Shown: in pieces, positions 1-44,852 of the stretch
Layout of the letters: every line of letters starts with the position of its first letter
Numbering within the stretch: position 1 is the stretch's first letter
DNA from: a virus
DNA length: 44,852 nt
IMG/VR virus record: IMGVR_UViG_3300043410_001734
Span: 1-44,852 of that record
Direction: 5' to 3' (one strand)
Position numbers and translations under genes: made by a program
Notes under the pieces: model-generated
The model's database searches: none
What the model was told of the DNA's origin: nothing
What the model saw: the letters and a program-made list of their open reading frames with translations, nothing else

Positions 1-128
1 TCATAGACTTCGTTGTCGCTGGCAGACTGTAGACGATCTTTGTGTGCTTCTAGTGCCGCACGAAGTTCTTCTACTGCACGACCATCTTTGTCGTGGTCCA
101 TGTTTTCAATGATTTCGCTGTACCTCAT
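1..128 (-). CDS. Unknown protein, N-terminal 42 residues only
   Basis: The gene runs off the left edge of the window, so only its first 42 codons are visible. The start ATG (126-128) overlaps the TGA of the upstream coiled-coil gene as ATGA, which indicates translational coupling. The visible part is charged and looks helical. It opens with MRYSEIIEN, very like the MRYNDLINEN opening of its upstream neighbour, so the two share either an ancestry or an N-terminal signal. No function can be assigned. Confidence 0.75.
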   Translation of the reverse strand, partial: MRYSEIIENMDHDKDGRAVEELRAALEAHKDRLQSASDNEVY

Positions 129-1222
129 TTTTTACCTGTTGCCCATTCAATTGCTTTTAGTAGTTGGCTTTCGTAAACTGATTTAAGACGATCGGGGCCA
201 GCACCCTTAACACGCTTCACAAGATCACTTGCTTGTCTTTGTGCATCATAGTTAGGCACAGCAGGTTCTTGTGCAGTAGGTGCCGGTGCTTGTGCAGTTG
301 CTGGAGGAATGCCAGGAAGATCCATTTGTGGATTAGGAGCAGGGGTTGGCTGCTTGAGCATGTTTTTAACACCGCCGGCGATTTCTTTTTTAGCAAAACT
401 CTGAGCAATGTCTCTGGCGTTTATGTTGTCCACAGCCTGTTGACGTCTGACTAACTTGTCTACCTTGGGAGCGATAACATCTTGCACCATTGGATCCAGT
501 TTGGATACCTTGCGCTCTACTTCTTTGAAGTGTGCCAGTTGTTGTTTGAGTTGGTCAATTTCATTTTGTAATTGTGCTGATGTTTGATCAATTTCACTAC
601 CAACGGAGGCTCGTGTTTTTACTAACTCGTCTGCTTTTGCCTGTGCATCACGAACCTGTGTCATTAAAGTTTGCATGGTTTGATCGTCAACACGTTGCAT
701 GTTCTGCATTCTGTTAACAGCATCTTGAATTTCGTTGTACTTGGTTTTGTCTACGCCATTCTTCTTAAGGTCAGCAATCTGTTTCTCAAGAGCCTTGGCT
801 TGATTTGAATCAACACCAGGCTTTTGTTTTATCTGCTCTAGTTGTCCAGTTAGTTGTCTTAGTTGTTCTGCGCTGGCCTGCTCACGCTCAGAGTGTTGTT
901 TGTCAATCTGAGTCATCTTGTCACGTTGTAGTTCAATGTCGCCGCGCTCTTTGTCTAGTTGTGTTTTGTGCTTGCCTAGTTCTTGGCGAGTTAGTTCTCC
1001 GCCTTGTGTTGCAACGTCGATGCGTTTTTCAGCGGCTGCAAGTTCTGCACTCAACTGTTGATTGTTCTGTTGAGCTTTCTGCAACTCTCTAAACATGGCC
1101 AATGGTAATTGTTGCTCGGGAGGCACACCTGGAGTTTTATTACGACTCAAAAAGTTTTGCATCTGCTGATAGTCATTGGTAGCAGGTGCATTGTTTTCGT
1201 TTATTAAATCATTATATCTCAT
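125..1222 (-). CDS. Coiled-coil protein, possible virion or assembly (scaffold-like) protein
   Basis: The 365-residue protein has a long heptad-rich, Gln/Lys/Glu-rich coiled coil from about residue 45 to 240. A helical segment follows, then a Pro/Ala/Gln-rich linker (about 290-325) and a short basic C-terminal helix. There is no signal peptide or membrane segment. Length, composition and neighbours fit a phage scaffold, core or tail-associated protein, but no family motif is visible. Its start overlaps the zincin stop upstream as ATGA (1219-1222), and its stop overlaps the next start, so it belongs to a coupled operon. It begins with MRYNDLINEN, resembling the following gene. Confidence 0.8.
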   Translation of the reverse strand: MRYNDLINENNAPATNDYQQMQNFLSRNKTPGVPPEQQLPLAMFRELQKAQQNNQQLSAELAAAEKRIDVATQGGELTRQELGKHKTQLDKERGDIELQRDKMTQIDKQHSEREQASAEQLRQLTGQLEQIKQKPGVDSNQAKALEKQIADLKKNGVDKTKYNEIQDAVNRMQNMQRVDDQTMQTLMTQVRDAQAKADELVKTRASVGSEIDQTSAQLQNEIDQLKQQLAHFKEVERKVSKLDPMVQDVIAPKVDKLVRRQQAVDNINARDIAQSFAKKEIAGGVKNMLKQPTPAPNPQMDLPGIPPATAQAPAPTAQEPAVPNYDAQRQASDLVKRVKGAGPDRLKSVYESQLLKAIEWATGKK

Positions 1223-1599
1223 TGGATAATCTCCGGATGCGAACGAACATAAATCTTAATCAGCATACCGGCTGCTTGGTCTGCTTCTGATTCAACTTGG
1301 CTCAATGGTGCAGTATGTTTTGTTTCATCTTCTTCACGTTGCTTGTGGTGTGCAAGTTCGTGCGCCACAGTACGCAGGATGTCAATTAAATTTCTATGTC
1401 CTGTGTAGACCCATAGTGTGTTTGTTTCAAAGTTGTACCAACCTGTGCGTTTTTGGTCATTGCCTTCTTTTTCATCGCTGAATTCTAATTTTGGCAACGG
1501 CGATTGGATATGAAGTTTTTCATAGACCCATTTGATAAATGTATCAATGGACTGTCTATGCTGTTCATAGCTCTCAATGAGAAATTCAGTGGATTTCAT
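1219..1599 (-). CDS. Small zinc metallopeptidase (HExxH)
   Basis: The 126-residue protein has the zincin motif VAHELAHH, with H80, E81 and H84. An acidic stretch about 20 residues later (VESEADQAAG) offers E103 or E105 as the third zinc ligand, as in gluzincin-type ImmA/IrrE or DUF-type phage peptidases. No signal peptide or membrane segment is present, so it should act in the cytoplasm or virion. It overlaps the 320-residue gene upstream by 14 nt and the coiled-coil gene downstream by 4 nt. It is one of three unrelated-looking HExxH proteins in the window. The substrate is unknown. Confidence 0.8.
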   Translation of the reverse strand: MKSTEFLIESYEQHRQSIDTFIKWVYEKLHIQSPLPKLEFSDEKEGNDQKRTGWYNFETNTLWVYTGHRNLIDILRTVAHELAHHKQREEDETKHTAPLSQVESEADQAAGMLIKIYVRSHPEIIQ

Positions 1600-2548
1600 T
1601 TTTTATTACTCGCTCTATTTCCTCATTGAGGTGTTTGGTCAGTTCTTCGGTTAAATGTTGGCCTGTGATTTTTAACAATGCTGTGGCATTGTCTCCTGCT
1701 ACCTTGTTTACAAGTCTAGTAAAGCCAACTTGGTCAAACCAGGTGTTCACAGATTGTTTTATAGTACGCATGACGATCATGCGGTCTTCAAGTGTTTGTG
1801 CAGTTAAAGATTTTTCTAACAAGTCGCATAGGTCTTGATAGTGTAGGTTAATTTTGTCTGCTAGTACAAATGGTACAAATTTTATCTTGTTGTCAGATCC
1901 AGGCAGTGGTCTATCAATGTCCAGTGTGACCAGCATGGTAAGATAGCTGGTAAGAGAAAACCAAGAATGATACAATCTATTTTCTAAATTGTTTTTGGTT
2001 GTCTGAATGAAATTGTCTACAATTTTTTTGTACACATCCTGCACACGGTCAACATCGACGCACAGACTCACAATGTTGGCTTGACGTCCTAGCTCACGTA
2101 TAACAGGCAATTGGAATATGTAATCGTATTCTGGATATGCCAGTCTAAATTCATAGATGTTGATGTCTTTGTTGGTGTCCACTTCATTGAAGTAGGAGTG
2201 CCAGCATACATAGGTGCCATCTGTTGGAACCAATTCATACACCTTGCTGAGCATGGCGCTGTTCTTGAATTTGATCCATAGCATTGGAAAAATGAATTGT
2301 ATGGATGTTGTTGGTTCTGTGGGCAGTCTGGATCTGTTGAGTTCTACGTCTGGACGATAGCATCTGGTTGGAGGCAATGCTGACAGTACGTTATGTCCAG
2401 GCTGTGCGGCAGTTGCGGTCCATACTGCATCCAGGCTGGTTTCTTTCAGCTGATGTATTTCCACATTGTCATCTTCGTAGACAAATTCTATAGAAATATC
2501 TCTATAGCGTGTGGGGATAAACTGCTTTTGGAATGCATTGGTTATCAT
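1586..2548 (-). CDS. Conserved-looking phage protein of unknown function
   Basis: The 320-residue protein is soluble, with no signal peptide and no catalytic motif I recognise. The N-terminal two thirds look like mixed alpha/beta. The C-terminal third is helical and amphipathic, ending in Lys/Glu-rich helices. It is coupled to the nucleotidyltransferase gene upstream (ATGA at 2545-2548) and overlaps the zincin gene downstream. Placement in a run of probable structural or assembly genes is the only functional hint. Confidence 0.75.
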   Translation of the reverse strand: MITNAFQKQFIPTRYRDISIEFVYEDDNVEIHQLKETSLDAVWTATAAQPGHNVLSALPPTRCYRPDVELNRSRLPTEPTTSIQFIFPMLWIKFKNSAMLSKVYELVPTDGTYVCWHSYFNEVDTNKDINIYEFRLAYPEYDYIFQLPVIRELGRQANIVSLCVDVDRVQDVYKKIVDNFIQTTKNNLENRLYHSWFSLTSYLTMLVTLDIDRPLPGSDNKIKFVPFVLADKINLHYQDLCDLLEKSLTAQTLEDRMIVMRTIKQSVNTWFDQVGFTRLVNKVAGDNATALLKITGQHLTEELTKHLNEEIERVIKNEIH

Positions 2549-3249
2549 GCAGACTCCAAACTAAACTCAGCAGTTTTTAGAGCAGTCATGTGATCTTTGA
2601 GATCCTTGATATGTCCTTCGGCACGTAGCATTTTGAAGGTAACATTTTCAACACTGAACTCGCCGCCACTGGCAAGACCGGCCTTACGCATGTCTCTGAT
2701 ATGGTCCCAGAGATTCTTTAGTTCGATAGGCGTGCCATGTTCTAGTGCATGACCAATGCGTTTGACATAGGATCTGTATTTGTGTTCTACACTGGAGTCA
2801 TCCACTGTGGCTCTGGTGCGCTTGGGCTGTTGCAACCAGCGATTGTTTTTAATACTGTAGATGCCCATGCTGTGATGTGGTTGTTCTGCATCCTGTACAT
2901 AAACTTCTACATCGTAGCCGTGAATCTTGAAATCAAATTGATCGTTGTACTGATACTTTTTAGCATCAAACAGTTCGCGCAGTTCTTTGTTGTGATCTTC
3001 GGGAACCATTACAACCAAGTGCAGATCAATGTCACTGTTTGGTGTGTATGTAAAAGCGGCATTACTGCCTGATATTGTAACGTCTACAATATCGTATAAA
3101 TCAACGCCAATAAACTGCTGAAAATCTGCGGCAATTTTCAGCAGTTTCTCACGCACGTCTGGTAGCAGTTGATCACGGCTCCACAGAGCTGGATTCAGCT
3201 CATCGTGGAACTCAACTGCTGGCGATATATCAAATTCTTCTAAACGCAT
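2545..3249 (-). CDS. Nucleotidyltransferase-fold protein
   Basis: The 234-residue protein carries the polymerase-beta-type nucleotidyltransferase signature: G61-S62 followed by SDIDLHLVV, with D73 and D75 as likely metal-binding aspartates. A third carboxylate is likely in YDVEVYV (about D113/E115). This is the minimal nucleotidyltransferase core with a helical C-terminal part, a type known from many large phages. The acceptor is unknown; tRNA, protein or small-molecule modification are all possible. The start lies just after a perfect inverted repeat whose loop holds a late-promoter-like motif (3251-3287). MRLEEF at the N-terminus resembles the MRY-type openings two and three genes downstream. 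Confidence 0.82.
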   Translation of the reverse strand: MRLEEFDISPAVEFHDELNPALWSRDQLLPDVREKLLKIAADFQQFIGVDLYDIVDVTISGSNAAFTYTPNSDIDLHLVVMVPEDHNKELRELFDAKKYQYNDQFDFKIHGYDVEVYVQDAEQPHHSMGIYSIKNNRWLQQPKRTRATVDDSSVEHKYRSYVKRIGHALEHGTPIELKNLWDHIRDMRKAGLASGGEFSVENVTFKMLRAEGHIKDLKDHMTALKTAEFSLESA

Positions 3250-3250
3250 T

Positions 3251-3287
3251 TTTGCACCCTGATTGTGTATTTATTGCAGGGTGCAAA
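3251..3287 (-). promoter_or_regulatory. Late-promoter-like motif inside an 11-bp inverted repeat
   Basis: Arms 3251-3261 and 3277-3287 are perfect complements (TTTGCACCCTG / CAGGGTGCAAA). The 15-nt loop contains AATAAATA on the minus strand (3268-3275), 18 nt from the ATG at 3249. The minus-strand side ends in AAAA and not a T-run, so it is not a standard clpP terminator. It could be an operator around a late promoter or an mRNA hairpin at the start of the nucleotidyltransferase gene. Confidence 0.55.
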
Positions 3288-3308
3288 TGGCGCTAGTTTA
3301 GGAATTTG

Positions 3309-3905
3309 CTATCGTTTGGTGACTATCTGATCCGCTAGTCCGTAGGCCACAGCTTCTGTAGCACTCATAAAGAAATCACGTTCCATGTCTGCGGCAATTT
3401 CATCATACAGCTTGCCAGCAGAGTTGTGTTCCACGTAGATCTGCGTTAGATTACGCTTCATTTTAAGGATTTCTTTTACTTGGATTTCCATGTCTGTTGC
3501 TTGCCCGCCTGCACCACCCGAGGGCTGGTGAATCATGTGGCGAGCATTGGGCAGAATCATGCGCTTGCCTTTTGCTCCTGCTTGGGCAAGGAGGCTTCCC
3601 ATAGAGCAGGCTTGGCCAAGTACAATGGTAGAAACATCAGGTTTAATGAACTGCATAGTATCATATATTGCCATTCCAGCAGTAACGACGCCGCCGGGGC
3701 TGTTGATGTAAAATAAGATGTCTGCATTTGGGTTCTCGCTTTCTAGGAATAACAGTTGGGAAACTACAAGACTGGCACTGTGCTCGTTTACATCAGTGTC
3801 CAGCATCACAATACGGTCTTTGAGCAAACGGCTGTAGATATCATAGGCACGTTCTCCGTGGCTGGTCTTTTCTAAAACCGTAGGTACAAAATTTGGCATA
3901 CTCAC
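3309..3905 (-). CDS. clpP: ATP-dependent Clp protease proteolytic subunit ClpP
   Basis: The 198-residue protein matches ClpP over its full length. The catalytic triad is present: S101 in GQACSMGS, H126 in MIHQPSGG and D177 in ERDFFMS. The conserved INSPGG and YDTMQFI blocks are also there. ClpP forms a tetradecameric chamber that degrades proteins fed by ClpX or ClpA. A clpX gene with an intact ClpP-docking loop lies at 27.4-28.6 kb and clpS at 26.0 kb, so the phage appears to carry a full ClpXP. ClpP is slightly shorter than the E. coli precursor at the N-terminus. A sigma70-type promoter (3927-3956) precedes it. Confidence 0.97.
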
Positions 3906-3926
3906 TCCATGGTTGATTTATAGCAA

Positions 3927-3956
3927 ATTATAGTTGATTATAGTAACAGTTGTCAA
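3927..3956 (-). promoter_or_regulatory. sigma70-type promoter for clpP
   Basis: On the minus strand there is TTGACA (3951-3956), an 18-nt spacer and TATAAT (3927-3932), which would give a leader of roughly 15 nt before the clpP ATG. The -35 box overlaps the end of the upstream SprT-like gene. Confidence 0.75.
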
Positions 3957-4468
3957 GCCTTGAATAGGTCTTGATGACGGTACCAGCGTTTCTGGCTGTG
4001 CGCCAGTTTGAGAGGAATACCCCAGTGTGCAAAGGTTTCTCTCCAGGTGTGAAAACTAGGGCCATGTGCGCCTGAGTCCCAATACATTTCACGCCCAAAT
4101 TCTTTGATGTGGTCCCAGCGATAAATGTCCCATTGCCACTGATGCACCATCTCATGTGCTAGAGTAGTGCAGAACCACTGTGGACTGATGTACTTGTCCA
4201 TAAGGTCAATTTTACACCAGGTGCCTGGTTTGCCCCAACTGCCACGTCTTTGTAGGTTGTCTTCCCAACTGCAACGACCCCAGCATTTTTTAAGTTGTCC
4301 AATGATGATTTCGGGTTGGGTAAGTTGGTTGTCAAACACGTGTCGATTAATAGCCCTATATAATGCATCAACTTCACGCGGTTCCGGACGGTAGGGCAAA
4401 CGTTTTTGCTCGCTGATGCAAGGCAATCCAGCGTTCATATATTGGGTTATTAAATATGGTCTAGCCAT
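3953..4468 (-). CDS. SprT-like zinc metalloprotein
   Basis: The 171-residue protein has an SprT-type core with HExxH in TLAHEMVHQWQW (H105, E106, H109). A downstream GAHGPSFHTW segment supplies a third His ligand (H135 or H140). SprT/Spartan-type domains are linked to DNA-protein crosslink proteolysis and are common in large phages. The N-terminus (YRAINRHVFDNQL) fits the usual helix and strand before the zinc site. There is no signal peptide. Its stop codon lies under the clpP promoter, and its ATG follows a strong hairpin (4472-4514), which may limit read-through from the lipoprotein genes or its own translation. Confidence 0.82.
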   Translation of the reverse strand: MARPYLITQYMNAGLPCISEQKRLPYRPEPREVDALYRAINRHVFDNQLTQPEIIIGQLKKCWGRCSWEDNLQRRGSWGKPGTWCKIDLMDKYISPQWFCTTLAHEMVHQWQWDIYRWDHIKEFGREMYWDSGAHGPSFHTWRETFAHWGIPLKLAHSQKRWYRHQDLFKA

Positions 4469-4471
4469 GAC

Positions 4472-4514
4472 AAAGCCCTCCGCTACGGTATTTAAGTACC
4501 GCAGGGAGGGCTTT
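4472..4514 (-). terminator. GC-rich hairpin after the LPP20-like gene, possible weak terminator
   Basis: AAAGCCCTCC (4472-4481) pairs with GGAGGGCTTT (4505-4514), with an inner CGGTA/TACCG stem. It sits between the lipoprotein stop (4525) and the SprT-like ATG (4468). The T-tract after the stem on the minus strand is only TTTG, so termination may be weak. Because it ends 4 nt from the next start codon, it could also control translation there. Confidence 0.5.
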
Positions 4515-4524
4515 AACTGAATGC

Positions 4525-5088
4525 TTATTGAGCGTCCATTTCCTTGAAAGCTTCTGTGGATCGACGCACAGTTCCTGCACGAATCTTTTCGTCCACTTTC
4601 TCACGGCGTAGTATGTTGGCTTCGCCCATGGGCAGTGCTACCAGCACATAACTGCGGAAACGACTGCCTTCACTCACACGCTTGATTTCCACAATTTCTG
4701 CACCAGTTACATCCACCTTGCGGCACATGGCACGAATTGCCATTTCACTGTTTTCTGCAGATGTTTCACCAATGTCCGAACGGAACACACGGCTCTGCTT
4801 GTCCACTTCGCCACCTGCGGCCATACACACCTTGCCAAACGCAATCACCTTGGCTTTTTCATCAGCCATGGCAAAGTCTGGACTGGTCGCAGTACCGTTG
4901 GCATAAACAGCACCTTTGCTTTCGGGCAGTTTAGTCATCCAGTTGGGTGCCTTGTCGATGGCACGTTCAACCAGCTTCTCTTTGCGTTCCTGTTCTTCGT
5001 AGGCTCGCTTTTCGTAAGGATTACTAGGAGCAGAACTACATGCGGCAAGTAGACTTGCTACCAGTGCTAGAAATATAAATCGTTTCAT
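4525..5088 (-). CDS. LPP20-like outer-membrane lipoprotein
   Basis: The 187-residue protein begins with a lipoprotein signal peptide and lipobox LLAACSS, so Cys17 should be lipidated. A charged helix follows, then the LPP20-type pattern: PNWMTKLP, a VYANGTATS strand, an alanine-rich helix and a SYVLVALP strand. LPP20 and FlgP-type lipoproteins are envelope proteins in bacteria, often near flagellar or CsgG-like genes. The ATG is 2 nt after the entericidin-like gene, whose end supplies the AGGAAAG ribosome-binding site. This is an unusual cargo for a phage and belongs to a run of envelope genes up to 6.4 kb. Confidence 0.75.
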   Translation of the reverse strand: MKRFIFLALVASLLAACSSAPSNPYEKRAYEEQERKEKLVERAIDKAPNWMTKLPESKGAVYANGTATSPDFAMADEKAKVIAFGKVCMAAGGEVDKQSRVFRSDIGETSAENSEMAIRAMCRKVDVTGAEIVEIKRVSEGSRFRSYVLVALPMGEANILRREKVDEKIRAGTVRRSTEAFKEMDAQ

Positions 5089-5090
5089 AA

Positions 5091-5216
5091 TTACTTTCCT
5101 GTCATTTTCTCTTTAGTCCAATCGGCCATTCCACTAATGTCATTGCCGACACCTTTTACAGTACCACAACCTGTTAATGCTACTGCTACACAGAATAGAA
5201 CAAACAGTTTTTTCAT
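5091..5216 (-). CDS. Entericidin-like small lipoprotein
   Basis: This 41-residue ORF reads as a typical entericidin EcnA/EcnB-family peptide. It has a short basic start, a hydrophobic signal, the lipobox ALTGCGTV (Cys17) and a Gly-rich tail with VKGVGNDISG. Bacterial entericidins are small membrane lipoproteins, one of which promotes lysis in stationary phase. The gene sits directly behind a sigma70 promoter (5250-5278) and is followed after 2 nt by the LPP20-like gene. A role in weakening or marking the envelope during infection is an inference. Confidence 0.78.
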   Translation of the reverse strand: MKKLFVLFCVAVALTGCGTVKGVGNDISGMADWTKEKMTGK

Positions 5217-5249
5217 ACACACCTCTTTGATACGAGTTACGATAACTTG

Positions 5250-5278
5250 ATTGTAAACGAAATCCAATTAATGGTCAA
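5250..5278 (-). promoter_or_regulatory. sigma70-type promoter for the entericidin-like/LPP20-like pair
   Basis: Minus strand: TTGACC (5273-5278), a 17-nt spacer and TACAAT (5250-5255), about 34 nt before the entericidin-like ATG. The -35 box overlaps the end of the 191-residue secreted-protein gene. Confidence 0.75.
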
Positions 5279-5850
5279 CCTCGAAAGTGTTCCCATTTTT
5301 TAACCACTTTCCAGGTACCTCGGTCATCAATCCTACAGATGATTCCTCGGTTCTGAAGGAAACCTACACCATATGGCACAGTCTCCAAAAAACGGCGACA
5401 TTCCATGCCCTGCCATGCAAAGCTCTGCGGAGCGTCTGGATCTGGTGTTACTTCACTTTCGCGAATACGGTCACCTAGGTTTACCAGTTTGTGTTTGGGT
5501 ATGTCCTGATCTGTGCATACCAGTTCTTGTTGAGCAGATGTTTCTACTCCGCCCAGTTGCTCTAGGAATCTGGCACGGCCTAGGTTTTGTGCTTGAGCAC
5601 ACACCTGTGCTTCACCTAGTGCAGTGGATCCTTTGGACTGTCCTTGTACAGTGAACCAGTTGTTGTTCACCATGACCCTAAACACCGCGGTGCATTGTAG
5701 CACATCGTCGCTGAGCAAACGCACATCGCGTTGCACATCACTCTGACGCTGGATCTTTACCTTGGCTTCGCTCACAGTGGTACTACGCAGAAAACAATCT
5801 GCGTGAGCAATCGTTGCGGGCAGTAGCAGTAATAGAAAAATCTTTTTCAT
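5275..5850 (-). CDS. Secreted protein of unknown function
   Basis: The 191-residue protein has a clear Sec signal peptide (MKKIFLLLLLPATIAHA) and a mature part with six cysteines, suggesting disulfides in the periplasm. A segment around residues 70-95 (LGEAQVCAQAQNLGRARFLE) forms an Ala-rich helix reminiscent of LPP20-type domains, but I cannot name the family. It overlaps the upstream lipoprotein gene as TAATG (5848-5852). The downstream entericidin-like and LPP20-like genes have their own promoter, which lies over the end of this gene. Confidence 0.75.
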   Translation of the reverse strand: MKKIFLLLLLPATIAHADCFLRSTTVSEAKVKIQRQSDVQRDVRLLSDDVLQCTAVFRVMVNNNWFTVQGQSKGSTALGEAQVCAQAQNLGRARFLEQLGGVETSAQQELVCTDQDIPKHKLVNLGDRIRESEVTPDPDAPQSFAWQGMECRRFLETVPYGVGFLQNRGIICRIDDRGTWKVVKKWEHFRG

Positions 5851-6194
5851 TATTCACACCAGGTTTCTAGCCAGCGAATATGTCGTTTGATCAAAGCCTG
5901 ATTCCAACCTCGGTCAATGCTACGGCGTTCAGAATAGGTACCATCCAGTGCAGTGGTCAACACACCCATTCCGTACAGCTGGAATCGATTTTCATGCACA
6001 GTATGACTGGAAGGCATTTGCATTTTCAAGAATGCAATCTGATTGTCCTTGTCAGCACAGCTCAACTGATAATGATTGAGATCTGCTTCAGTTAACATAA
6101 CGTTTCGTGGTTGTTGCTGGCTTGCACAACCAACCATGCTGACTAGTAAGAACGCCGCGGCAATTCTTGCATACAGGTACTTCGAATTTGCCAT
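5850..6194 (-). CDS. Small lipoprotein of unknown function
   Basis: The 114-residue protein has a basic N-terminus, a hydrophobic stretch and the lipobox VSMVGCAS (Cys23). The mature part is polar and ends with a Trp/Arg/Cys-rich segment. The chosen ATG has a good AGAGGA Shine-Dalgarno 7 nt upstream, although this start lies 52 nt inside the preceding gene. The pair of overlapping envelope-lipoprotein genes recalls nested Rz/Rz1 spanins, but both members here have lipoboxes, which argues against a standard spanin pair. Confidence 0.7.
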   Translation of the reverse strand: MANSKYLYARIAAAFLLVSMVGCASQQQPRNVMLTEADLNHYQLSCADKDNQIAFLKMQMPSSHTVHENRFQLYGMGVLTTALDGTYSERRSIDRGWNQALIKRHIRWLETWCE

Positions 6195-6376
6195 ATTAAG
6201 TCCTCTGCTTTGGGATCATAGCCAACCTGTTTGATCTGAGCTTGCAACCAGCGTAGTTGGATACCAGCGTTCTTGCAGTCAGGCTTGAGTTCAGACAGAC
6301 TGCTACTAGGCGGTATCGGTGTTGTGCTGGCACAAGCCGACAGAAAAACAGACAAGAAGATTATGCGCGATACCAC
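6143..6376 (-). CDS. Small lipoprotein with probable GTG start
   Basis: The 77-residue protein starts at GTG (6374-6376). It has a short signal and lipobox (LSVFLSACAS), then a Pro/Ser linker and a helix with two cysteines. The first codons overlap the end of the 50-residue gene upstream, and the last 52 nt overlap the next lipoprotein in another frame. No family is recognised. The GTG start is chosen because it gives a complete lipoprotein signal. Confidence 0.6.
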   Translation of the reverse strand: MVSRIIFLSVFLSACASTTPIPPSSSLSELKPDCKNAGIQLRWLQAQIKQVGYDPKAEDLIWQIRSTCMQELPRRSY

Positions 6377-6513
6377 AGCATCACACCGCGCAGAGCCGAT
6401 TCGGCTTCTTTGGTGGAAACACCAGCTTGTCTAGTAACAAACTGGACCGCACGATTGAACGACAGCTGACGTTCAAAGATAGCCGTGTTTGCGGCTTTCT
6501 CAAGGGTGGACAT
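6361..6513 (-). CDS. Small unknown protein (50 aa)
   Basis: ATG at 6511-6513, TAA at 6361-6363. The product starts MSTLEKAANTAIFERQL and ends GVMLWYRA, and it looks helical and soluble. A GGAGAG ribosome-binding site lies in the intergenic sequence just after the stop of the preceding 54-residue gene. It is probably co-transcribed from the promoter at 6696-6724. The function is unknown. Confidence 0.65.
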   Translation of the reverse strand: MSTLEKAANTAIFERQLSFNRAVQFVTRQAGVSTKEAESALRGVMLWYRA

Positions 6514-6521
6514 AGTCTCTC

Positions 6522-6686
6522 CTAGTTGATTGAAAAAAGTTCTTTAACGTGCTTGGGACGACGAGAATATGCTCGCTTGTTCTCTACCCGCTGTGGACGG
6601 AAAGGAGAATTTTCTGCGAACAGCACGAAGTGAGCCCGATGCTTTTTCGGTGCTTCAAGTCGAATTGTTTCTCGTGTCTTTTTCAT
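6522..6686 (-). CDS. Small basic protein, weakly ArfA/DUF7230-like
   Basis: The 54-residue, strongly basic protein starts MKKTRETIRLEAPKKH. Its centre, SPFRPQRVENKRAYSRRPKH, has the same layout as the conserved core of the ribosome-rescue factor ArfA (PLFRQRV...YxRKxKH) and of small phage proteins with that core. The match is short, so this is suggestive only. If true, it would rescue ribosomes stalled on broken mRNA. It has its own sigma70 promoter (6696-6724) overlapped by a late-promoter motif. Confidence 0.6.
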   Translation of the reverse strand: MKKTRETIRLEAPKKHRAHFVLFAENSPFRPQRVENKRAYSRRPKHVKELFSIN

Positions 6687-6695
6687 GATGTTCGT

Positions 6696-6724
6696 AGTTT
6701 ACGCGAAATGATATTTATGGTCAA
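6696..6724 (-). promoter_or_regulatory. sigma70-type promoter overlapped by a T4-type late motif
   Basis: Minus strand: TTGACC (6719-6724), a 17-nt spacer and TAAACT (6696-6701). The spacer begins with the late-like element CATAAATA (6712-6719), 25 nt from the ATG. The same ATCATTTCGCGTA block occurs in the promoter at 10664-10693. Confidence 0.7.
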
Positions 6725-6728
6725 CCAT

Positions 6729-6911
6729 TTATCGTTTCACTGACACACTGGTTTTGAACAGGCCGCCAAGAATAACAACAGACGCCCAGGTCTCAAAAGT
6801 GTAGGGAATGGTCAGCGAAGGGAATAGTGTATTCATTGCCCAGATGGTAGCCAGCGGGCCAATCACAATCAAGAATGCAACAAATAACATAAACAGGCTC
6901 AGCTTAAACAT
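6729..6911 (-). CDS. Small membrane protein (60 aa)
   Basis: Two hydrophobic segments (about residues 4-25 and 38-54) make this an inner-membrane protein with a short basic C-terminus. The ATG at 6909-6911 is chosen over an upstream in-frame TTG because TTGGAG there is the Shine-Dalgarno. Proteins of this layout (GPLATIWAMNTLF then FETWASVVILGG) are common in large phages and have no known function. A consensus sigma70 promoter lies just upstream. Confidence 0.75.
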   Translation of the reverse strand: MFKLSLFMLFVAFLIVIGPLATIWAMNTLFPSLTIPYTFETWASVVILGGLFKTSVSVKR

Positions 6912-6937
6912 AGGAATCTCCAAAGTTGATTATCCGT

Positions 6938-6966
6938 ATTGTACAATAAATCGGTTTTTGTGTCAA
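6938..6966 (-). promoter_or_regulatory. sigma70-type promoter
   Basis: Minus strand: TTGACA (6961-6966), a 17-nt spacer and TACAAT (6938-6943), serving the 60-residue membrane protein. It overlaps the stop of the 64-residue gene upstream. Confidence 0.78.
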
Positions 6967-7157
6967 CCAATTTTTTCGATCCGGGCTCTCCAGAAGTAGT
7001 CTGGGCTACCACCTTCTTCCCAATGTGCCGCATATTTTTCGGCTTCTTCCAGGGTAGTAAAGAACTTGGTATCGTTAGGATCAACACGCTGTCCCCATCC
7101 ACGCTCGTATTCAGTAACAGTTACTTTGAACAGACCGTTTAGTTTGACTTCAGACAT
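6963..7157 (-). CDS. Small soluble protein of unknown function (64 aa)
   Basis: The protein reads as a compact alpha/beta fold: a strand with LFKVTVTEYERGWGQR, then a TLEEAEKYAAHWEEG helix and a final YFWRARIEKIG strand. It has its own early promoter (7189-7217) and an AAAGGAG ribosome-binding site. I know the general pattern from other phages but not a function. Confidence 0.75.
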   Translation of the reverse strand: MSEVKLNGLFKVTVTEYERGWGQRVDPNDTKFFTTLEEAEKYAAHWEEGGSPDYFWRARIEKIG

Positions 7158-7188
7158 TTTGGGCTCCTTTCTCTTTTACTACAGTTTT

Positions 7189-7217
7189 ATAGTAACAGAA
7201 CATGCCATTTTGGTCAA
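7189..7217 (-). promoter_or_regulatory. sigma70-type promoter
   Basis: Minus strand: TTGACC (7212-7217), a 17-nt spacer and TACTAT (7189-7194), about 30 nt before the ATG at 7157. It lies directly after the terminator of the phasin-like operon. Confidence 0.75.
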
Positions 7218-7222
7218 CCAAT

Positions 7223-7252
7223 AAAAAAGCCCCAATTTATGGGGCTTTTTTT
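7223..7252. terminator. Bidirectional rho-independent terminator
   Basis: A GCCCC/GGGGC stem with A/T extensions (AAAAAAGCCCC ... GGGGCTTTTTTT) ends the minus-strand operon 7844-7280. It has T-runs on both strands. Confidence 0.8.
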
Positions 7253-7279
7253 GTTGCTTTTTTACAACATTACGTGAAG

Positions 7280-7438
7280 TTAGTAGGTTTGACGAAACTG
7301 GCGGTAATTCCACTGTTTGATCAAATTCTCAAGATCTGCCGCATTCTGTGGATGACGACTTGCTATCCACATTTCAAATTCACTGGGAGTGCGAAACATC
7401 TCTTGTACTCTTTCCCAAAGCTCTTTAACGGAGGTCAT
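7280..7438 (-). CDS. Small unknown protein (52 aa)
   Basis: The start is the ATG at 7436-7438, overlapping the TAA of the 41-residue gene upstream (TAATG). The open frame extends further upstream but would run through that gene. The product begins MTSVKELWERVQEMF and ends in a Gln/Arg/Tyr-rich tail. It looks like a short all-helical phage protein (SEFEMWIASRHPQNAADLE). The function is unknown. Confidence 0.65.
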   Translation of the reverse strand: MTSVKELWERVQEMFRTPSEFEMWIASRHPQNAADLENLIKQWNYRQFRQTY

Positions 7439-7563
7439 TATGTTCTCTCCATAAGTTGCTGGGCTTCGCGCCACATTCCTAGACGAGCCATATGGGCCGC
7501 GGCACGGGCTGTGCCATATGCTTCTGCCCACATCCATAACCCGTCTAAAAATCTGCGAATCAC
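7438..7563 (-). CDS. Small helical protein with GTG start (41 aa)
   Basis: GTG (7561-7563) overlaps the TGA of the phasin-like gene (GTGA), and TAA (7438-7440) overlaps the next ATG. The product begins IRRFLDGLWMWAEAYG after the start residue and ends WREAQQLMERT, an amphipathic helical peptide rich in Trp, Met and Arg. The overlaps on both sides support it as real. The function is unknown. Confidence 0.6.
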   Translation of the reverse strand: MIRRFLDGLWMWAEAYGTARAAAHMARLGMWREAQQLMERT

Positions 7564-7844
7564 TTGGATTTCGCTGGAGTGAATGCTTTAGTAAAAGATT
7601 CAGCAAACTCTGCGAAGTGCTTGCTGTAGTCGTATTTGGCTGTTTCTTGAGCCGCTTTTACCAATTCTTTACTCACGGTAGTGAATGCATCAGTACCAAC
7701 CTTGACTGCTGTTTTAGCAGATTCAGCGTGTACATCAACTAACTCGGTTAGGCTTTTTGCAATCGCATCGTTCTGAATGAACTTGATTGCTTGCTTCTGT
7801 GCTGTTGTAACTGTATCAATTACGGTATCAGTAGTGTTGAACAT
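7560..7844 (-). CDS. Phasin-like protein
   Basis: The 94-residue all-helical, Ala/Thr/Lys-rich protein has the look of the PhaP/phasin family. An N-terminal segment carries several Thr and Val residues. LTELVDVHAESAKTAVK and a second amphipathic helix with VSKELVKAAQETAK follow, then a Lys-rich end. Phasins coat polyhydroxyalkanoate granules in many proteobacteria. The gene has a strong AAAGGAG ribosome-binding site, a consensus early promoter and a roughly 55-nt leader that can fold. The phage protein is shorter than most bacterial phasins, and low-complexity helices can mimic the family. Confidence 0.6.
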   Translation of the reverse strand: MFNTTDTVIDTVTTAQKQAIKFIQNDAIAKSLTELVDVHAESAKTAVKVGTDAFTTVSKELVKAAQETAKYDYSKHFAEFAESFTKAFTPAKSK

Positions 7845-7905
7845 GGTTTTCTCCTTTAGACGAAATGTTCATAATGCTATGACCCAATGCTGGCGTCATG
7901 TTTGC

Positions 7906-7934
7906 ATTATACACTTATCTATGCTGCGGTGCAA
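7906..7934 (-). promoter_or_regulatory. sigma70-type promoter for the phasin-like operon
   Basis: Minus strand: TTGCAC (7929-7934), a 17-nt spacer and TATAAT (7906-7911). Confidence 0.75.
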
Positions 7935-8002
7935 CATAGTAATGTGCCCATAGAACTGTTTTTAGTGATCAAATACTAATTTTTCCTTGGCCAAATCAAA
8001 CC

Positions 8003-8010
8003 AATAAATA
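8003..8010 (+). promoter_or_regulatory. T4-type late-promoter motif
   Basis: AATAAATA, 33 nt before the ATG of the H1-like gene. The same motif and spacing precede the plus-strand holin-like operon (12756-12763). Confidence 0.5.
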
Positions 8011-8043
8011 TTTCATCCATATCAACTTCGAAGGAGATCAAAA

Positions 8044-8355
8044 ATGGAATTAATCATCGGATTGCTAATTGTTGCAGGTTTGGGTTGGGTTTTGTATAAC
8101 TCAAACAAAAAAGCCGACACTACATCAAGTCACCCACTTGATGGTGCTACTAAGTCTGCGGGAGTAGAAACTGCTCCAGCCCCTGCACCAGTTGTAGAAG
8201 CACCAGCCAAGGTAGAAGAAGCCAAGCCAGCCAAAAAAGCACCTGCTAAAAAGGTAGCGGCTAAGAAGGCTCCTAAGCCAAAGCAGGCAGCTAAGAAGCC
8301 AGCACCAGCTAAAGCACCAGCTAAGAAGGCTCCTGCCAAGAAGCCTAAGAAATAA
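8044..8355 (+). CDS. Membrane-anchored histone-H1-like (Lys/Ala/Pro-rich) protein
   Basis: The 103-residue protein starts with a single membrane segment (ELIIGLLIVAGLGWVLY). A short polar linker and an Ala/Pro stretch follow, then about 50 residues of KAPAKK-type repeats as in histone H1 tails and AlgP/HctB-like proteins. The tail would be extremely basic. Known H1-like proteins bind nucleic acid or polyanions; here the charge is tethered to the inner membrane. It has a GAAGGAGATC ribosome-binding site, a late-type promoter motif and a strong terminator, so it is a single-gene transcript. Which side of the membrane the tail faces is not certain. Confidence 0.82.
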   Translation: MELIIGLLIVAGLGWVLYNSNKKADTTSSHPLDGATKSAGVETAPAPAPVVEAPAKVEEAKPAKKAPAKKVAAKKAPKPKQAAKKPAPAKAPAKKAPAKKPKK

Positions 8356-8380
8356 AAAAGCCCCGAAAGGGGCTTTTTTT
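8354..8380. terminator. Bidirectional rho-independent terminator
   Basis: AAAAAAGCCCC, a GAAA tetraloop, then GGGGCTTTTTTT. It ends the plus-strand H1-like gene and, read the other way, metK. Its T-run touches the metK stop codon. Confidence 0.85.
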
Positions 8381-9497
8381 ATGACTTGAATAAATTAATC
8401 TGTTCCCAGGGTAACAAACTTTTACCAAAGTGTCCATAGTTAGTGGTCTGACTATAGATAGGACGAAACAAATCAAACTGCTCAATAATTCCTTTTGGTG
8501 TTAGATCAACTAATTTTGGAATGTACTCGCTTAGATGTCTACTCAGTGCAGTATCTTCTGTTTCAACATAAAAGCTCATTGGGTCTGCTAGGCCAATTGC
8601 ATAGCTGATCTGGCAGGTAGCCCATTTAGCACCCCAACGCCCGTCTGCCACAATGTTCTTGGCAATCCAACGCATCATGTACGCGGCCGACCTATCAACC
8701 TTTGTAGGATCTTTCCCACTAAAAGCGCCACCACCGTGTGGACTATATCCGCCATAAGTGTCCACAATAATCTTCCGGCCCGTGAGCCCAGTATCTCCAT
8801 CAGGACCACCAATAACAAAACGCCCAGTAGGATTAATATGAAACTCAGTGTTGTCATCTACATACCTCGTTGGTAACACGCCGCGAATTATACCTTCAAC
8901 CGCAAAACGCACCTGTTCAATGCTGACGTCCTCGCTGTGCTGTGTAGAGCACACAACCTTGGCAATACGCACAGGACTATTGCTGTTATCGTATTCAAAC
9001 GTGACCTGACTCTTGGCATCTGGCCCAATCCAGGACCAGTCTGGGTGGTTCTTACGCATCTTAGCCAATTGTTCAACAATCTTATGGCTCCAGTAGATAG
9101 CACTAGGCATGTAGCTGTCTGTTTCATCACAGGCATAACCAAACATCAAGCCTTGGTCACCTGCACCAAAGTTATCTGTGCCCAGTGCAATGTCTGCACT
9201 CTGAGCATGTAACAGATTGGTAATTTCAACTGTGCGCCAATCAAAGCCAGGTTGCTCGTAACCAATGTTCTTGATTACTCTACGCACAGTAGAGTCTACT
9301 TCTTCGCTGTGTAGAATAGCGTTTTTGTATTCGCCAGCCAACACCACACGATTGGTAGTAACCAATGTTTCGCAGGCGCAACGGGCACTCTTGTCTTCTG
9401 TGCGTAGTGTTAGATCCAGAATAGCATCACTGATTGCATCTGCTACCTTGTCTGGGTGTCCTTCACTGACACTTTCACTTGTAAATAGATAACTCAT
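8379..9497 (-). CDS. metK: S-adenosylmethionine synthetase
   Basis: The 372-residue protein matches MetK throughout: SEGHPDKVADAISDAILD at the N-terminus, the loop GAGDQGLMFGYA, GGPDGDTGLTGRK and the phosphate-binding GGGAFSGKDPTKVDRS. MetK makes SAM from methionine and ATP. The length is only slightly under that of bacterial enzymes, and no catalytic block is missing. It is the last gene of an operon with a small membrane protein and uvsE, with ATGA coupling to uvsE. A phage would need it to supply methylation or offset host SAM depletion; a methyltransferase-like gene lies 2.4 kb away. Confidence 0.97.
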   Translation of the reverse strand: MSYLFTSESVSEGHPDKVADAISDAILDLTLRTEDKSARCACETLVTTNRVVLAGEYKNAILHSEEVDSTVRRVIKNIGYEQPGFDWRTVEITNLLHAQSADIALGTDNFGAGDQGLMFGYACDETDSYMPSAIYWSHKIVEQLAKMRKNHPDWSWIGPDAKSQVTFEYDNSNSPVRIAKVVCSTQHSEDVSIEQVRFAVEGIIRGVLPTRYVDDNTEFHINPTGRFVIGGPDGDTGLTGRKIIVDTYGGYSPHGGGAFSGKDPTKVDRSAAYMMRWIAKNIVADGRWGAKWATCQISYAIGLADPMSFYVETEDTALSRHLSEYIPKLVDLTPKGIIEQFDLFRPIYSQTTNYGHFGKSLLPWEQINLFKS

Positions 9498-10528
9498 AAA
9501 ATTTTCAATTCCTTAGCCCGGTTGTAAACCTGCTCGCTGGCAAGGTTCTTGGCTTTGCTCTCGCACATGATGTCACCCCAGGGTAAGTGACTCAAAGCCC
9601 AATCGTTTACATCCATGTTCCAATAGAAGTCGCTGTGTGCCCGAAGGTGTTGCTTTTTATGACCTCCTGCAATAAGTCTCTCAAAATCGGGACGAGTTCG
9701 GGGGCAATGAGCCAGAAGAACATCTTCCCTACTAACAGAATAGTGCAGAACAGGACGAGTACCACGCCAACTGTCAATAACACGGCGAACACGATCATCC
9801 TCTGCCAGGATGTAGTCGCCATGCGAGTTGATCCAATGATGGTGAATGTCAAGAACAAGAGCCACATGTTCACCAACAGCAAGAGTAACGTCCAATCCAT
9901 ATTTCATCTCGTCATTCTCGATGGTAATTAGATTCCTAGCCTCGGGAGTCATGCGACCCAGAGTCTGTAGGAATTTTGCAGGCCCACCGCGCCCGCTAAG
10001 ATGCACATTTATCTTAAAACCATGGTCGTGCCAAGTAGCGCCGTAGCCCATCCACCGCGCCATGTCTACATGGTATTCAAACTCTTCAATACTACGCTCA
10101 ACGATATTGTCATTGTCACTTGCAAGAACACAATACTGGCCAGGATGAAAACTGAGGCGCACGTCAAGGGCGCGAGCCACCCGTCCCACTTCTGCAAAAT
10201 GTTTTTCGGCATACGCTCTAACATCAGGTTGCTGATAAAACCAGCACCAATCAGGCTGAGTGTACATAGGAAGAATATCGCTACCAATACGCACCATACG
10301 ACGTTCATGTGGCATACCTCCAACACGTTGAACAAGTTTAAGGGTTGATTGTAGATTATCGCGTACGATGTCCCATAGGCGTTCTACTGCCACATCACGT
10401 GTCTGACGGTTGAGCCAGGCCACTGTGGTGCTACGAGTATTATGGTCCGTGCTTGCAGGACGCTTGCCTGCTACTTCTTCAGGGGCATTGATCCATTTGC
10501 AAGCAAAGCCAATTCGTTTGTGTGTCAT
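9494..10528 (-). CDS. uvsE: UV DNA damage endonuclease (UVDE family)
   Basis: The 344-residue TIM-barrel enzyme has the UVDE signature blocks: RIGFACKW at the start, MVRIGSDILPM, LSFHPGQY, the metal ligand segment ITIENDE and LVLDIHHHWIN. It nicks DNA 5' to UV photoproducts, starting an alternative excision repair. The ATG at 10526-10528 is chosen because it overlaps the stop of the upstream membrane-protein gene (ATGA); an in-frame TTG lies two codons earlier. A phage copy fits a life in sunlit water, which is inference. Confidence 0.93.
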   Translation of the reverse strand: MTHKRIGFACKWINAPEEVAGKRPASTDHNTRSTTVAWLNRQTRDVAVERLWDIVRDNLQSTLKLVQRVGGMPHERRMVRIGSDILPMYTQPDWCWFYQQPDVRAYAEKHFAEVGRVARALDVRLSFHPGQYCVLASDNDNIVERSIEEFEYHVDMARWMGYGATWHDHGFKINVHLSGRGGPAKFLQTLGRMTPEARNLITIENDEMKYGLDVTLAVGEHVALVLDIHHHWINSHGDYILAEDDRVRRVIDSWRGTRPVLHYSVSREDVLLAHCPRTRPDFERLIAGGHKKQHLRAHSDFYWNMDVNDWALSHLPWGDIMCESKAKNLASEQVYNRAKELKIL

Positions 10529-10656
10529 TTCCAAGGGTCGCGATCACTAAGTTCGTTTAAGAAAAGATCGATTATTTTAACAAAGCCAATGATTACTATG
10601 CAGAGCATTCCGAGGCCTGCAACGAACATAAGAGCTGTGACAAGATAATCGAACAT
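10525..10656 (-). CDS. Small membrane protein (43 aa)
   Basis: The product starts MFDYLVTALMFVAGLG, forms one long membrane helix (about residues 5-32) and ends in a charged tail with SDRDPWK. It directly follows a consensus sigma70 promoter and is coupled to uvsE by ATGA. The function is unknown. Confidence 0.7.
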   Translation of the reverse strand: MFDYLVTALMFVAGLGMLCIVIIGFVKIIDLFLNELSDRDPWK

Positions 10657-10663
10657 ACGCCCT

Positions 10664-10693
10664 AGTATACGCGAAATGATGTATTGCTGTCAA
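10664..10693 (-). promoter_or_regulatory. sigma70-type promoter for the uvsE-metK operon
   Basis: Minus strand: TTGACA (10688-10693), an 18-nt spacer and TATACT (10664-10669). It overlaps the last codons of the fibre gene. Part of the spacer (ATCATTTCGCGTA) repeats the promoter at 6696-6724. Confidence 0.78.
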
Positions 10694-11952
10694 CCTAATG
10701 TACCAAAACGGCTCCAAGCACCACCGCCCATGCTGACCCAACCTGCAGGACTGCCCGGCACAGGATCACTGTTAAACATAACGCTTCCACGTGGTGCGGC
10801 TGTTTTTGGAGTACCAGCACTGGTACAAATTTCCACTTGGTTTAATACTAATTTGTTAATACTTACGCTACCGTCTTTGTTGATGATCAAGTTGTCTTGT
10901 TGGTTAGCACTGATAACCAAAGACTGCTCACGAGGCACACCAAACCAGGCAAGATCACGTTGTCGTTTGCCAGCACCAAGTTCAATTTCTTCGTCCCATA
11001 CAGTGAGTGCATGTGCTGGATTCTGTGTGTTGATGCCAATTCGTTTGCCTGTGACATACAGAGTTTGACCAATAAATGAATCACCTATTGTTTGGAAATC
11101 ACGCACCACACCCAGGCGTGTGATGTTGGTATCGTTGATTGTGTAACTGAGTTTGTTGCCTTCTACTAGATTTTGTCCATTGACCAATAGCTTGTCAATG
11201 TCAATGCCATTTTCACGAATGCGTTCAAAGATGGTGTTGCTGAAGCCTTCAAACAAATCTGCATCCAAACTGGTTCTAGTGGCGTCAACTGTATTAGAAA
11301 TAATCTTTTGGAAGAATTCACTGTCCATTGGCAAGTTGCCTTTGATGTGCAGGTCACCTTCTATAACTGTTTGTCCTTTGACTTCCAGTCCCAGCGTGAT
11401 CATTTTGTTTTCAATCACAACGCCTTGATCCAACAAGGTCATTTGCACATTGGAACTTTTATCTTCTATACCAGTTGAACTGAAACTTTCAATAATGCCG
11501 CCCTTGATATTGTTACCTGATACAACCAGTGTTTTGGAATTGATTGCTTCGCCCGGAATGCTGGAGCGAGGAAACGCAAAGGTAGCAAGTTTTTTGTTTA
11601 TTTCTGTAAGAATGATTTCTCTTACAAGATGGTTAACATCAACTTCGTTGTAAAGTTTTTGTCTGACGTGATCACTGGCCAACCGTCTGGCTTCAGATTC
11701 AAAGTTGTTGACCACTGTGTCTGAAACTTGATCAAGTCTTTCTTGTACCCTACTTTGATCAACGTTCATGTTACCCAGCAAGGTATCAAGTTTGATACTG
11801 GCTAGATAATTTAATTTCTTTTCATAGTCAAAGTCTTCTAAACGTTTTTGCAACGCATTAGAAATTAGTGTGTCTACACGAGCATTAACTCGTGACTCGA
11901 TGTCTCTAACTAAGTTATTGACTATACTGTCTACTTGGCTGCTTACGTCCAT
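10690..11952 (-). CDS. Tail fibre or other virion structural protein
   Basis: The 420-residue protein begins with a long helical, coiled-coil-like part (about 1-120). Beta-rich short repeats follow (VIEGDLHIKGNLPMDSEF; GQTLYVTGKRIGINTQNP), then a Gly-rich C-terminal segment ending GSPAGWVSMGGGAWSRF. The phrase IGINTQNPAHALTV is the kind of strand-turn repeat found in trimeric phage fibres and chaperone-tailed proteins. It overlaps the methyltransferase-like gene upstream by 38 nt. Confidence 0.75.
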   Translation of the reverse strand: MDVSSQVDSIVNNLVRDIESRVNARVDTLISNALQKRLEDFDYEKKLNYLASIKLDTLLGNMNVDQSRVQERLDQVSDTVVNNFESEARRLASDHVRQKLYNEVDVNHLVREIILTEINKKLATFAFPRSSIPGEAINSKTLVVSGNNIKGGIIESFSSTGIEDKSSNVQMTLLDQGVVIENKMITLGLEVKGQTVIEGDLHIKGNLPMDSEFFQKIISNTVDATRTSLDADLFEGFSNTIFERIRENGIDIDKLLVNGQNLVEGNKLSYTINDTNITRLGVVRDFQTIGDSFIGQTLYVTGKRIGINTQNPAHALTVWDEEIELGAGKRQRDLAWFGVPREQSLVISANQQDNLIINKDGSVSINKLVLNQVEICTSAGTPKTAAPRGSVMFNSDPVPGSPAGWVSMGGGAWSRFGTLG

Positions 11953-12685
11953 TGTTTGAGAACCTTATTGAAATTACATGTTCATAATTTTTCTTGATCA
12001 AGCTCTTGTACATGATGTTCTTGTGAATCAAGAAATCCTGTGCGCCTGCGTCAATACTAAACTTTGCACATTGTTTGAAAAACATTTGTCTACAATTAAA
12101 CCCTTGCCAAGAGCCTAGTGTGCTTCCGGATATTTCATACACATTTCTAATCCATGCATTACGGTCCTGTTGATCGTAGTCATGATATTCCAAATATATA
12201 CGGTCCGAAGTTTCACCTTTTACCACACTGGGAATACTAAACTCCCTGTCCTTGAAACTTTGATTTTTGTAGTCTCTAAGTGTAGTTATCACTAGCGATG
12301 ATGCCAGATTACAAATTTTGGATAAGTTGGCTTGTTGTTCTGTTTCAGTTTCTGCAAAGGTTAAAAACTCGTCCATTGCAACCACTAGATCAAAACTGTC
12401 TTCTCCAGGCAGTGCATGATCCCATGCTAGATTTTTAATAGCAGGATTATGCTGTCGCAGATAGTCCAAAATGTCATCAGTGACCTGTGTTACAGTCACT
12501 GACACACTACTATCGTAGTTTAAGATAGCAGGGTTGAAGCCAACAAACAACACGCTACGTGGTTTTACCCCGTAATGGGCAACAACCGTGTCAATGATGT
12601 CTTGCTTTCTCTTAGCTGTTTCTTGCTGTTTACTGCTGAAACCAAATGCGTTATAGGCTATTTCCGAATAATCGATGAAATTCAT
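11915..12685 (-). CDS. SAM-dependent methyltransferase-like protein
   Basis: The 256-residue protein has a Rossmann-like N-terminal half. SVLFVGFNPAIL is at the position of the glycine-rich SAM loop, although its glycines are fewer than usual. FDLVVAMDEFLTF occupies the motif IV region, and SSLVITTLRD follows. The C-terminal half is unassigned. The substrate is unknown; virion proteins or a small molecule are possible. A late-type motif (12722-12729, minus) lies upstream. The assignment is moderate because the SAM loop is degenerate. Confidence 0.6.
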   Translation of the reverse strand: MNFIDYSEIAYNAFGFSSKQQETAKRKQDIIDTVVAHYGVKPRSVLFVGFNPAILNYDSSVSVTVTQVTDDILDYLRQHNPAIKNLAWDHALPGEDSFDLVVAMDEFLTFAETETEQQANLSKICNLASSLVITTLRDYKNQSFKDREFSIPSVVKGETSDRIYLEYHDYDQQDRNAWIRNVYEISGSTLGSWQGFNCRQMFFKQCAKFSIDAGAQDFLIHKNIMYKSLIKKNYEHVISIRFSNNGRKQPSRQYSQ

Positions 12686-12721
12686 TTTTTGTTTTTATCC
12701 CTGGCAAAAGTGTCCATATGT

Positions 12722-12729
12722 TATTTATT
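12722..12729 (-). promoter_or_regulatory. T4-type late-promoter motif (leftward)
   Basis: AATAAATA on the minus strand, 37 nt before the ATG of the methyltransferase-like gene. It is half of a divergent pair with 12756-12763. Confidence 0.5.
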
Positions 12730-12755
12730 GCCCTAGCCCAAAATCATCAGTTGCC

Positions 12756-12763
12756 CATAAATA
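12756..12763 (+). promoter_or_regulatory. T4-type late-promoter motif (rightward)
   Basis: CATAAATA, 32 nt before the ATG of the first holin-like gene, almost the same spacing as at 8003-8010. Confidence 0.5.
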
Positions 12764-12795
12764 CCTATACAATAAAATCAATAAGGAGCGTCTCG

Positions 12796-13077
12796 ATGGG
12801 AGATATATTCAAAATCATCGGTGACCTGGGAATGCCAGTAGCAGTGGCTCTTGCTGGTGGATACTTTGTGTATCTAACTATCAAACTGTTGCTAGGCGGT
12901 GTACTAGGGTCTATCAAAGGCATGGCCGGTATCATTACCGCGCTGGACAACCGTGTTAGAACAATGAACCACGATGTAGTACGCATTGATACAATCGTAT
13001 CAAATGCACTTGGTCTTAAACCAGACGTTGACCGTATTGCTCGCGCAGACGGTAAGAACGATGCAAGGAGAGACTAA
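12796..13077 (+). CDS. Holin-like small membrane protein A
   Basis: The start is the ATG at 12796, with an AAGGAG site 9 nt upstream; the open frame continues upstream without a ribosome-binding site. The 93-residue product has an N-terminal membrane helix (MPVAVALAGGYFVYLTIKLLL), then an amphipathic helix (ITALDNRVRTMNHDVVRID) and a charged tail. The layout matches small phage holin-type proteins. It is paralogous to the gene at 13231-13608 (shared ALxxRxRxxxxDxxR pattern). A link to lysis is inferred from architecture only. Confidence 0.65.
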   Translation: MGDIFKIIGDLGMPVAVALAGGYFVYLTIKLLLGGVLGSIKGMAGIITALDNRVRTMNHDVVRIDTIVSNALGLKPDVDRIARADGKNDARRD

Positions 13078-13229
13078 TGGGAAAATATCAACGTTGGTGG
13101 GATAGTCTAAGCCCACAGATGCAACGATATTTAGAAGCTCAACCAGTCTGGCATGACAGAGACCTATACAAATCTTTAGCAGTTGGATTTATCTTGGGTT
13201 TTATACTTGGTTATCTAACAAGGATCTAA
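13077..13229 (+). CDS. Small protein with C-terminal membrane helix (50 aa)
   Basis: The ATG (13077-13079) overlaps the TAA of the previous gene (TAATG). The product starts MGKYQRWWDSLSPQMQRYL and ends in a Gly-spaced membrane helix (LAVGFILGFILGYLTRI). It sits between two paralogous holin-like genes with almost no spacing, so the three products are made together and probably interact in the inner membrane. The function is unknown. Confidence 0.65.
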   Translation: MGKYQRWWDSLSPQMQRYLEAQPVWHDRDLYKSLAVGFILGFILGYLTRI

Positions 13230-13230
13230 C

Positions 13231-13608
13231 ATGGACGATATAGCACTATTAGTCAACAAGTATGGATTCCCGATTGTAATGGCTGTCGGACTAGGATACA
13301 TTATTCAGTATGTTTGGAAATGGGCAACAGAAGAAGTCAAGCCTGTTATCTCAGAAGCAAACACAGTTTTGATTGCGCTGATTGATCGTATTCGTATGTT
13401 GGACAATGACTTGATTCGACTGAATCAAAAGGTCAATACAGTTTTACATCTACGCGGTAAGATGATTGAATCAGATCGTGTTATGGAAACGCAAAAGGTT
13501 GAAGCAGCCGCTAATGCCAAGTTCCATGAAGCCATGGACGAAGCAGACCACCTAGCAAAGTTTCCCAAAGAAGAAGAAGTGAAAGAAACAAAGCCAAAAG
13601 GCAAATGA
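13231..13608 (+). CDS. Holin-like small membrane protein B
   Basis: The 125-residue protein has an N-terminal membrane helix (GFPIVMAVGLGYIIQYVW). An amphipathic segment (VLIALIDRIRMLDNDLIRLN) follows, paralogous to protein A, then a long Lys/Glu-rich tail. The conserved order is short acidic start, membrane helix, linker, ALxxRxR helix. The start follows the previous stop by one base. It is probably the third gene of a late lysis-type or membrane operon. Confidence 0.65.
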   Translation: MDDIALLVNKYGFPIVMAVGLGYIIQYVWKWATEEVKPVISEANTVLIALIDRIRMLDNDLIRLNQKVNTVLHLRGKMIESDRVMETQKVEAAANAKFHEAMDEADHLAKFPKEEEVKETKPKGK

Positions 13609-13698
13609 ACCCACCTTAGGGCACGTTAGTCGTAACGGTAAATGCGTCCGCGAAATTTCACTGCACCGCGTAGTGTGCGCCGTATAAAGTAAGCGGCA

Positions 13699-14463
13699 CT
13701 ACTCCCTCATATCAGCAATAAATTCAGCTTCAGGAATGCGTGTACGGGTGCTTTTGCTACCCATAACAACCACAACACGATCACCTAGGTCTGTGGCAAT
13801 CATCATTGCTAAACAACCGCCGCTGGCAGTTATCCATCCTGTTTTGCTAACAATCACTCGTTGGGTCTTGCCTACTAGACTGTTTGTCTGCGGAAAGATA
13901 AGCCACTTTTTCTTAACTTTGATTTCAATGCGAGTTTTCTTTGCGGCATCTACTATGGGTTGATAGTGACGGCCAGCACGTACAAGTTGTATAAGATCTC
14001 TAGCAGTGCTTTGATTACGTGCATCCAGTCCGGTGGGCTCAAATACTCTGCTGTGTATCATGCCCAGGCTGATTAGTTTTGCGTTCATTGCAATCACACA
14101 GGCTTCAAACCCACCTGGATAATGTTCACATAGTGTTTGTGCGGCACGGTTATCGCTGTTGACCATGGCCAGTTCTATCAGTGTGCCACGACTCAGTGTT
14201 TGTCCTTTGCGTGGTAAACGATCACGTAGCTTGGTGCTTAGTTCTAACTGTTGGTCTAGATCTTGATGTGCGTCTAGAACTGTGATAACTGTGAGCAGTT
14301 TTGTGATGCTTGCAATGCTTCGTACTTCATCTATATTTTCGCTTTGTACTATTTTGCCGTCGCTGTCGGACACAAGCCAGCTTTTAGCAGTGAGTCCATA
14401 GGCGAGGGCATTGCTGCCAAATGATAGGGCCAATAGTATAGCTGTAAGAAAACGTAAACCCAT
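13699..14463 (-). CDS. Penicillin-binding-type D,D-peptidase (peptidase S11, PBP7-like)
   Basis: The 254-residue protein has a Sec signal peptide (about 1-21) and all three serine D,D-peptidase motifs: SITK (S52, K55), SDN (103-105) and KTG (207-209). This is the core of S11 carboxypeptidases/endopeptidases, which trim or cut peptidoglycan peptide crosslinks in the periplasm. It lacks the C-terminal beta domain and membrane anchor of PBP5-type enzymes, so it is PBP7-like and probably soluble or loosely associated. It lies 27 nt after the cyclase gene, so it is probably read with it. In a phage it could relax the wall for fibre assembly or lysis, which is inference. Confidence 0.9.
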   Translation of the reverse strand: MGLRFLTAILLALSFGSNALAYGLTAKSWLVSDSDGKIVQSENIDEVRSIASITKLLTVITVLDAHQDLDQQLELSTKLRDRLPRKGQTLSRGTLIELAMVNSDNRAAQTLCEHYPGGFEACVIAMNAKLISLGMIHSRVFEPTGLDARNQSTARDLIQLVRAGRHYQPIVDAAKKTRIEIKVKKKWLIFPQTNSLVGKTQRVIVSKTGWITASGGCLAMMIATDLGDRVVVVMGSKSTRTRIPEAEFIADMRE

Positions 14464-14490
14464 TGATCAAAAATCCAAGCTGTCAGTAAA

Positions 14491-16542
14491 TTATTTCTCA
14501 TGTGCGACGAACTCGCCGTTCCAGTTGTCTGGCAAGTCTTGTTGCTTCATAAACTCACAACGTTCGATCCAGATCTTATAATACTTGTCCATCTGTCCGC
14601 CAAAGTTGCCAATTAACTTCTTACACATAGCGGCAGCTTCATCAAACTTCTTGGCTTTGTACAAGGCGTGCATTTTATTGTGCTGTTCACGATCCTTGGT
14701 ATAGTCAGCGCCTTTGGTACGCAAGGCTGTGTAGATCAAGTCTGCCACAGTCTTGCCTTTTGGCTGTAGATTATCCAGCAACAAGTAGAAGAAATCGTCT
14801 TTGGTTCTATTGTATGTCTCTGCACCTATTATACACAAAACTCCATAGGCTTTGCAACGAGCTTCTAGTCGAGCGGCTGTACTAACCATGTCACCTAAGA
14901 TGTCGTAGCTGTGTCGTTCAGTGCTACCCATTTCACCAATAAAGCCAATGCCTGAGTTACAACCCCAACCCATTGCGGCAGGAGGTAGGCCTTGTGCTTC
15001 CATGATCTTGGTATACTCATCAACAGCATCCAACATTTCAAGACCCACTTTGACAATGGTCTTGGCATGGTCTGGATCATCAATAGGAGCACCATGTATG
15101 TGCATACTTGCATCGCCTACATACTTGATAACCATACCTTTGTTATCTAGCATTGGCTTGCTAATAGCATCCATGTAACCGTTCATGTATTTGGTAAGTC
15201 CAGCAACGTCATCGCCATAGTGTTCACCAATAGGAGTAAAGCCGCGCAGGTCACTGAACATAACTGAAACGTCTTTGCGTACACCACGCTTGATAAGCTC
15301 TGGATCTTTCTGCAACATCTCCACAACTTCTTTTGAGCAATAGCCAGCAAACTGTTTCTTTATGGCCTGCTTCTGGAGGAACTCTGATACGAACTTGACA
15401 CCGTAGGCATGCAAAGCGACCAGGATTGTGCCACTTGTAAAGGCAGTAGCGTCAAATAGGAATAGAAAATTAGCGTAAAGATAGTGGCCGAGATAAACAC
15501 CGCCAGCAGCCAAAATAACAGTTGTCGCAAGGCCAACATATACATACCTCGTTAAGAAAAGTAATAGCAGTCCACCTGCAAACATGGCAACAATTTCTAA
15601 ACCATCTGCATAGTCGGGACGCTGAATAGTAACGCCATTGAACATGGTGCCAATCACTGCGGCTTGTGCTTGGTTAGGATATACCGCGCCAATGCTGGTA
15701 GGCACAGGATTACTGATACCAGCGGCAGTTGGGCCAACCAGCACCACTGCACCTTTAAGGTCATCTGGCAGTTCTGTGATACTGTAGCTCTGTGAACGTT
15801 GACTCCAGTCGATCCAGATGCGTCCGTAGTTGTCAGTGCTGATAGGACCAAATTTCGGAATACGCATTTTCTCAACGCCGCCTTCGTTTAGTTTGACCTG
15901 GAATGTGTCATCACCTGCAGCCACACGCAACACTTCCATACTCAAGCTAGGATACAAGATGTCCTTGCTACCAAATATCAAAGGAATACGACGGTTAACA
16001 CCGTCTACTTCAGGTAGCGTGTGTGCGCCACCAATGCCTGCGGCGGCATTTTCAATCTGTGGAATGTTGGCAATGATGCCGGGGTATGTGATAATCTGAT
16101 CAATCCACTCTGGGCCTAGCACAGCCGATCCCGGATTGCGTGGTGTGTTCTTTTGTACTTCGCCAGGCACGTTGGCAATGATAACAGGATACTTTTCCAT
16201 TGTGGCGGCTAATACAGCATCGCCACCCAGTCTATCTGCTTCAGGCATGAGCACGTTTAGCACAACAAGACCTGCACCACGACGATACAAGTCCTCAATC
16301 ATGGCCGCGTACACATCACGCTTAAACGGCCATTGTCCGTATTTGTCTAGTGCTTTTTGATCTATGTTGGCCGTTACAATGTTATTTTGTGTAGGCTCTT
16401 TGGCGCTGATCAATGTATCAAAGTAACGTAGTCTTACGCTTTCTACAAAGACAGGATCAGCGATTCTTATACTTACTAAAAGTACCAATGTCAGCAATGC
16501 TGTCCATGGACTCAACAACAGGGTTTTGAGTGTTTTGTTCAT
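14491..16542 (-). CDS. CHASE2-domain membrane adenylate/guanylate cyclase (class III)
   Basis: The 683-residue protein has one N-terminal membrane helix, then an extracytoplasmic CHASE2 sensor (about 30-310; NIDQKALDKYGQWPFKRD is typical). Three membrane helices follow (about 315-385), then a class III cyclase domain (about 420-600). Metal aspartates are D431 (MFSDLRGF) and D477 (KYVGDASM). K473 and D547 fit the purine-recognising pair of adenylate cyclases. R558 is present in AARLE. The transition-state Asn of GDxVNxAxR is Ser (S554), so activity needs testing. A C-terminal 80-residue helical extension follows. It would make cAMP in response to an envelope signal. It lies at the end of the curli/FecR locus; bacteria often pair FecR-domain and CHASE2-cyclase genes. 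Confidence 0.92.
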   Translation of the reverse strand: MNKTLKTLLLSPWTALLTLVLLVSIRIADPVFVESVRLRYFDTLISAKEPTQNNIVTANIDQKALDKYGQWPFKRDVYAAMIEDLYRRGAGLVVLNVLMPEADRLGGDAVLAATMEKYPVIIANVPGEVQKNTPRNPGSAVLGPEWIDQIITYPGIIANIPQIENAAAGIGGAHTLPEVDGVNRRIPLIFGSKDILYPSLSMEVLRVAAGDDTFQVKLNEGGVEKMRIPKFGPISTDNYGRIWIDWSQRSQSYSITELPDDLKGAVVLVGPTAAGISNPVPTSIGAVYPNQAQAAVIGTMFNGVTIQRPDYADGLEIVAMFAGGLLLLFLTRYVYVGLATTVILAAGGVYLGHYLYANFLFLFDATAFTSGTILVALHAYGVKFVSEFLQKQAIKKQFAGYCSKEVVEMLQKDPELIKRGVRKDVSVMFSDLRGFTPIGEHYGDDVAGLTKYMNGYMDAISKPMLDNKGMVIKYVGDASMHIHGAPIDDPDHAKTIVKVGLEMLDAVDEYTKIMEAQGLPPAAMGWGCNSGIGFIGEMGSTERHSYDILGDMVSTAARLEARCKAYGVLCIIGAETYNRTKDDFFYLLLDNLQPKGKTVADLIYTALRTKGADYTKDREQHNKMHALYKAKKFDEAAAMCKKLIGNFGGQMDKYYKIWIERCEFMKQQDLPDNWNGEFVAHEK

Positions 16543-16550
16543 AAGAATAT

Positions 16551-17363
16551 TTAGTTTTCAAGGAACTTGGTTAAGTCGGTGACTAACTCTGGGGTAAGCA
16601 TGTTAAACAGTTGTTGCCGCATGGTTAACATTTTTACTGTGGGTACTTCTAACTGTTTTAGCCATTGCTGTATCATTAACTTACCTAGTTTAACGTTTGA
16701 CTCTAGTTCAAATATGGCATTATATTCTACATATTGTCCAGGGTCTTGTTCAAGGCCAATGGACTGTGCGTACACATCGTATAGCACAAACTCACTTGCA
16801 CCTGTGCCACTCCAGGGCGCAATTGAAAACTCGTTGAACAGGTCTCTTAGACCGTTTACTCCAAGATGTTCAATTAAACTTTGTGCGGCTTGGATGTCTA
16901 TGGGATATGGTGTGGTAATGCCTCTTATATCATACTCGCCATATTTTTTACAGCAGTCAATATAAAAGTTTCCAAAGTTTACAAACACGCTCTGCGGGCG
17001 GCTTTGTCTATGAAAGTCATCTAGTACGCAGGTCTTGGCAAACCAGTTCTTGGTGTCAAGTATTAGATAGTCGCTGTTGGTCTTTGTAGCAAAAATCAGT
17101 TTGTATATCTGCTGTCTGTCGTATTCGTGTTTGCACTGTTGGGTAGGATGATCAAAGAAATCCTGCCATGTAAGAATACACAACTCATGCCGAGAAAAAT
17201 ACTGTTTGCAGTTTTGATCAAACCATTGCATCCATGGGCCAAAGTAAACTTCATTGACTATTACATTGACCCGACAAGGTTCTAAAAATCGTGATATGCT
17301 TTGAGCTTGTATTAGAAACTGGTGCATATCACGATAGCACGTGACCACTAGTAATTGATTCAT
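16551..17363 (-). CDS. Glycosyltransferase-like protein (DUF6492-like), copy 1
   Basis: The 270-residue protein starts with a Rossmann-type strand (QLLVVTCYRDMHQFL). A GT-A-like core follows, with an LILDTKNWFAK segment that occupies the place of a nucleotide-sugar DxD motif. It is a clear paralogue of 24139-24924: both have VVTCxRDxxQF, INE, KNWF(A/I)K and a late EFVLYDxYAQ segment. A sugar transferase role is inferred from fold-like patterns, not shown. It lies between the small secreted gene and the cyclase gene. The two copies bracket the curli genes. Confidence 0.6.
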   Translation of the reverse strand: MNQLLVVTCYRDMHQFLIQAQSISRFLEPCRVNVIVNEVYFGPWMQWFDQNCKQYFSRHELCILTWQDFFDHPTQQCKHEYDRQQIYKLIFATKTNSDYLILDTKNWFAKTCVLDDFHRQSRPQSVFVNFGNFYIDCCKKYGEYDIRGITTPYPIDIQAAQSLIEHLGVNGLRDLFNEFSIAPWSGTGASEFVLYDVYAQSIGLEQDPGQYVEYNAIFELESNVKLGKLMIQQWLKQLEVPTVKMLTMRQQLFNMLTPELVTDLTKFLEN

Positions 17364-17380
17364 CTAGTATTTAATACTAG
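17364..17380. repeat. Perfect 8-bp inverted repeat at a start codon
   Basis: CTAGTATT, one base, then AATACTAG, directly upstream of the ATG of glycosyltransferase-like copy 1 (17361-17363) and covering the stop of the previous gene. Its minus strand contains TTAAATAC, a weak late-promoter match. It may be an operator or RNA hairpin. Confidence 0.45.
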
Positions 17381-17676
17381 ACTGGATCACCTATCTGTAA
17401 CGTACTGCCTGTGCCTAGCCCAAGTATACAAGCAACTCTACCATCGCTTTGCAGGTAGGTCCAAGTATGATCTTTGTCGTTTACAGTCAGCACATAGGCT
17501 GTGCCGTCTTGAATGTCTTTGCCTACCCAAACTACTTTTTCATTAAATTTAGTAGATAGTGCTTCAAGTACAACAGGCAACTGATCGCAAATTACCTTTT
17601 TACTACTAGGAAACGGCTCGGCGTTGGCTATAGAGCTTGCTAGGCAGAATAGGAACGCCATTGTTAGCTTACGCAT
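17377..17676 (-). CDS. Small secreted protein (99 aa)
   Basis: It has a Sec signal peptide (MRKLTMAFLFCLASSIANA), then an alpha/beta domain of about 80 residues with two cysteines (VICDQLP and VACILGLG) that could pair in the periplasm. It is too unlike CsgE to be called that, although it sits in the position of an accessory factor. Similar short secreted proteins occur in other phages as far as I recall, without function. It has its own AAGGAGCC ribosome-binding site and late motif (17695-17702). Confidence 0.7.
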   Translation of the reverse strand: MRKLTMAFLFCLASSIANAEPFPSSKKVICDQLPVVLEALSTKFNEKVVWVGKDIQDGTAYVLTVNDKDHTWTYLQSDGRVACILGLGTGSTLQIGDPV

Positions 17677-17694
17677 AATGGCTCCTTAAAATTT

Positions 17695-17702
17695 TATTTA
17701 TT
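17695..17702 (-). promoter_or_regulatory. T4-type late-promoter motif
   Basis: AATAAATA on the minus strand, 18 nt before the ATG at 17676 and overlapping the stop of the 844-residue adhesin. The spacing equals that at 3268-3275. Confidence 0.45.
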
Positions 17703-20232
17703 GACGAACCACTGTTGAGCAGCCTGCAGGGTTCGTACAGCTCTGAATAATAGTAAAGTTCTTTCCGCCCGATTGTTGTAGATCCAGCGTGGCAGCACCA
17801 CCTGCATTGGTTAGATCAATATTGGCTTTGTTTTGCTGTGAGCCATCTTGTACCACAATGGCGCTGTTGTTATTGCCAGTTAAGTTTGTTGTAAGCTGAT
17901 GCTGACCTGTGCCTTTTTGTACTGCATCCACGGTGTTGCTGTCGCCTGTGATTGTGGTAAACATGATTTTGTTACCGTTGTCTGTTTGACGTTTGGTAAC
18001 ATTGTTTTGGTTACCATTGATTGTTGTTTCTTGATAATGACTGCCCAGTGTGGTATTGCTTTGTTGTGTGGTCAAGGTGTTTTGATATCCGTTGATATCC
18101 ACTGCTTGGTAGTGTCCGTTTACACCTGTTTCTACACCTGTGTTGGTACGAGCTTGTCCAATGTTCAGTGTATTGGTGTCTCCAATCACACGCAGGTTGA
18201 TTTCGTTCTGTCCTGTGCCTGTGGTACCTTGCTTGACTGTGATATTATTAGAAGAACCTTGTATCTGTGCGGCAGCTTGCCCAATGCCTGATACTAAATT
18301 CTTATCGCCTACTTGTTCTATGTACAGAGTATTACCACTTCCATTGACATCTAGGTTAATGCTGTTGCCTGTGCCGAGAGTTTTGTTCTGCCAGTTGTCC
18401 ACGCGAGTCTGTTGATCAGTGTCAAGCCCTGCAGAGCTGTTACTACCCGAAGTAATAATTTCTTGTCCAGTGCCATTGGTCATTGTAATAGTTCCGCCCT
18501 CTACCACAGGACCTAGTGCCACGCTGGTGCCACTTACATTTACTACGTTAGAGTTAGAATAAACTGTGCCTGTGGTATCAATGGTGTTGGACTCTGTGAT
18601 CCAGCCTGTACTGAATGCAGAGTTAGGAATTGCCATTCTACCTGCGCCATAGTCCCATTGTAGCTTGAGTCCATAGCCGCCTGTGTCGTTCCAGTACCAG
18701 GCTTCAAAGTTATAGCTTTGTCCTGCTACTATATCAATCCAACCAGAACTGGTATATCCAAACACGCTTTGCAGTTGGAATGTGGATTGATCATTGATAA
18801 TAGTTTGTCCGTTTATCTTCATCACAAATCCATCATCGCTGTTGCTGTAAAAATACAATCTGTATACACTGCCTGCAGGATGATTCTGTGTTATTGGTGC
18901 AGTGATCGTACCGTTGTAGGCAACCAGTGTGCCATCTCCCATGCCTGTGAATTTACCATTGGTTGGAACGTATACGCCGCTGGTGGTCACGCCCGATGCC
19001 ACTTGATTGTATGCACCAGGAGATAAACTAGGCACACGATATGGTCCTAGCAAGTTCTTGGCACAGATACCAAACACACAGGTATAGGTGTAGGCATCAA
19101 AGTCATAGACTTTGTAATTCAATCCAGTTAATACATTTTGTGTTGTGATTGTTACTGCACCATTGGCTTCAATTGTTTTGTTGCCATTGGCATCTGTAAC
19201 GGTATAGATAGGTGTGGTATAAACTGTTAGCACACCATTTGCAATCTTGTTGGTTACTACATTAGACGCAACCTTGGTCTGGTACACAGTTTCTGTGCCG
19301 TTTGTACTAGTGCTGGTGCCATCGCTGTAGTTTGTTGTAGTAACTGGTGTGCGATATACTGTTACTGTGTTACCGCTGACTACTTGTCTGGTTGTGTAGG
19401 TTACTGTGGTGCTGGTTACTGTTGGTGCAGTAGAAGGTGTGCCTGATGTTGCGCCTGTGCCTGCATTGGTCACGCTCATGGTGCTGTTGTATCCGCCTGC
19501 TGTACCACTGGTGGTGCCACCTAAAGGGTCTGGTCCTCCACCATTGGCGTTAGCAACCAAACCGACTGTACTTGATCCTGGTACACCGTCGCTGTTTACA
19601 ATACAGGCATTGCTTCCGCCCCATGCACCTTGACAAGCACCAAAGCCTGGATTACTGGTCCAACCCTGTGCTGTTACGCCATTGTATGGACCAAATTCTG
19701 GGTTGTATGTTAAGTTACCGCCGCCATTCAATGTAAATGTGGGCGCACGATACCAAGGACCATAGTCACCTGCCCAGTAACTGCCATCAATACCATACAT
19801 GGCAACTCGAGCATAGGCCACCTGTGATGCATCTGCCGCTGATAGTGTTGCACTAACAGTTAGTGTTGACCAAGGCACTGAGGTATCAATACAAGGATTT
19901 CCACAAACAGCATTTGGGTTCGGCAAGTTTGCACTATAATTTGATTGAGCCGTGGCGCCAATTTGAACACCGCTGGCATTAAAGAATTGGATACGCACGT
20001 TGGCTGTGTCGCTTTGTCCTGCACGGCCACCACCGTTGTGTGCTAGTACACTGAATGTAAATGTACCACCTTGTTGCATGGTGCTATCAAACACCACGTT
20101 CTGACTGATTGTTGTTGTAACATAAGCAGTAGCAATGGCATTATAGTCTTGAGCTTGTGCTCGACCACAAAAGCCAATCATCAGCACCGCTACAAACAGC
20201 AATGCTGATATAAAAAAACGTTCATATTTCAT
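17698..20232 (-). CDS. Large secreted adhesin with PA14-like domain and C-terminal curlin repeats
   Basis: The 844-residue protein has a signal peptide (about 1-27), then a beta-rich N-terminal region with a disulfide-prone VCGNPCID. A Thr/Val-rich stretch with YRTPVTTT-like repeats follows (about 265-350), then a PA14/GLEYA-like sugar-binding domain (about 395-545; SVYRLYFYSNSDDGFVMKI). From about 600 to the end there are curlin-type repeats (N-x(5)-Q-x-G-x-x-N pattern). It shares a VNGHYxxVDxNGxxN module and a terminal FTIIQ with the small curlin at 21505-22275. It should be exported through CsgG and could cap, anchor or decorate an amyloid fibre. The ATG overlaps the FecR stop. Confidence 0.82.
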   Translation of the reverse strand: MKYERFFISALLFVAVLMIGFCGRAQAQDYNAIATAYVTTTISQNVVFDSTMQQGGTFTFSVLAHNGGGRAGQSDTANVRIQFFNASGVQIGATAQSNYSANLPNPNAVCGNPCIDTSVPWSTLTVSATLSAADASQVAYARVAMYGIDGSYWAGDYGPWYRAPTFTLNGGGNLTYNPEFGPYNGVTAQGWTSNPGFGACQGAWGGSNACIVNSDGVPGSSTVGLVANANGGGPDPLGGTTSGTAGGYNSTMSVTNAGTGATSGTPSTAPTVTSTTVTYTTRQVVSGNTVTVYRTPVTTTNYSDGTSTSTNGTETVYQTKVASNVVTNKIANGVLTVYTTPIYTVTDANGNKTIEANGAVTITTQNVLTGLNYKVYDFDAYTYTCVFGICAKNLLGPYRVPSLSPGAYNQVASGVTTSGVYVPTNGKFTGMGDGTLVAYNGTITAPITQNHPAGSVYRLYFYSNSDDGFVMKINGQTIINDQSTFQLQSVFGYTSSGWIDIVAGQSYNFEAWYWNDTGGYGLKLQWDYGAGRMAIPNSAFSTGWITESNTIDTTGTVYSNSNVVNVSGTSVALGPVVEGGTITMTNGTGQEIITSGSNSSAGLDTDQQTRVDNWQNKTLGTGNSINLDVNGSGNTLYIEQVGDKNLVSGIGQAAAQIQGSSNNITVKQGTTGTGQNEINLRVIGDTNTLNIGQARTNTGVETGVNGHYQAVDINGYQNTLTTQQSNTTLGSHYQETTINGNQNNVTKRQTDNGNKIMFTTITGDSNTVDAVQKGTGQHQLTTNLTGNNNSAIVVQDGSQQNKANIDLTNAGGAATLDLQQSGGKNFTIIQSCTNPAGCSTVVRQ

Positions 20233-21335
20233 TTCTGGATCAAGGTAATTGTTGTACCTGCCCCTTGGTTAACACGGTTCTTGAATTCTAGGCTACCTTG
20301 AGTCATGTAAATTGTGCTGTTCTGCGTCTGCGGTGTAGTAACACACATGATATCGCCGCCAGTGTCACGGCATAGTGTTACAAAAGGATCGTCCTTGGTT
20401 ACCACAATACCTGAGCTTCTACGATAGTCAGGCAACATGTTGTCTGTGTCTTTGAGAAAATCTTCGTCTAATGAATTAAACATTTGATCAAAAAAGTTAG
20501 CAAGGTAGTTGCTGTCTAAAAAACTGCGACTCAGCTTGTCTTGATACAAGTTAGCCATTTGTGCTTCCAGCACATTGTCTAAACCTTCAAACTTAAAAAA
20601 GTCCTTGTCCAATGGATCATTTGTTGCTTTGATTTCTGTACGACTTTCTTTGATTTCCTTAGGTGGTGCAACAATTAACATGTTGCTGATTGCATCTTCA
20701 CTTAGTCGCAACACAACAGGTTTAGCAGGTATTGCACTACGGTTTGCCACTCTTGTGGCCTGGAAAGGCTGATTCAATATAACCTGCCCTGCGTCACTTT
20801 CAACAATGATAGTGCCTGTTACACAATTAGATTCAATATCGTCTTTTGTTCTTGTTCTGCGATCGTTGGGACAGGACGGCAACAAGATAATTGTGCTCGC
20901 TCCTACTTCATCAACGGTTGCTGTGAAATCTGTACCACGCACACTGATAGTTGCGCTGGGTGTATTAACTGCTACTTTTTGCGGATCATTTTTGGCAATC
21001 TGTCCTGATGCATAGCGCACAGTACCCAGTGCCATGTTCAGCGCCAGCTTGCCTGATTTTTTATTAGGGTCGTAAACAAAGTCATCAATTACTAACTTGG
21101 AGTTTTCGTTTACTTGTACTCTAGTATCGTCAGCGAACGTAATGCCCACTTTCCCCTGTGCAGTTCGTATCGAATCCATCATCTCCACTGGACTGCCCTT
21201 GCCCCCAGTTAGAGTCTGTGACTTTCTTTGTATGCTGGGCGGTGTGTTCAATTGCTCGGTGATATTCCCGATCCCGGCGTAGCTCTGCGATATAGGCAAC
21301 AATAGCCCGCATAGTAGTTGCATCCATGTTTTCAT
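20229..21335 (-). CDS. Secreted FecR-domain protein
   Basis: The start is the ATG at 21333-21335, behind GGGGAG and overlapping the previous stop (ATGA); the longer frame adds seven codons. The 368-residue protein has a signal peptide (MKTWMQLLCGLLLPISQSYA) and a FecR domain (about 55-180). The domain shows GKVGITFADDTRVQV, LNMALGTVRYASG and the typical NTPSATISVRGTDF block. The C-terminal half is helical and unassigned. FecR domains of this periplasmic, anchor-free kind often accompany CHASE2 cyclases and large surface proteins. It is coupled to the adhesin gene by ATGA, suggesting a direct partnership. Confidence 0.88.
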   Translation of the reverse strand: MKTWMQLLCGLLLPISQSYAGIGNITEQLNTPPSIQRKSQTLTGGKGSPVEMMDSIRTAQGKVGITFADDTRVQVNENSKLVIDDFVYDPNKKSGKLALNMALGTVRYASGQIAKNDPQKVAVNTPSATISVRGTDFTATVDEVGASTIILLPSCPNDRRTRTKDDIESNCVTGTIIVESDAGQVILNQPFQATRVANRSAIPAKPVVLRLSEDAISNMLIVAPPKEIKESRTEIKATNDPLDKDFFKFEGLDNVLEAQMANLYQDKLSRSFLDSNYLANFFDQMFNSLDEDFLKDTDNMLPDYRRSSGIVVTKDDPFVTLCRDTGGDIMCVTTPQTQNSTIYMTQGSLEFKNRVNQGAGTTITLIQK

Positions 21336-21505
21336 TGATCTCCCCATTTGAACCAATATGTACGTTGAAGAACTCGCATGACTTCATCACCTGTGGTACG
21401 GTGCCATTGTGCGGCCCATTCTACAAACTTGGCCCAGTCACGCAGTGCGTGATCGTTGCCCTGGGCCCAAGCCTGATACATGTGATGAAGTTCGCGCTCG
21501 TTCAT
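21332..21505 (-). CDS. Small soluble protein inside the curli operon (57 aa)
   Basis: ATG (21503-21505) overlaps the curlin stop (TAATG), and TGA (21332-21334) overlaps the FecR start (ATGA). The product starts MNERELHHMYQAWAQGNDHA, is rich in Trp, His and Arg, and has no signal peptide, so it stays in the cytoplasm. Tight coupling on both sides supports it as a real gene. The function is unknown; a cytoplasmic regulator or chaperone for the curlins is possible. Confidence 0.7.
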   Translation of the reverse strand: MNERELHHMYQAWAQGNDHALRDWAKFVEWAAQWHRTTGDEVMRVLQRTYWFKWGDQ

Positions 21506-22275
21506 TAGTTTCTCTGAATAATTGTAAAGCTATTGGTACTACCAACACTCTTGATATTTGTTGTCATATCAATTGTACCACTTTGGTTAATACTTACCTG
21601 GTTGCTAGAACCATTCAGATCTACTTTGGCATAGTGACCATTTACGCCACCGCCACTTTGTGTAATGCCAATGATGTTGCTCGCACCAACTGTAACAATG
21701 TCAACTGTTCCTTTGTCGCCAGTTAGGTTCAAGGTTGTTTCGTTGCCTGTGCCGCCTGTTTGATTTACAGTAACAAGAGTTGCACCTGCATCAATTGTGG
21801 CAATAATTTTGTTGAGATTGCCAGACTGTGATGATGTAAGGCTGTTGTTACTGCCTTTCATGCTGATCTGTGTGTCTGTATTGTTACCAGCTTGTGTTAC
21901 GTTGATAGTGTTGGCTAGGCTGGATCTTGTTCCAGCATTGTTCATGTCAATCTTTGCAGTGTTATTATTACCAGTAACATGATATGTGATACTAGAACTA
22001 ATACCCCCTGCTTGGCCAGTTTGTGCGCCTAAATCCAACGAGTTCCCACTGCCTGTTTGTAAGATATCTACAGTAAGTCCGTCACCGTAGAGTTTGGCAG
22101 CTATGTCGTTGCTGGGTGCATTAACTCCGCGAACATGGTTGCTTGAACCATCTTGTGTCATTGTGATCGTAGCGTTGTCACCGCTTTGATCAATGTAGAT
22201 GCTGTTATCTGCCGCATAGGTAGACACACACATCATTGCAATCGCAAAAGCAATAACTGTTTTCTTTTTACTCAT
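21505..22275 (-). CDS. Curlin-like amyloid subunit (CsgA/CsgB type)
   Basis: The 256-residue protein has a Sec signal peptide (about 1-21), then about ten imperfect repeats with the curlin pattern, as in YIDQSGDNATITMTQDG and LNGSSNQVSINQSG. Regular Gln and Asn at strand ends are typical of CsgA/CsgB cross-beta stacks. It ends SFTIIQRN. It lies right after csgG, so it is the obvious export substrate. Its ribosome-binding site is far from the ATG unless a hairpin folds (22283-22318). It is larger than E. coli CsgA, and some repeats are degenerate. Confidence 0.85.
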   Translation of the reverse strand: MSKKKTVIAFAIAMMCVSTYAADNSIYIDQSGDNATITMTQDGSSNHVRGVNAPSNDIAAKLYGDGLTVDILQTGSGNSLDLGAQTGQAGGISSSITYHVTGNNNTAKIDMNNAGTRSSLANTINVTQAGNNTDTQISMKGSNNSLTSSQSGNLNKIIATIDAGATLVTVNQTGGTGNETTLNLTGDKGTVDIVTVGASNIIGITQSGGGVNGHYAKVDLNGSSNQVSINQSGTIDMTTNIKSVGSTNSFTIIQRN

Positions 22276-22282
22276 TTTTGTT

Positions 22283-22318
22283 GGCCAATTTTTGTTTTAA
22301 TTGTTTTGGCCGCTCCTT
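22283..22318 (-). promoter_or_regulatory. Hairpin-bridged ribosome-binding site of the curlin gene
   Basis: The Shine-Dalgarno AAGGAGC (22312-22318) is 36 nt from the curlin ATG. Between them GGCCAA (22306-22311) and TTGGCC (22283-22288) can pair around a 17-nt A-rich loop. Folding would leave about 7-8 nt between the site and the ATG, the normal distance. This resembles the folded initiation regions described for some T4 genes. Confidence 0.55.
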
Positions 22319-22339
22319 GTGTTTTGTTTTATTTGCTCC

Positions 22340-23581
22340 TTACTTTGAATTTACAGGTTTTGTAGAAACCAATGCGGCTTTTTTAACATACCCTGTACGA
22401 CCATCTCTTGTTGTACCCACGAACCATTCCTCATTAAACGGTTCTACTGTCAATTCTGTACCGGGTGCTATCCAATACAGTTTAGGACTCGAATCATCGG
22501 CAGATTTCCATAAGTAGGCAACTCTGCCGTTTGTATACATAACCACTTCGCTTGGTGGCGGTGGCATTGGTGCTGCCTTAGGCAACTCTGCTACCACTGT
22601 TTCTGCTTCAGCACGTGTGGCAATTACTGCGTTGTCTTTTTTGGCAAGCTCTTTTGGGTCGGCGCTTGCGACTGTTTCGCTTCTTGCATTGCTTTCTGAC
22701 TTGCTGGACTGCTCCGGTGCGGGTGCAGGTGCTGGGGCAGGGGCGGGTGCTTCGGGGGCTTGTGGCTGAACCAAGACATTGGTTTTCTCCTTAAACGACC
22801 ATACGCCCTTACGCTGACCTTCTTTGATCAGCTCGACAACCGCAGCCTCTGTTGCTGACTTAACAGCATAAGTGCCAGGTTCATTGATTGTCATGCCGAT
22901 TTCACCTTCAAAGGCTTTTGTGCCAGCATCAAAGAATTTCAATGCTGTCACGCTGTCTGCACTAGACAGGATGGTCTTTTGAACTGTTACGCTCAATAGT
23001 ACCTTGCCTGTTTGTACGCTTACAGCACGTAGGCTTACGGTAACGATATCTTCGGAATACTGTGTGCTCGCACCAATACCCAACCAACGTGCGCCTAAGC
23101 CGCCTGACTTGGTTGAGCTGTCATAGCCAATGATGCCGCCTTCAATGATCATGCCTGCAAACTGCATAGGCATCAGTGGCTTGGCTTGTGGGCCTTCGTA
23201 GGCTTCACGCATCTGACGAATAATGGTACGCTCTTTTGTTAGGTTGTCAATACCCACACGCTCAACTACATCAAACCATTGACCGCCGCCTACGTTTTGT
23301 AGAGCCTGAATCAGGAATGTTTCTGCGCCTTGTGTGACTGCCGTGCTTAGACTAGCAATGCCAGCCACTGGACGACGTTGACCTGTTTTATCCTGGAAAG
23401 AATAAACTGCTACTGAAACGGGTTTTCCGCTCGCAGGTGCAGGTATTGTATCAAATTCTTTTTTAACTTGCTTCTGTTGTGTTGTAACTTGTGGTGCTTG
23501 ATCCGCCATGCCTAGGCGTTGTGAAGTAGCACAACCAGTTAACATAGTGATAACAGATAGGGCTATTATTGTTTTTTTCAT
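22340..23581 (-). CDS. csgG: Curli secretion channel CsgG with SH3-like C-terminal extension
   Basis: The 413-residue protein has a lipoprotein signal (lipobox TMLTGCAT, Cys17), then the CsgG core to about residue 270. Clear family blocks are VAVYSFQDKTGQRRP, NLTKERTIIRQ, IIEGGIIGYDSSTKSGG, GARWLGIGAST and TVQKTILSS. CsgG forms the nonameric outer-membrane pore that exports curlins. Unlike the 277-residue E. coli protein, it continues with a Pro/Ala-rich linker (about 275-345) and a C-terminal SH3-like domain (GRVAYLWKSADDSS to DGRTGYVKKAALV) that might bind peptidoglycan. It starts 1 nt after csgF. Confidence 0.95.
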   Translation of the reverse strand: MKKTIIALSVITMLTGCATSQRLGMADQAPQVTTQQKQVKKEFDTIPAPASGKPVSVAVYSFQDKTGQRRPVAGIASLSTAVTQGAETFLIQALQNVGGGQWFDVVERVGIDNLTKERTIIRQMREAYEGPQAKPLMPMQFAGMIIEGGIIGYDSSTKSGGLGARWLGIGASTQYSEDIVTVSLRAVSVQTGKVLLSVTVQKTILSSADSVTALKFFDAGTKAFEGEIGMTINEPGTYAVKSATEAAVVELIKEGQRKGVWSFKEKTNVLVQPQAPEAPAPAPAPAPAPEQSSKSESNARSETVASADPKELAKKDNAVIATRAEAETVVAELPKAAPMPPPPSEVVMYTNGRVAYLWKSADDSSPKLYWIAPGTELTVEPFNEEWFVGTTRDGRTGYVKKAALVSTKPVNSK

Positions 23582-23582
23582 T

Positions 23583-24071
23583 TTATAGTCCTGGTATCTG
23601 GAACTGTGCCAGTGGTATAGAGATAGTAGTGCTACTACCAGCTTGTGTAACGGTCATCTGAATGTTAGCTCCATCCTTGTACCAACTAACGCCTGTTAGT
23701 GTGTTACCGTTTACATCTTTTTCCATTACAAATGTACCTGCACAAGGATCCTGCGCTGTGGCGCAATTACCGTTGGCAAACATAGCGGTTGCTAGGTTCT
23801 GGCTAAACTGTGCATAGATACGTGATTCCAAGTTGTTCATAAACTTGGCAATGTTTGTGTTTTTTGCGTCTGCGGCTGCTTTATCCAATTCGGATTGGAT
23901 TTTATCTGCACGTTCTTTGGTTCGACTATGTTCTTGGTTTTCAATAGTCAAAACGTGGCTGCTATACCCTACGCCATTAAACGATGGGCTTTTGAATTGG
24001 AAATCATTGATTGGTGCCGCCCATGCGACTGTAGCGCAGAGTAGCAAGGTTGTTATTGTTATATTTTTCAT
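23583..24071 (-). CDS. csgF: Curli assembly factor CsgF
   Basis: The start is the ATG at 24069-24071, with AAGGAGC upstream; the longer frame has no ribosome-binding site. The 162-residue protein has a signal peptide and, right after cleavage (APINDFQFKSPSFNG), the CsgF signature that in E. coli (FQFRNPNFGG) plugs into the CsgG pore. The middle is helical (IQSELDKAAADAKN) and the end is beta-rich (IQMTVTQAGSSTTIS). CsgF sits at the outer mouth of CsgG and couples export to nucleation. No csgE is seen. Confidence 0.92.
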   Translation of the reverse strand: MKNITITTLLLCATVAWAAPINDFQFKSPSFNGVGYSSHVLTIENQEHSRTKERADKIQSELDKAAADAKNTNIAKFMNNLESRIYAQFSQNLATAMFANGNCATAQDPCAGTFVMEKDVNGNTLTGVSWYKDGANIQMTVTQAGSSTTISIPLAQFQIPGL

Positions 24072-24133
24072 GACCCACTGCTCCTTACTAGTATTTAAGA
24101 AAAGCGGATCCAAAATTTTATGCTCAGAGAAAC

Positions 24134-24147
24134 TTGTTCTAGAACAA
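24134..24147. repeat. Perfect 14-bp palindrome upstream of csgF
   Basis: TTGTTCTAGAACAA lies over the stop codon of the glycosyltransferase-like copy 2 and about 63 nt before the csgF ATG. It is a candidate operator for the curli operon. A weak late-type motif, TTAAATAC on the minus strand (24091-24098), lies between it and csgF. Confidence 0.45.
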
Positions 24148-24924
24148 ACTTTCGTTAATTAAATTTTCTAACTGTTCTAGATCTAGTTGTCGTAATGCAG
24201 TGGGGTGTATGGTCAACACATGATGTTGTTGATTGATTAAAAACTGTTTTATGGTGTTTAATGTTAAATCTTTTTCGTCATGCCAGAAGTTTTTGTATGG
24301 TATTCTTTCATACCCTGTGTCGGTTTCATAGCCCGCGGCTTGAGCATAAAGATCATATAAAACAAATTCATGTGGTTGATTGTATTGAACAAACCATTTA
24401 CAGAAAGATTCTATGCTGTCAAACTTGCTGAGTAATCCTTTGACCACAACAGGATCTACAATGTAGGGAGTTATTTCAGGGCGTGTTGGTAAAACCTCTT
24501 GCAAATCAAAGAGTTGCAAAGCATCTGCCATCATGTCTATGGCATCTGGTTTTATTCTTCTTGTGCGTTTAACAAAATCAGATTCTGTTGTGGGTTTTAT
24601 AAACCAGTTTTTAGAATCCAGCACCACATAAGGTGTATGGGTTTTTAGAGCAAACAACAGTTTGAATAACTGTTGCGTTTTCCATCCTGAATTTTTAAGC
24701 AGTATGGATTCTGAAACGTTGAAATCTTTGTGAGTGTATAGATGTACGGTATGTGACGGCAACAGTTTAGAGCACTCTTGCAAATACCAGACCAGCCAGG
24801 TAGAAGGATCTGGCTCGTTTATAACAATGTGTAGGTTAGTGGGGGATAAAAATTTGCCAGCTGTAAGACATTGTAATCGAAATTGATATCTATCTCGATC
24901 ACAGGTTACAACCAAGACGGTCAT
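24139..24924 (-). CDS. Glycosyltransferase-like protein (DUF6492-like), copy 2
   Basis: The 261-residue protein is a paralogue of 16551-17363. It starts with TVLVVTCDRDRYQFRLQC, has the NEPD loop and the YVVLDSKNWFIKP segment in the place of a GT-A DxD motif, and later HEFVLYDLYAQ. No signal peptide or membrane segment is seen, so it is cytoplasmic. It precedes csgF and overlaps the upstream gene (24921-24924, ATGA). A role in making or modifying a surface glycan next to the curli fibre is inference. Confidence 0.6.
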   Translation of the reverse strand: MTVLVVTCDRDRYQFRLQCLTAGKFLSPTNLHIVINEPDPSTWLVWYLQECSKLLPSHTVHLYTHKDFNVSESILLKNSGWKTQQLFKLLFALKTHTPYVVLDSKNWFIKPTTESDFVKRTRRIKPDAIDMMADALQLFDLQEVLPTRPEITPYIVDPVVVKGLLSKFDSIESFCKWFVQYNQPHEFVLYDLYAQAAGYETDTGYERIPYKNFWHDEKDLTLNTIKQFLINQQHHVLTIHPTALRQLDLEQLENLINESLF

Positions 24925-25253
24925 GCTGGCATTTGTAGCTTGGTAGATTTAGTTGTTGCAATACGATCCATGATAACTTGATAAAAGCTATCTAACTCTC
25001 CGCCAAACTTTCCTAACAGTAGATTACACAATTCACCGGCCAGTATGGTATTATCATTCTTTATAGCTGTGACCAGTTGTTCATGCATTTTGATATTCTG
25101 ATCCAGCGATGACATTTCCAATACTATTTTTTCCACAGGTAACACACAGAACGCCGGCACTGGACCTTCAGGATGAGGCATGGTGTCCAGTTCTAGTACT
25201 GTGTATTTTTGCTTCAGTTCGTCGGCTACTTCTTGTGTCAACACAATATGCAT
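24921..25253 (-). CDS. Unknown protein (110 aa)
   Basis: The start is the ATG at 25251-25253, behind AAGGTGGTGAC and 1 nt after the previous stop; the longer frame overlaps that gene. The product starts MHIVLTQEVADELKQKYTVL, has a Pro-rich turn (PHPEGPVPAFCVLP) and ends in a helical half that includes LLLGKFGGELDSFYQ. That last phrase resembles KLIGNFGGQMDKYYK near the end of the CHASE2 cyclase, which may be chance or a shared helical repeat. It is soluble, with unknown function. Confidence 0.68.
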   Translation of the reverse strand: MHIVLTQEVADELKQKYTVLELDTMPHPEGPVPAFCVLPVEKIVLEMSSLDQNIKMHEQLVTAIKNDNTILAGELCNLLLGKFGGELDSFYQVIMDRIATTKSTKLQMPA

Positions 25254-25254
25254 G

Positions 25255-25476
25255 TCACCACCTTGCAGATGCTTCTTTGAATGCTTGCATTCTTGCTTCT
25301 TTGCCTTGTTGTGCCGCTTGTTGGGCACTGGCAGTTGACATTTCTAGAATCAATGCCTGTTGCATCTCTTGCGTAATTTTTATGTTCTGTATGTCTTCCT
25401 CCAGGAACATTATTTTAGTGTCCAAGGCTCTGATCAGACTGATTACTTCATCTAATTTTTCTAATACTTCATGCAT
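25255..25476 (-). CDS. Small coiled-coil protein (73 aa)
   Basis: The start is the ATG at 25474-25476, overlapping the exonuclease stop by 8 nt. The sequence is a near-continuous heptad helix (VLEKLDEVISLIRALDTKI, then FLEEDIQNIK) with an Ala/Gln-rich end. It probably oligomerises. The function is unknown. Confidence 0.65.
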   Translation of the reverse strand: MHEVLEKLDEVISLIRALDTKIMFLEEDIQNIKITQEMQQALILEMSTASAQQAAQQGKEARMQAFKEASARW

Positions 25477-26020
25477 GTTCTTTTTCCTTAGGGTTAGGCA
25501 CTCTAGCCAGCTTGTACACATGCTGAACACCAAGTGCTTGATAATAACAATCCATCAAGGCATTGTGTGCGGCTTTACGATCTTTTTCACGTGGATCGCC
25601 ATGTACACCAAACAGTGTGCGGCTGTCACGGATTTGCCAGTATTGCCAGGGCGTAGGCTTGGAGAGTTGACGGTACAGATTTTCTAGAATAACAATGTCA
25701 AAGGCAGGGCCTTGACACCAAATATTCTCCACTCCTACTAAAAAACGATTGAGACTGGAACACATGTCATCAAGACTGATTCTATTTCCGTCTCCCAGTG
25801 CATCCTCGCGTACTTCCTCTGGTTGCTTGCCCCACCACTCAACTGTGCTTTCTAGGATGTGTCGTCCTAGTTCTAGTTGTTGGTCAACATCAACACGATG
25901 GTACAAACCTTTTTCTGCTTCGACATCATCGCCCCAGGGATCGAATTTAACCGCACCAATGGTAACAATCACGCTGTCTGGGCGAGTGCTCAGCGTTTCT
26001 AAGTCTAGCATGACATCCAT
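25469..26020 (-). CDS. dexA: 3'-5' exonuclease, DexA-like (DnaQ fold)
   Basis: The 183-residue protein starts with MLDLETLSTRPDSVIVTIG, the exo I motif with D6 and E8 of DEDD exonucleases and the typical ST-x-x-D-S-V pattern of the T4 DexA/Rv2179c-like family. Exo II lies in GPAFDIVILENL and exo III in KAAHNALMDC (His and Asp). It would trim single-stranded DNA or RNA ends. The ATG is one base after the clpS stop. The nearest phage relative in function is T4 DexA. Confidence 0.85.
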   Translation of the reverse strand: MDVMLDLETLSTRPDSVIVTIGAVKFDPWGDDVEAEKGLYHRVDVDQQLELGRHILESTVEWWGKQPEEVREDALGDGNRISLDDMCSSLNRFLVGVENIWCQGPAFDIVILENLYRQLSKPTPWQYWQIRDSRTLFGVHGDPREKDRKAAHNALMDCYYQALGVQHVYKLARVPNPKEKEHA

Positions 26021-26021
26021 T

Positions 26022-26339
26022 TTAGTTGTCCACTTCTAGTTTGATTTGCAATGGGAATCCATTGTTACGTGCAAGTACAGTGGCTTCAATTCCTTTTTGC
26101 TCGGCGATTTCGAAAGGATAAACAGCTACCACCCCAGAACCTTCTTCATGAATCTGCATGGTCTTTGCTTGTGCATCTTCTTCCTCGTAGCGGAAGATAT
26201 TCTTCAGGCATTCAACAATGAATTCCATGGTGGTAACTTCGTCATTGACAAAGATCACACGAAACATCTTGGGTTCTTGTATATTCAATTTGGGATCGTG
26301 CTTTAATTCTGTGCGAGGTTTAATTGCAGTATCAGACAT
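26022..26339 (-). CDS. clpS: Clp adaptor protein ClpS
   Basis: The 105-residue protein has an unstructured N-terminal tail and a full ClpS core: KMFRVIFVNDEVTTMEFIVE, MQIHEEGSGVVAVYPFEIAE and a final ARNNGFPLQIKLE strand. The ND pair and the Met-Glu-Phe helix form the N-degron pocket in ClpS. In bacteria ClpS delivers N-end-rule substrates to ClpA, which is not encoded here, so it may act through host ClpA or redirect it. It lies just before the exonuclease and behind the Hsp20 terminator, in a proteostasis block. Confidence 0.95.
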   Translation of the reverse strand: MSDTAIKPRTELKHDPKLNIQEPKMFRVIFVNDEVTTMEFIVECLKNIFRYEEEDAQAKTMQIHEEGSGVVAVYPFEIAEQKGIEATVLARNNGFPLQIKLEVDN

Positions 26340-26353
26340 TTGGCTCTTTCTAG

Positions 26354-26387
26354 TAAAAATAGGCTACGGGTTGTCCCGCAGCCTATA
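26354..26387 (-). terminator. Rho-independent terminator after hsp20
   Basis: On the minus strand ATAGGCTGCGGG, a 4-nt loop and CCCGTAGCCTAT (12-bp stem with one G-U pair) are followed by TTTTT. Confidence 0.8.
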
Positions 26388-26392
26388 TTATA

Positions 26393-26845
26393 TTACTTAG
26401 AATAAGTTATTGCAACCTTCTTGGGCTTTTGTGTTTCCGGAATTTTTTGTTCCAAGGTAACAGTCAAAATGCCACTGGCCACAACAGCACTAATGAGCTC
26501 CATGTTGTCATCTAGTGTAATTTTACGTTCGAAATTACGTGCGGCAAGTCCGCGATGCAGATATTGCCAATTGGCGTCATCCTCGCGCTTGCGCTCACCT
26601 TTGATGGTCAACACGTTTTGTCCATAAGGCGTGGTTACGGTTTCAATGTCCAACTCGTTTTCCAAGAATCCAGCCACAGCCATTTCGATCACATAACGGT
26701 TTTCCGATGTGCGAATAATGTTGTGTGGGGGATAGTTGTCGGGCTTGGCGCTCTGGAATGAGCGTTGAATTTCTTCAAACAATTGATCAAATCCTACAAA
26801 TTGACGATGTAGTGTAGGTAGGTCTAGGGTTACATAAGTAGTCAT
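26393..26845 (-). CDS. hsp20: Small heat-shock protein (Hsp20/IbpA-like)
   Basis: The start is the ATG at 26843-26845, with AAAGGAG upstream; the longer frame runs into the promoter. The 150-residue protein is IbpA-like: a TLHRQFVGFDQLFEEI start, YPPHNI, the alpha-crystallin core with IEMAVAGFLENELDI, GLAARNFERKI and SGILTVTLE, and a short tail with IPET. It holds unfolding proteins in the cytoplasm. It has a consensus promoter whose -10 coincides with a perfect TATAAATA late motif, and a roughly 55-nt leader with a UUCG-capped hairpin. Phage Hsp20 genes are known from cyanophages. Confidence 0.95.
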   Translation of the reverse strand: MTTYVTLDLPTLHRQFVGFDQLFEEIQRSFQSAKPDNYPPHNIIRTSENRYVIEMAVAGFLENELDIETVTTPYGQNVLTIKGERKREDDANWQYLHRGLAARNFERKITLDDNMELISAVVASGILTVTLEQKIPETQKPKKVAITYSK

Positions 26846-26904
26846 TTTATTTTCTCCTTTAAGCAAAATATGACTTGCAAGACCCCGAAGGCGTCTTACA
26901 AATA

Positions 26905-26935
26905 TATTTATACTTGAAATATCAAAGAGTGTCAA
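26905..26935 (-). promoter_or_regulatory. Combined sigma70-type and T4-type late promoter of hsp20
   Basis: Minus strand: TTGACA (26930-26935), a 17-nt spacer and TATAAA (26907-26912). TATAAATA (26905-26912) is a perfect T4 late-promoter element in the same place, so hsp20 could be read both early and late. Confidence 0.7.
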
Positions 26936-27177
26936 TTATTTTGAATAATTTCAAATCTTGAAAAAAAGTTCCCTTGCTTGAAACTAAGAGAAAACAAGGT
27001 GTAGTAGTACTCGTCTTCAAATGTTAATCGAAAACGATACGCACCTTCTACACCTGCTTTATAAGTTGGGTTGCCGTTTTGCTCTGCCCATTCAGATATT
27101 TTCTTTCTGAGCATAGCACATGCATGACCTGCTGCCATTCCACCTGCGCCGTTTGGCAAGCGAAATTCAATATACAT
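26932..27177 (-). CDS. Small unknown protein (81 aa)
   Basis: The sequence starts MYIEFRLPNGAGGMAAGHAC, with a Gly/Ala turn, a charged helix (MLRKKISEWAEQNG) and two strands (YRFRLTFEDEYYYTLFSLS). It looks like a compact soluble alpha/beta protein. I recognise the pattern from other large phages but not a function. It abuts the S21 gene upstream; its ATG and the S21 stop share bases near 27177. Confidence 0.7.
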   Translation of the reverse strand: MYIEFRLPNGAGGMAAGHACAMLRKKISEWAEQNGNPTYKAGVEGAYRFRLTFEDEYYYTLFSLSFKQGNFFSRFEIIQNN

Positions 27178-27413
27178 TAATAGTTCTTAGGAGGCAGTTG
27201 CTCGGCAGCAACTTTTTTCTGCCAGCGGCGTTTGGCTGAGTTTTTAGCCTTCTTACGTGCTGTGGTTGGCTTTTCATAAAACTCACGCTCGCGCAGTTCC
27301 TGCAACAGTCCGCTTTCTTGAACTTTCTTTTTGAATTTTCGTAGGGCTTTTTCTACTTGATCATTGACCACTTCGACTTTGAGCCCGCCTACATGTAAAG
27401 GTTTATACTTCAT
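27177..27413 (-). CDS. rpsU: Small ribosomal subunit protein bS21
   Basis: The 78-residue basic protein matches bS21: a short strand (GLKVEVVNDQVEKALRKFKK), LLQELREREFYEKPTTARKK and a Lys-rich C-terminal helix. bS21 sits near the mRNA exit region of the 30S subunit and helps Shine-Dalgarno recognition. Phage-borne bS21 is known in large aquatic phages and may bias ribosomes to phage mRNA. It overlaps clpX as ATGA. Confidence 0.93.
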   Translation of the reverse strand: MKYKPLHVGGLKVEVVNDQVEKALRKFKKKVQESGLLQELREREFYEKPTTARKKAKNSAKRRWQKKVAAEQLPPKNY

Positions 27414-28618
27414 GATTCTCCTGATTCAATTATATGTGTAGTTATCATATCTTCGCTAACTTGCAACACTTTTATGCCGTTTTTCTTTATGTCCCCAATA
27501 CCATAAAGATAAGGCAACATGGTTTGCTCAAGTATGGTTTTCAACCCACGAGCACCTATGTTTAGATCCAGTGCCTTTTGGGCAATGGCCAAGATAGCGT
27601 CGTCATCAAATTCAAGCTCAATGCCATCAGCTTGAAAATAAAACTGCATCTGTGCCAATAGACTGTTTTTAGGTTCTATCAGCACTCTGGTTAAGTCTTC
27701 TAGTGTTAGCGCATTCAATTCAACTGACACAGGAAAGCGACCAATGAATTCTGGAATCATTCCATACTTCATAAAGTCTTCTGGCAATGCACCGTAGAAG
27801 TCCTGCTGATTGTTTGTTTGTTTTGTAAACCCAATGCTGGTGCCTTTTTGTCTTGTTTCGATTATCTTACGCAGGCCTTCAAACGCACCGCCAGCAATAA
27901 ACAATATGTTGCTGGTATCAATTTCAACTGTTTCTAATGCAGGATGTTTTTTACTGCCATTCATGGTAACACGGCACTTGGTACCTTCTACCATTTTGAG
28001 CAGAGCTTGTTGTACACCTTCGCCTGACACATCTCTGTGCAAGCTGGCGCTTTCGCTCTTGCGCCCAATCTTGTCAATTTCGTCAATGAAGATAATACCC
28101 TGCTGACAACGTTCTATGTCGTTGTCTGCTTCACTGAGCAATCGTCCCACAAGACTTTCTACATCTTCGCCAACGTAGCCTGCTTGTGTTAGTGTGGTAG
28201 CATCTGCAATAACAAAAGGCACATTGAGATACTTGGCCACACTCTTGGCCAACAGCGTTTTGCCTGAGCCACTGGGACCAAACATCAGCAGGTTACTTTT
28301 TTCCAATTCTATCTTGGGTTTGAAGAACACTCGCTTGTAGTGATTGACCACTGCCACTGCCAGTGCAATCTTGGCATCATCCTGTCCTACCACATACTGG
28401 TCTAAGAACCTTCTAACTTTAACAGGATCCAACACCTTGGCAATCTTTTTGTCAGCCTTGATAGCATCAATGCGTTCACTGTCCAAGATGTTGCTACAAA
28501 GCTCAATACATTCATTACAGATTGCTACTTCGTTGGCCACAATGAGTTTCTTGACTTCGCTACGAGCTTTGCCGCAGAAGTCACAGCTCATGTGCCTGAT
28601 TTGAACTTCATCCGCCAT
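27410..28618 (-). CDS. clpX: Clp protease ATP-binding subunit ClpX
   Basis: The 402-residue protein is full length. It has the zinc-binding domain (C12, C15, C34, C37), Walker A GPSGSGKT (114-121), pore loop GYVG (147-150), Walker B IIFIDE (175-180), an RDVSGEGVQQALLK block and the ClpP-docking IGF tripeptide (262-264). The sensor-2 region (NIGARGLKT) is also present. ClpX unfolds tagged proteins and feeds them to ClpP; the intact IGF loop means it should dock ClpP, the phage copy included. It overlaps both neighbours (ATGA with bS21, 11 nt with the upstream gene). Sequence divergence from host ClpX could give new substrate choice. Confidence 0.97.
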   Translation of the reverse strand: MADEVQIRHMSCDFCGKARSEVKKLIVANEVAICNECIELCSNILDSERIDAIKADKKIAKVLDPVKVRRFLDQYVVGQDDAKIALAVAVVNHYKRVFFKPKIELEKSNLLMFGPSGSGKTLLAKSVAKYLNVPFVIADATTLTQAGYVGEDVESLVGRLLSEADNDIERCQQGIIFIDEIDKIGRKSESASLHRDVSGEGVQQALLKMVEGTKCRVTMNGSKKHPALETVEIDTSNILFIAGGAFEGLRKIIETRQKGTSIGFTKQTNNQQDFYGALPEDFMKYGMIPEFIGRFPVSVELNALTLEDLTRVLIEPKNSLLAQMQFYFQADGIELEFDDDAILAIAQKALDLNIGARGLKTILEQTMLPYLYGIGDIKKNGIKVLQVSEDMITTHIIESGES

Positions 28619-28970
28619 ATTGTTTTAGAAAATAATCGATTGGTTTTAGAATCTTATTCTTGTTGCCAAGAAACGGTTGACTGTTGTAGTACCAGGTATC
28701 CGGGCCTTTAATAAGTTCTCGTTTGATATGGTCAACTGGACTGCTGTCCATATTAACTATGATTGTTTGTACACGATTGAGAGTCTCTGCAAGCCATACT
28801 TCATCCAGCATGATATCAACATAGATGTAGATGTTTAGATCAACAGGTGCAGTCTTACACCAGAGTGCCACAGATTCAACATCAACCCAATCGGCATCAA
28901 TGATCAAGATTGATGGTTTGTCGTCTGTGACAAAGTCTGGCGGAGTTACAAAGTTACTATAATGTTGCAT
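28608..28970 (-). CDS. Unknown soluble protein (120 aa)
   Basis: The ATG at 28968-28970 is chosen because it lies just inside the end of the upstream gene; a longer frame starts further inside it. The product starts MQHYSNFVTPPDFVTDDKP and has alternating strands and helices (SILIIDADW, IYIYVDIM, TIIVNMDS) as in a receiver-like or Rossmann-like fold. There is no catalytic motif. I recall similar proteins in other T4-like phages without known role. Confidence 0.65.
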   Translation of the reverse strand: MQHYSNFVTPPDFVTDDKPSILIIDADWVDVESVALWCKTAPVDLNIYIYVDIMLDEVWLAETLNRVQTIIVNMDSSPVDHIKRELIKGPDTWYYNSQPFLGNKNKILKPIDYFLKQYGG

Positions 28971-30930
28971 TGTTATCGCGTAGGTATTGTTCGATTTCCA
29001 AGCGTTCTGCATCACTCAGGTCATCAACGTCATATTCACCACTGCGAATTTTGGAAATAAGATGTTCAAGATAAGCCTGATTGTATACCAAACGATCAGT
29101 TGTATTTTTGTCGATTTCTATCCATTTGTTACCATTGAATTTATACAAACGTGTTGGGAGATAATCCACTCTCATGAACATGTCGCCCTTTTCAGGGGTA
29201 GCTGGAAATTCTGCTCCAAAGTTTGCATCGCCAGATTCAGCTAGTTCATCGGAATCAGGTTTAGCATATTTTGTAAAATATCTTTGTTCAAAGCCTAGGT
29301 TGGCATCGTAGGTTGTGTCTGGATTAACTAGGTAATCGCCAGGACGTTCTACTTCTACTGCTGGCTCCACTGGCTGTTCTTCAACTACCACTGGTGTTGG
29401 AATTTCTTCAACAAACACTTCAGGTGGTGGATTCAGTTGTGCAATCTCTGCAGACAGTTCATTGACTTTTCTGTTGCGCTCTTCTGCCAATGCGATTGCC
29501 TGTTGTAGATCACGCTGTAGTTGGTCAACCCAGCCATTTAGTTTTTCAATTTCTTCTTCTTTACTGCCAATATCCAAACGCAGACGTGCAATGCTGTTGC
29601 CTGCGTCATACAGGTTTTTATCCAACACAGCTTTTTGATCTGCTAGGTTTTGCTTGTCTGCGGCAGTGGCATCATAGGCCACCTTGAGATCAGCTTTTAG
29701 TTGTTCGCTTTGCGCCAACTTGGATTCCAAATCTGTTTTGTCGGTCTTGGCCTGATCCAATTGTTTTTGTACTGTTTCAAACTCTGTGGCCAATGTTTCC
29801 AACAACTCCTGCTGTTGTACAAGCTCTTGTTTTAATTGAGCTTCTTCAGCGCGGATCTCTTCAGCTTCGGCTTGAATTTGATCAATGTCCAGCTCTGGTT
29901 CAATTTCAGCAAGTTTCTTATTGGCTTCGTCAGCCGCACGTTCTGCTTCTTCTGTGTCCAAGGCCTTGGCAATCATTTTGCCGCGCCATAAAAACTCTTC
30001 CAGTTCCTGTTGCTCTTTGGCTTCACGTTCTTCTTCAGTCAGCGGAGATTCTTCTGTAGGGGTAGACTCAGTGGTAACTTTCTGTTCTGTGGGAACAGCG
30101 TCCGCCTCCGCAGGTTCGTCTACTGCTGGCTTTTCTTCTACAGGTTCTTCATCGTGTACCCATCCGCCGCGACCATGACGTGCCCATTCTAGTTGCTTGT
30201 TGCCAGCTAGAATCAAACACAGTGCCAGTGGATCAAACACCACAACGATCAAGATGATTACCCAACGCACAGCGGCTTCCAGCATGTTTTGGCTGGCCGC
30301 ATCTCCATAAATCAAGGCCGCGATGTATTTGATAGGCCCAACTTCTGCCTCCACTTTTCGGAACTCAGCGCGGAGTGGCGCGGCCTCTTCGCTAAGGGCG
30401 GTAATAGTTTTCTGTTCGGCCTGGATCTCGGATTGAAGTCTGACACGTTCTTTTTGTTGACTGCGTCTAATGCTAACAGCTTTGTCGGCACCTTTTTCAT
30501 CACTGCTTCGACCCATAACTTGGTCCACAGCTTCATCCATTTGTTTAAGCGCCTTCCGGTTCGCATCAATATTGTCCTTTGCAATTCTAATCTTTTCGTC
30601 AAAGATGGCAACCTTGGCCATTGCATCTCCTGACACCAGGCTTTGGTCTCCGTGTGCTTTGCTCAGGAATCCAAAGATGCCCATGCTGGTGAGTAGCATC
30701 AAGAACACAATAGCAGGTACAAGATACAGTTTGAATGCCACGCCTGCTCGCTTCCAGTTGTTGTGGAGCCAAACAGTAGCAACAATCTTGCCTGCTTCCA
30801 GCGCACCGCCCATGATCATAACAGGCACTACAGCGGCAGCAAATATAGCGGCAAGACCTACAACAGAGTAATAAGCGGCAATGGCCGAAATTATTACTGA
30901 AATGAATAGTATTAGATATCCGAATAGCAT
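28957..30930 (-). CDS. Large membrane and coiled-coil protein
   Basis: The 657-residue protein has N-terminal membrane helices (about 1-90) and a coiled coil (about 105-200). Another hydrophobic stretch follows (about 215-245), then an acidic linker (VEEKPAVDEPAEADAV-like), a second very long coiled coil (about 300-490), a Pro/Glu linker and a C-terminal folded part (GDMFMRVDYLPTRLYKFNG, then KWIEIDKNTTDRL). The C-terminal part looks like a small fibre or adaptor domain. Such proteins occur in T4-like phages of aquatic bacteria as far as I recall, with no known role. It could tether virion parts or phage factories to the membrane. It has its own sigma70 promoter. Confidence 0.75.
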   Translation of the reverse strand: MLFGYLILFISVIISAIAAYYSVVGLAAIFAAAVVPVMIMGGALEAGKIVATVWLHNNWKRAGVAFKLYLVPAIVFLMLLTSMGIFGFLSKAHGDQSLVSGDAMAKVAIFDEKIRIAKDNIDANRKALKQMDEAVDQVMGRSSDEKGADKAVSIRRSQQKERVRLQSEIQAEQKTITALSEEAAPLRAEFRKVEAEVGPIKYIAALIYGDAASQNMLEAAVRWVIILIVVVFDPLALCLILAGNKQLEWARHGRGGWVHDEEPVEEKPAVDEPAEADAVPTEQKVTTESTPTEESPLTEEEREAKEQQELEEFLWRGKMIAKALDTEEAERAADEANKKLAEIEPELDIDQIQAEAEEIRAEEAQLKQELVQQQELLETLATEFETVQKQLDQAKTDKTDLESKLAQSEQLKADLKVAYDATAADKQNLADQKAVLDKNLYDAGNSIARLRLDIGSKEEEIEKLNGWVDQLQRDLQQAIALAEERNRKVNELSAEIAQLNPPPEVFVEEIPTPVVVEEQPVEPAVEVERPGDYLVNPDTTYDANLGFEQRYFTKYAKPDSDELAESGDANFGAEFPATPEKGDMFMRVDYLPTRLYKFNGNKWIEIDKNTTDRLVYNQAYLEHLISKIRSGEYDVDDLSDAERLEIEQYLRDNNATL

Positions 30931-30961
30931 AGAGAGTATTTACCTAGGTTTTTACTAGGCT

Positions 30962-30990
30962 AGTATAAGCGAAACCGTTTGGAGTTGCAA
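30962..30990 (-). promoter_or_regulatory. sigma70-type promoter
   Basis: Minus strand: TTGCAA (30985-30990), a 17-nt spacer and TATACT (30962-30967). A GTAAATAC late-like element lies between it and the start codon at 30930. It follows the end of the fibre-like gene directly. Confidence 0.7.
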
Positions 30991-30994
30991 CCTG

Positions 30995-31387
30995 TTAGGT
31001 GCCAAAGATAATACCGTAGGCCAATTGTGTGCTTCTGGTGATGCTCAGATTCTCACCATTGAGCAACAAAGTGCCATTGACGCTGGTGGTGCCGGTGTTG
31101 TTGACGTTGCCGGTGACGTTTACATTGCCAGTGGTATTCAAATTTCCGGTTGCAGTTAGATTACCAATTAGGCTGATGTTTGCACTGGAAAAGTTGGTAC
31201 TGCGAAAAGTGGTTGCCTCACCTGTGATGCCAGTCAGGCTCCCGCCTGTTGCTACAAGATTTGAACTACCAAGGTTAAGAAAATTGGTATTGCCAATGAT
31301 GTTGCCAGCCACAATGAGATTACCAGCAGTGGTGATGTTGCCACTTACACTTAATCCACTTGCAATACCGTAATCTTTTTGTGACAT
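30995..31387 (-). CDS. Repeat-rich fibre-like protein
   Basis: The 130-residue protein is built of short GNxxxxGNxxxTGN repeats (NITTAGNLIVAGNIIGNT; LTATGNLNTTGNVNVTGN), the pattern of beta-helical or trimeric fibre shafts. It has no signal peptide. It is probably a tail-fibre shaft segment or a fibre adaptor, lying before other virion-type genes. Confidence 0.75.
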   Translation of the reverse strand: MSQKDYGIASGLSVSGNITTAGNLIVAGNIIGNTNFLNLGSSNLVATGGSLTGITGEATTFRSTNFSSANISLIGNLTATGNLNTTGNVNVTGNVNNTGTTSVNGTLLLNGENLSITRSTQLAYGIIFGT

Positions 31388-31399
31388 GTATTATTCTCT

Positions 31400-33028
31400 T
31401 TAATCTTCTGACCAGACCAGGCCCGCAATGCAGGGGCTGATTGAGTTGGTGCTCTTTACCGCGATGCTCAACCAACTGCCTGGGGGAACGGTGATGCGAT
31501 AAGCACTCAGATCAATGTTGATAGTTCCATTGATGCCACAGAAGCCTGTGTAGACGGGTGTGTCCTGTGTGTTATCAAATGTACCAGTAGCAGTACTACG
31601 AACTTCGTTGCAACGAGTTATGGCATAGTACTCATGCTGGCCTGAAAAACTTGAAGGCTCAAAGTATAGATACACTTCTACAGGATCTGTGCTTTGTACT
31701 GACAAACTCAAACTCTTTACAATGGCTTCCTTGGCATTGATGATATAGTTACCATTGTTGGCACCAGCATACCCATTTGTGACCACGGCATTTTTAATAG
31801 TCAGCATATGGTGGATGATGTCTTTGGCTAGACCTGTTTTGCTTGTTGAATAAGAGCGTGTGAGTTCATTTAGGTGTATGGTGCCTTCAACAGCTCCATA
31901 AACACTGGCACCATACACGCTGACGTTTGACGTGTTGGTTGTGTTGACAGCATTGTAGGTAATCTTAAAACTGGGATTGGCTGTGTGAGGAACTGTGTGC
32001 TGGTTTACATAGTGTTCACGATGCACATAGATCATGGTACCAGATGATTGATCTTCTATGGCATAACTGATCACACCTGCACCTAGCCAGCGCATGGCAA
32101 TTTGATACACATTGAGTTTGGTATGATCCAGTGTCATGCCACTGGGGTTAGTGTCAATAGTGTTACTACCATCCAGTTTGTCAATGTTCCAATCTGTTTG
32201 ATAGGTCCAGTTGTTGGTTTGTGCTACACCCGCTTGTCTTACTCTAAAAGTGGCAGTGGCATTGCCTGTGCTGGTAAAACTGAACGTGCCGTTCATTGGT
32301 CCTAGGCTAGGTGCCAACCATAGCATGGCGCCGTCGGTTTGTTGTGTTAGCCAACCGCCATAGCCGCCCACACGATCAACAATGTCTGCTACAGCCTGTG
32401 CCGCTGTGCCTGCCACCAATGCCACTGTATAGGCTGTGCCGTTTAGCGTAATAGTAGCAGTCTGCCCAGCGTTAGGGGCTGTGTTTATTTCCAGCGTCAA
32501 GATCGTGGCCTTACCGCCTGTGCTTCGCACGATGCCAAAGCGATCACCATCCCAGCCAAAGCCCACACGATTCTCTTGATTGGCTAGTCCAGCAAACTGA
32601 CTGCTACCAGCAACACCCGGTGTGAAGCCTGCTGTCATACGACACACAATACCTTGACCTGGACGATAGCGAACAAATCGTTTGCTACGCAGTACACCGT
32701 ATCCACCTGCTGTGGTTCCAGAACTTACTCTAAACATCTGGTCTACTGAACCAGCACTTGAGCCTGTACCACTGGTGTAGGTTTGTATAACATCAGCAGT
32801 GGCACCGTAGATGCCGTCTAGCTGTATGACTGCCGTGGGTGTGATTGCCAATGGTTCCCCAAATGCGGATACCTGTCCAGCAATAGATGGACCTGACAGT
32901 TTGGCGGCCACACGCAGTTGTGGTTTACCCGCAAGGTCGTACTCCATGGCCTTGTGTATGTTCAGCAGGTTGGTTTCCTGCGGATGTACATACCCGGTTG
33001 AATTTAATCTAGTATCGAGGTTGCCCAT
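31400..33028 (-). CDS. Probable virion structural protein
   Basis: The 542-residue protein is beta-rich, with many Thr/Ser/Gly strands and few charged residues. It has an N-terminal segment with MGNLDTRLNSTGYVHPQE and several Ig-like or lectin-like stretches (TATITLNGTAYTVALVAG; FSFTSTGNATATFRV). There is no signal or membrane segment. Composition and position between other virion-type genes suggest a tail, baseplate or head-decoration protein. No family is named. Confidence 0.72.
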   Translation of the reverse strand: MGNLDTRLNSTGYVHPQETNLLNIHKAMEYDLAGKPQLRVAAKLSGPSIAGQVSAFGEPLAITPTAVIQLDGIYGATADVIQTYTSGTGSSAGSVDQMFRVSSGTTAGGYGVLRSKRFVRYRPGQGIVCRMTAGFTPGVAGSSQFAGLANQENRVGFGWDGDRFGIVRSTGGKATILTLEINTAPNAGQTATITLNGTAYTVALVAGTAAQAVADIVDRVGGYGGWLTQQTDGAMLWLAPSLGPMNGTFSFTSTGNATATFRVRQAGVAQTNNWTYQTDWNIDKLDGSNTIDTNPSGMTLDHTKLNVYQIAMRWLGAGVISYAIEDQSSGTMIYVHREHYVNQHTVPHTANPSFKITYNAVNTTNTSNVSVYGASVYGAVEGTIHLNELTRSYSTSKTGLAKDIIHHMLTIKNAVVTNGYAGANNGNYIINAKEAIVKSLSLSVQSTDPVEVYLYFEPSSFSGQHEYYAITRCNEVRSTATGTFDNTQDTPVYTGFCGINGTINIDLSAYRITVPPGSWLSIAVKSTNSISPCIAGLVWSED

Positions 33029-33029
33029 T

Positions 33030-33323
33030 TTAATCTAGGTCAAGAATACTGCACTGGCTTGAGGCAACAGCGGCCACTGCTACCTTGTTGCCACTCTTGA
33101 AGTTAAAAATCATTGATGTGTTGGCTGGGATAACAAAACCGTTTGCAGTTGTTACACCAGGTGCAGATCCGAACTGTACGCTGTGTGCCACGTTGCCTGT
33201 GGTAATAAGAATACGGCGGCTGGTAAATGCATTGCTTACCACAGCGGTACTTGATGTTGCAATGGTTTGAAACTTGATAGTGTCTGCGCCATCAATGGTT
33301 TGTATTGTGTAATATTGACTCAT
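33030..33323 (-). CDS. Small beta-rich protein, probable virion component
   Basis: The 97-residue protein reads as a single beta-sandwich (VVSNAFTSRRILITTGNVA, FVIPANTSMIFNFKSG). It starts MSQYYTIQTIDGADTIK and lacks a signal peptide. It lies between two likely virion genes with short spacers. The function is unknown. Confidence 0.7.
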   Translation of the reverse strand: MSQYYTIQTIDGADTIKFQTIATSSTAVVSNAFTSRRILITTGNVAHSVQFGSAPGVTTANGFVIPANTSMIFNFKSGNKVAVAAVASSQCSILDLD

Positions 33324-33334
33324 TTGTCATTCCT

Positions 33335-33661
33335 TTAGTCTGGTCTGTGTTGGTGACCCGGATACATGCTGATGCTGTTACTGCGTATATCGCTTGGGTG
33401 TTTGCTTTTGTTTAGATCATCACCGCTGGCAACAACGGCTTCAATATCTGCATATTTTTCTTCGGGGCTGTTGCTGTATTCTGTGTCACCAGTGCCTAAT
33501 AGGCCAGCAATTTGTCGCATACGCAATAGTTCACTGTCGTCGGTGTATTCTTCTGGTTCATGCTCTGCTGGTCTAACAACAATCTCGTGTTTGTCACCTG
33601 GCATGGTTTCTGCACGATCCAGCATGTCCAAAACACCTCTAATAACGTCAGCGATTTTCAT
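33335..33661 (-). CDS. Small acidic protein, possible virion component
   Basis: The 108-residue protein starts MKIADVIRGVLDMLDRAE, continues with acidic, probably disordered segments (EPEEYTDDSELLRMRQIAG) and ends in a His/Pro-rich tail. A CATAAATA late motif (33683-33690) lies 21 nt upstream. It is the first gene of the leftward structural run. The function is unknown. Confidence 0.7.
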   Translation of the reverse strand: MKIADVIRGVLDMLDRAETMPGDKHEIVVRPAEHEPEEYTDDSELLRMRQIAGLLGTGDTEYSNSPEEKYADIEAVVASGDDLNKSKHPSDIRSNSISMYPGHQHRPD

Positions 33662-33682
33662 TTAATTTTCCCCTGATAAGAG

Positions 33683-33690
33683 TATTTATG
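33683..33690 (-). promoter_or_regulatory. T4-type late-promoter motif
   Basis: CATAAATA on the minus strand, 21 nt before the ATG at 33661. It sits back to back with the rightward early promoter 33694-33722. Confidence 0.55.
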
Positions 33691-33693
33691 GTG

Positions 33694-33722
33694 TTGACTG
33701 TTTGAGCAGTTTATGTTATATT
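33694..33722 (+). promoter_or_regulatory. sigma70-type promoter with probable leaderless start
   Basis: TTGACT (33694-33699), a 17-nt spacer and TATATT (33717-33722). The ATG at 33728 is only 5 nt after the -10 box, so the transcript should start at or next to the AUG. Confidence 0.7.
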
Positions 33723-33727
33723 CAGTT

Positions 33728-34297
33728 ATGAACATCCAAAACTTACCCACTCTGCTGGAATCAGCCGAAATCACCTGCCCAAGTTCGGGCAATCAACGTG
33801 CCTATGCTGATCTAATAGAAGAAAGTGCTTGTGGCATTGCACAGGATCAATTTCCTGAACAGTATCGTAAATCACGTTCGGTAAAGAGCACAGAGGATTT
33901 TGCCTTGGTGGAAAACGGACGCACCATTTACATTGATGTGAAAACTCGTCAGCTGGGCACGGATCTAAACATGCCCAACATGATCAGTGTGGACAAGCTG
34001 AACAAACTCCTGGATGACCCTAATACAGAATTGTATTACTGGATGATTGACTACGAAGTGCGTGAGGATGGCTCTGCACAGGTCAAGCATACCGAAATGC
34101 GAGCTGTATGGGACCTGCCCTGGGCCGCGCTGGCCATACAAAACCTTGGGCTGGGACAGTTGCAGATTGCCAATTGGTCTGCAATGAGCCAACCTGGCTT
34201 GCCTAGAGATCTTTGGCATGCTAGACTTAAAAATGAAATGCACGGATTCTACACCCGCCAAGCCCAAAAGTTCCTGGATTTAGCCAGCAAAGTCTAG
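33728..34297 (+). CDS. PD-(D/E)XK nuclease-like protein
   Basis: The start is the ATG at 33728; an earlier in-frame ATG at 33713 lies within the promoter. The 189-residue protein has EDFALVENGRTIYIDVKTR, which fits a PD-(D/E)XK nuclease core (acidic residue, strand, then DxK). NMISVDKLNKLLDD follows, with a Trp-rich C-terminal half. Such folds are used by restriction, repair and Holliday-junction enzymes; the exact role is open. It is the first gene of the rightward early island and has no Shine-Dalgarno, consistent with a leaderless transcript. Confidence 0.65.
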   Translation: MNIQNLPTLLESAEITCPSSGNQRAYADLIEESACGIAQDQFPEQYRKSRSVKSTEDFALVENGRTIYIDVKTRQLGTDLNMPNMISVDKLNKLLDDPNTELYYWMIDYEVREDGSAQVKHTEMRAVWDLPWAALAIQNLGLGQLQIANWSAMSQPGLPRDLWHARLKNEMHGFYTRQAQKFLDLASKV

Positions 34298-34301
34298 CAA
34301 A

Positions 34302-34327
34302 AAAGTGTTGCAAAAATGTAACACTTT
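34302..34327 (+). terminator. Hairpin after the PD-(D/E)XK-like gene, weak terminator
   Basis: AAAGTGTT (34302-34309) pairs with AACACTTT (34320-34327). A short T-run follows only a few bases later (ACTACTTTTT), so termination may be partial. Confidence 0.45.
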
Positions 34328-34352
34328 AGTACTACTTTTTGACCCCCATAAA

Positions 34353-34381
34353 CACTAGGTTAGTGCTTGCTAACTTAGCAA
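34353..34381. promoter_or_regulatory. Two adjacent perfect palindromes, candidate operator
   Basis: CACTA-GGT-TAGTG (34353-34365) is followed after one base by TTGCTAA-C-TTAGCAA (34367-34381), 20 nt upstream of the -35 box of the GIY-YIG gene. They look like protein-binding sites or a compact RNA fold. The rest of the 138-nt intergenic stretch holds only the hairpin and the promoter. Confidence 0.5.
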
Positions 34382-34400
34382 CTTTTTGCCCAAAAAACGG

Positions 34401-34429
34401 TTGACCATTTTAGCCCGTTTTGCTATAAT
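34401..34429 (+). promoter_or_regulatory. Consensus sigma70-type promoter, leaderless
   Basis: TTGACC (34401-34406), a 17-nt spacer and TATAAT (34424-34429). The ATG at 34436 falls at the expected +1, and no Shine-Dalgarno is present. Confidence 0.8.
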
Positions 34430-34435
34430 AATAGC

Positions 34436-34756
34436 ATGAACCAAGTAAAGCGCAAACGCCGTCAAGATACCAAGCATGTAGTGTACTGCATCACCAACAT
34501 TGTTACTGGTGAACAGTATGTGGGTATCACAGTTTGCGGACAGCAAGTTCGCAAGGCGCTGAAAGTGCGTATCCAAAAACACGTTCGCCGTGCGCTCACC
34601 GAAAACAAGGACTGGGCTCTTTGCGAATCCATCCGCGAATACGGTAGCGAAGCACACACCTACGGTATCCTGGAATTTGTACGTGGACGCAAGCCAGCTC
34701 ATGCACGTGAGCGTGAATTGATCCGCGAGTTTAACCCTGCACTCAACTCTCACTAA
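34436..34756 (+). CDS. GIY-YIG nuclease
   Basis: The 106-residue protein has a basic N-terminus and a GIY-YIG core: VVYCITNIVTGEQYVGIT, a central Arg/Lys helix with RIQKHVRR, the catalytic-type Glu in RERELIREF and a terminal NPALN. It is a stand-alone domain without a DNA-targeting extension, as in small phage homing-type or host-DNA-degrading nucleases. It has a strong early promoter and a probable leaderless mRNA. Its position next to a PD-(D/E)XK protein suggests an early nuclease island. Confidence 0.85.
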   Translation: MNQVKRKRRQDTKHVVYCITNIVTGEQYVGITVCGQQVRKALKVRIQKHVRRALTENKDWALCESIREYGSEAHTYGILEFVRGRKPAHARERELIREFNPALNSH

Positions 34757-34765
34757 GGAGAAACT

Positions 34766-35008
34766 ATGTTTACCCAAGAGCAAGAATCAATGCTGATTGC
34801 TAATCCTCAATTTGATCGCGAACGTCACGGCGGCTTGTATGACCGTGGCTCAGCTGACAGCTACTATCATCGTCCACGCCGTCCGCACTGGTATCCAGAA
34901 GGCACCTATAACGGTGATCCAGTTACTGAGCTCACAGCAGAAGAAATTGCTGAGTACATGGCTGGCTATGACCACAATGAACAATTTGGCGACAAAAAGG
35001 AGTGGTAA
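34766..35008 (+). CDS. Small unknown protein (80 aa)
   Basis: The protein is rich in Tyr, His, Arg and Pro, with GGLYDRGSADSYYHRP, then PHWYPEGTYNG and an acidic end (LTAEEIAEYMAGYDHNE). The YDRGSADSYY-PHWYPEG layout recurs in other phage and prophage genes as far as I recall, with no function known. It has an AAGGAG site and is co-transcribed with the GIY-YIG gene. Confidence 0.7.
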   Translation: MFTQEQESMLIANPQFDRERHGGLYDRGSADSYYHRPRRPHWYPEGTYNGDPVTELTAEEIAEYMAGYDHNEQFGDKKEW

Positions 35009-35010
35009 TC

Positions 35011-35226
35011 ATGGACATTGAATTACGCGGACTTACACCCAAACAAAAAGCTCTCGCAGACATCATGTGGAGCATCAGTACCAAGGAAGGTGTGTTGCAT
35101 TTTATTAGCACCCTGCCAGAAGCAGATCAACGTGACTGCCATACACTCATCGAACTCATGCGTTTGGCATTTGCAGATGAGATACAGGATGTCACAGAAG
35201 CACGAGAATTGCTCGCACAGTTTTGA
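35011..35226 (+). CDS. Small helical protein (71 aa)
   Basis: The start is the ATG at 35011, with AGGAG 8 nt upstream, chosen over an in-frame GTG at 35002. The product is helical: LTPKQKALADIMWSISTKEG, then ADQRDCHTLIELMRLA and an acidic C-terminus. There is no motif. It is the last gene before a strong terminator. Confidence 0.7.
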   Translation: MDIELRGLTPKQKALADIMWSISTKEGVLHFISTLPEADQRDCHTLIELMRLAFADEIQDVTEARELLAQF

Positions 35227-35246
35227 GGTGGTTGGTTGTTGCTTTT

Positions 35247-35272
35247 AAGCTCTCTTCGGAGAGCTTTTTTTT
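35247..35272 (+). terminator. Rho-independent terminator of the early island
   Basis: AAGCTCTC, a TTCG tetraloop, GAGAGCTT, then a run of T (35265-35272). It lies just before the stop of the opposing acidic gene. Confidence 0.88.
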
Positions 35273-35275
35273 GGC

Positions 35276-35506
35276 CTAGTGTAGCGTGTCGTCGCCGTCG
35301 AAGCCAACGCTGTTTATATCATCAATGCCCAACAGTTTTAGAATTTTCTTTACCACCGGTGGTGGATCTAGTTCAAAGTCGTTGGGTGTGAATAAGTGTT
35401 TGAGTTCTCCGTCGGGTCCTATGATAAAGCCATAATCCTCGTCGCCGATGTCTGCGTCAATGGCTTCAATGTCTTCTTGATCTTGTTCTTGGATGTATTT
35501 TGTCAT
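35276..35506 (-). CDS. Small acidic protein (76 aa)
   Basis: The sequence is strongly acidic at the N-terminus (IQEQDQEDIEAIDADIGDED), then YGFIIGPDGELKHLF and a C-terminal segment with PPPVVKKILKLLGI. A GGAGG site 9 nt before the ATG supports the start. It overlaps the zincin gene by 41 nt. The IIGPDGELK part looks like a phage-conserved segment. The function is unknown; it could be a nucleic-acid mimic or clamp-binding peptide. Confidence 0.7.
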   Translation of the reverse strand: MTKYIQEQDQEDIEAIDADIGDEDYGFIIGPDGELKHLFTPNDFELDPPPVVKKILKLLGIDDINSVGFDGDDTLH

Positions 35507-36113
35507 TGTAGTCGACCTCCAACCGACGTAAGTATTTACTAATTTGCTTTCGCAATTTTAACACTATACTTTCATCGTTGTCAAAAGTTGAAGTGTATAC
35601 TTGATACATGACTACTTGTTTGAGCGCAGATTCGTCAAGTGTGAAAATGTTGTGTATTGCCGCAAGTTCTGCCGCAATGCTGTATCCATAGGCTTCCAGT
35701 TCTTCTGCACTGCCCAGGTACTCTTGTTCTTGACGTTTTTCTTCATCAAGATCTCTACTGCGATACTGCGCCAGCGGACGGCGCTTTCTTGAATACTGCG
35801 ATCTATGCACCAGCTCATGACCTATACACTCAGCAAGGTCAAAGCTCAACCTTGGCCAATTTAGTTTATAGATGTCAATGTGTTGCTGTTCTGAATTGTA
35901 GATTAAGTTGATCTCAATGATATCTTCGTCATGGTCGTAGTTGCCGCCAATGGATATGCTGTCAGCATCAACCCCGGTATGCCTGTGTGTGTACAAGCGT
36001 ACTCGGGGTTGATTTATTTGCTTTCGCAATGCGGCAGTTAGATCGGTAACTGCAACCACGTGGCTCCGACTTGGTTGCAACTTTAACAAGTGTTGCATCA
36101 AAGTCGGTAGCAT
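35466..36113 (-). CDS. Zinc metallopeptidase-like protein (HExxH)
   Basis: The 215-residue protein has HELVH in CIGHELVHRSQYSRKRR (H99, E100, H103). About 40 residues later an acidic YLGSAEELEAYGYS segment can supply the third ligand. The N-terminal part is beta-rich with an INLIYN strand before the zinc helix. It differs from the zincins at 1219 and 3953. The C-terminus is basic. The start at 36111-36113 lacks a good Shine-Dalgarno and lies 3 nt after the upstream stop, so re-initiation is likely; Met6 is an alternative. Confidence 0.75.
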   Translation of the reverse strand: MLPTLMQHLLKLQPSRSHVVAVTDLTAALRKQINQPRVRLYTHRHTGVDADSISIGGNYDHDEDIIEINLIYNSEQQHIDIYKLNWPRLSFDLAECIGHELVHRSQYSRKRRPLAQYRSRDLDEEKRQEQEYLGSAEELEAYGYSIAAELAAIHNIFTLDESALKQVVMYQVYTSTFDNDESIVLKLRKQISKYLRRLEVDYNDKIHPRTRSRRH

Positions 36114-36116
36114 GGC

Positions 36117-36458
36117 TTACTTGAATATCATTAATGCCATCAAGACTGCTTGTATTGCAAATCCTAAACCAATGGTGATAATGTTCAAACCATCTTTAAG
36201 AATTGTTGCACGAGCAAACAACAGCAACAGTCCTGCCCACATAAACAATACCATGTCCACGGGCGGCATTTTATCGCTTAGGCCAGCGGCTGTGGCAACC
36301 AGGGTAGGAATAGTGGCCAAGTGAATCAATATGGCCGCAAACCAACCCAGTGTGTCTGCGCTGAGTCTAGCAAAGTTCTCACGGAACCAAGTTTGGACCC
36401 AGTTACGGAATCCATCATAGTTCACGTGGCCTTCATCGTCTTTGATTTTGAAATTCAT
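36117..36458 (-). CDS. Integral membrane protein (113 aa)
   Basis: A short charged N-terminus with FRNWVQTWFRENF leads into three membrane segments (about 38-58, 68-84 and 91-112). An AGAGGA site precedes the ATG. It follows the SleB-like hydrolase by 11 nt, so a holin or pore partner is possible, but no holin family motif is visible. Confidence 0.65.
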   Translation of the reverse strand: MNFKIKDDEGHVNYDGFRNWVQTWFRENFARLSADTLGWFAAILIHLATIPTLVATAAGLSDKMPPVDMVLFMWAGLLLLFARATILKDGLNIITIGLGFAIQAVLMALMIFK

Positions 36459-36469
36459 TGTAATCCTCT

Positions 36470-37060
36470 TTACTTGGTTGCTTTGTTGTCACTGTAGAAG
36501 ATGTGCCGCCCGATGTGTGCGATCTTCTCTTTGCCCCACTTTGGACTTACATAGTCTGCGTGATAGTACATGGCGTTCTTGAGTCCGTCAAGACGGAAAC
36601 CTTCAAGCAGAACCTTTTTAGCTACAGCCATACTTTCATTGTACGCGGCCGGATTGGTTGGCTTACGCACACCTGGCTGTTCGCAATACCAGCTGAACTG
36701 GCAAATAATTTTGTCATAGACAAAACCTTTCTGATGGATAACTCCGCAGATGTCATCTGGAAACTTTCCAGAATCCGCTCGGTTAAGGGTCACTTGAGCA
36801 ACAGCTACTTTGCCTTCGAATGGCTCATAGCCTGCTTCGTAGTAGATGTTCTGTGCCAAACATTTGAGTTCGCGCTCACGATCAGCGGCTGTTACAAATG
36901 TGGTTGGGTTACTTGCATTTTGATTTCGCAGGTAATCCATTTTGGCAACTGTGACCTTAGTCGCTACCATTAGAGCAAGCATGATGCCGGATACTACTAA
37001 TGCAAAGCGGACTAGTGCTCCTGTAAACGATTTGGTCGTTCCCTGGGCGAGAGTAGTCAT
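36470..37060 (-). CDS. SleB-like cell-wall hydrolase
   Basis: The start is the ATG at 37058-37060, behind AAAGGAG; an in-frame TTG upstream is part of that site. The 196-residue protein has an N-terminal signal-anchor helix (about 12-35) and a hydrolase_2/SleB domain: CLAQNIYYEAGYEPFEGK (catalytic-type Glu), VAQVTLNRADSGKFPDDIC, CQFSWYC and a final AMYYHADYV. Such enzymes cut peptidoglycan glycan strands. With the membrane anchor it may act as a signal-anchor-release type endolysin. It has a strong promoter with a folded leader. Confidence 0.85.
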   Translation of the reverse strand: MTTLAQGTTKSFTGALVRFALVVSGIMLALMVATKVTVAKMDYLRNQNASNPTTFVTAADRERELKCLAQNIYYEAGYEPFEGKVAVAQVTLNRADSGKFPDDICGVIHQKGFVYDKIICQFSWYCEQPGVRKPTNPAAYNESMAVAKKVLLEGFRLDGLKNAMYYHADYVSPKWGKEKIAHIGRHIFYSDNKATK

Positions 37061-37128
37061 ATTTTCTCCTTTCAAAAAACACGGATCGTTAAATCCGTAG
37101 TTCTATTTACGGACTGAAACAATCACTT

Positions 37129-37157
37129 ATAATACACTATTAATTGAGGAATGTCAA
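37129..37157 (-). promoter_or_regulatory. sigma70-type promoter of the SleB-like gene
   Basis: Minus strand: TTGACA (37152-37157), a 17-nt spacer and TATTAT (37129-37134). The roughly 65-nt leader holds a 6-bp hairpin, TCCGTA/TACGGA (37094-37113). Confidence 0.78.
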
Positions 37158-37176
37158 GGCTAACTACATTCCATGT

Positions 37177-37198
37177 CCATAAACTGGGCTGTTTATGG
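37177..37198. terminator. Inverted repeat after the 768-residue gene
   Basis: CCATAAAC, a 6-nt loop, then GTTTATGG. On the minus strand no T-run follows, so it is a weak terminator candidate or operator. Between it and the stop at 37239 nothing else is seen. Confidence 0.4.
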
Positions 37199-37238
37199 TG
37201 GTTATATTGGGTTTTTACTCCATTATAACTGTACTTTA

Positions 37239-39545
37239 CTAATTGCCTTTTAGTTGGTCTGCAATGCTCTTTGTGGTATTGGTAAGAGCTGTGACCCCGG
37301 CAGTAGCAATACTACCTCCGCCAACTGCTCCTGTTAGAGCATCTGCCAGAGATTGCTGTGGTGTCTGAGTTTGAGCAGTATCAGTTGTGGTTAAAGGCTG
37401 TTTATTGTTTTGCCCTGCCAATGATTCTTCTGACTCTAGCTCGGTTTGATTGGTCCATCTTGCTCGTTCATACAAGCCAGCAACCTTTTCAAAGTAGTGT
37501 CGTTGATATCCATAGTATGCATTCAAGAATAACAAATCTTCAGTTTCTCCTGCTGTTAATCCTTTTTCACGTGAATAAGCGGCAATGATGTTTTGTTGTT
37601 CTAAGGATAATCCAAAACCAAATCTAGCTCGTTTTCTAGCGGCAGCATCTTCAATGTCCACTTGTGGTACTTTCATACCCAGAGCCCCTAGTTTACTGGA
37701 GTTGGCAGTTTCTGCTAACATGGCTCGCATGGCCTGTCCGCCAGTGGTATTTGGATTACAACATTCTGCAATCAAGTCATAGATACCTGTTGCATCTGCA
37801 ACAATATCTAAAATTTGTCCTAGCATTCTGAGAACGCCTCTAAGTCCATTCTGGAAGATACCTTCTGGGGTAGCCGCGGCCGCGACAAGGCCAGCGTTTA
37901 CTTCCGTGGCAGACAGCACGCCGCCATCATTACCAAGGTTTCTAGCAGTTTGTGCGATGGCTTGTCCAATTCGTGTGCCGATAGCAATCAGTGTGGCCAC
38001 TGTGGTGTAAATTCCGTAGCCTGTGGCAACTGCATTTGTAATTTCACTGACCAACTGTAGCGCAGAGTCCAGGATGCCTTGATTTGCATCTGCCACTGCT
38101 TGTTGTACCACAGGATCAGTGCTGTCTTTTACTGCTTCCAGCGCCGCAATCAAGTTTACTTCTGCGGTGTTATTCAACGGATCATTTGGGTTTTCGTGTT
38201 CTTCGTAGAACTCCAACGCAACCATTAGCGCACGGCCTTCGGCAGTGTTTTCCAATGCATCGTTGGCCTGGCTGATACGTGTGAACGCATCTGTGTGAGC
38301 AAAGCCTGCGGCTGTGCCCAAAAAGTCATACATTGTTGCATCGCCAAACAAACCACTGCCACTGCCAAGATACTGACTGAGTGTGCCCATGTCATTGGCA
38401 AAATTTGGTGTGTCAATTAGTCCAATGTCTGGCAGTTCTAGGCTGTCCAACACATCGGCTATTTCTAACCAGGTGACTTTGTTTTTAATACCAAAGCTGG
38501 CTATTTGTTTACCAAAGTTATTCAAGTCGCCGTAGGGAATATTGTCCAGTGCTGTTTGTCCAATCAACACATCACCGCGGCAAAGGTCTGCGGCTGTTAA
38601 CACATTGGCACGATTGATTGGGTTGCAATGTGTTAGAGAAATCAATCGCTTGAGATTAGGGCCAGTGATTTGTCTTAGTGCTTCTAGCAACACATAAGGG
38701 CTGGCCAGTTTTACATCAAGTTCATCATCTAAGAAAACACCTTGATCCAACAAAGGTTGTCTTAGACCAATTTTGTCTGCAATGCCTTGCTTTTGCAAAC
38801 TCATAACCATTCCGTTTGGAGTACCAATGGTGTCAGGATCGTTTGGATCCCAAAGGGTACCAAGCCTACGCATGGCATCTGTTACCACTGCAATACCTGT
38901 ACGAATCTGATCGCCTGAGATTCTAATACCGCTGGCTCTTAAACGAGCACCTGCCACAGTATTATCTGCATTAGGACCAAAACGTGCTGTTACACCACCA
39001 CTGATCAAGTCTGTGAATGTTTTGCACGCCTGCAACAGTTGACTCACTGAACGCAATGCACCAAACACATCAGCAATACCACTCATGGTAAAACTGGCTT
39101 GTGCATGACGTCTTGCTCTGAAACAGGTTTCAAGAAACTTCAACGGAGCATTAACCAATTCATTGGCACGGCGTATGGCTGACTGTACAATGGCATTGGG
39201 ATCAACCCCTGCGTCTCTGGCAGCTTGGTTGATAACTGCCACCCCTACCATGAGACCAAAACCATTCACGTTGTTTCTAATAGAGTTAACTAGAACAACA
39301 CTGGTGCTGGCAGCATTAACAATTCGTGTTAGCTTGCCACACACTCGCGACACACTCTGCAGGCCAGCGGCCACTGTGCTGAAGTCTGTGGGAGGAATAA
39401 AAACATCGCCCTCACTGAGAAGCGCCAGCAGACTGCGTGTTTTAGCAGGCGTGGTTACAGGAGGTTCTTTTCCCTCGTTTGGGTAAGGAGAATAGCCAGT
39501 TGGCTGAGTCTCGTACTCCCATGCGTATGAACTTGGTCCTATCAT
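37239..39545 (-). CDS. Large helical protein, probable virion component
   Basis: The 768-residue protein is Ala/Asn/Leu-rich and mostly helical, with an N-terminal Pro-rich segment (YETQPTGYSPYPNEGKEPP). A long stretch of helices with conserved-looking Cys (FLETCFRARRHAQASF; LIAECCNPNTTGGQ) follows. A charged region (KRARFGFGLSLEQQNIIAAY) and a Gln/Thr-rich C-terminus complete it. There is no signal peptide. Size and composition fit a tail or internal virion protein, but no family is recognised. Confidence 0.72.
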   Translation of the reverse strand: MIGPSSYAWEYETQPTGYSPYPNEGKEPPVTTPAKTRSLLALLSEGDVFIPPTDFSTVAAGLQSVSRVCGKLTRIVNAASTSVVLVNSIRNNVNGFGLMVGVAVINQAARDAGVDPNAIVQSAIRRANELVNAPLKFLETCFRARRHAQASFTMSGIADVFGALRSVSQLLQACKTFTDLISGGVTARFGPNADNTVAGARLRASGIRISGDQIRTGIAVVTDAMRRLGTLWDPNDPDTIGTPNGMVMSLQKQGIADKIGLRQPLLDQGVFLDDELDVKLASPYVLLEALRQITGPNLKRLISLTHCNPINRANVLTAADLCRGDVLIGQTALDNIPYGDLNNFGKQIASFGIKNKVTWLEIADVLDSLELPDIGLIDTPNFANDMGTLSQYLGSGSGLFGDATMYDFLGTAAGFAHTDAFTRISQANDALENTAEGRALMVALEFYEEHENPNDPLNNTAEVNLIAALEAVKDSTDPVVQQAVADANQGILDSALQLVSEITNAVATGYGIYTTVATLIAIGTRIGQAIAQTARNLGNDGGVLSATEVNAGLVAAAATPEGIFQNGLRGVLRMLGQILDIVADATGIYDLIAECCNPNTTGGQAMRAMLAETANSSKLGALGMKVPQVDIEDAAARKRARFGFGLSLEQQNIIAAYSREKGLTAGETEDLLFLNAYYGYQRHYFEKVAGLYERARWTNQTELESEESLAGQNNKQPLTTTDTAQTQTPQQSLADALTGAVGGGSIATAGVTALTNTTKSIADQLKGN

Positions 39546-39577
39546 ACTACTACTTATCTCAAAAAAACCAAGGAGAA

Positions 39578-39898
39578 TTAAACTCCGCCGGTTAGTACAC
39601 TAGCAGAAACGGGTTTGATACCTGTGGTGGTTTGGATGTAGTAATCTTTGACTTCACGTGCGCTTGCGGCATGAAACAAGATGTGTGACTTGTTAACAGT
39701 GATTGTGATATCAGGGTCAACTGTGAACAAACTGGCAATCAACATGATGCCTTTTTGGCTGGGTACAACTGTGCATGGACGCTCTAGTTTGTATTCCAAA
39801 CCAGATTCTTCCAGTACCTTGGCCACGATTTCGTCTCCATTGGAGAGCTTGAAAGTTACGATGTCACCTGCATCGTATTTGCTTTGTGAAATTAACAT
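39578..39898 (-). CDS. LSm/Hfq-like small protein
   Basis: The 106-residue protein has an Sm1-like segment: GDIVTFKLSNGDEIVAKVLE, then LEYKLERPCTVV, a KGIMLI strand and an IDI-like ITITVNKSHI strand. This is the five-strand Sm fold pattern seen in Hfq-like proteins of T4-like aquatic phages. It could form an RNA-binding ring. It lies right after the glutaredoxin gene. Confidence 0.6.
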   Translation of the reverse strand: MLISQSKYDAGDIVTFKLSNGDEIVAKVLEESGLEYKLERPCTVVPSQKGIMLIASLFTVDPDITITVNKSHILFHAASAREVKDYYIQTTTGIKPVSASVLTGGV

Positions 39899-39900
39899 TT

Positions 39901-40146
39901 TTATCCTTTGAGTGTTTCAAAAAAGGCAGCTTCTTGTTTTGCAAGACCTTGATAACCGCCTTCTACTAGTAGAGCACCATCTTTGTAAATCTGTGGAACT
40001 GTTCTATGCCCTTGGCTTAAAACAAATTCACGTGCTTGTGCATCTTCATCAATTTTTACTTCTTCGAATTCCAGTCCCTTGAGCTTGAGCAAGTTTTTTG
40101 CCTGCACACAAAATGGACAATTATTTTTTGAATATACCGTAATCAT
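39901..40146 (-). CDS. grx: Glutaredoxin
   Basis: The 81-residue protein has a full glutaredoxin fold with the active site CPFC (C10, C13), the cis-Pro loop TVPQIY and the GG pair (LLVEGGYQGL) for glutathione binding. It reduces the NrdA active-site disulfide. Its ATG directly follows the nrdB stop (TAAATG), so the reductant is made together with the enzyme. Confidence 0.95.
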   Translation of the reverse strand: MITVYSKNNCPFCVQAKNLLKLKGLEFEEVKIDEDAQAREFVLSQGHRTVPQIYKDGALLVEGGYQGLAKQEAAFFETLKG

Positions 40147-41271
40147 TTATAAACTAAATCCCTTGAACGTATTGCTGTCGACATCCTGCTTGGTGCCGCC
40201 AATCACGTATGTAGTTATCTCTGTTTCCTGGGGAGCTACTTGAACTTCCGCACCAGCGATCCACTTGGCTGTCCATGGCAATGGATTTGATCCTGTTTTA
40301 ATTCCGCACTTCAAACCAACTGCTGTCATGCGCTTGCATGTGAGCCAGTCAACGTAGTCGCAGAGCAGTTGTTCATTCAAGCCAATCATTGAGCCATCCT
40401 TGAACAAATACTTGGCCCAGGCTTTCTCTTGATCCGCGGCACTCAAGAACATGCGTTCACAGTCTGCTAGTGTTTCTTCTTTGATCTTGGCAAAGTCAGC
40501 ATCGTCCTGTGGCAACAATTTAATCAAGGTCTGTGTTGAACCTAGATGCACGTTTTCATCGCGGCAGATCAATTTAATAATCTTGGCATTGCCTTCCATC
40601 TTCTTCAACTCTGCAAATGCCCATGAGCAAGCAAAGCTCACATAAAATCTTATGCCTTCTAGTGCGTTGACACTGTTAATTGCCAACCATAACTTCTTCT
40701 TGATTTCATATTCGTCAACAGTGACGTTCTCTCCGTTGACCACATGGTTACCTGCCCCCAAGAACTGATATGCTTGTACGCTGTCAATGAGGTCATCATA
40801 GTATTTGCTAATATCTTTAGCACAGTTCACAATAGGTTCAATTTCTGTTAGCTCATCAAAGATAACACTGGGGTCAGGATAGATGTTACGAATGATGTGT
40901 GTGTAGCTACGACTGTGAATGGTTTCGTTAAAGGTCCAGGTGGTAATCCAGGTTTCTAGTTCTGGGATAGATACCAATGGGCCAAACGCCATTGTAGGCG
41001 CACGGCCCTGTACTGAGTCTAGTAGAATTTGTCTTTTTAGATTTGATGTAAAAATGTGCTGTTCAAACTCTGTAAGCTCTTTGAAGTCCTTGCTGTCGTG
41101 TCCAACATCAACTTCTTCTGGGCGCCAAAAAAATCCTAACTGCTTGTCTGTGAGTTTATCAAATTGTCTATACTTTAGTGTGTCAAAACGCTGAATGGCA
41201 ACACCGCCATTGGGATCCATAAAGGCCAAACTGTCAACGTGAGATTTTTTATTTAGATTGAATACTGACAT
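40147..41271 (-). CDS. nrdB: Ribonucleotide reductase class Ia, beta subunit NrdB
   Basis: The 374-residue protein has all class Ia marks. D85 (ILLDSVQGR), E116 and H119 (NETIHSRSYTH) serve as iron ligands. Y123 is the radical tyrosine. A Glu in LEGIRFYVSF and RDENVHLG supply the second iron site. The C-terminus DSNTFKGFSL is the peptide that docks to NrdA. It makes the radical for dNTP synthesis. It is the E. coli/T4-type beta subunit, in the order nrdA, nrdB, grx. Confidence 0.98.
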   Translation of the reverse strand: MSVFNLNKKSHVDSLAFMDPNGGVAIQRFDTLKYRQFDKLTDKQLGFFWRPEEVDVGHDSKDFKELTEFEQHIFTSNLKRQILLDSVQGRAPTMAFGPLVSIPELETWITTWTFNETIHSRSYTHIIRNIYPDPSVIFDELTEIEPIVNCAKDISKYYDDLIDSVQAYQFLGAGNHVVNGENVTVDEYEIKKKLWLAINSVNALEGIRFYVSFACSWAFAELKKMEGNAKIIKLICRDENVHLGSTQTLIKLLPQDDADFAKIKEETLADCERMFLSAADQEKAWAKYLFKDGSMIGLNEQLLCDYVDWLTCKRMTAVGLKCGIKTGSNPLPWTAKWIAGAEVQVAPQETEITTYVIGGTKQDVDSNTFKGFSL

Positions 41272-41288
41272 GGTGTCTTCCTAGTTAA

Positions 41289-43592
41289 TTAAATTACGCA
41301 ACTTTCACAATCTTCTTGCTCTACAATTGGTTGTAGTGGAAGAGATTCTTTGGCCATAAGTTTGTCTACGTCAATTTCGCCTTGACCATCATAGGTGTTG
41401 AAATAGTATAGTTGCTTGCCTCCGTACTTGTAAAACTGTAGCAGGTGTTGCAACATTTCACTCATTGGAATTTTTTCTTCTTCGTAGTATTGAGGATTAT
41501 AACTGGTGTTAACAGAAATGCCTTGATCAATGTATTTTTGTAAAATAGCGCAGATGTTCATGTAACCAATTGGGCTCTTTTGATCCCATAGTAGTTCATA
41601 CTTATTCTTGAGTCTACGGAACTCAGGTACAACTTGTTTTAGAACACCATGCTTGCTTTGCTTGATGCTAACATAACTACGTGGTGGCTCAATGCCATTG
41701 GTAGCGTTAGCAATCTGTGCAGATGTTTCTGCAGGCATCAGCGCCATGAGTGTAGCATTGCGAATACCTGTGTCAAGAATCTGCTCACGCAAGGCACGCC
41801 ATGCCATGCGTTCTTGGTGTGGTACCAGTTCGTCAACATCCTTCTTGCGTGTGTCGATTGGTAGCAAACCATCTGCATACTTGAGATCATGCCAACGCTT
41901 GCAAGGACCTTGTTCCTTGGCTAGGTCTGCGCTGGCTTTGATCAAGTAATAACTCCATGCTTCTGCATACTCGTCAACTAGTGACAAGGCACGTGGATCT
42001 GAATAGCTGACGTCATTCTTGGCTAAGAAGTATGCTAGGTTGATAATGCCAATGCCCAGCGGACGGAACTCTTCTGTTGCCAAACGTGCGGCCTTAACTG
42101 GATAGTCTTGATAACTTAACAAGGCGTCCAGACCGCGTACTGCTAACCGGCAAATACGCTCGAAATCATGTGGGCTTTTTACATTGCCCCAATTGGCTGC
42201 ACTTAGAGTACAGAGTGCAATCCTACCATCCTCGTCATTGATATCTTTCAGCGGAACTGTCGGTAAATCAATTTCAGTGCAAAGATTGCTCATGCGGATT
42301 GGTGCAATTTTTTCTTTGAATGGTGAATGCGTGTTTGCATGATCAACATTCATTAGATAGATACGACCAGTGTCTTTGCGTTCCTGCATGAAGCTGGTAA
42401 ACAACTGTAAAGCCTTGACCGTCTTTTTACGCAATTTGGTATTGCGTTCAGCACGTTCATACAACTCTCTAAACTTATCCTGATCATTAAAGAATGCATC
42501 ATACATCTCAGGAATGTCATGTGGTGAGAACAATGTGATGTCACCACCAGTTAACAAACGCTCGTACATCAGCTTGTTAAACTGTACACCGTAGTCCATG
42601 TGACGGATACGGTTGTCTTCTGTGCCCTTGTTGTTCTTGAGAACCAACAGGTCCTCAACTTCCAAGTGCCAAATAGGATAGTACAATGTTGCCGCGCCAT
42701 TGCGTACACCGCCTTGTGAGCAAGAACGTGTGGCTGTTTGGAAATGCTTGTAGAAAGGGATCACGCCTGTGTGATAAGCATCGCCCTTGCGAATAGGTGA
42801 ACCTAGTGCGCGGATACGTCCTGCGCCAATACCAATGCCAGCTTTCTGACTTACATACTTGACTATAGATGATGCAGTAGCATTGATGCTATCCAGGCTG
42901 TCATCAGACTCAATAAGAACACAACTGCTGAATTGTTTTTGCGGTGTTCGTACGCCAGCCATAACAGGGGTAGGCAAAGAGATATCGTGATTAGAAATGG
43001 CGTCATAATAATCCTTAACCCAAGTCAGCCTTGTTTCCTTAGGATAGTTCTGGAACAAGGTGGCTGCAATCAAGATATAAGCCATTTGTGGTGTTTCTAG
43101 TATTTCGCCTGTTACACGATTCTGTACTAGATACTTGCCACGCATCTGTTCCATGGCAACGTAGGTCAAGTGCTCATCACGGTCATGGTGAACATAACTG
43201 TTGATCTTGCCCCACTCTTCTTCTGAATAAGCGGCGAGAAGTCCTGCATCGTAAAATCCAGACTCCACGTTTTTGCGAACAAGGTCCAGCAGGGGCCATG
43301 GTTCATAGTCTCCATAGACTTGTTTACGCAAATGGTAGTTAATCAGCCTGCCGGCCACGTATTGGTAATTGGGTGTTTCTTCACAGATCAAATCAGCTGC
43401 CGACTTGATCAATGTTTCTTGTATTTCAGAAGTTTTAATTCCGTTGTAAAACTGTATGTGACTTTTAATTTCTACTTCGCTGGCACTCACGCCTGTGATG
43501 CCTTCTGTTGCCCAGAACACAACCTTGTGTAGCTTTTCTAGGTTGAGTGGCTCCTTGGCACCATTTCTTTTTGTAACTTGTATTTGACTCAT
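41289..43592 (-). CDS. nrdA: Ribonucleotide reductase class Ia, alpha subunit NrdA
   Basis: The 767-residue protein has the N-terminal ATP-cone (VTKRNGAKEPLNLEKLHK) and the catalytic set: C224 (SSCVLIE), N436/C438/E440 (SNLCTEIDLP), C461 (ALCTLSAANW) and the radical-relay pair Y729-Y730 (QLYYFNTY). The C-terminal CESC (C762, C765) passes electrons from glutaredoxin. It reduces NDPs to dNDPs. The ATP-cone suggests dATP feedback could still act. It ends 17 nt before nrdB. Confidence 0.98.
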   Translation of the reverse strand: MSQIQVTKRNGAKEPLNLEKLHKVVFWATEGITGVSASEVEIKSHIQFYNGIKTSEIQETLIKSAADLICEETPNYQYVAGRLINYHLRKQVYGDYEPWPLLDLVRKNVESGFYDAGLLAAYSEEEWGKINSYVHHDRDEHLTYVAMEQMRGKYLVQNRVTGEILETPQMAYILIAATLFQNYPKETRLTWVKDYYDAISNHDISLPTPVMAGVRTPQKQFSSCVLIESDDSLDSINATASSIVKYVSQKAGIGIGAGRIRALGSPIRKGDAYHTGVIPFYKHFQTATRSCSQGGVRNGAATLYYPIWHLEVEDLLVLKNNKGTEDNRIRHMDYGVQFNKLMYERLLTGGDITLFSPHDIPEMYDAFFNDQDKFRELYERAERNTKLRKKTVKALQLFTSFMQERKDTGRIYLMNVDHANTHSPFKEKIAPIRMSNLCTEIDLPTVPLKDINDEDGRIALCTLSAANWGNVKSPHDFERICRLAVRGLDALLSYQDYPVKAARLATEEFRPLGIGIINLAYFLAKNDVSYSDPRALSLVDEYAEAWSYYLIKASADLAKEQGPCKRWHDLKYADGLLPIDTRKKDVDELVPHQERMAWRALREQILDTGIRNATLMALMPAETSAQIANATNGIEPPRSYVSIKQSKHGVLKQVVPEFRRLKNKYELLWDQKSPIGYMNICAILQKYIDQGISVNTSYNPQYYEEEKIPMSEMLQHLLQFYKYGGKQLYYFNTYDGQGEIDVDKLMAKESLPLQPIVEQEDCESCVI

Positions 43593-43608
43593 TGATTCCT
43601 CTAACTTT

Positions 43609-44040
43609 TCAATAGCGGTCCAGCTTCAATTCACTGCTGTTATATTCGATTAATAGTTCTAACTCGTTTGGTATTGATTTTTTATTTAAGATTTCGCCCT
43701 GCTCCAAATTAAGAACATATTTCCCATCGTCAATCCAAACTAAATTATATAAACCACGGTTTTGCTTGTGCTTGTACACACGCAGAGCATAATCATGATC
43801 TCTGTGGGCACTAAGATATAGAGTGTACACTATTCCCAATGCTTTTGCAAGATCGCAATAGCAATTCTCGGCTATCATGGTCCAAGGATCTGGCCACAAC
43901 TCCGGTTTATTATGCTCAAGGTAAAAGGGAGTAAAAGGACACCTACTCCAGAACTTGTCTACATTCTCGAGAGCTCGTTCGAACGTGATATCGTCGATTT
44001 CATTCCTGAAACGCTTCCAGGCGGCCAGACGATCCGGCAT
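43609..44040 (-). CDS. Unknown conserved-looking protein (143 aa)
   Basis: The second in-frame ATG (44038-44040) is chosen because GGAAG lies before it; an earlier ATG at 44055 lacks a ribosome-binding site. The product has MPDRLAAWKRFRNEIDDI, then FWSRCPFTPFYLEHN, a WPDPWTMIAENCYCDLAKA segment and YNLVWIDDGKYVLN. The Trp/Pro/Cys-rich centre looks like a conserved core. I recall similar phage proteins near structural genes, without function. Confidence 0.68.
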   Translation of the reverse strand: MPDRLAAWKRFRNEIDDITFERALENVDKFWSRCPFTPFYLEHNKPELWPDPWTMIAENCYCDLAKALGIVYTLYLSAHRDHDYALRVYKHKQNRGLYNLVWIDDGKYVLNLEQGEILNKKSIPNELELLIEYNSSELKLDRY

Positions 44041-44068
44041 TGATAACTTCCACATGCTGTACTTATTA

Positions 44069-44852
44069 TTAAATTGTAGTGGTAATAGAATAAGTTAAAT
44101 TAGCAGTCGATGCCAAGCCATTGGTGTATCTTAGTATCGCTGTAGACGCATTTACGCTGGTTACTTCAAAGGTTACACCAGTAGGACCAGGATAAACAAA
44201 CGTTGTGGCATTTGGATACTCTATGTATTCATCAATGTATTGAACATTGGTGCCTTGTCTGATGATATCAATCTTGCCTTGGCGATATGCGTTGGCAGTT
44301 TCACTCTTGAGGAAGTAAGACACTGTGGCAGATGTGGTTGTGCCTGAGAACACTATGCCAGTGTTTGCTTGGTTAGCACTTGCATTCAATGTTAACACTC
44401 TGGCAGGTGATTGTGTTTGCATGCCTAGTGTGATACCAGTGTTGGCGCTGAACCCTACGCTTACCGCACGACTTTGAATATACACTCTTGGTTGTACTGC
44501 ATGGTCTGCTTCTGATCTTTCAAAGAAGTCACCTGTGCTGTAGTTGCCAGAACCTTCAAAATTTAATACAGGATAGGCTGCATTGCCGGCACCTGCATAG
44601 GCTGTGCCAACATCACCGTAGTAGTTCATTGAACTCATAACACTGGTGATTGTCCCCACGTTGGTGCTTTGTACTTTAATTGCTGATCTTGCTACGCCAT
44701 CAAAGTTTGAACTCACCACACGAATATTCTTTGTCATTGCATCTGATGCATCAACATCAACAACAACACCATTGGTTACTTCTGAGAAGTTGCATCCAAT
44801 GAATCTTATGTTTTCGCCATTCAACACAACTCCTTGTGTGCAGTTGTAGAAA
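44069..44852 (-). CDS. Beta-helical tail-fibre or tailspike protein, truncated at the window edge
   Basis: The frame is open to the right edge, so the N-terminal part is missing; at least 260 residues are seen. Right-handed beta-helix coils are visible: ENIRFIGCNFSEVTNGVVVD, then TKNIRVVSSNFDGVARSAIK and SAIKVQSTNVGTITSVM. A beta-rich C-terminal knob follows. This is the pattern of pectate-lyase-like tailspikes. A GTG at 44825-44827 is not the true start, because the same frame continues upstream in matching coils (FYNCTQGVVLNG). Confidence 0.78.
   Translation of the reverse strand, partial: FYNCTQGVVLNGENIRFIGCNFSEVTNGVVVDVDASDAMTKNIRVVSSNFDGVARSAIKVQSTNVGTITSVMSSMNYYGDVGTAYAGAGNAAYPVLNFEGSGNYSTGDFFERSEADHAVQPRVYIQSRAVSVGFSANTGITLGMQTQSPARVLTLNASANQANTGIVFSGTTTSATVSYFLKSETANAYRQGKIDIIRQGTNVQYIDEYIEYPNATTFVYPGPTGVTFEVTSVNASTAILRYTNGLASTANLTYSITTTI

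Follow-up and report, generated by a model that had tools for sequence, protein, structure and literature searches.

A phage-borne curli-type cassette with its own substrates, a FecR-domain protein and an adenylyl cyclase

The DNA analysed here (below, the window: the whole stretch of 44,852 nucleotides, an IMG/VR virus record) carries a set of genes that we consider a phage-borne type VIII secretion (curli) cassette with its own substrates. This assignment is supported by the domain content, by the gene order csgF-csgG-curlin-FecR-adenylyl cyclase, kept on one strand in 30 of 32 loci, by purifying selection and by structural models. The cassette is related to a rare operon that is also present in Caulobacteraceae MAGs, and has no recognisable CsgE. 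Most likely, an infected cell secretes amyloid fibres that bear a lectin and that the FecR-domain protein, together with the cyclase, anchors or monitors.

Gene content and coupling

The genes csgF, csgG, a curlin-repeat gene, a 57-aa gene, a FecR-domain gene and an 844-aa PA14/curlin gene are consecutive on the minus strand and are followed downstream, on the same strand, by small secreted, glycosyltransferase-like, CHASE2 adenylyl cyclase and S11 DD-peptidase genes. All the genes named in a preceding sequence-only reading are present at the stated coordinates. The genes of the region are:

13699..14463, minus strand: exported S11 DD-peptidase (PF00768, Peptidase_S11, 2e-35)
14491..16542, minus strand: CHASE2 class III adenylyl cyclase (CHASE2 PF05226, 2e-37; Guanylate_cyc PF00211, 1e-14)
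16551..17363, minus strand: 270-aa possible glycosyltransferase, paralogue of 24139-24924
17377..17676, minus strand: 99-aa small exported protein (signal peptide read from sequence)
17698..20232, minus strand: curlin2, 844-aa exported protein (AlphaFold and Foldseek; homologue in HTVC008M)
20229..21335, minus strand: FecR-domain exported protein (PF04773, E 3e-12)
21332..21505, minus strand: p57, 57-aa small gene with TAATG and ATGA overlaps with its neighbours
21505..22275, minus strand: curlin1, 256-aa curlin-repeat amyloid-type substrate (PF07012, Curlin_rpt, E 1e-8)
22340..23581, minus strand: csgG, lipoprotein outer-membrane export pore (PF03783, E 4e-50, above cut-off)
23583..24071, minus strand: csgF, pore cap/nucleation factor (PF10614, E 8e-8, above cut-off)
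24139..24924, minus strand: 261-aa possible glycosyltransferase (30% identity, E 7e-34, to the 270-aa protein; DUF6492 E 0.005, below cut-off)
24921..25328, minus strand: 135-aa protein, upstream of the cassette in many relatives

The coupled nature of the run, proposed earlier, is borne out by start/stop overlaps: curlin1 and p57 share TAATG, while the p57/FecR and FecR/curlin2 boundaries are each a shared ATGA. Promoter and terminator scans of the locus gave no more than is expected by chance. For csgF a longer TTG frame begins at 24113 and for the FecR gene at 21356; the true starts are probably the internal ATG codons at 24071 and 21335, respectively.

A bacterial or chimeric origin of the contig is argued against by a relative (L004) with the same genes as the window on both flanks of the cassette, by the even GC content along the record and by the phage genes of the window (phrog_1645 structural protein, phrog_255 exonuclease and NrdAB). 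Among the genes of the window none was identified as a terminase; the terminase protein of a relative is ca. 51% identical to those of PA5oct-type jumbo phages, and a megablast search with it matched no phage record.

CsgG has the lipobox LTGC and, after a Pro-rich linker, an SH3-like C-terminal extension (SH3_3 E 0.004, below cut-off), which is also found in many relatives; its NCBIfam CsgG match (E 5e-53) lies below that equivalog cut-off. CsgE was detected in none of 30 viral records, with a positive E. coli control, and hence the pore must be gated, or its substrates chosen, in another way than in E. coli; CsgE is, moreover, not essential for curli (PMC7029224). We suppose that CsgG and CsgF would form an outer-membrane pore in the infected cell, exporting two amyloid-type subunits, namely a plain curlin and a large protein with a PA14 lectin domain on display and curlin repeats at its C-terminus.

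In the plain curlin (curlin1) the motif Q.G..N occurs 3 times against 0.2 expected, a count equalled in 1 of 2000 shuffles, and its NCBIfam matches (CsgA 2e-8, CsgB 2e-7) are both below the equivalog cut-offs. Curlin2 has zero matches in Pfam and consists of a beta-rich N-terminal part, a PA14 lectin-like domain and C-terminal curlin repeats. Its AlphaFold model, of moderate confidence (pLDDT 68.3, pTM 0.38), resembles in Foldseek the PA14 lectin of the Marinomonas adhesin (MpPA14; E ~1e-5, TM to target ~0.6) and also the Flo/Epa lectins, while the C-terminal third is modelled as a series of short strands with block pLDDT mostly 78-94; the alignments behind the structural models comprised rows from the window and the IMG/VR loci only. 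According to this model the PA14 lectin fold is present in curlin2, and on a fibre it could bind sugars. That the curlin proteins are instead virion parts, such as capsid or tail decorations, might be suggested by one phage contig (L090), in which genes for lysozyme and terminase are close to the cassette; however, the signal peptides read from the sequences of both substrates and their coupling to an outer-membrane exporter make this extremely improbable.

As for the remaining genes, the S11 peptidase has the motifs SITK, SDN and KTG (SxxK, SxN, KTG) and is closest to the DD-endopeptidase PbpG (PBP7; NCBIfam PRK11669, E 1e-46), although its score of 159 bits is below the equivalog cut-off of 294. 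Residues D431, D477, K473 and R558 of the cyclase are intact in 30 of 30 homologues; we take D431/D477 to be the metal-binding Asp pair, R558 the transition-state Arg and K473 the Lys of adenine-type enzymes. The C-terminal stretch of the 135-aa protein is similar to the C-terminal extension of the cyclase (BLASTP E 1e-7), and more than 20 loci have a homologue of this protein upstream of csgF. Homologues of p57 occupy the equivalent position in about 9 relatives; the 99-aa protein, with zero Pfam matches, is found in only 6 of 32.

Conservation in phages and cellular copies

CsgG relatives are encoded by at least 577 IMG/VR contigs. The co-occurrence proposed for checking in viral genomes proved complete: all six core profiles were matched in each of the 32 non-redundant loci with enough sequence, curlin and FecR genes accompanying the pore genes in every one. 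Median dN/dS values were 0.12 for FecR, 0.13 for the cyclase, 0.15 for curlin2, 0.16 for csgG, 0.17 for csgF and 0.39 for curlin1. The CsgG clade of the window is separate from the CsgG of marine phages, and its phage group is widespread and probably mostly freshwater.

These data bear on the proposal, made for the phage Melnitz (PMC9004378), that only the CsgG/CsgF pore matters, making the outer membrane permeable so as to time lysis or take up nutrients, the curlin-like proteins being relics. The absence of the CsgE gate and the DD-peptidase adjoining the cassette would fit such a role, but the constant presence of curlin and FecR genes, their dN/dS well below 1 and a lectin domain not needed for a pore make it unlikely; the earlier suggestion that the pore is used just to breach the outer membrane is thereby disfavoured. 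A coat hiding receptors and trapping competing virions, so that the fibres would serve mainly as a superinfection barrier, was proposed for pelagiphages (PMC9599517) and agrees with the variable surface-sugar genes of the relatives (glycosyltransferase, epimerase, carbamoyltransferase), which fit receptor masking. Aggregation, however, fits the same anatomy equally well, and a role mainly as a barrier is, in our view, less likely than not.

Two Caulobacteraceae MAG contigs (L088 and L089) carry all six genes (csgF, csgG, two curlins, a curlin-tailed FecR and a CHASE2 cyclase) on one strand, in L089 among chromosomal genes, with MM-CoA mutase and acyl-CoA dehydrogenase genes adjoining. In contrast to the window, FecR there comes after both curlins, which are short, at 223-247 aa. 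Cellular copies of the module are uncommon, since the module FecR was found in only 2 of 199 Caulobacteraceae and three other alphaproteobacterial csgFG loci have neither FecR nor cyclase within 19.5 kb around csgG. L090, initially a candidate bacterial contig, was rejected as such, its lysozyme and terminase genes proving it to be phage. Three more MAG contigs (L084, L086 and L087) are possibly misbinned phage contigs, and L085 has mixed phage-family matches.

The FecR-domain protein and possible working of the cassette

The AlphaFold model of the FecR-domain protein, also of moderate confidence (pLDDT 69.6, pTM 0.49), comprises a FecR fold followed by six C-terminal strands (residues 311-368). 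It matches the folds of PupR and 4m0h, as well as 5ix9, a cell surface anchoring domain (TM to target 0.77), which is presumably a part of the Marinomonas primoryensis RTX adhesin MpAFP. A curlin-like tail motif is present in 51 of 52 phage module copies and in none of 75 other bacterial FecR ORFs (Fisher p 5e-35). In profile comparisons with signal peptides removed, the tail windows rank first against each of the curlins, scoring 16.1 and 16.9, compared with 12.5 and 12.9 for the top windows from the rest of FecR (all but its last 62 residues); a first, tail-only comparison was probably confounded by signal peptides. The absolute hhalign score of tail versus curlin is weak (probability ~2-6%) because the repeats are short; whole-protein hhalign against curlin1 gave no useful match and a PDB sequence search with the FecR profile only chance-level ones.

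An iron-responsive regulation of the cassette by FecR and the cyclase, suggested in PMC9599517, would be consistent with the resemblance of the FecR domain to PupR and other anti-sigma folds. Of the features of FecI-FecR-type systems, however, only the periplasmic domain was found in the window protein: a hydrophobic or membrane segment past residue 30, and with it a transmembrane/cytosolic sigma-binding part, is absent in 52 of 52 homologues, and no partner ECF sigma (r4 domain, PF08281) exceeded the cut-off in 13 viral records, which are possibly fragments. Considering that the C-terminal curlin-like strands would also be left unexplained, we find this regulation very improbable, and the data hint at a fibre-building or fibre-sensing part rather than an iron regulator.

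Being exported and ending in a curlin-like strand set, FecR is most likely an adaptor in the periplasm that touches the fibre subunits. It could anchor or nucleate the fibre, or inform the cyclase, through the CHASE2 domain that this enzyme has in the periplasm, that secretion is under way, with cAMP as the presumed response, while the S11 peptidase and the glycosyltransferase-like proteins would adjust the wall and surface glycans. The new sticky coat may make encounters with more hosts or particles likelier, or keep rival phages off. Our best explanation as a whole (a curli-type cassette, presumably expressed in the infected cell, a sticky fibre coat, a FecR adaptor, cAMP and a benefit to the phage) is one in which belief and doubt are about balanced. 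Coating that traps hosts is the published idea of 'sibling capture' (PMC7029224); clumping of Melnitz-infected cells was not seen (PMC9004378).

In a narrower version, put forward tentatively, the FecR of curli cassettes, in phages as in a few alphaproteobacteria, acts as a sensor coupled to the fibre: with its tail it docks on subunits that have been exported, and through the FecR domain it signals to the CHASE2 cyclase. If this is true, the infected cell monitors its fibre coat by way of cAMP, the phage carries a complete secretion-plus-feedback circuit, and the FecR of these loci has been misread as an iron regulator. In 14 of 73 other bacterial FecR loci the FecR ORF is within 300 bp of a CHASE2-cyclase-like ORF; thus, the FecR/cyclase pair also occurs without curli.

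Comparison with known systems

Among marine phages, those of SAR11 and OM43 were already known to carry curli cassettes, in which FecR and the cyclase had no explanation. What is new is that a large phage clade, probably of fresh water, has the same six genes as a cassette that is under selection and hardly varies, that a cellular copy offers a bacterial system where the extra genes can be tested, and that the FecR tail suggests a specific function, open to refutation, for a gene so far described as an iron regulator. Should such fibres assemble, some phages would remodel the host cell surface during infection by means of amyloids that bear a lectin, and this would affect aggregation, superinfection and the formation of particles.

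The view that a set with substrates, FecR and cyclase was undescribed is refuted by Wittmers et al. 2022 (PMC9599517), who published csgF, csgG, curlin, FecR, a second curlin and adenylyl cyclase for pelagiphages, and by the genomes of HTVC008M and Melnitz. In the T8SS module of HTVC023P-type podophages and pelagimyophages, for which CsgC, CsgD and CsgE were reported absent, the gene order is as in the window (PMC9599517). The window differs in its own CsgG clade, the SH3-like CsgG tail, the extra glycosyltransferase-like genes and the S11 peptidase; the podophage version has a histidine kinase just upstream, whereas the two genes upstream of csgF in the window have no kinase match. Six homologues in the same order (~29-48% identity) are present in both the Methylophilales phage Melnitz (gp99-gp104) and the Pelagibacter phage HTVC008M (gp014-gp019), the CsgF proteins being 37-41% identical to that of the window. 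Gp018 of HTVC008M aligns also to the PA14-curlin part, whereas the second curlin of Melnitz is far shorter and without the PA14 region, and CsgG of both phages is without the C-terminal extension.

With MpAFP, curlin2 has the PA14 lectin fold in common; that adhesin is secreted by a type I system and has Ca-dependent repeats and no curlin. With the E. coli curli system (csgBAC/csgDEFG) the window shares CsgG, CsgF and curlin-repeat substrates; compared to it, CsgE was not found, and FecR, the cyclase and the lectin domain are added.

Gene content and contig

The window, an IMG/VR virus record, spans 44,852 bases. All genes named by the sequence-only reading are present on the minus strand, and Pfam confirms CsgF, CsgG, the curlin repeats, FecR, the CHASE2 and cyclase domains and the S11 peptidase among the window proteins. 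Going downstream, the order is:

24921-25328, minus strand, 135-aa protein
24139-24924, minus strand, 261-aa glycosyltransferase-like protein
minus strand, csgF
minus strand, csgG (C-terminal extension at 22340-22774)
minus strand, 256-aa curlin-repeat protein (curlin1)
minus strand, 57-aa protein (p57)
minus strand, FecR
minus strand, 844-aa PA14/curlin protein (curlin2)
minus strand, 99-aa protein
16551-17363, minus strand, 270-aa glycosyltransferase-like protein
14491-16542, minus strand, CHASE2 cyclase
minus strand, S11 peptidase

Stop and start codons overlap at the curlin1/p57, p57/FecR and FecR/curlin2 junctions, so these four genes are probably translated jointly. The glycosyltransferase-like proteins, one encoded inside the cassette and the other just upstream of it, are paralogues (30% identity). 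The 135-aa protein, encoded upstream of csgF, resembles in its C-terminal part the cyclase's C-terminal extension (residues 619-670; BLASTP E 1e-7), and the two may bind one common partner.

GC content is even along the window, whose flanks encode a ClpX-like ATPase, an exonuclease, cyanophage-related structural proteins, NrdA/NrdB, S-adenosylmethionine synthetase and UvdE. The closest relative, L004, retains flanking genes on either side, which speaks against the chimeric contig considered in that reading. The phage-encoded ClpX-like ATPase (27410-28618), which has a zinc finger, lies upstream of the cassette also in a few relatives; the S-adenosylmethionine synthetase and UvdE-type UV endonuclease genes adjoin each other (8379-10534). 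The 657-aa gene at 28957-30930 has a weak virion-protein match; 59 of 83 loci carry a homologue 5' of csgF, and it is likely a core gene of this phage group.

Conservation and predicted activities of the cassette

A CsgG-profile scan confirmed CsgG in at least 577 IMG/VR contigs, and csgF lies 5' of csgG in all loci retrieved. Co-occurrence of substrates and FecR in viral genomes, which the sequence-only reading proposed to examine, was found in every locus with enough sequence: among the 32 of 65 non-redundant loci with at least 9.5 kb after csgG, the csgF, curlin1, FecR, curlin2 and cyclase profiles were all matched in 32/32, the curlin2 count standing for at least one repeat protein and not guaranteeing a separate second gene, as the curlin profiles cross-match. 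The one-strand order csgF-csgG-curlin-FecR-cyclase is kept in 30 of these 32, and dN/dS medians of the cassette genes are 0.12 to 0.39. The catalytic residues (two metal aspartates, an adenine-type lysine and the transition-state arginine) are intact in 30/30 cyclases, so cAMP is the expected product. No CsgE turned up in 30 viral records. CsgE apart, the analysis shows a complete, conserved and selected cassette of pore, cap, two exported repeat proteins, exported FecR and a cyclase whose catalytic residues are intact.

The genes that separate the cyclase from the second curlin or FecR differ among loci (glycosyltransferase, phosphoesterase, RimK-like ATP-grasp, epimerase, carbamoyltransferase, acetyltransferase). 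Variable surface-chemistry genes at this place in relatives (GT4, RimK-like ATP-grasp, phosphoesterase, carbamoyltransferase, epimerase) are found at L029:14523-17156, L042:14706-16536 and L037:14212-15033.

A PA14 lectin fold resembling MpPA14, the lectin of a Marinomonas adhesin, is present in the curlin2 model, in which the C-terminal repeats form a run of short strands (block pLDDT mostly 78-94). The CsgG extension, a Pro-rich linker with an SH3-like end found in many relatives too, possibly touches peptidoglycan. The S11 peptidase is nearest to PbpG-type DD-endopeptidases and has the SITK, SDN and KTG motifs. Infected cells would carry cassette-made fibres, whose curlin2 PA14 domain would bind sugars and which FecR would couple with the cyclase; such a coat would help to capture hosts or keep out rivals.

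A possible role of FecR

The FecR of FecI-FecR systems is an inner-membrane-spanning protein that binds a sigma factor. No hydrophobic segment was found after residue 30 in 52/52 FecR homologues, and no ECF-sigma r4 domain above the cut-off in 13 viral records. In 51 of 52 phage FecRs the C-terminus is a Gly-turn and, after it, a strand of I-T-L-I-Q type, an ending shared by most curlin2 proteins. A looser form occurs in 7/7 copies on MAG contigs; among 75 other bacterial FecR ORFs the strict motif was found in none and the loose one in 10. The Fisher p of 5e-35 for the strict motif in phage versus other bacterial FecRs is illustrative only, since the sequences are related and the pattern was written after the phage tails had been seen. 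AlphaFold places six short strands at 311-368 (block pLDDT about 70-80), and, with signal peptides removed, the C-terminal region outranks all other FecR segments in profile comparison with both curlins, absolute scores being weak.

In Foldseek the FecR model falls among anti-sigma domains, PupR included, and it also matches 5ix9, a domain for cell surface anchoring. Across 73 other bacterial FecR loci, 14 CHASE2-cyclase-like ORFs are no more than 300 bp from FecR and two are farther away. As neither a membrane segment nor a sigma partner was found, and given the curlin-like tail, the 5ix9 match and the adjacency to cyclases elsewhere, we favour FecR as an adaptor linking the fibre to the cyclase or surface rather than as an iron regulator. 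In one alphaproteobacterial genome (G399), two open frames of 6,913 and 5,659 aa (L178, L180) have FecR-like domains close to their start, suggesting that such domains form part of giant surface proteins; these very long frames are perhaps adhesins.

Origin and relation to known systems

In the CsgG tree, IMG/VR phages form a single clade (support 100/97), and marine phages with three MAG contigs a second one (100/98). The former, which is split from the marine phages and comes from samples of a kind we take to be freshwater, is presumably a freshwater clade. Caulobacteraceae fall outside both, the deep order being unsure because the cellular sequences are on long branches. One relative, of 265 kb, has a terminase with about 51% identity to those of PA5oct-type jumbo phages.

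A FecR-profile scan of GTDB genomes gave seven module-bearing contigs (L084-L090); L090 was rejected as a cellular copy, being a phage contig. In L089, a locus on a Caulobacteraceae MAG contig of 82 kb with the order csgF-csgG-curlin-curlin-FecR-cyclase, methylmalonyl-CoA mutase, acyl-CoA dehydrogenase, amidohydrolase and DsbA-like genes adjoin the module, which identifies it, judging by these neighbours, as chromosomal. A closely similar locus (L088) comes from a second MAG. The arrangement is rare (2/199 Caulobacteraceae), and FecR and cyclase were not found near csgFG in three other alphaproteobacterial loci. The L088/L089 operon is at odds with the abstract of a 2022 paper, according to which FecR and cyclase are absent from bacterial T8SS operons (PMC9599517); the same paper likens viral gene order to that of alphaproteobacterial modules.

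The sequence-only reading notes csgGF-type genes in some aquatic myophages, and csgF/csgG together with curli-associated genes were reported in 2020 for pelagimyophages (PMC7029224); the set with substrates, FecR and cyclase, which it took to be undescribed, had already been published by Wittmers et al. in 2022 (csgF, csgG, curlin, FecR, second curlin and adenylyl cyclase, from both podophages and myophages; PMC9599517). csgGF also appears among the auxiliary genes of sediment viruses in a 2022 survey (PMC9636769). The cultured phages HTVC008M (Pelagibacter) and Melnitz (Methylophilales; reported in 2022, PMC9004378) carry the six cassette genes in the same order as the window, with identities of about 29-48% gene by gene. 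The kind of cassette is known, and the window is a variant from another phage lineage, adding clues on its origin and on FecR.

Follow-up and report, generated by a model that had tools for sequence, protein, structure and literature searches.

The adenylate cyclase gene that closes a borrowed amyloid-fibre (curli) gene cluster in a freshwater phage encodes, with a probability of roughly two in three, an active but remodelled enzyme that serves as the regulatory output of the phage curli operon and reports the periplasmic or curli-secretion state during infection. The serine that it carries at residue 554, where an asparagine is usual in class III cyclases, belongs to a coupled set of changes in the catalytic site. 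What is new here is this variant, which a whole phage clade shares, together with its occurrence in jumbo phages and the signs of catalytic-domain exchange. The analysis covers the whole stretch of DNA, hereafter the window, namely the 44,852 nucleotides of IMG/VR record IMGVR_UViG_3300043410_001734 (positions 1 to 44,852). An earlier sequence-only reading had picked out the serine; its observation is confirmed and its interpretation is partly supported, while the curli/FecR operon around the cyclase had escaped it.

The cyclase and its predicted architecture

Over 14491-16542 the plus strand is riddled with stops, and the reverse strand reads as a single protein of 683 residues (Table 1). Its AlphaFold model (mean pLDDT 89.5) arranges, in order, a membrane helix, the extracytoplasmic CHASE2 domain, further membrane helices, a signalling helix (residues 365-398), the catalytic domain and a C-terminal helical domain. 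The Pfam match to CHASE2, hydrophobic segments near residues 5-36 and 311-377 and the modelled helices together give the layout of a CHASE2 receptor, and a Foldseek search with the model matched the catalytic half to CyaB, Cya2 and CyaC (TMt 0.88 for CyaB 3r5g), which assigns it to the class III fold. Pfam, AlphaFold and Foldseek agree on the sensor, membrane and cyclase arrangement first proposed from the letters, on the minus strand. Alphaproteobacterial CHASE2 cyclases such as S. meliloti CyaD1, CyaD2 and CyaK (PMC13001267) likewise join a CHASE2 sensor, membrane helices and a class III domain.

In an alignment with class III cyclases of solved structure, the metal aspartates D431 and D477, the adenine pair K473/D547 and the transition-state arginine R558 are all present, and S554 stands where the transition-state asparagine is usual, though not universal; these residues are exactly those that had been read earlier. 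A stand-alone protein of 135 residues encoded upstream of csgF (24921-25328, minus strand) matches the C-terminal domain of the cyclase through its own C-terminal half (HMM E 2e-5), and short proteins resembling it occur in nine further window-type loci.

Table 1. Cyclase, curli-cluster and neighbouring features of the window.
Feature	Position	Strand	Basis
Small one-helix membrane/coiled-coil protein, near the cluster in most phages	13231..13608	+	phrog_18771
D-alanyl-D-alanine carboxypeptidase (Peptidase_S11), downstream of the cyclase	13699..14463	-	Pfam
CHASE2 class III adenylate cyclase (putative), 683 aa	14491..16542	-	phrog_35576
C-terminal helical domain of the cyclase, residues 605-683	14494..14730	-	AlphaFold model
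Class III cyclase catalytic domain, residues 423-581	14800..15276	-	Pfam PF00211 (Guanylate_cyc), E 1e-14
Codon S554, the residue picked out earlier; Asn in bacterial relatives and HTVC008M-type pelagiphages	14881..14883	-	
Codon D547, where adenine is specified; bacterial relatives have Ser or Thr, HTVC008M-type pelagiphages Ser	14902..14904	-	
CHASE2 extracytoplasmic sensor domain, residues 18-324	15571..16491	-	Pfam PF05226, E 2e-37
Second secreted repeat protein (curlin2-like), 844 aa	17698..20232	-	Position; tblastn match to other phages' second curlin
Secreted FecR-domain protein	20229..21356	-	Pfam PF04773, E 3e-12; phrog_37870
Curlin-repeat fibre protein (CsgA/B-like)	21505..22275	-	Pfam PF07012, E 1e-8
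CsgG outer-membrane curli pore, 413 aa	22340..23581	-	Pfam PF03783, E 4e-50; phrog_20175
CsgF curli chaperone	23583..24113	-	Pfam PF10614, E 8e-8; phrog_35372

A curli cluster that ends with the cyclase

Read along the minus strand, the window holds csgF, csgG, the curlin gene, the FecR gene, the second repeat-protein gene (whose product gave no match in a Pfam search), two inserted genes (17377 and 16551) and, last, the cyclase. This is the full ordered set of a T8SS/curli cluster, and the order csgF-csgG-curlin-FecR-curlin2-cyclase recurs in Methylophilales phage Melnitz and Pelagibacter phage HTVC008M. Among IMG/VR loci with at least 5.5 kb of upstream sequence (67 of the window type, 53 of the Melnitz type and 22 of the HTVC008M type), FecR is found at 60/67, 53/53 and 21/22 and CsgG at 60/67, 51/53 and 21/22, respectively. 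The cyclase is the closing gene of the curli cluster in the window phage and in most relatives with enough flank. A phrog_18771 protein lies beside the cluster, on either side and either strand, in 59/67, 49/53 and 20/22 of the same loci, and the Peptidase_S11 gene is present at 39 of 80 window-type loci and at none of the other types.

In gene content and order the window resembles the pelagiphage and methylophage T8SS clusters (HTVC008M, Melnitz and HTVC023P-type) as these are set out in PMC9599517, PMC9004378 and PMC7029224; its cyclase is 47% identical to that of Melnitz and 35% to that of HTVC008M. It differs from the published clusters in belonging to a lineage with contigs of up to 357-364 kb, in its extra genes (16551, 17377 and 24139) and in its longer CsgG. 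In the last of these, about 140 C-terminal residues extend past the CsgG domain, with an end that looks SH3-like by eye, and are absent from Melnitz CsgG (278 aa). The genes at 16551-17363 and 24139-24924 (minus strand), one within the operon and one adjoining it, are apparent paralogues, faintly DUF6492-like (E 0.005 for 24139-24924), and their products are matched in at most one other phage locus. The histidine kinase gene that, according to PMC9599517, lies directly upstream of csgF in podovirus pelagiphages has no match in the product of either 24139-24924 or 24921-25328.

Among the bacterial relatives, a FecR gene is nearby at 25 of 80 CHASE2 cyclase loci, and tblastn with phage queries, which a distant CsgG could escape, detected no curli genes within 8 kb of any of the 80.

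A coupled change of the catalytic site

The loop around residue 554 was compared across CHASE2-cyclase homologues in an alignment of 243 phage sequences (the window and 242 relatives) with the 80 nearest bacterial relatives, sets picked by similarity to three queries and hence not random samples. The phage rows have serine in 160 cases, asparagine in 81 and a gap in two; all 80 bacterial rows have asparagine. Within the phages the pairing with residue 547 is strict, in that D547 accompanies S554 in 160 of 160 sequences of the window and Melnitz type (hereafter D/S type) and S547 accompanies N554 in 81 of 81, the HTVC008M-type phages among the latter, whereas the bacterial enzymes combine N554 with S547 (66/80) or T547 (14/80). 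D431, K473, D477 and R558 are invariant save for gaps over the phage and bacterial rows, as is the KGK loop.

The serine had been taken as a lone lesion, and this does not hold, for it switches with residue 547 and about nine other positions, namely 417, 439, 457, 470, 479, 481, 483, 537 and 555. The switches beside the metal aspartate (I479S, A481H, W483H) and in the base/ribose loop (547, 554 and 555) are nearly invariant thereafter. The catalytic site of the D/S phage clade has been remodelled as a set, with S/T547 changed to D, N554 to S, L555 to T and about eight further replacements. Since Ser554 is written with both AGY (85) and TCN (75) codons, it is the residue and not the codon that is kept. 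Two simpler accounts, a sequencing error in the codon, allowed for in the sequence-only reading, and a solitary loss of function, were rejected on the strength of the 160 sequences and both serine codon families.

The change is thus both genuine and out of the ordinary. When IMG/VR was scanned for the motif, at least 80 loci matched; of the 80 matches listed, 78 encode this cyclase family, all with Ser554. A slightly stricter form of the same D...S-T motif had no occurrence in 398 Pseudomonadota genomes, and no bacterial relative that combines Ser554 with proven activity was found, the nearest 80 all having Asn554. The possibility that the D/S domain was borrowed from an ordinary Asp-type bacterial cyclase was likewise rejected: the best 30 bacterial matches to the catalytic domain all have S/T547 with N554 and, the motif being absent from the Pseudomonadota genomes, no D/S donor was found within this sampling.

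Selection has acted hardest on this part of the gene. The median pairwise dN/dS is 0.063 for the catalytic domain, 0.121 for the C-terminus, 0.146 for CHASE2 and 0.248 for the membrane/linker part, rough values because dS is near 1.1, and the catalytic domain, under the strongest purifying selection, is the most constrained region of the cyclase gene.

Probable exchange of catalytic domains beneath a conserved sensor

The two halves of the protein give different trees. In the tree of the CHASE2/membrane half all phage rows form one clade, with the HTVC008M-type rows nested among the D/S rows; in the catalytic tree the D/S rows form one clade on a long stem, and the HTVC008M-type rows, together with IMGVR_UViG_3300017909_003066 (L135), fall among bacteria. 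AU tests rejected a single D/S clade forced on the sensor half (p = 0.012) and the sensor clade forced on the catalytic half (p = 5e-16), the trees being rapid ones with SH-aLRT support and long stems, and the tested clades having been named after the trees were seen. Because the sensor and catalytic trees conflict, phages appear to have swapped the catalytic domain at the signalling helix, and the simplest reading is that they trade the catalytic module beneath a conserved sensor.

By sliding identity, the partner changes near residues 385-410, at the end of the signalling helix; one phage cyclase (L080) is closer to the window before this point and closer to Melnitz after it. L135 joins a Melnitz-like CHASE2 sensor to a catalytic domain near the alphaproteobacterial ones and has a complete curli cluster. 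It was considered as an exception to the 547/554 rule and set aside as a chimera.

Spread among phages

The window record is viral, with genes for ribonucleotide reductase, virion proteins and a phage exonuclease. A membrane sensor of this kind had been thought rare in phages, a view that IMG/VR overturns: at least 578 stretches match the cyclase family, that many from one query alone. Among 50,697 sequenced phage records, by contrast, there are matches in only 9. Moreover, three window-type contigs of 357-364 kb carry a T4-type Gp23 capsid gene, and the window lineage therefore includes jumbo phages. The phage CHASE2 cyclase is thus not rare in nature and is a member of an already published phage T8SS/curli cluster; pelagiphage T8SS clusters that include FecR and an adenylate cyclase (PMC9599517), the Melnitz curli pore (PMC9004378) and the pelagimyophage curli cluster (PMC7029224) have all been described, in published passages that contain no discussion of a catalytic-site change or of domain exchange. 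A literature search on curli in freshwater jumbo phages and on phage adenylate cyclases added nothing further.

Two other features of the window deserve mention. Phage ClpP, a ClpS adaptor, Hsp20 and ClpX are encoded in this one 45-kb stretch (3309-3905, 26022-26339, 26393-26935 and 27410-28618, minus strand), and an apparent S-adenosylmethionine synthetase (8379-10534, minus strand; by eye) lies beside a UvdE-type UV endonuclease (Pfam E 8e-38).

Is the enzyme active?

An active adenylate cyclase is the likeliest reading of the D/S type, since the rest of its site is intact, co-varies and is strongly constrained, and Ser554, as part of a set of changes fixed throughout the clade, points to a probably working but altered enzyme. 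Against this stands the mammalian cyclase, in which the equivalent asparagine binds the ribose O4' (PMC10553838; PMC3591389) and its mutants show a kcat lowered 30-100-fold (PMC10553838). However, Ma1120 of Mycobacterium avium, which like the window cyclase has the K/D adenine pair and a replaced transition-state asparagine, is active, and putting the asparagine in drastically reduces its AC activity and abolishes its GC activity (PMC4215837). The asparagine is therefore not strictly required, with the qualification that Ma1120 has alanine instead of serine and is kin to the window cyclase through the catalytic domain only.

As to mechanism, K473 and D547 would form the canonical ATP-selecting pair, and Ser554 would replace, or dispense with, the ribose contact made elsewhere by asparagine. 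The CHASE2 domain would sense a periplasmic signal, of which the FecR-domain protein and the state of the CsgG/F pore are candidates. Gene order and analogy suggest that FecR or CsgG may be linked to CHASE2 in this way: S. meliloti CHASE2 cyclases raise cAMP on a protein signal received through an outer-membrane beta-barrel (PMC13001267), and in Burkholderia biofilm formation has been linked to an operon that encodes a CHASE2 kinase together with a FecR-domain protein (PMC5192318). The cAMP would then act on an effector that must come from the host, for neither the window nor any of 13 phage genomes yielded a cyclic-nucleotide-binding domain.

Among other explanations, it is unlikely, if conceivable, that the remodelled pocket (D547, S554, H481, H483 and E537) acts on GTP or a deoxy- or pyrimidine nucleotide, or is promiscuous, so that the signal is not plain cAMP. 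The joint switch beside the metal aspartate and in the base/ribose loop would fit such a change, as would the loss of the very residue that contacts the ribose; but K473/D547 is the adenine pair in its canonical form, the first position of which is Glu in guanylate cyclases (PMC3591389; PMC4215837), and no GTP-diagnostic residue has been gained. About as unlikely is a slow, attenuated cyclase in which Ser554 cuts turnover so that the cAMP signal is weak and finely tuned. The mammalian kcat data leave this half of the earlier interpretation possible, yet they come from single mutants in a site adapted to asparagine, and the phage site has switched as a whole; the behaviour of Ma1120 also speaks against it.

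The other half, according to which a catalytically dead receptor would bind nucleotide and block cAMP signalling in the host, is very improbable. The missing asparagine, and nothing else, speaks for it; the metal aspartates, the lysine, the arginine and the KGK loop do not vary over the alignment, it is not apparent how host signalling would be blocked, and a dead nucleotide sink is hard to reconcile with the constraint on the catalytic domain (dN/dS about 0.06) and with the activity of Ma1120 without asparagine. An artefact, be it a miscalled codon or a bacterial contig mistaken for a virus, can be dismissed given the sharing of Ser554 by 160 sequences, the presence of the operon in the complete genomes of the isolates Melnitz and HTVC008M and the T4-type capsid gene of the large relatives.

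Significance

Curli clusters are widespread in aquatic phages, and the published ideas on their role include sibling capture, superinfection exclusion, uptake and lysis timing. Because a product can be measured, the cyclase is the most testable part of these clusters. A more far-reaching proposal, offered as speculation with low odds, is that aquatic phages possess a distinct class III type (D547/S554/T555 with H481/H483/E537) that might handle ribose unlike every bacterial relative in this comparison, might make another cyclic nucleotide or one under different control, and might be traded between phages as an output module that plugs into different CHASE2 sensors of curli operons. The D/S enzymes also constitute a natural test of how far the textbook asparagine of class III cyclases is needed. 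Overall, the fixation of this catalytic site throughout a phage clade, its absence from 398 sampled proteobacterial genomes and its apparent exchange between phages as a module suggest selection on the signal itself during infection.
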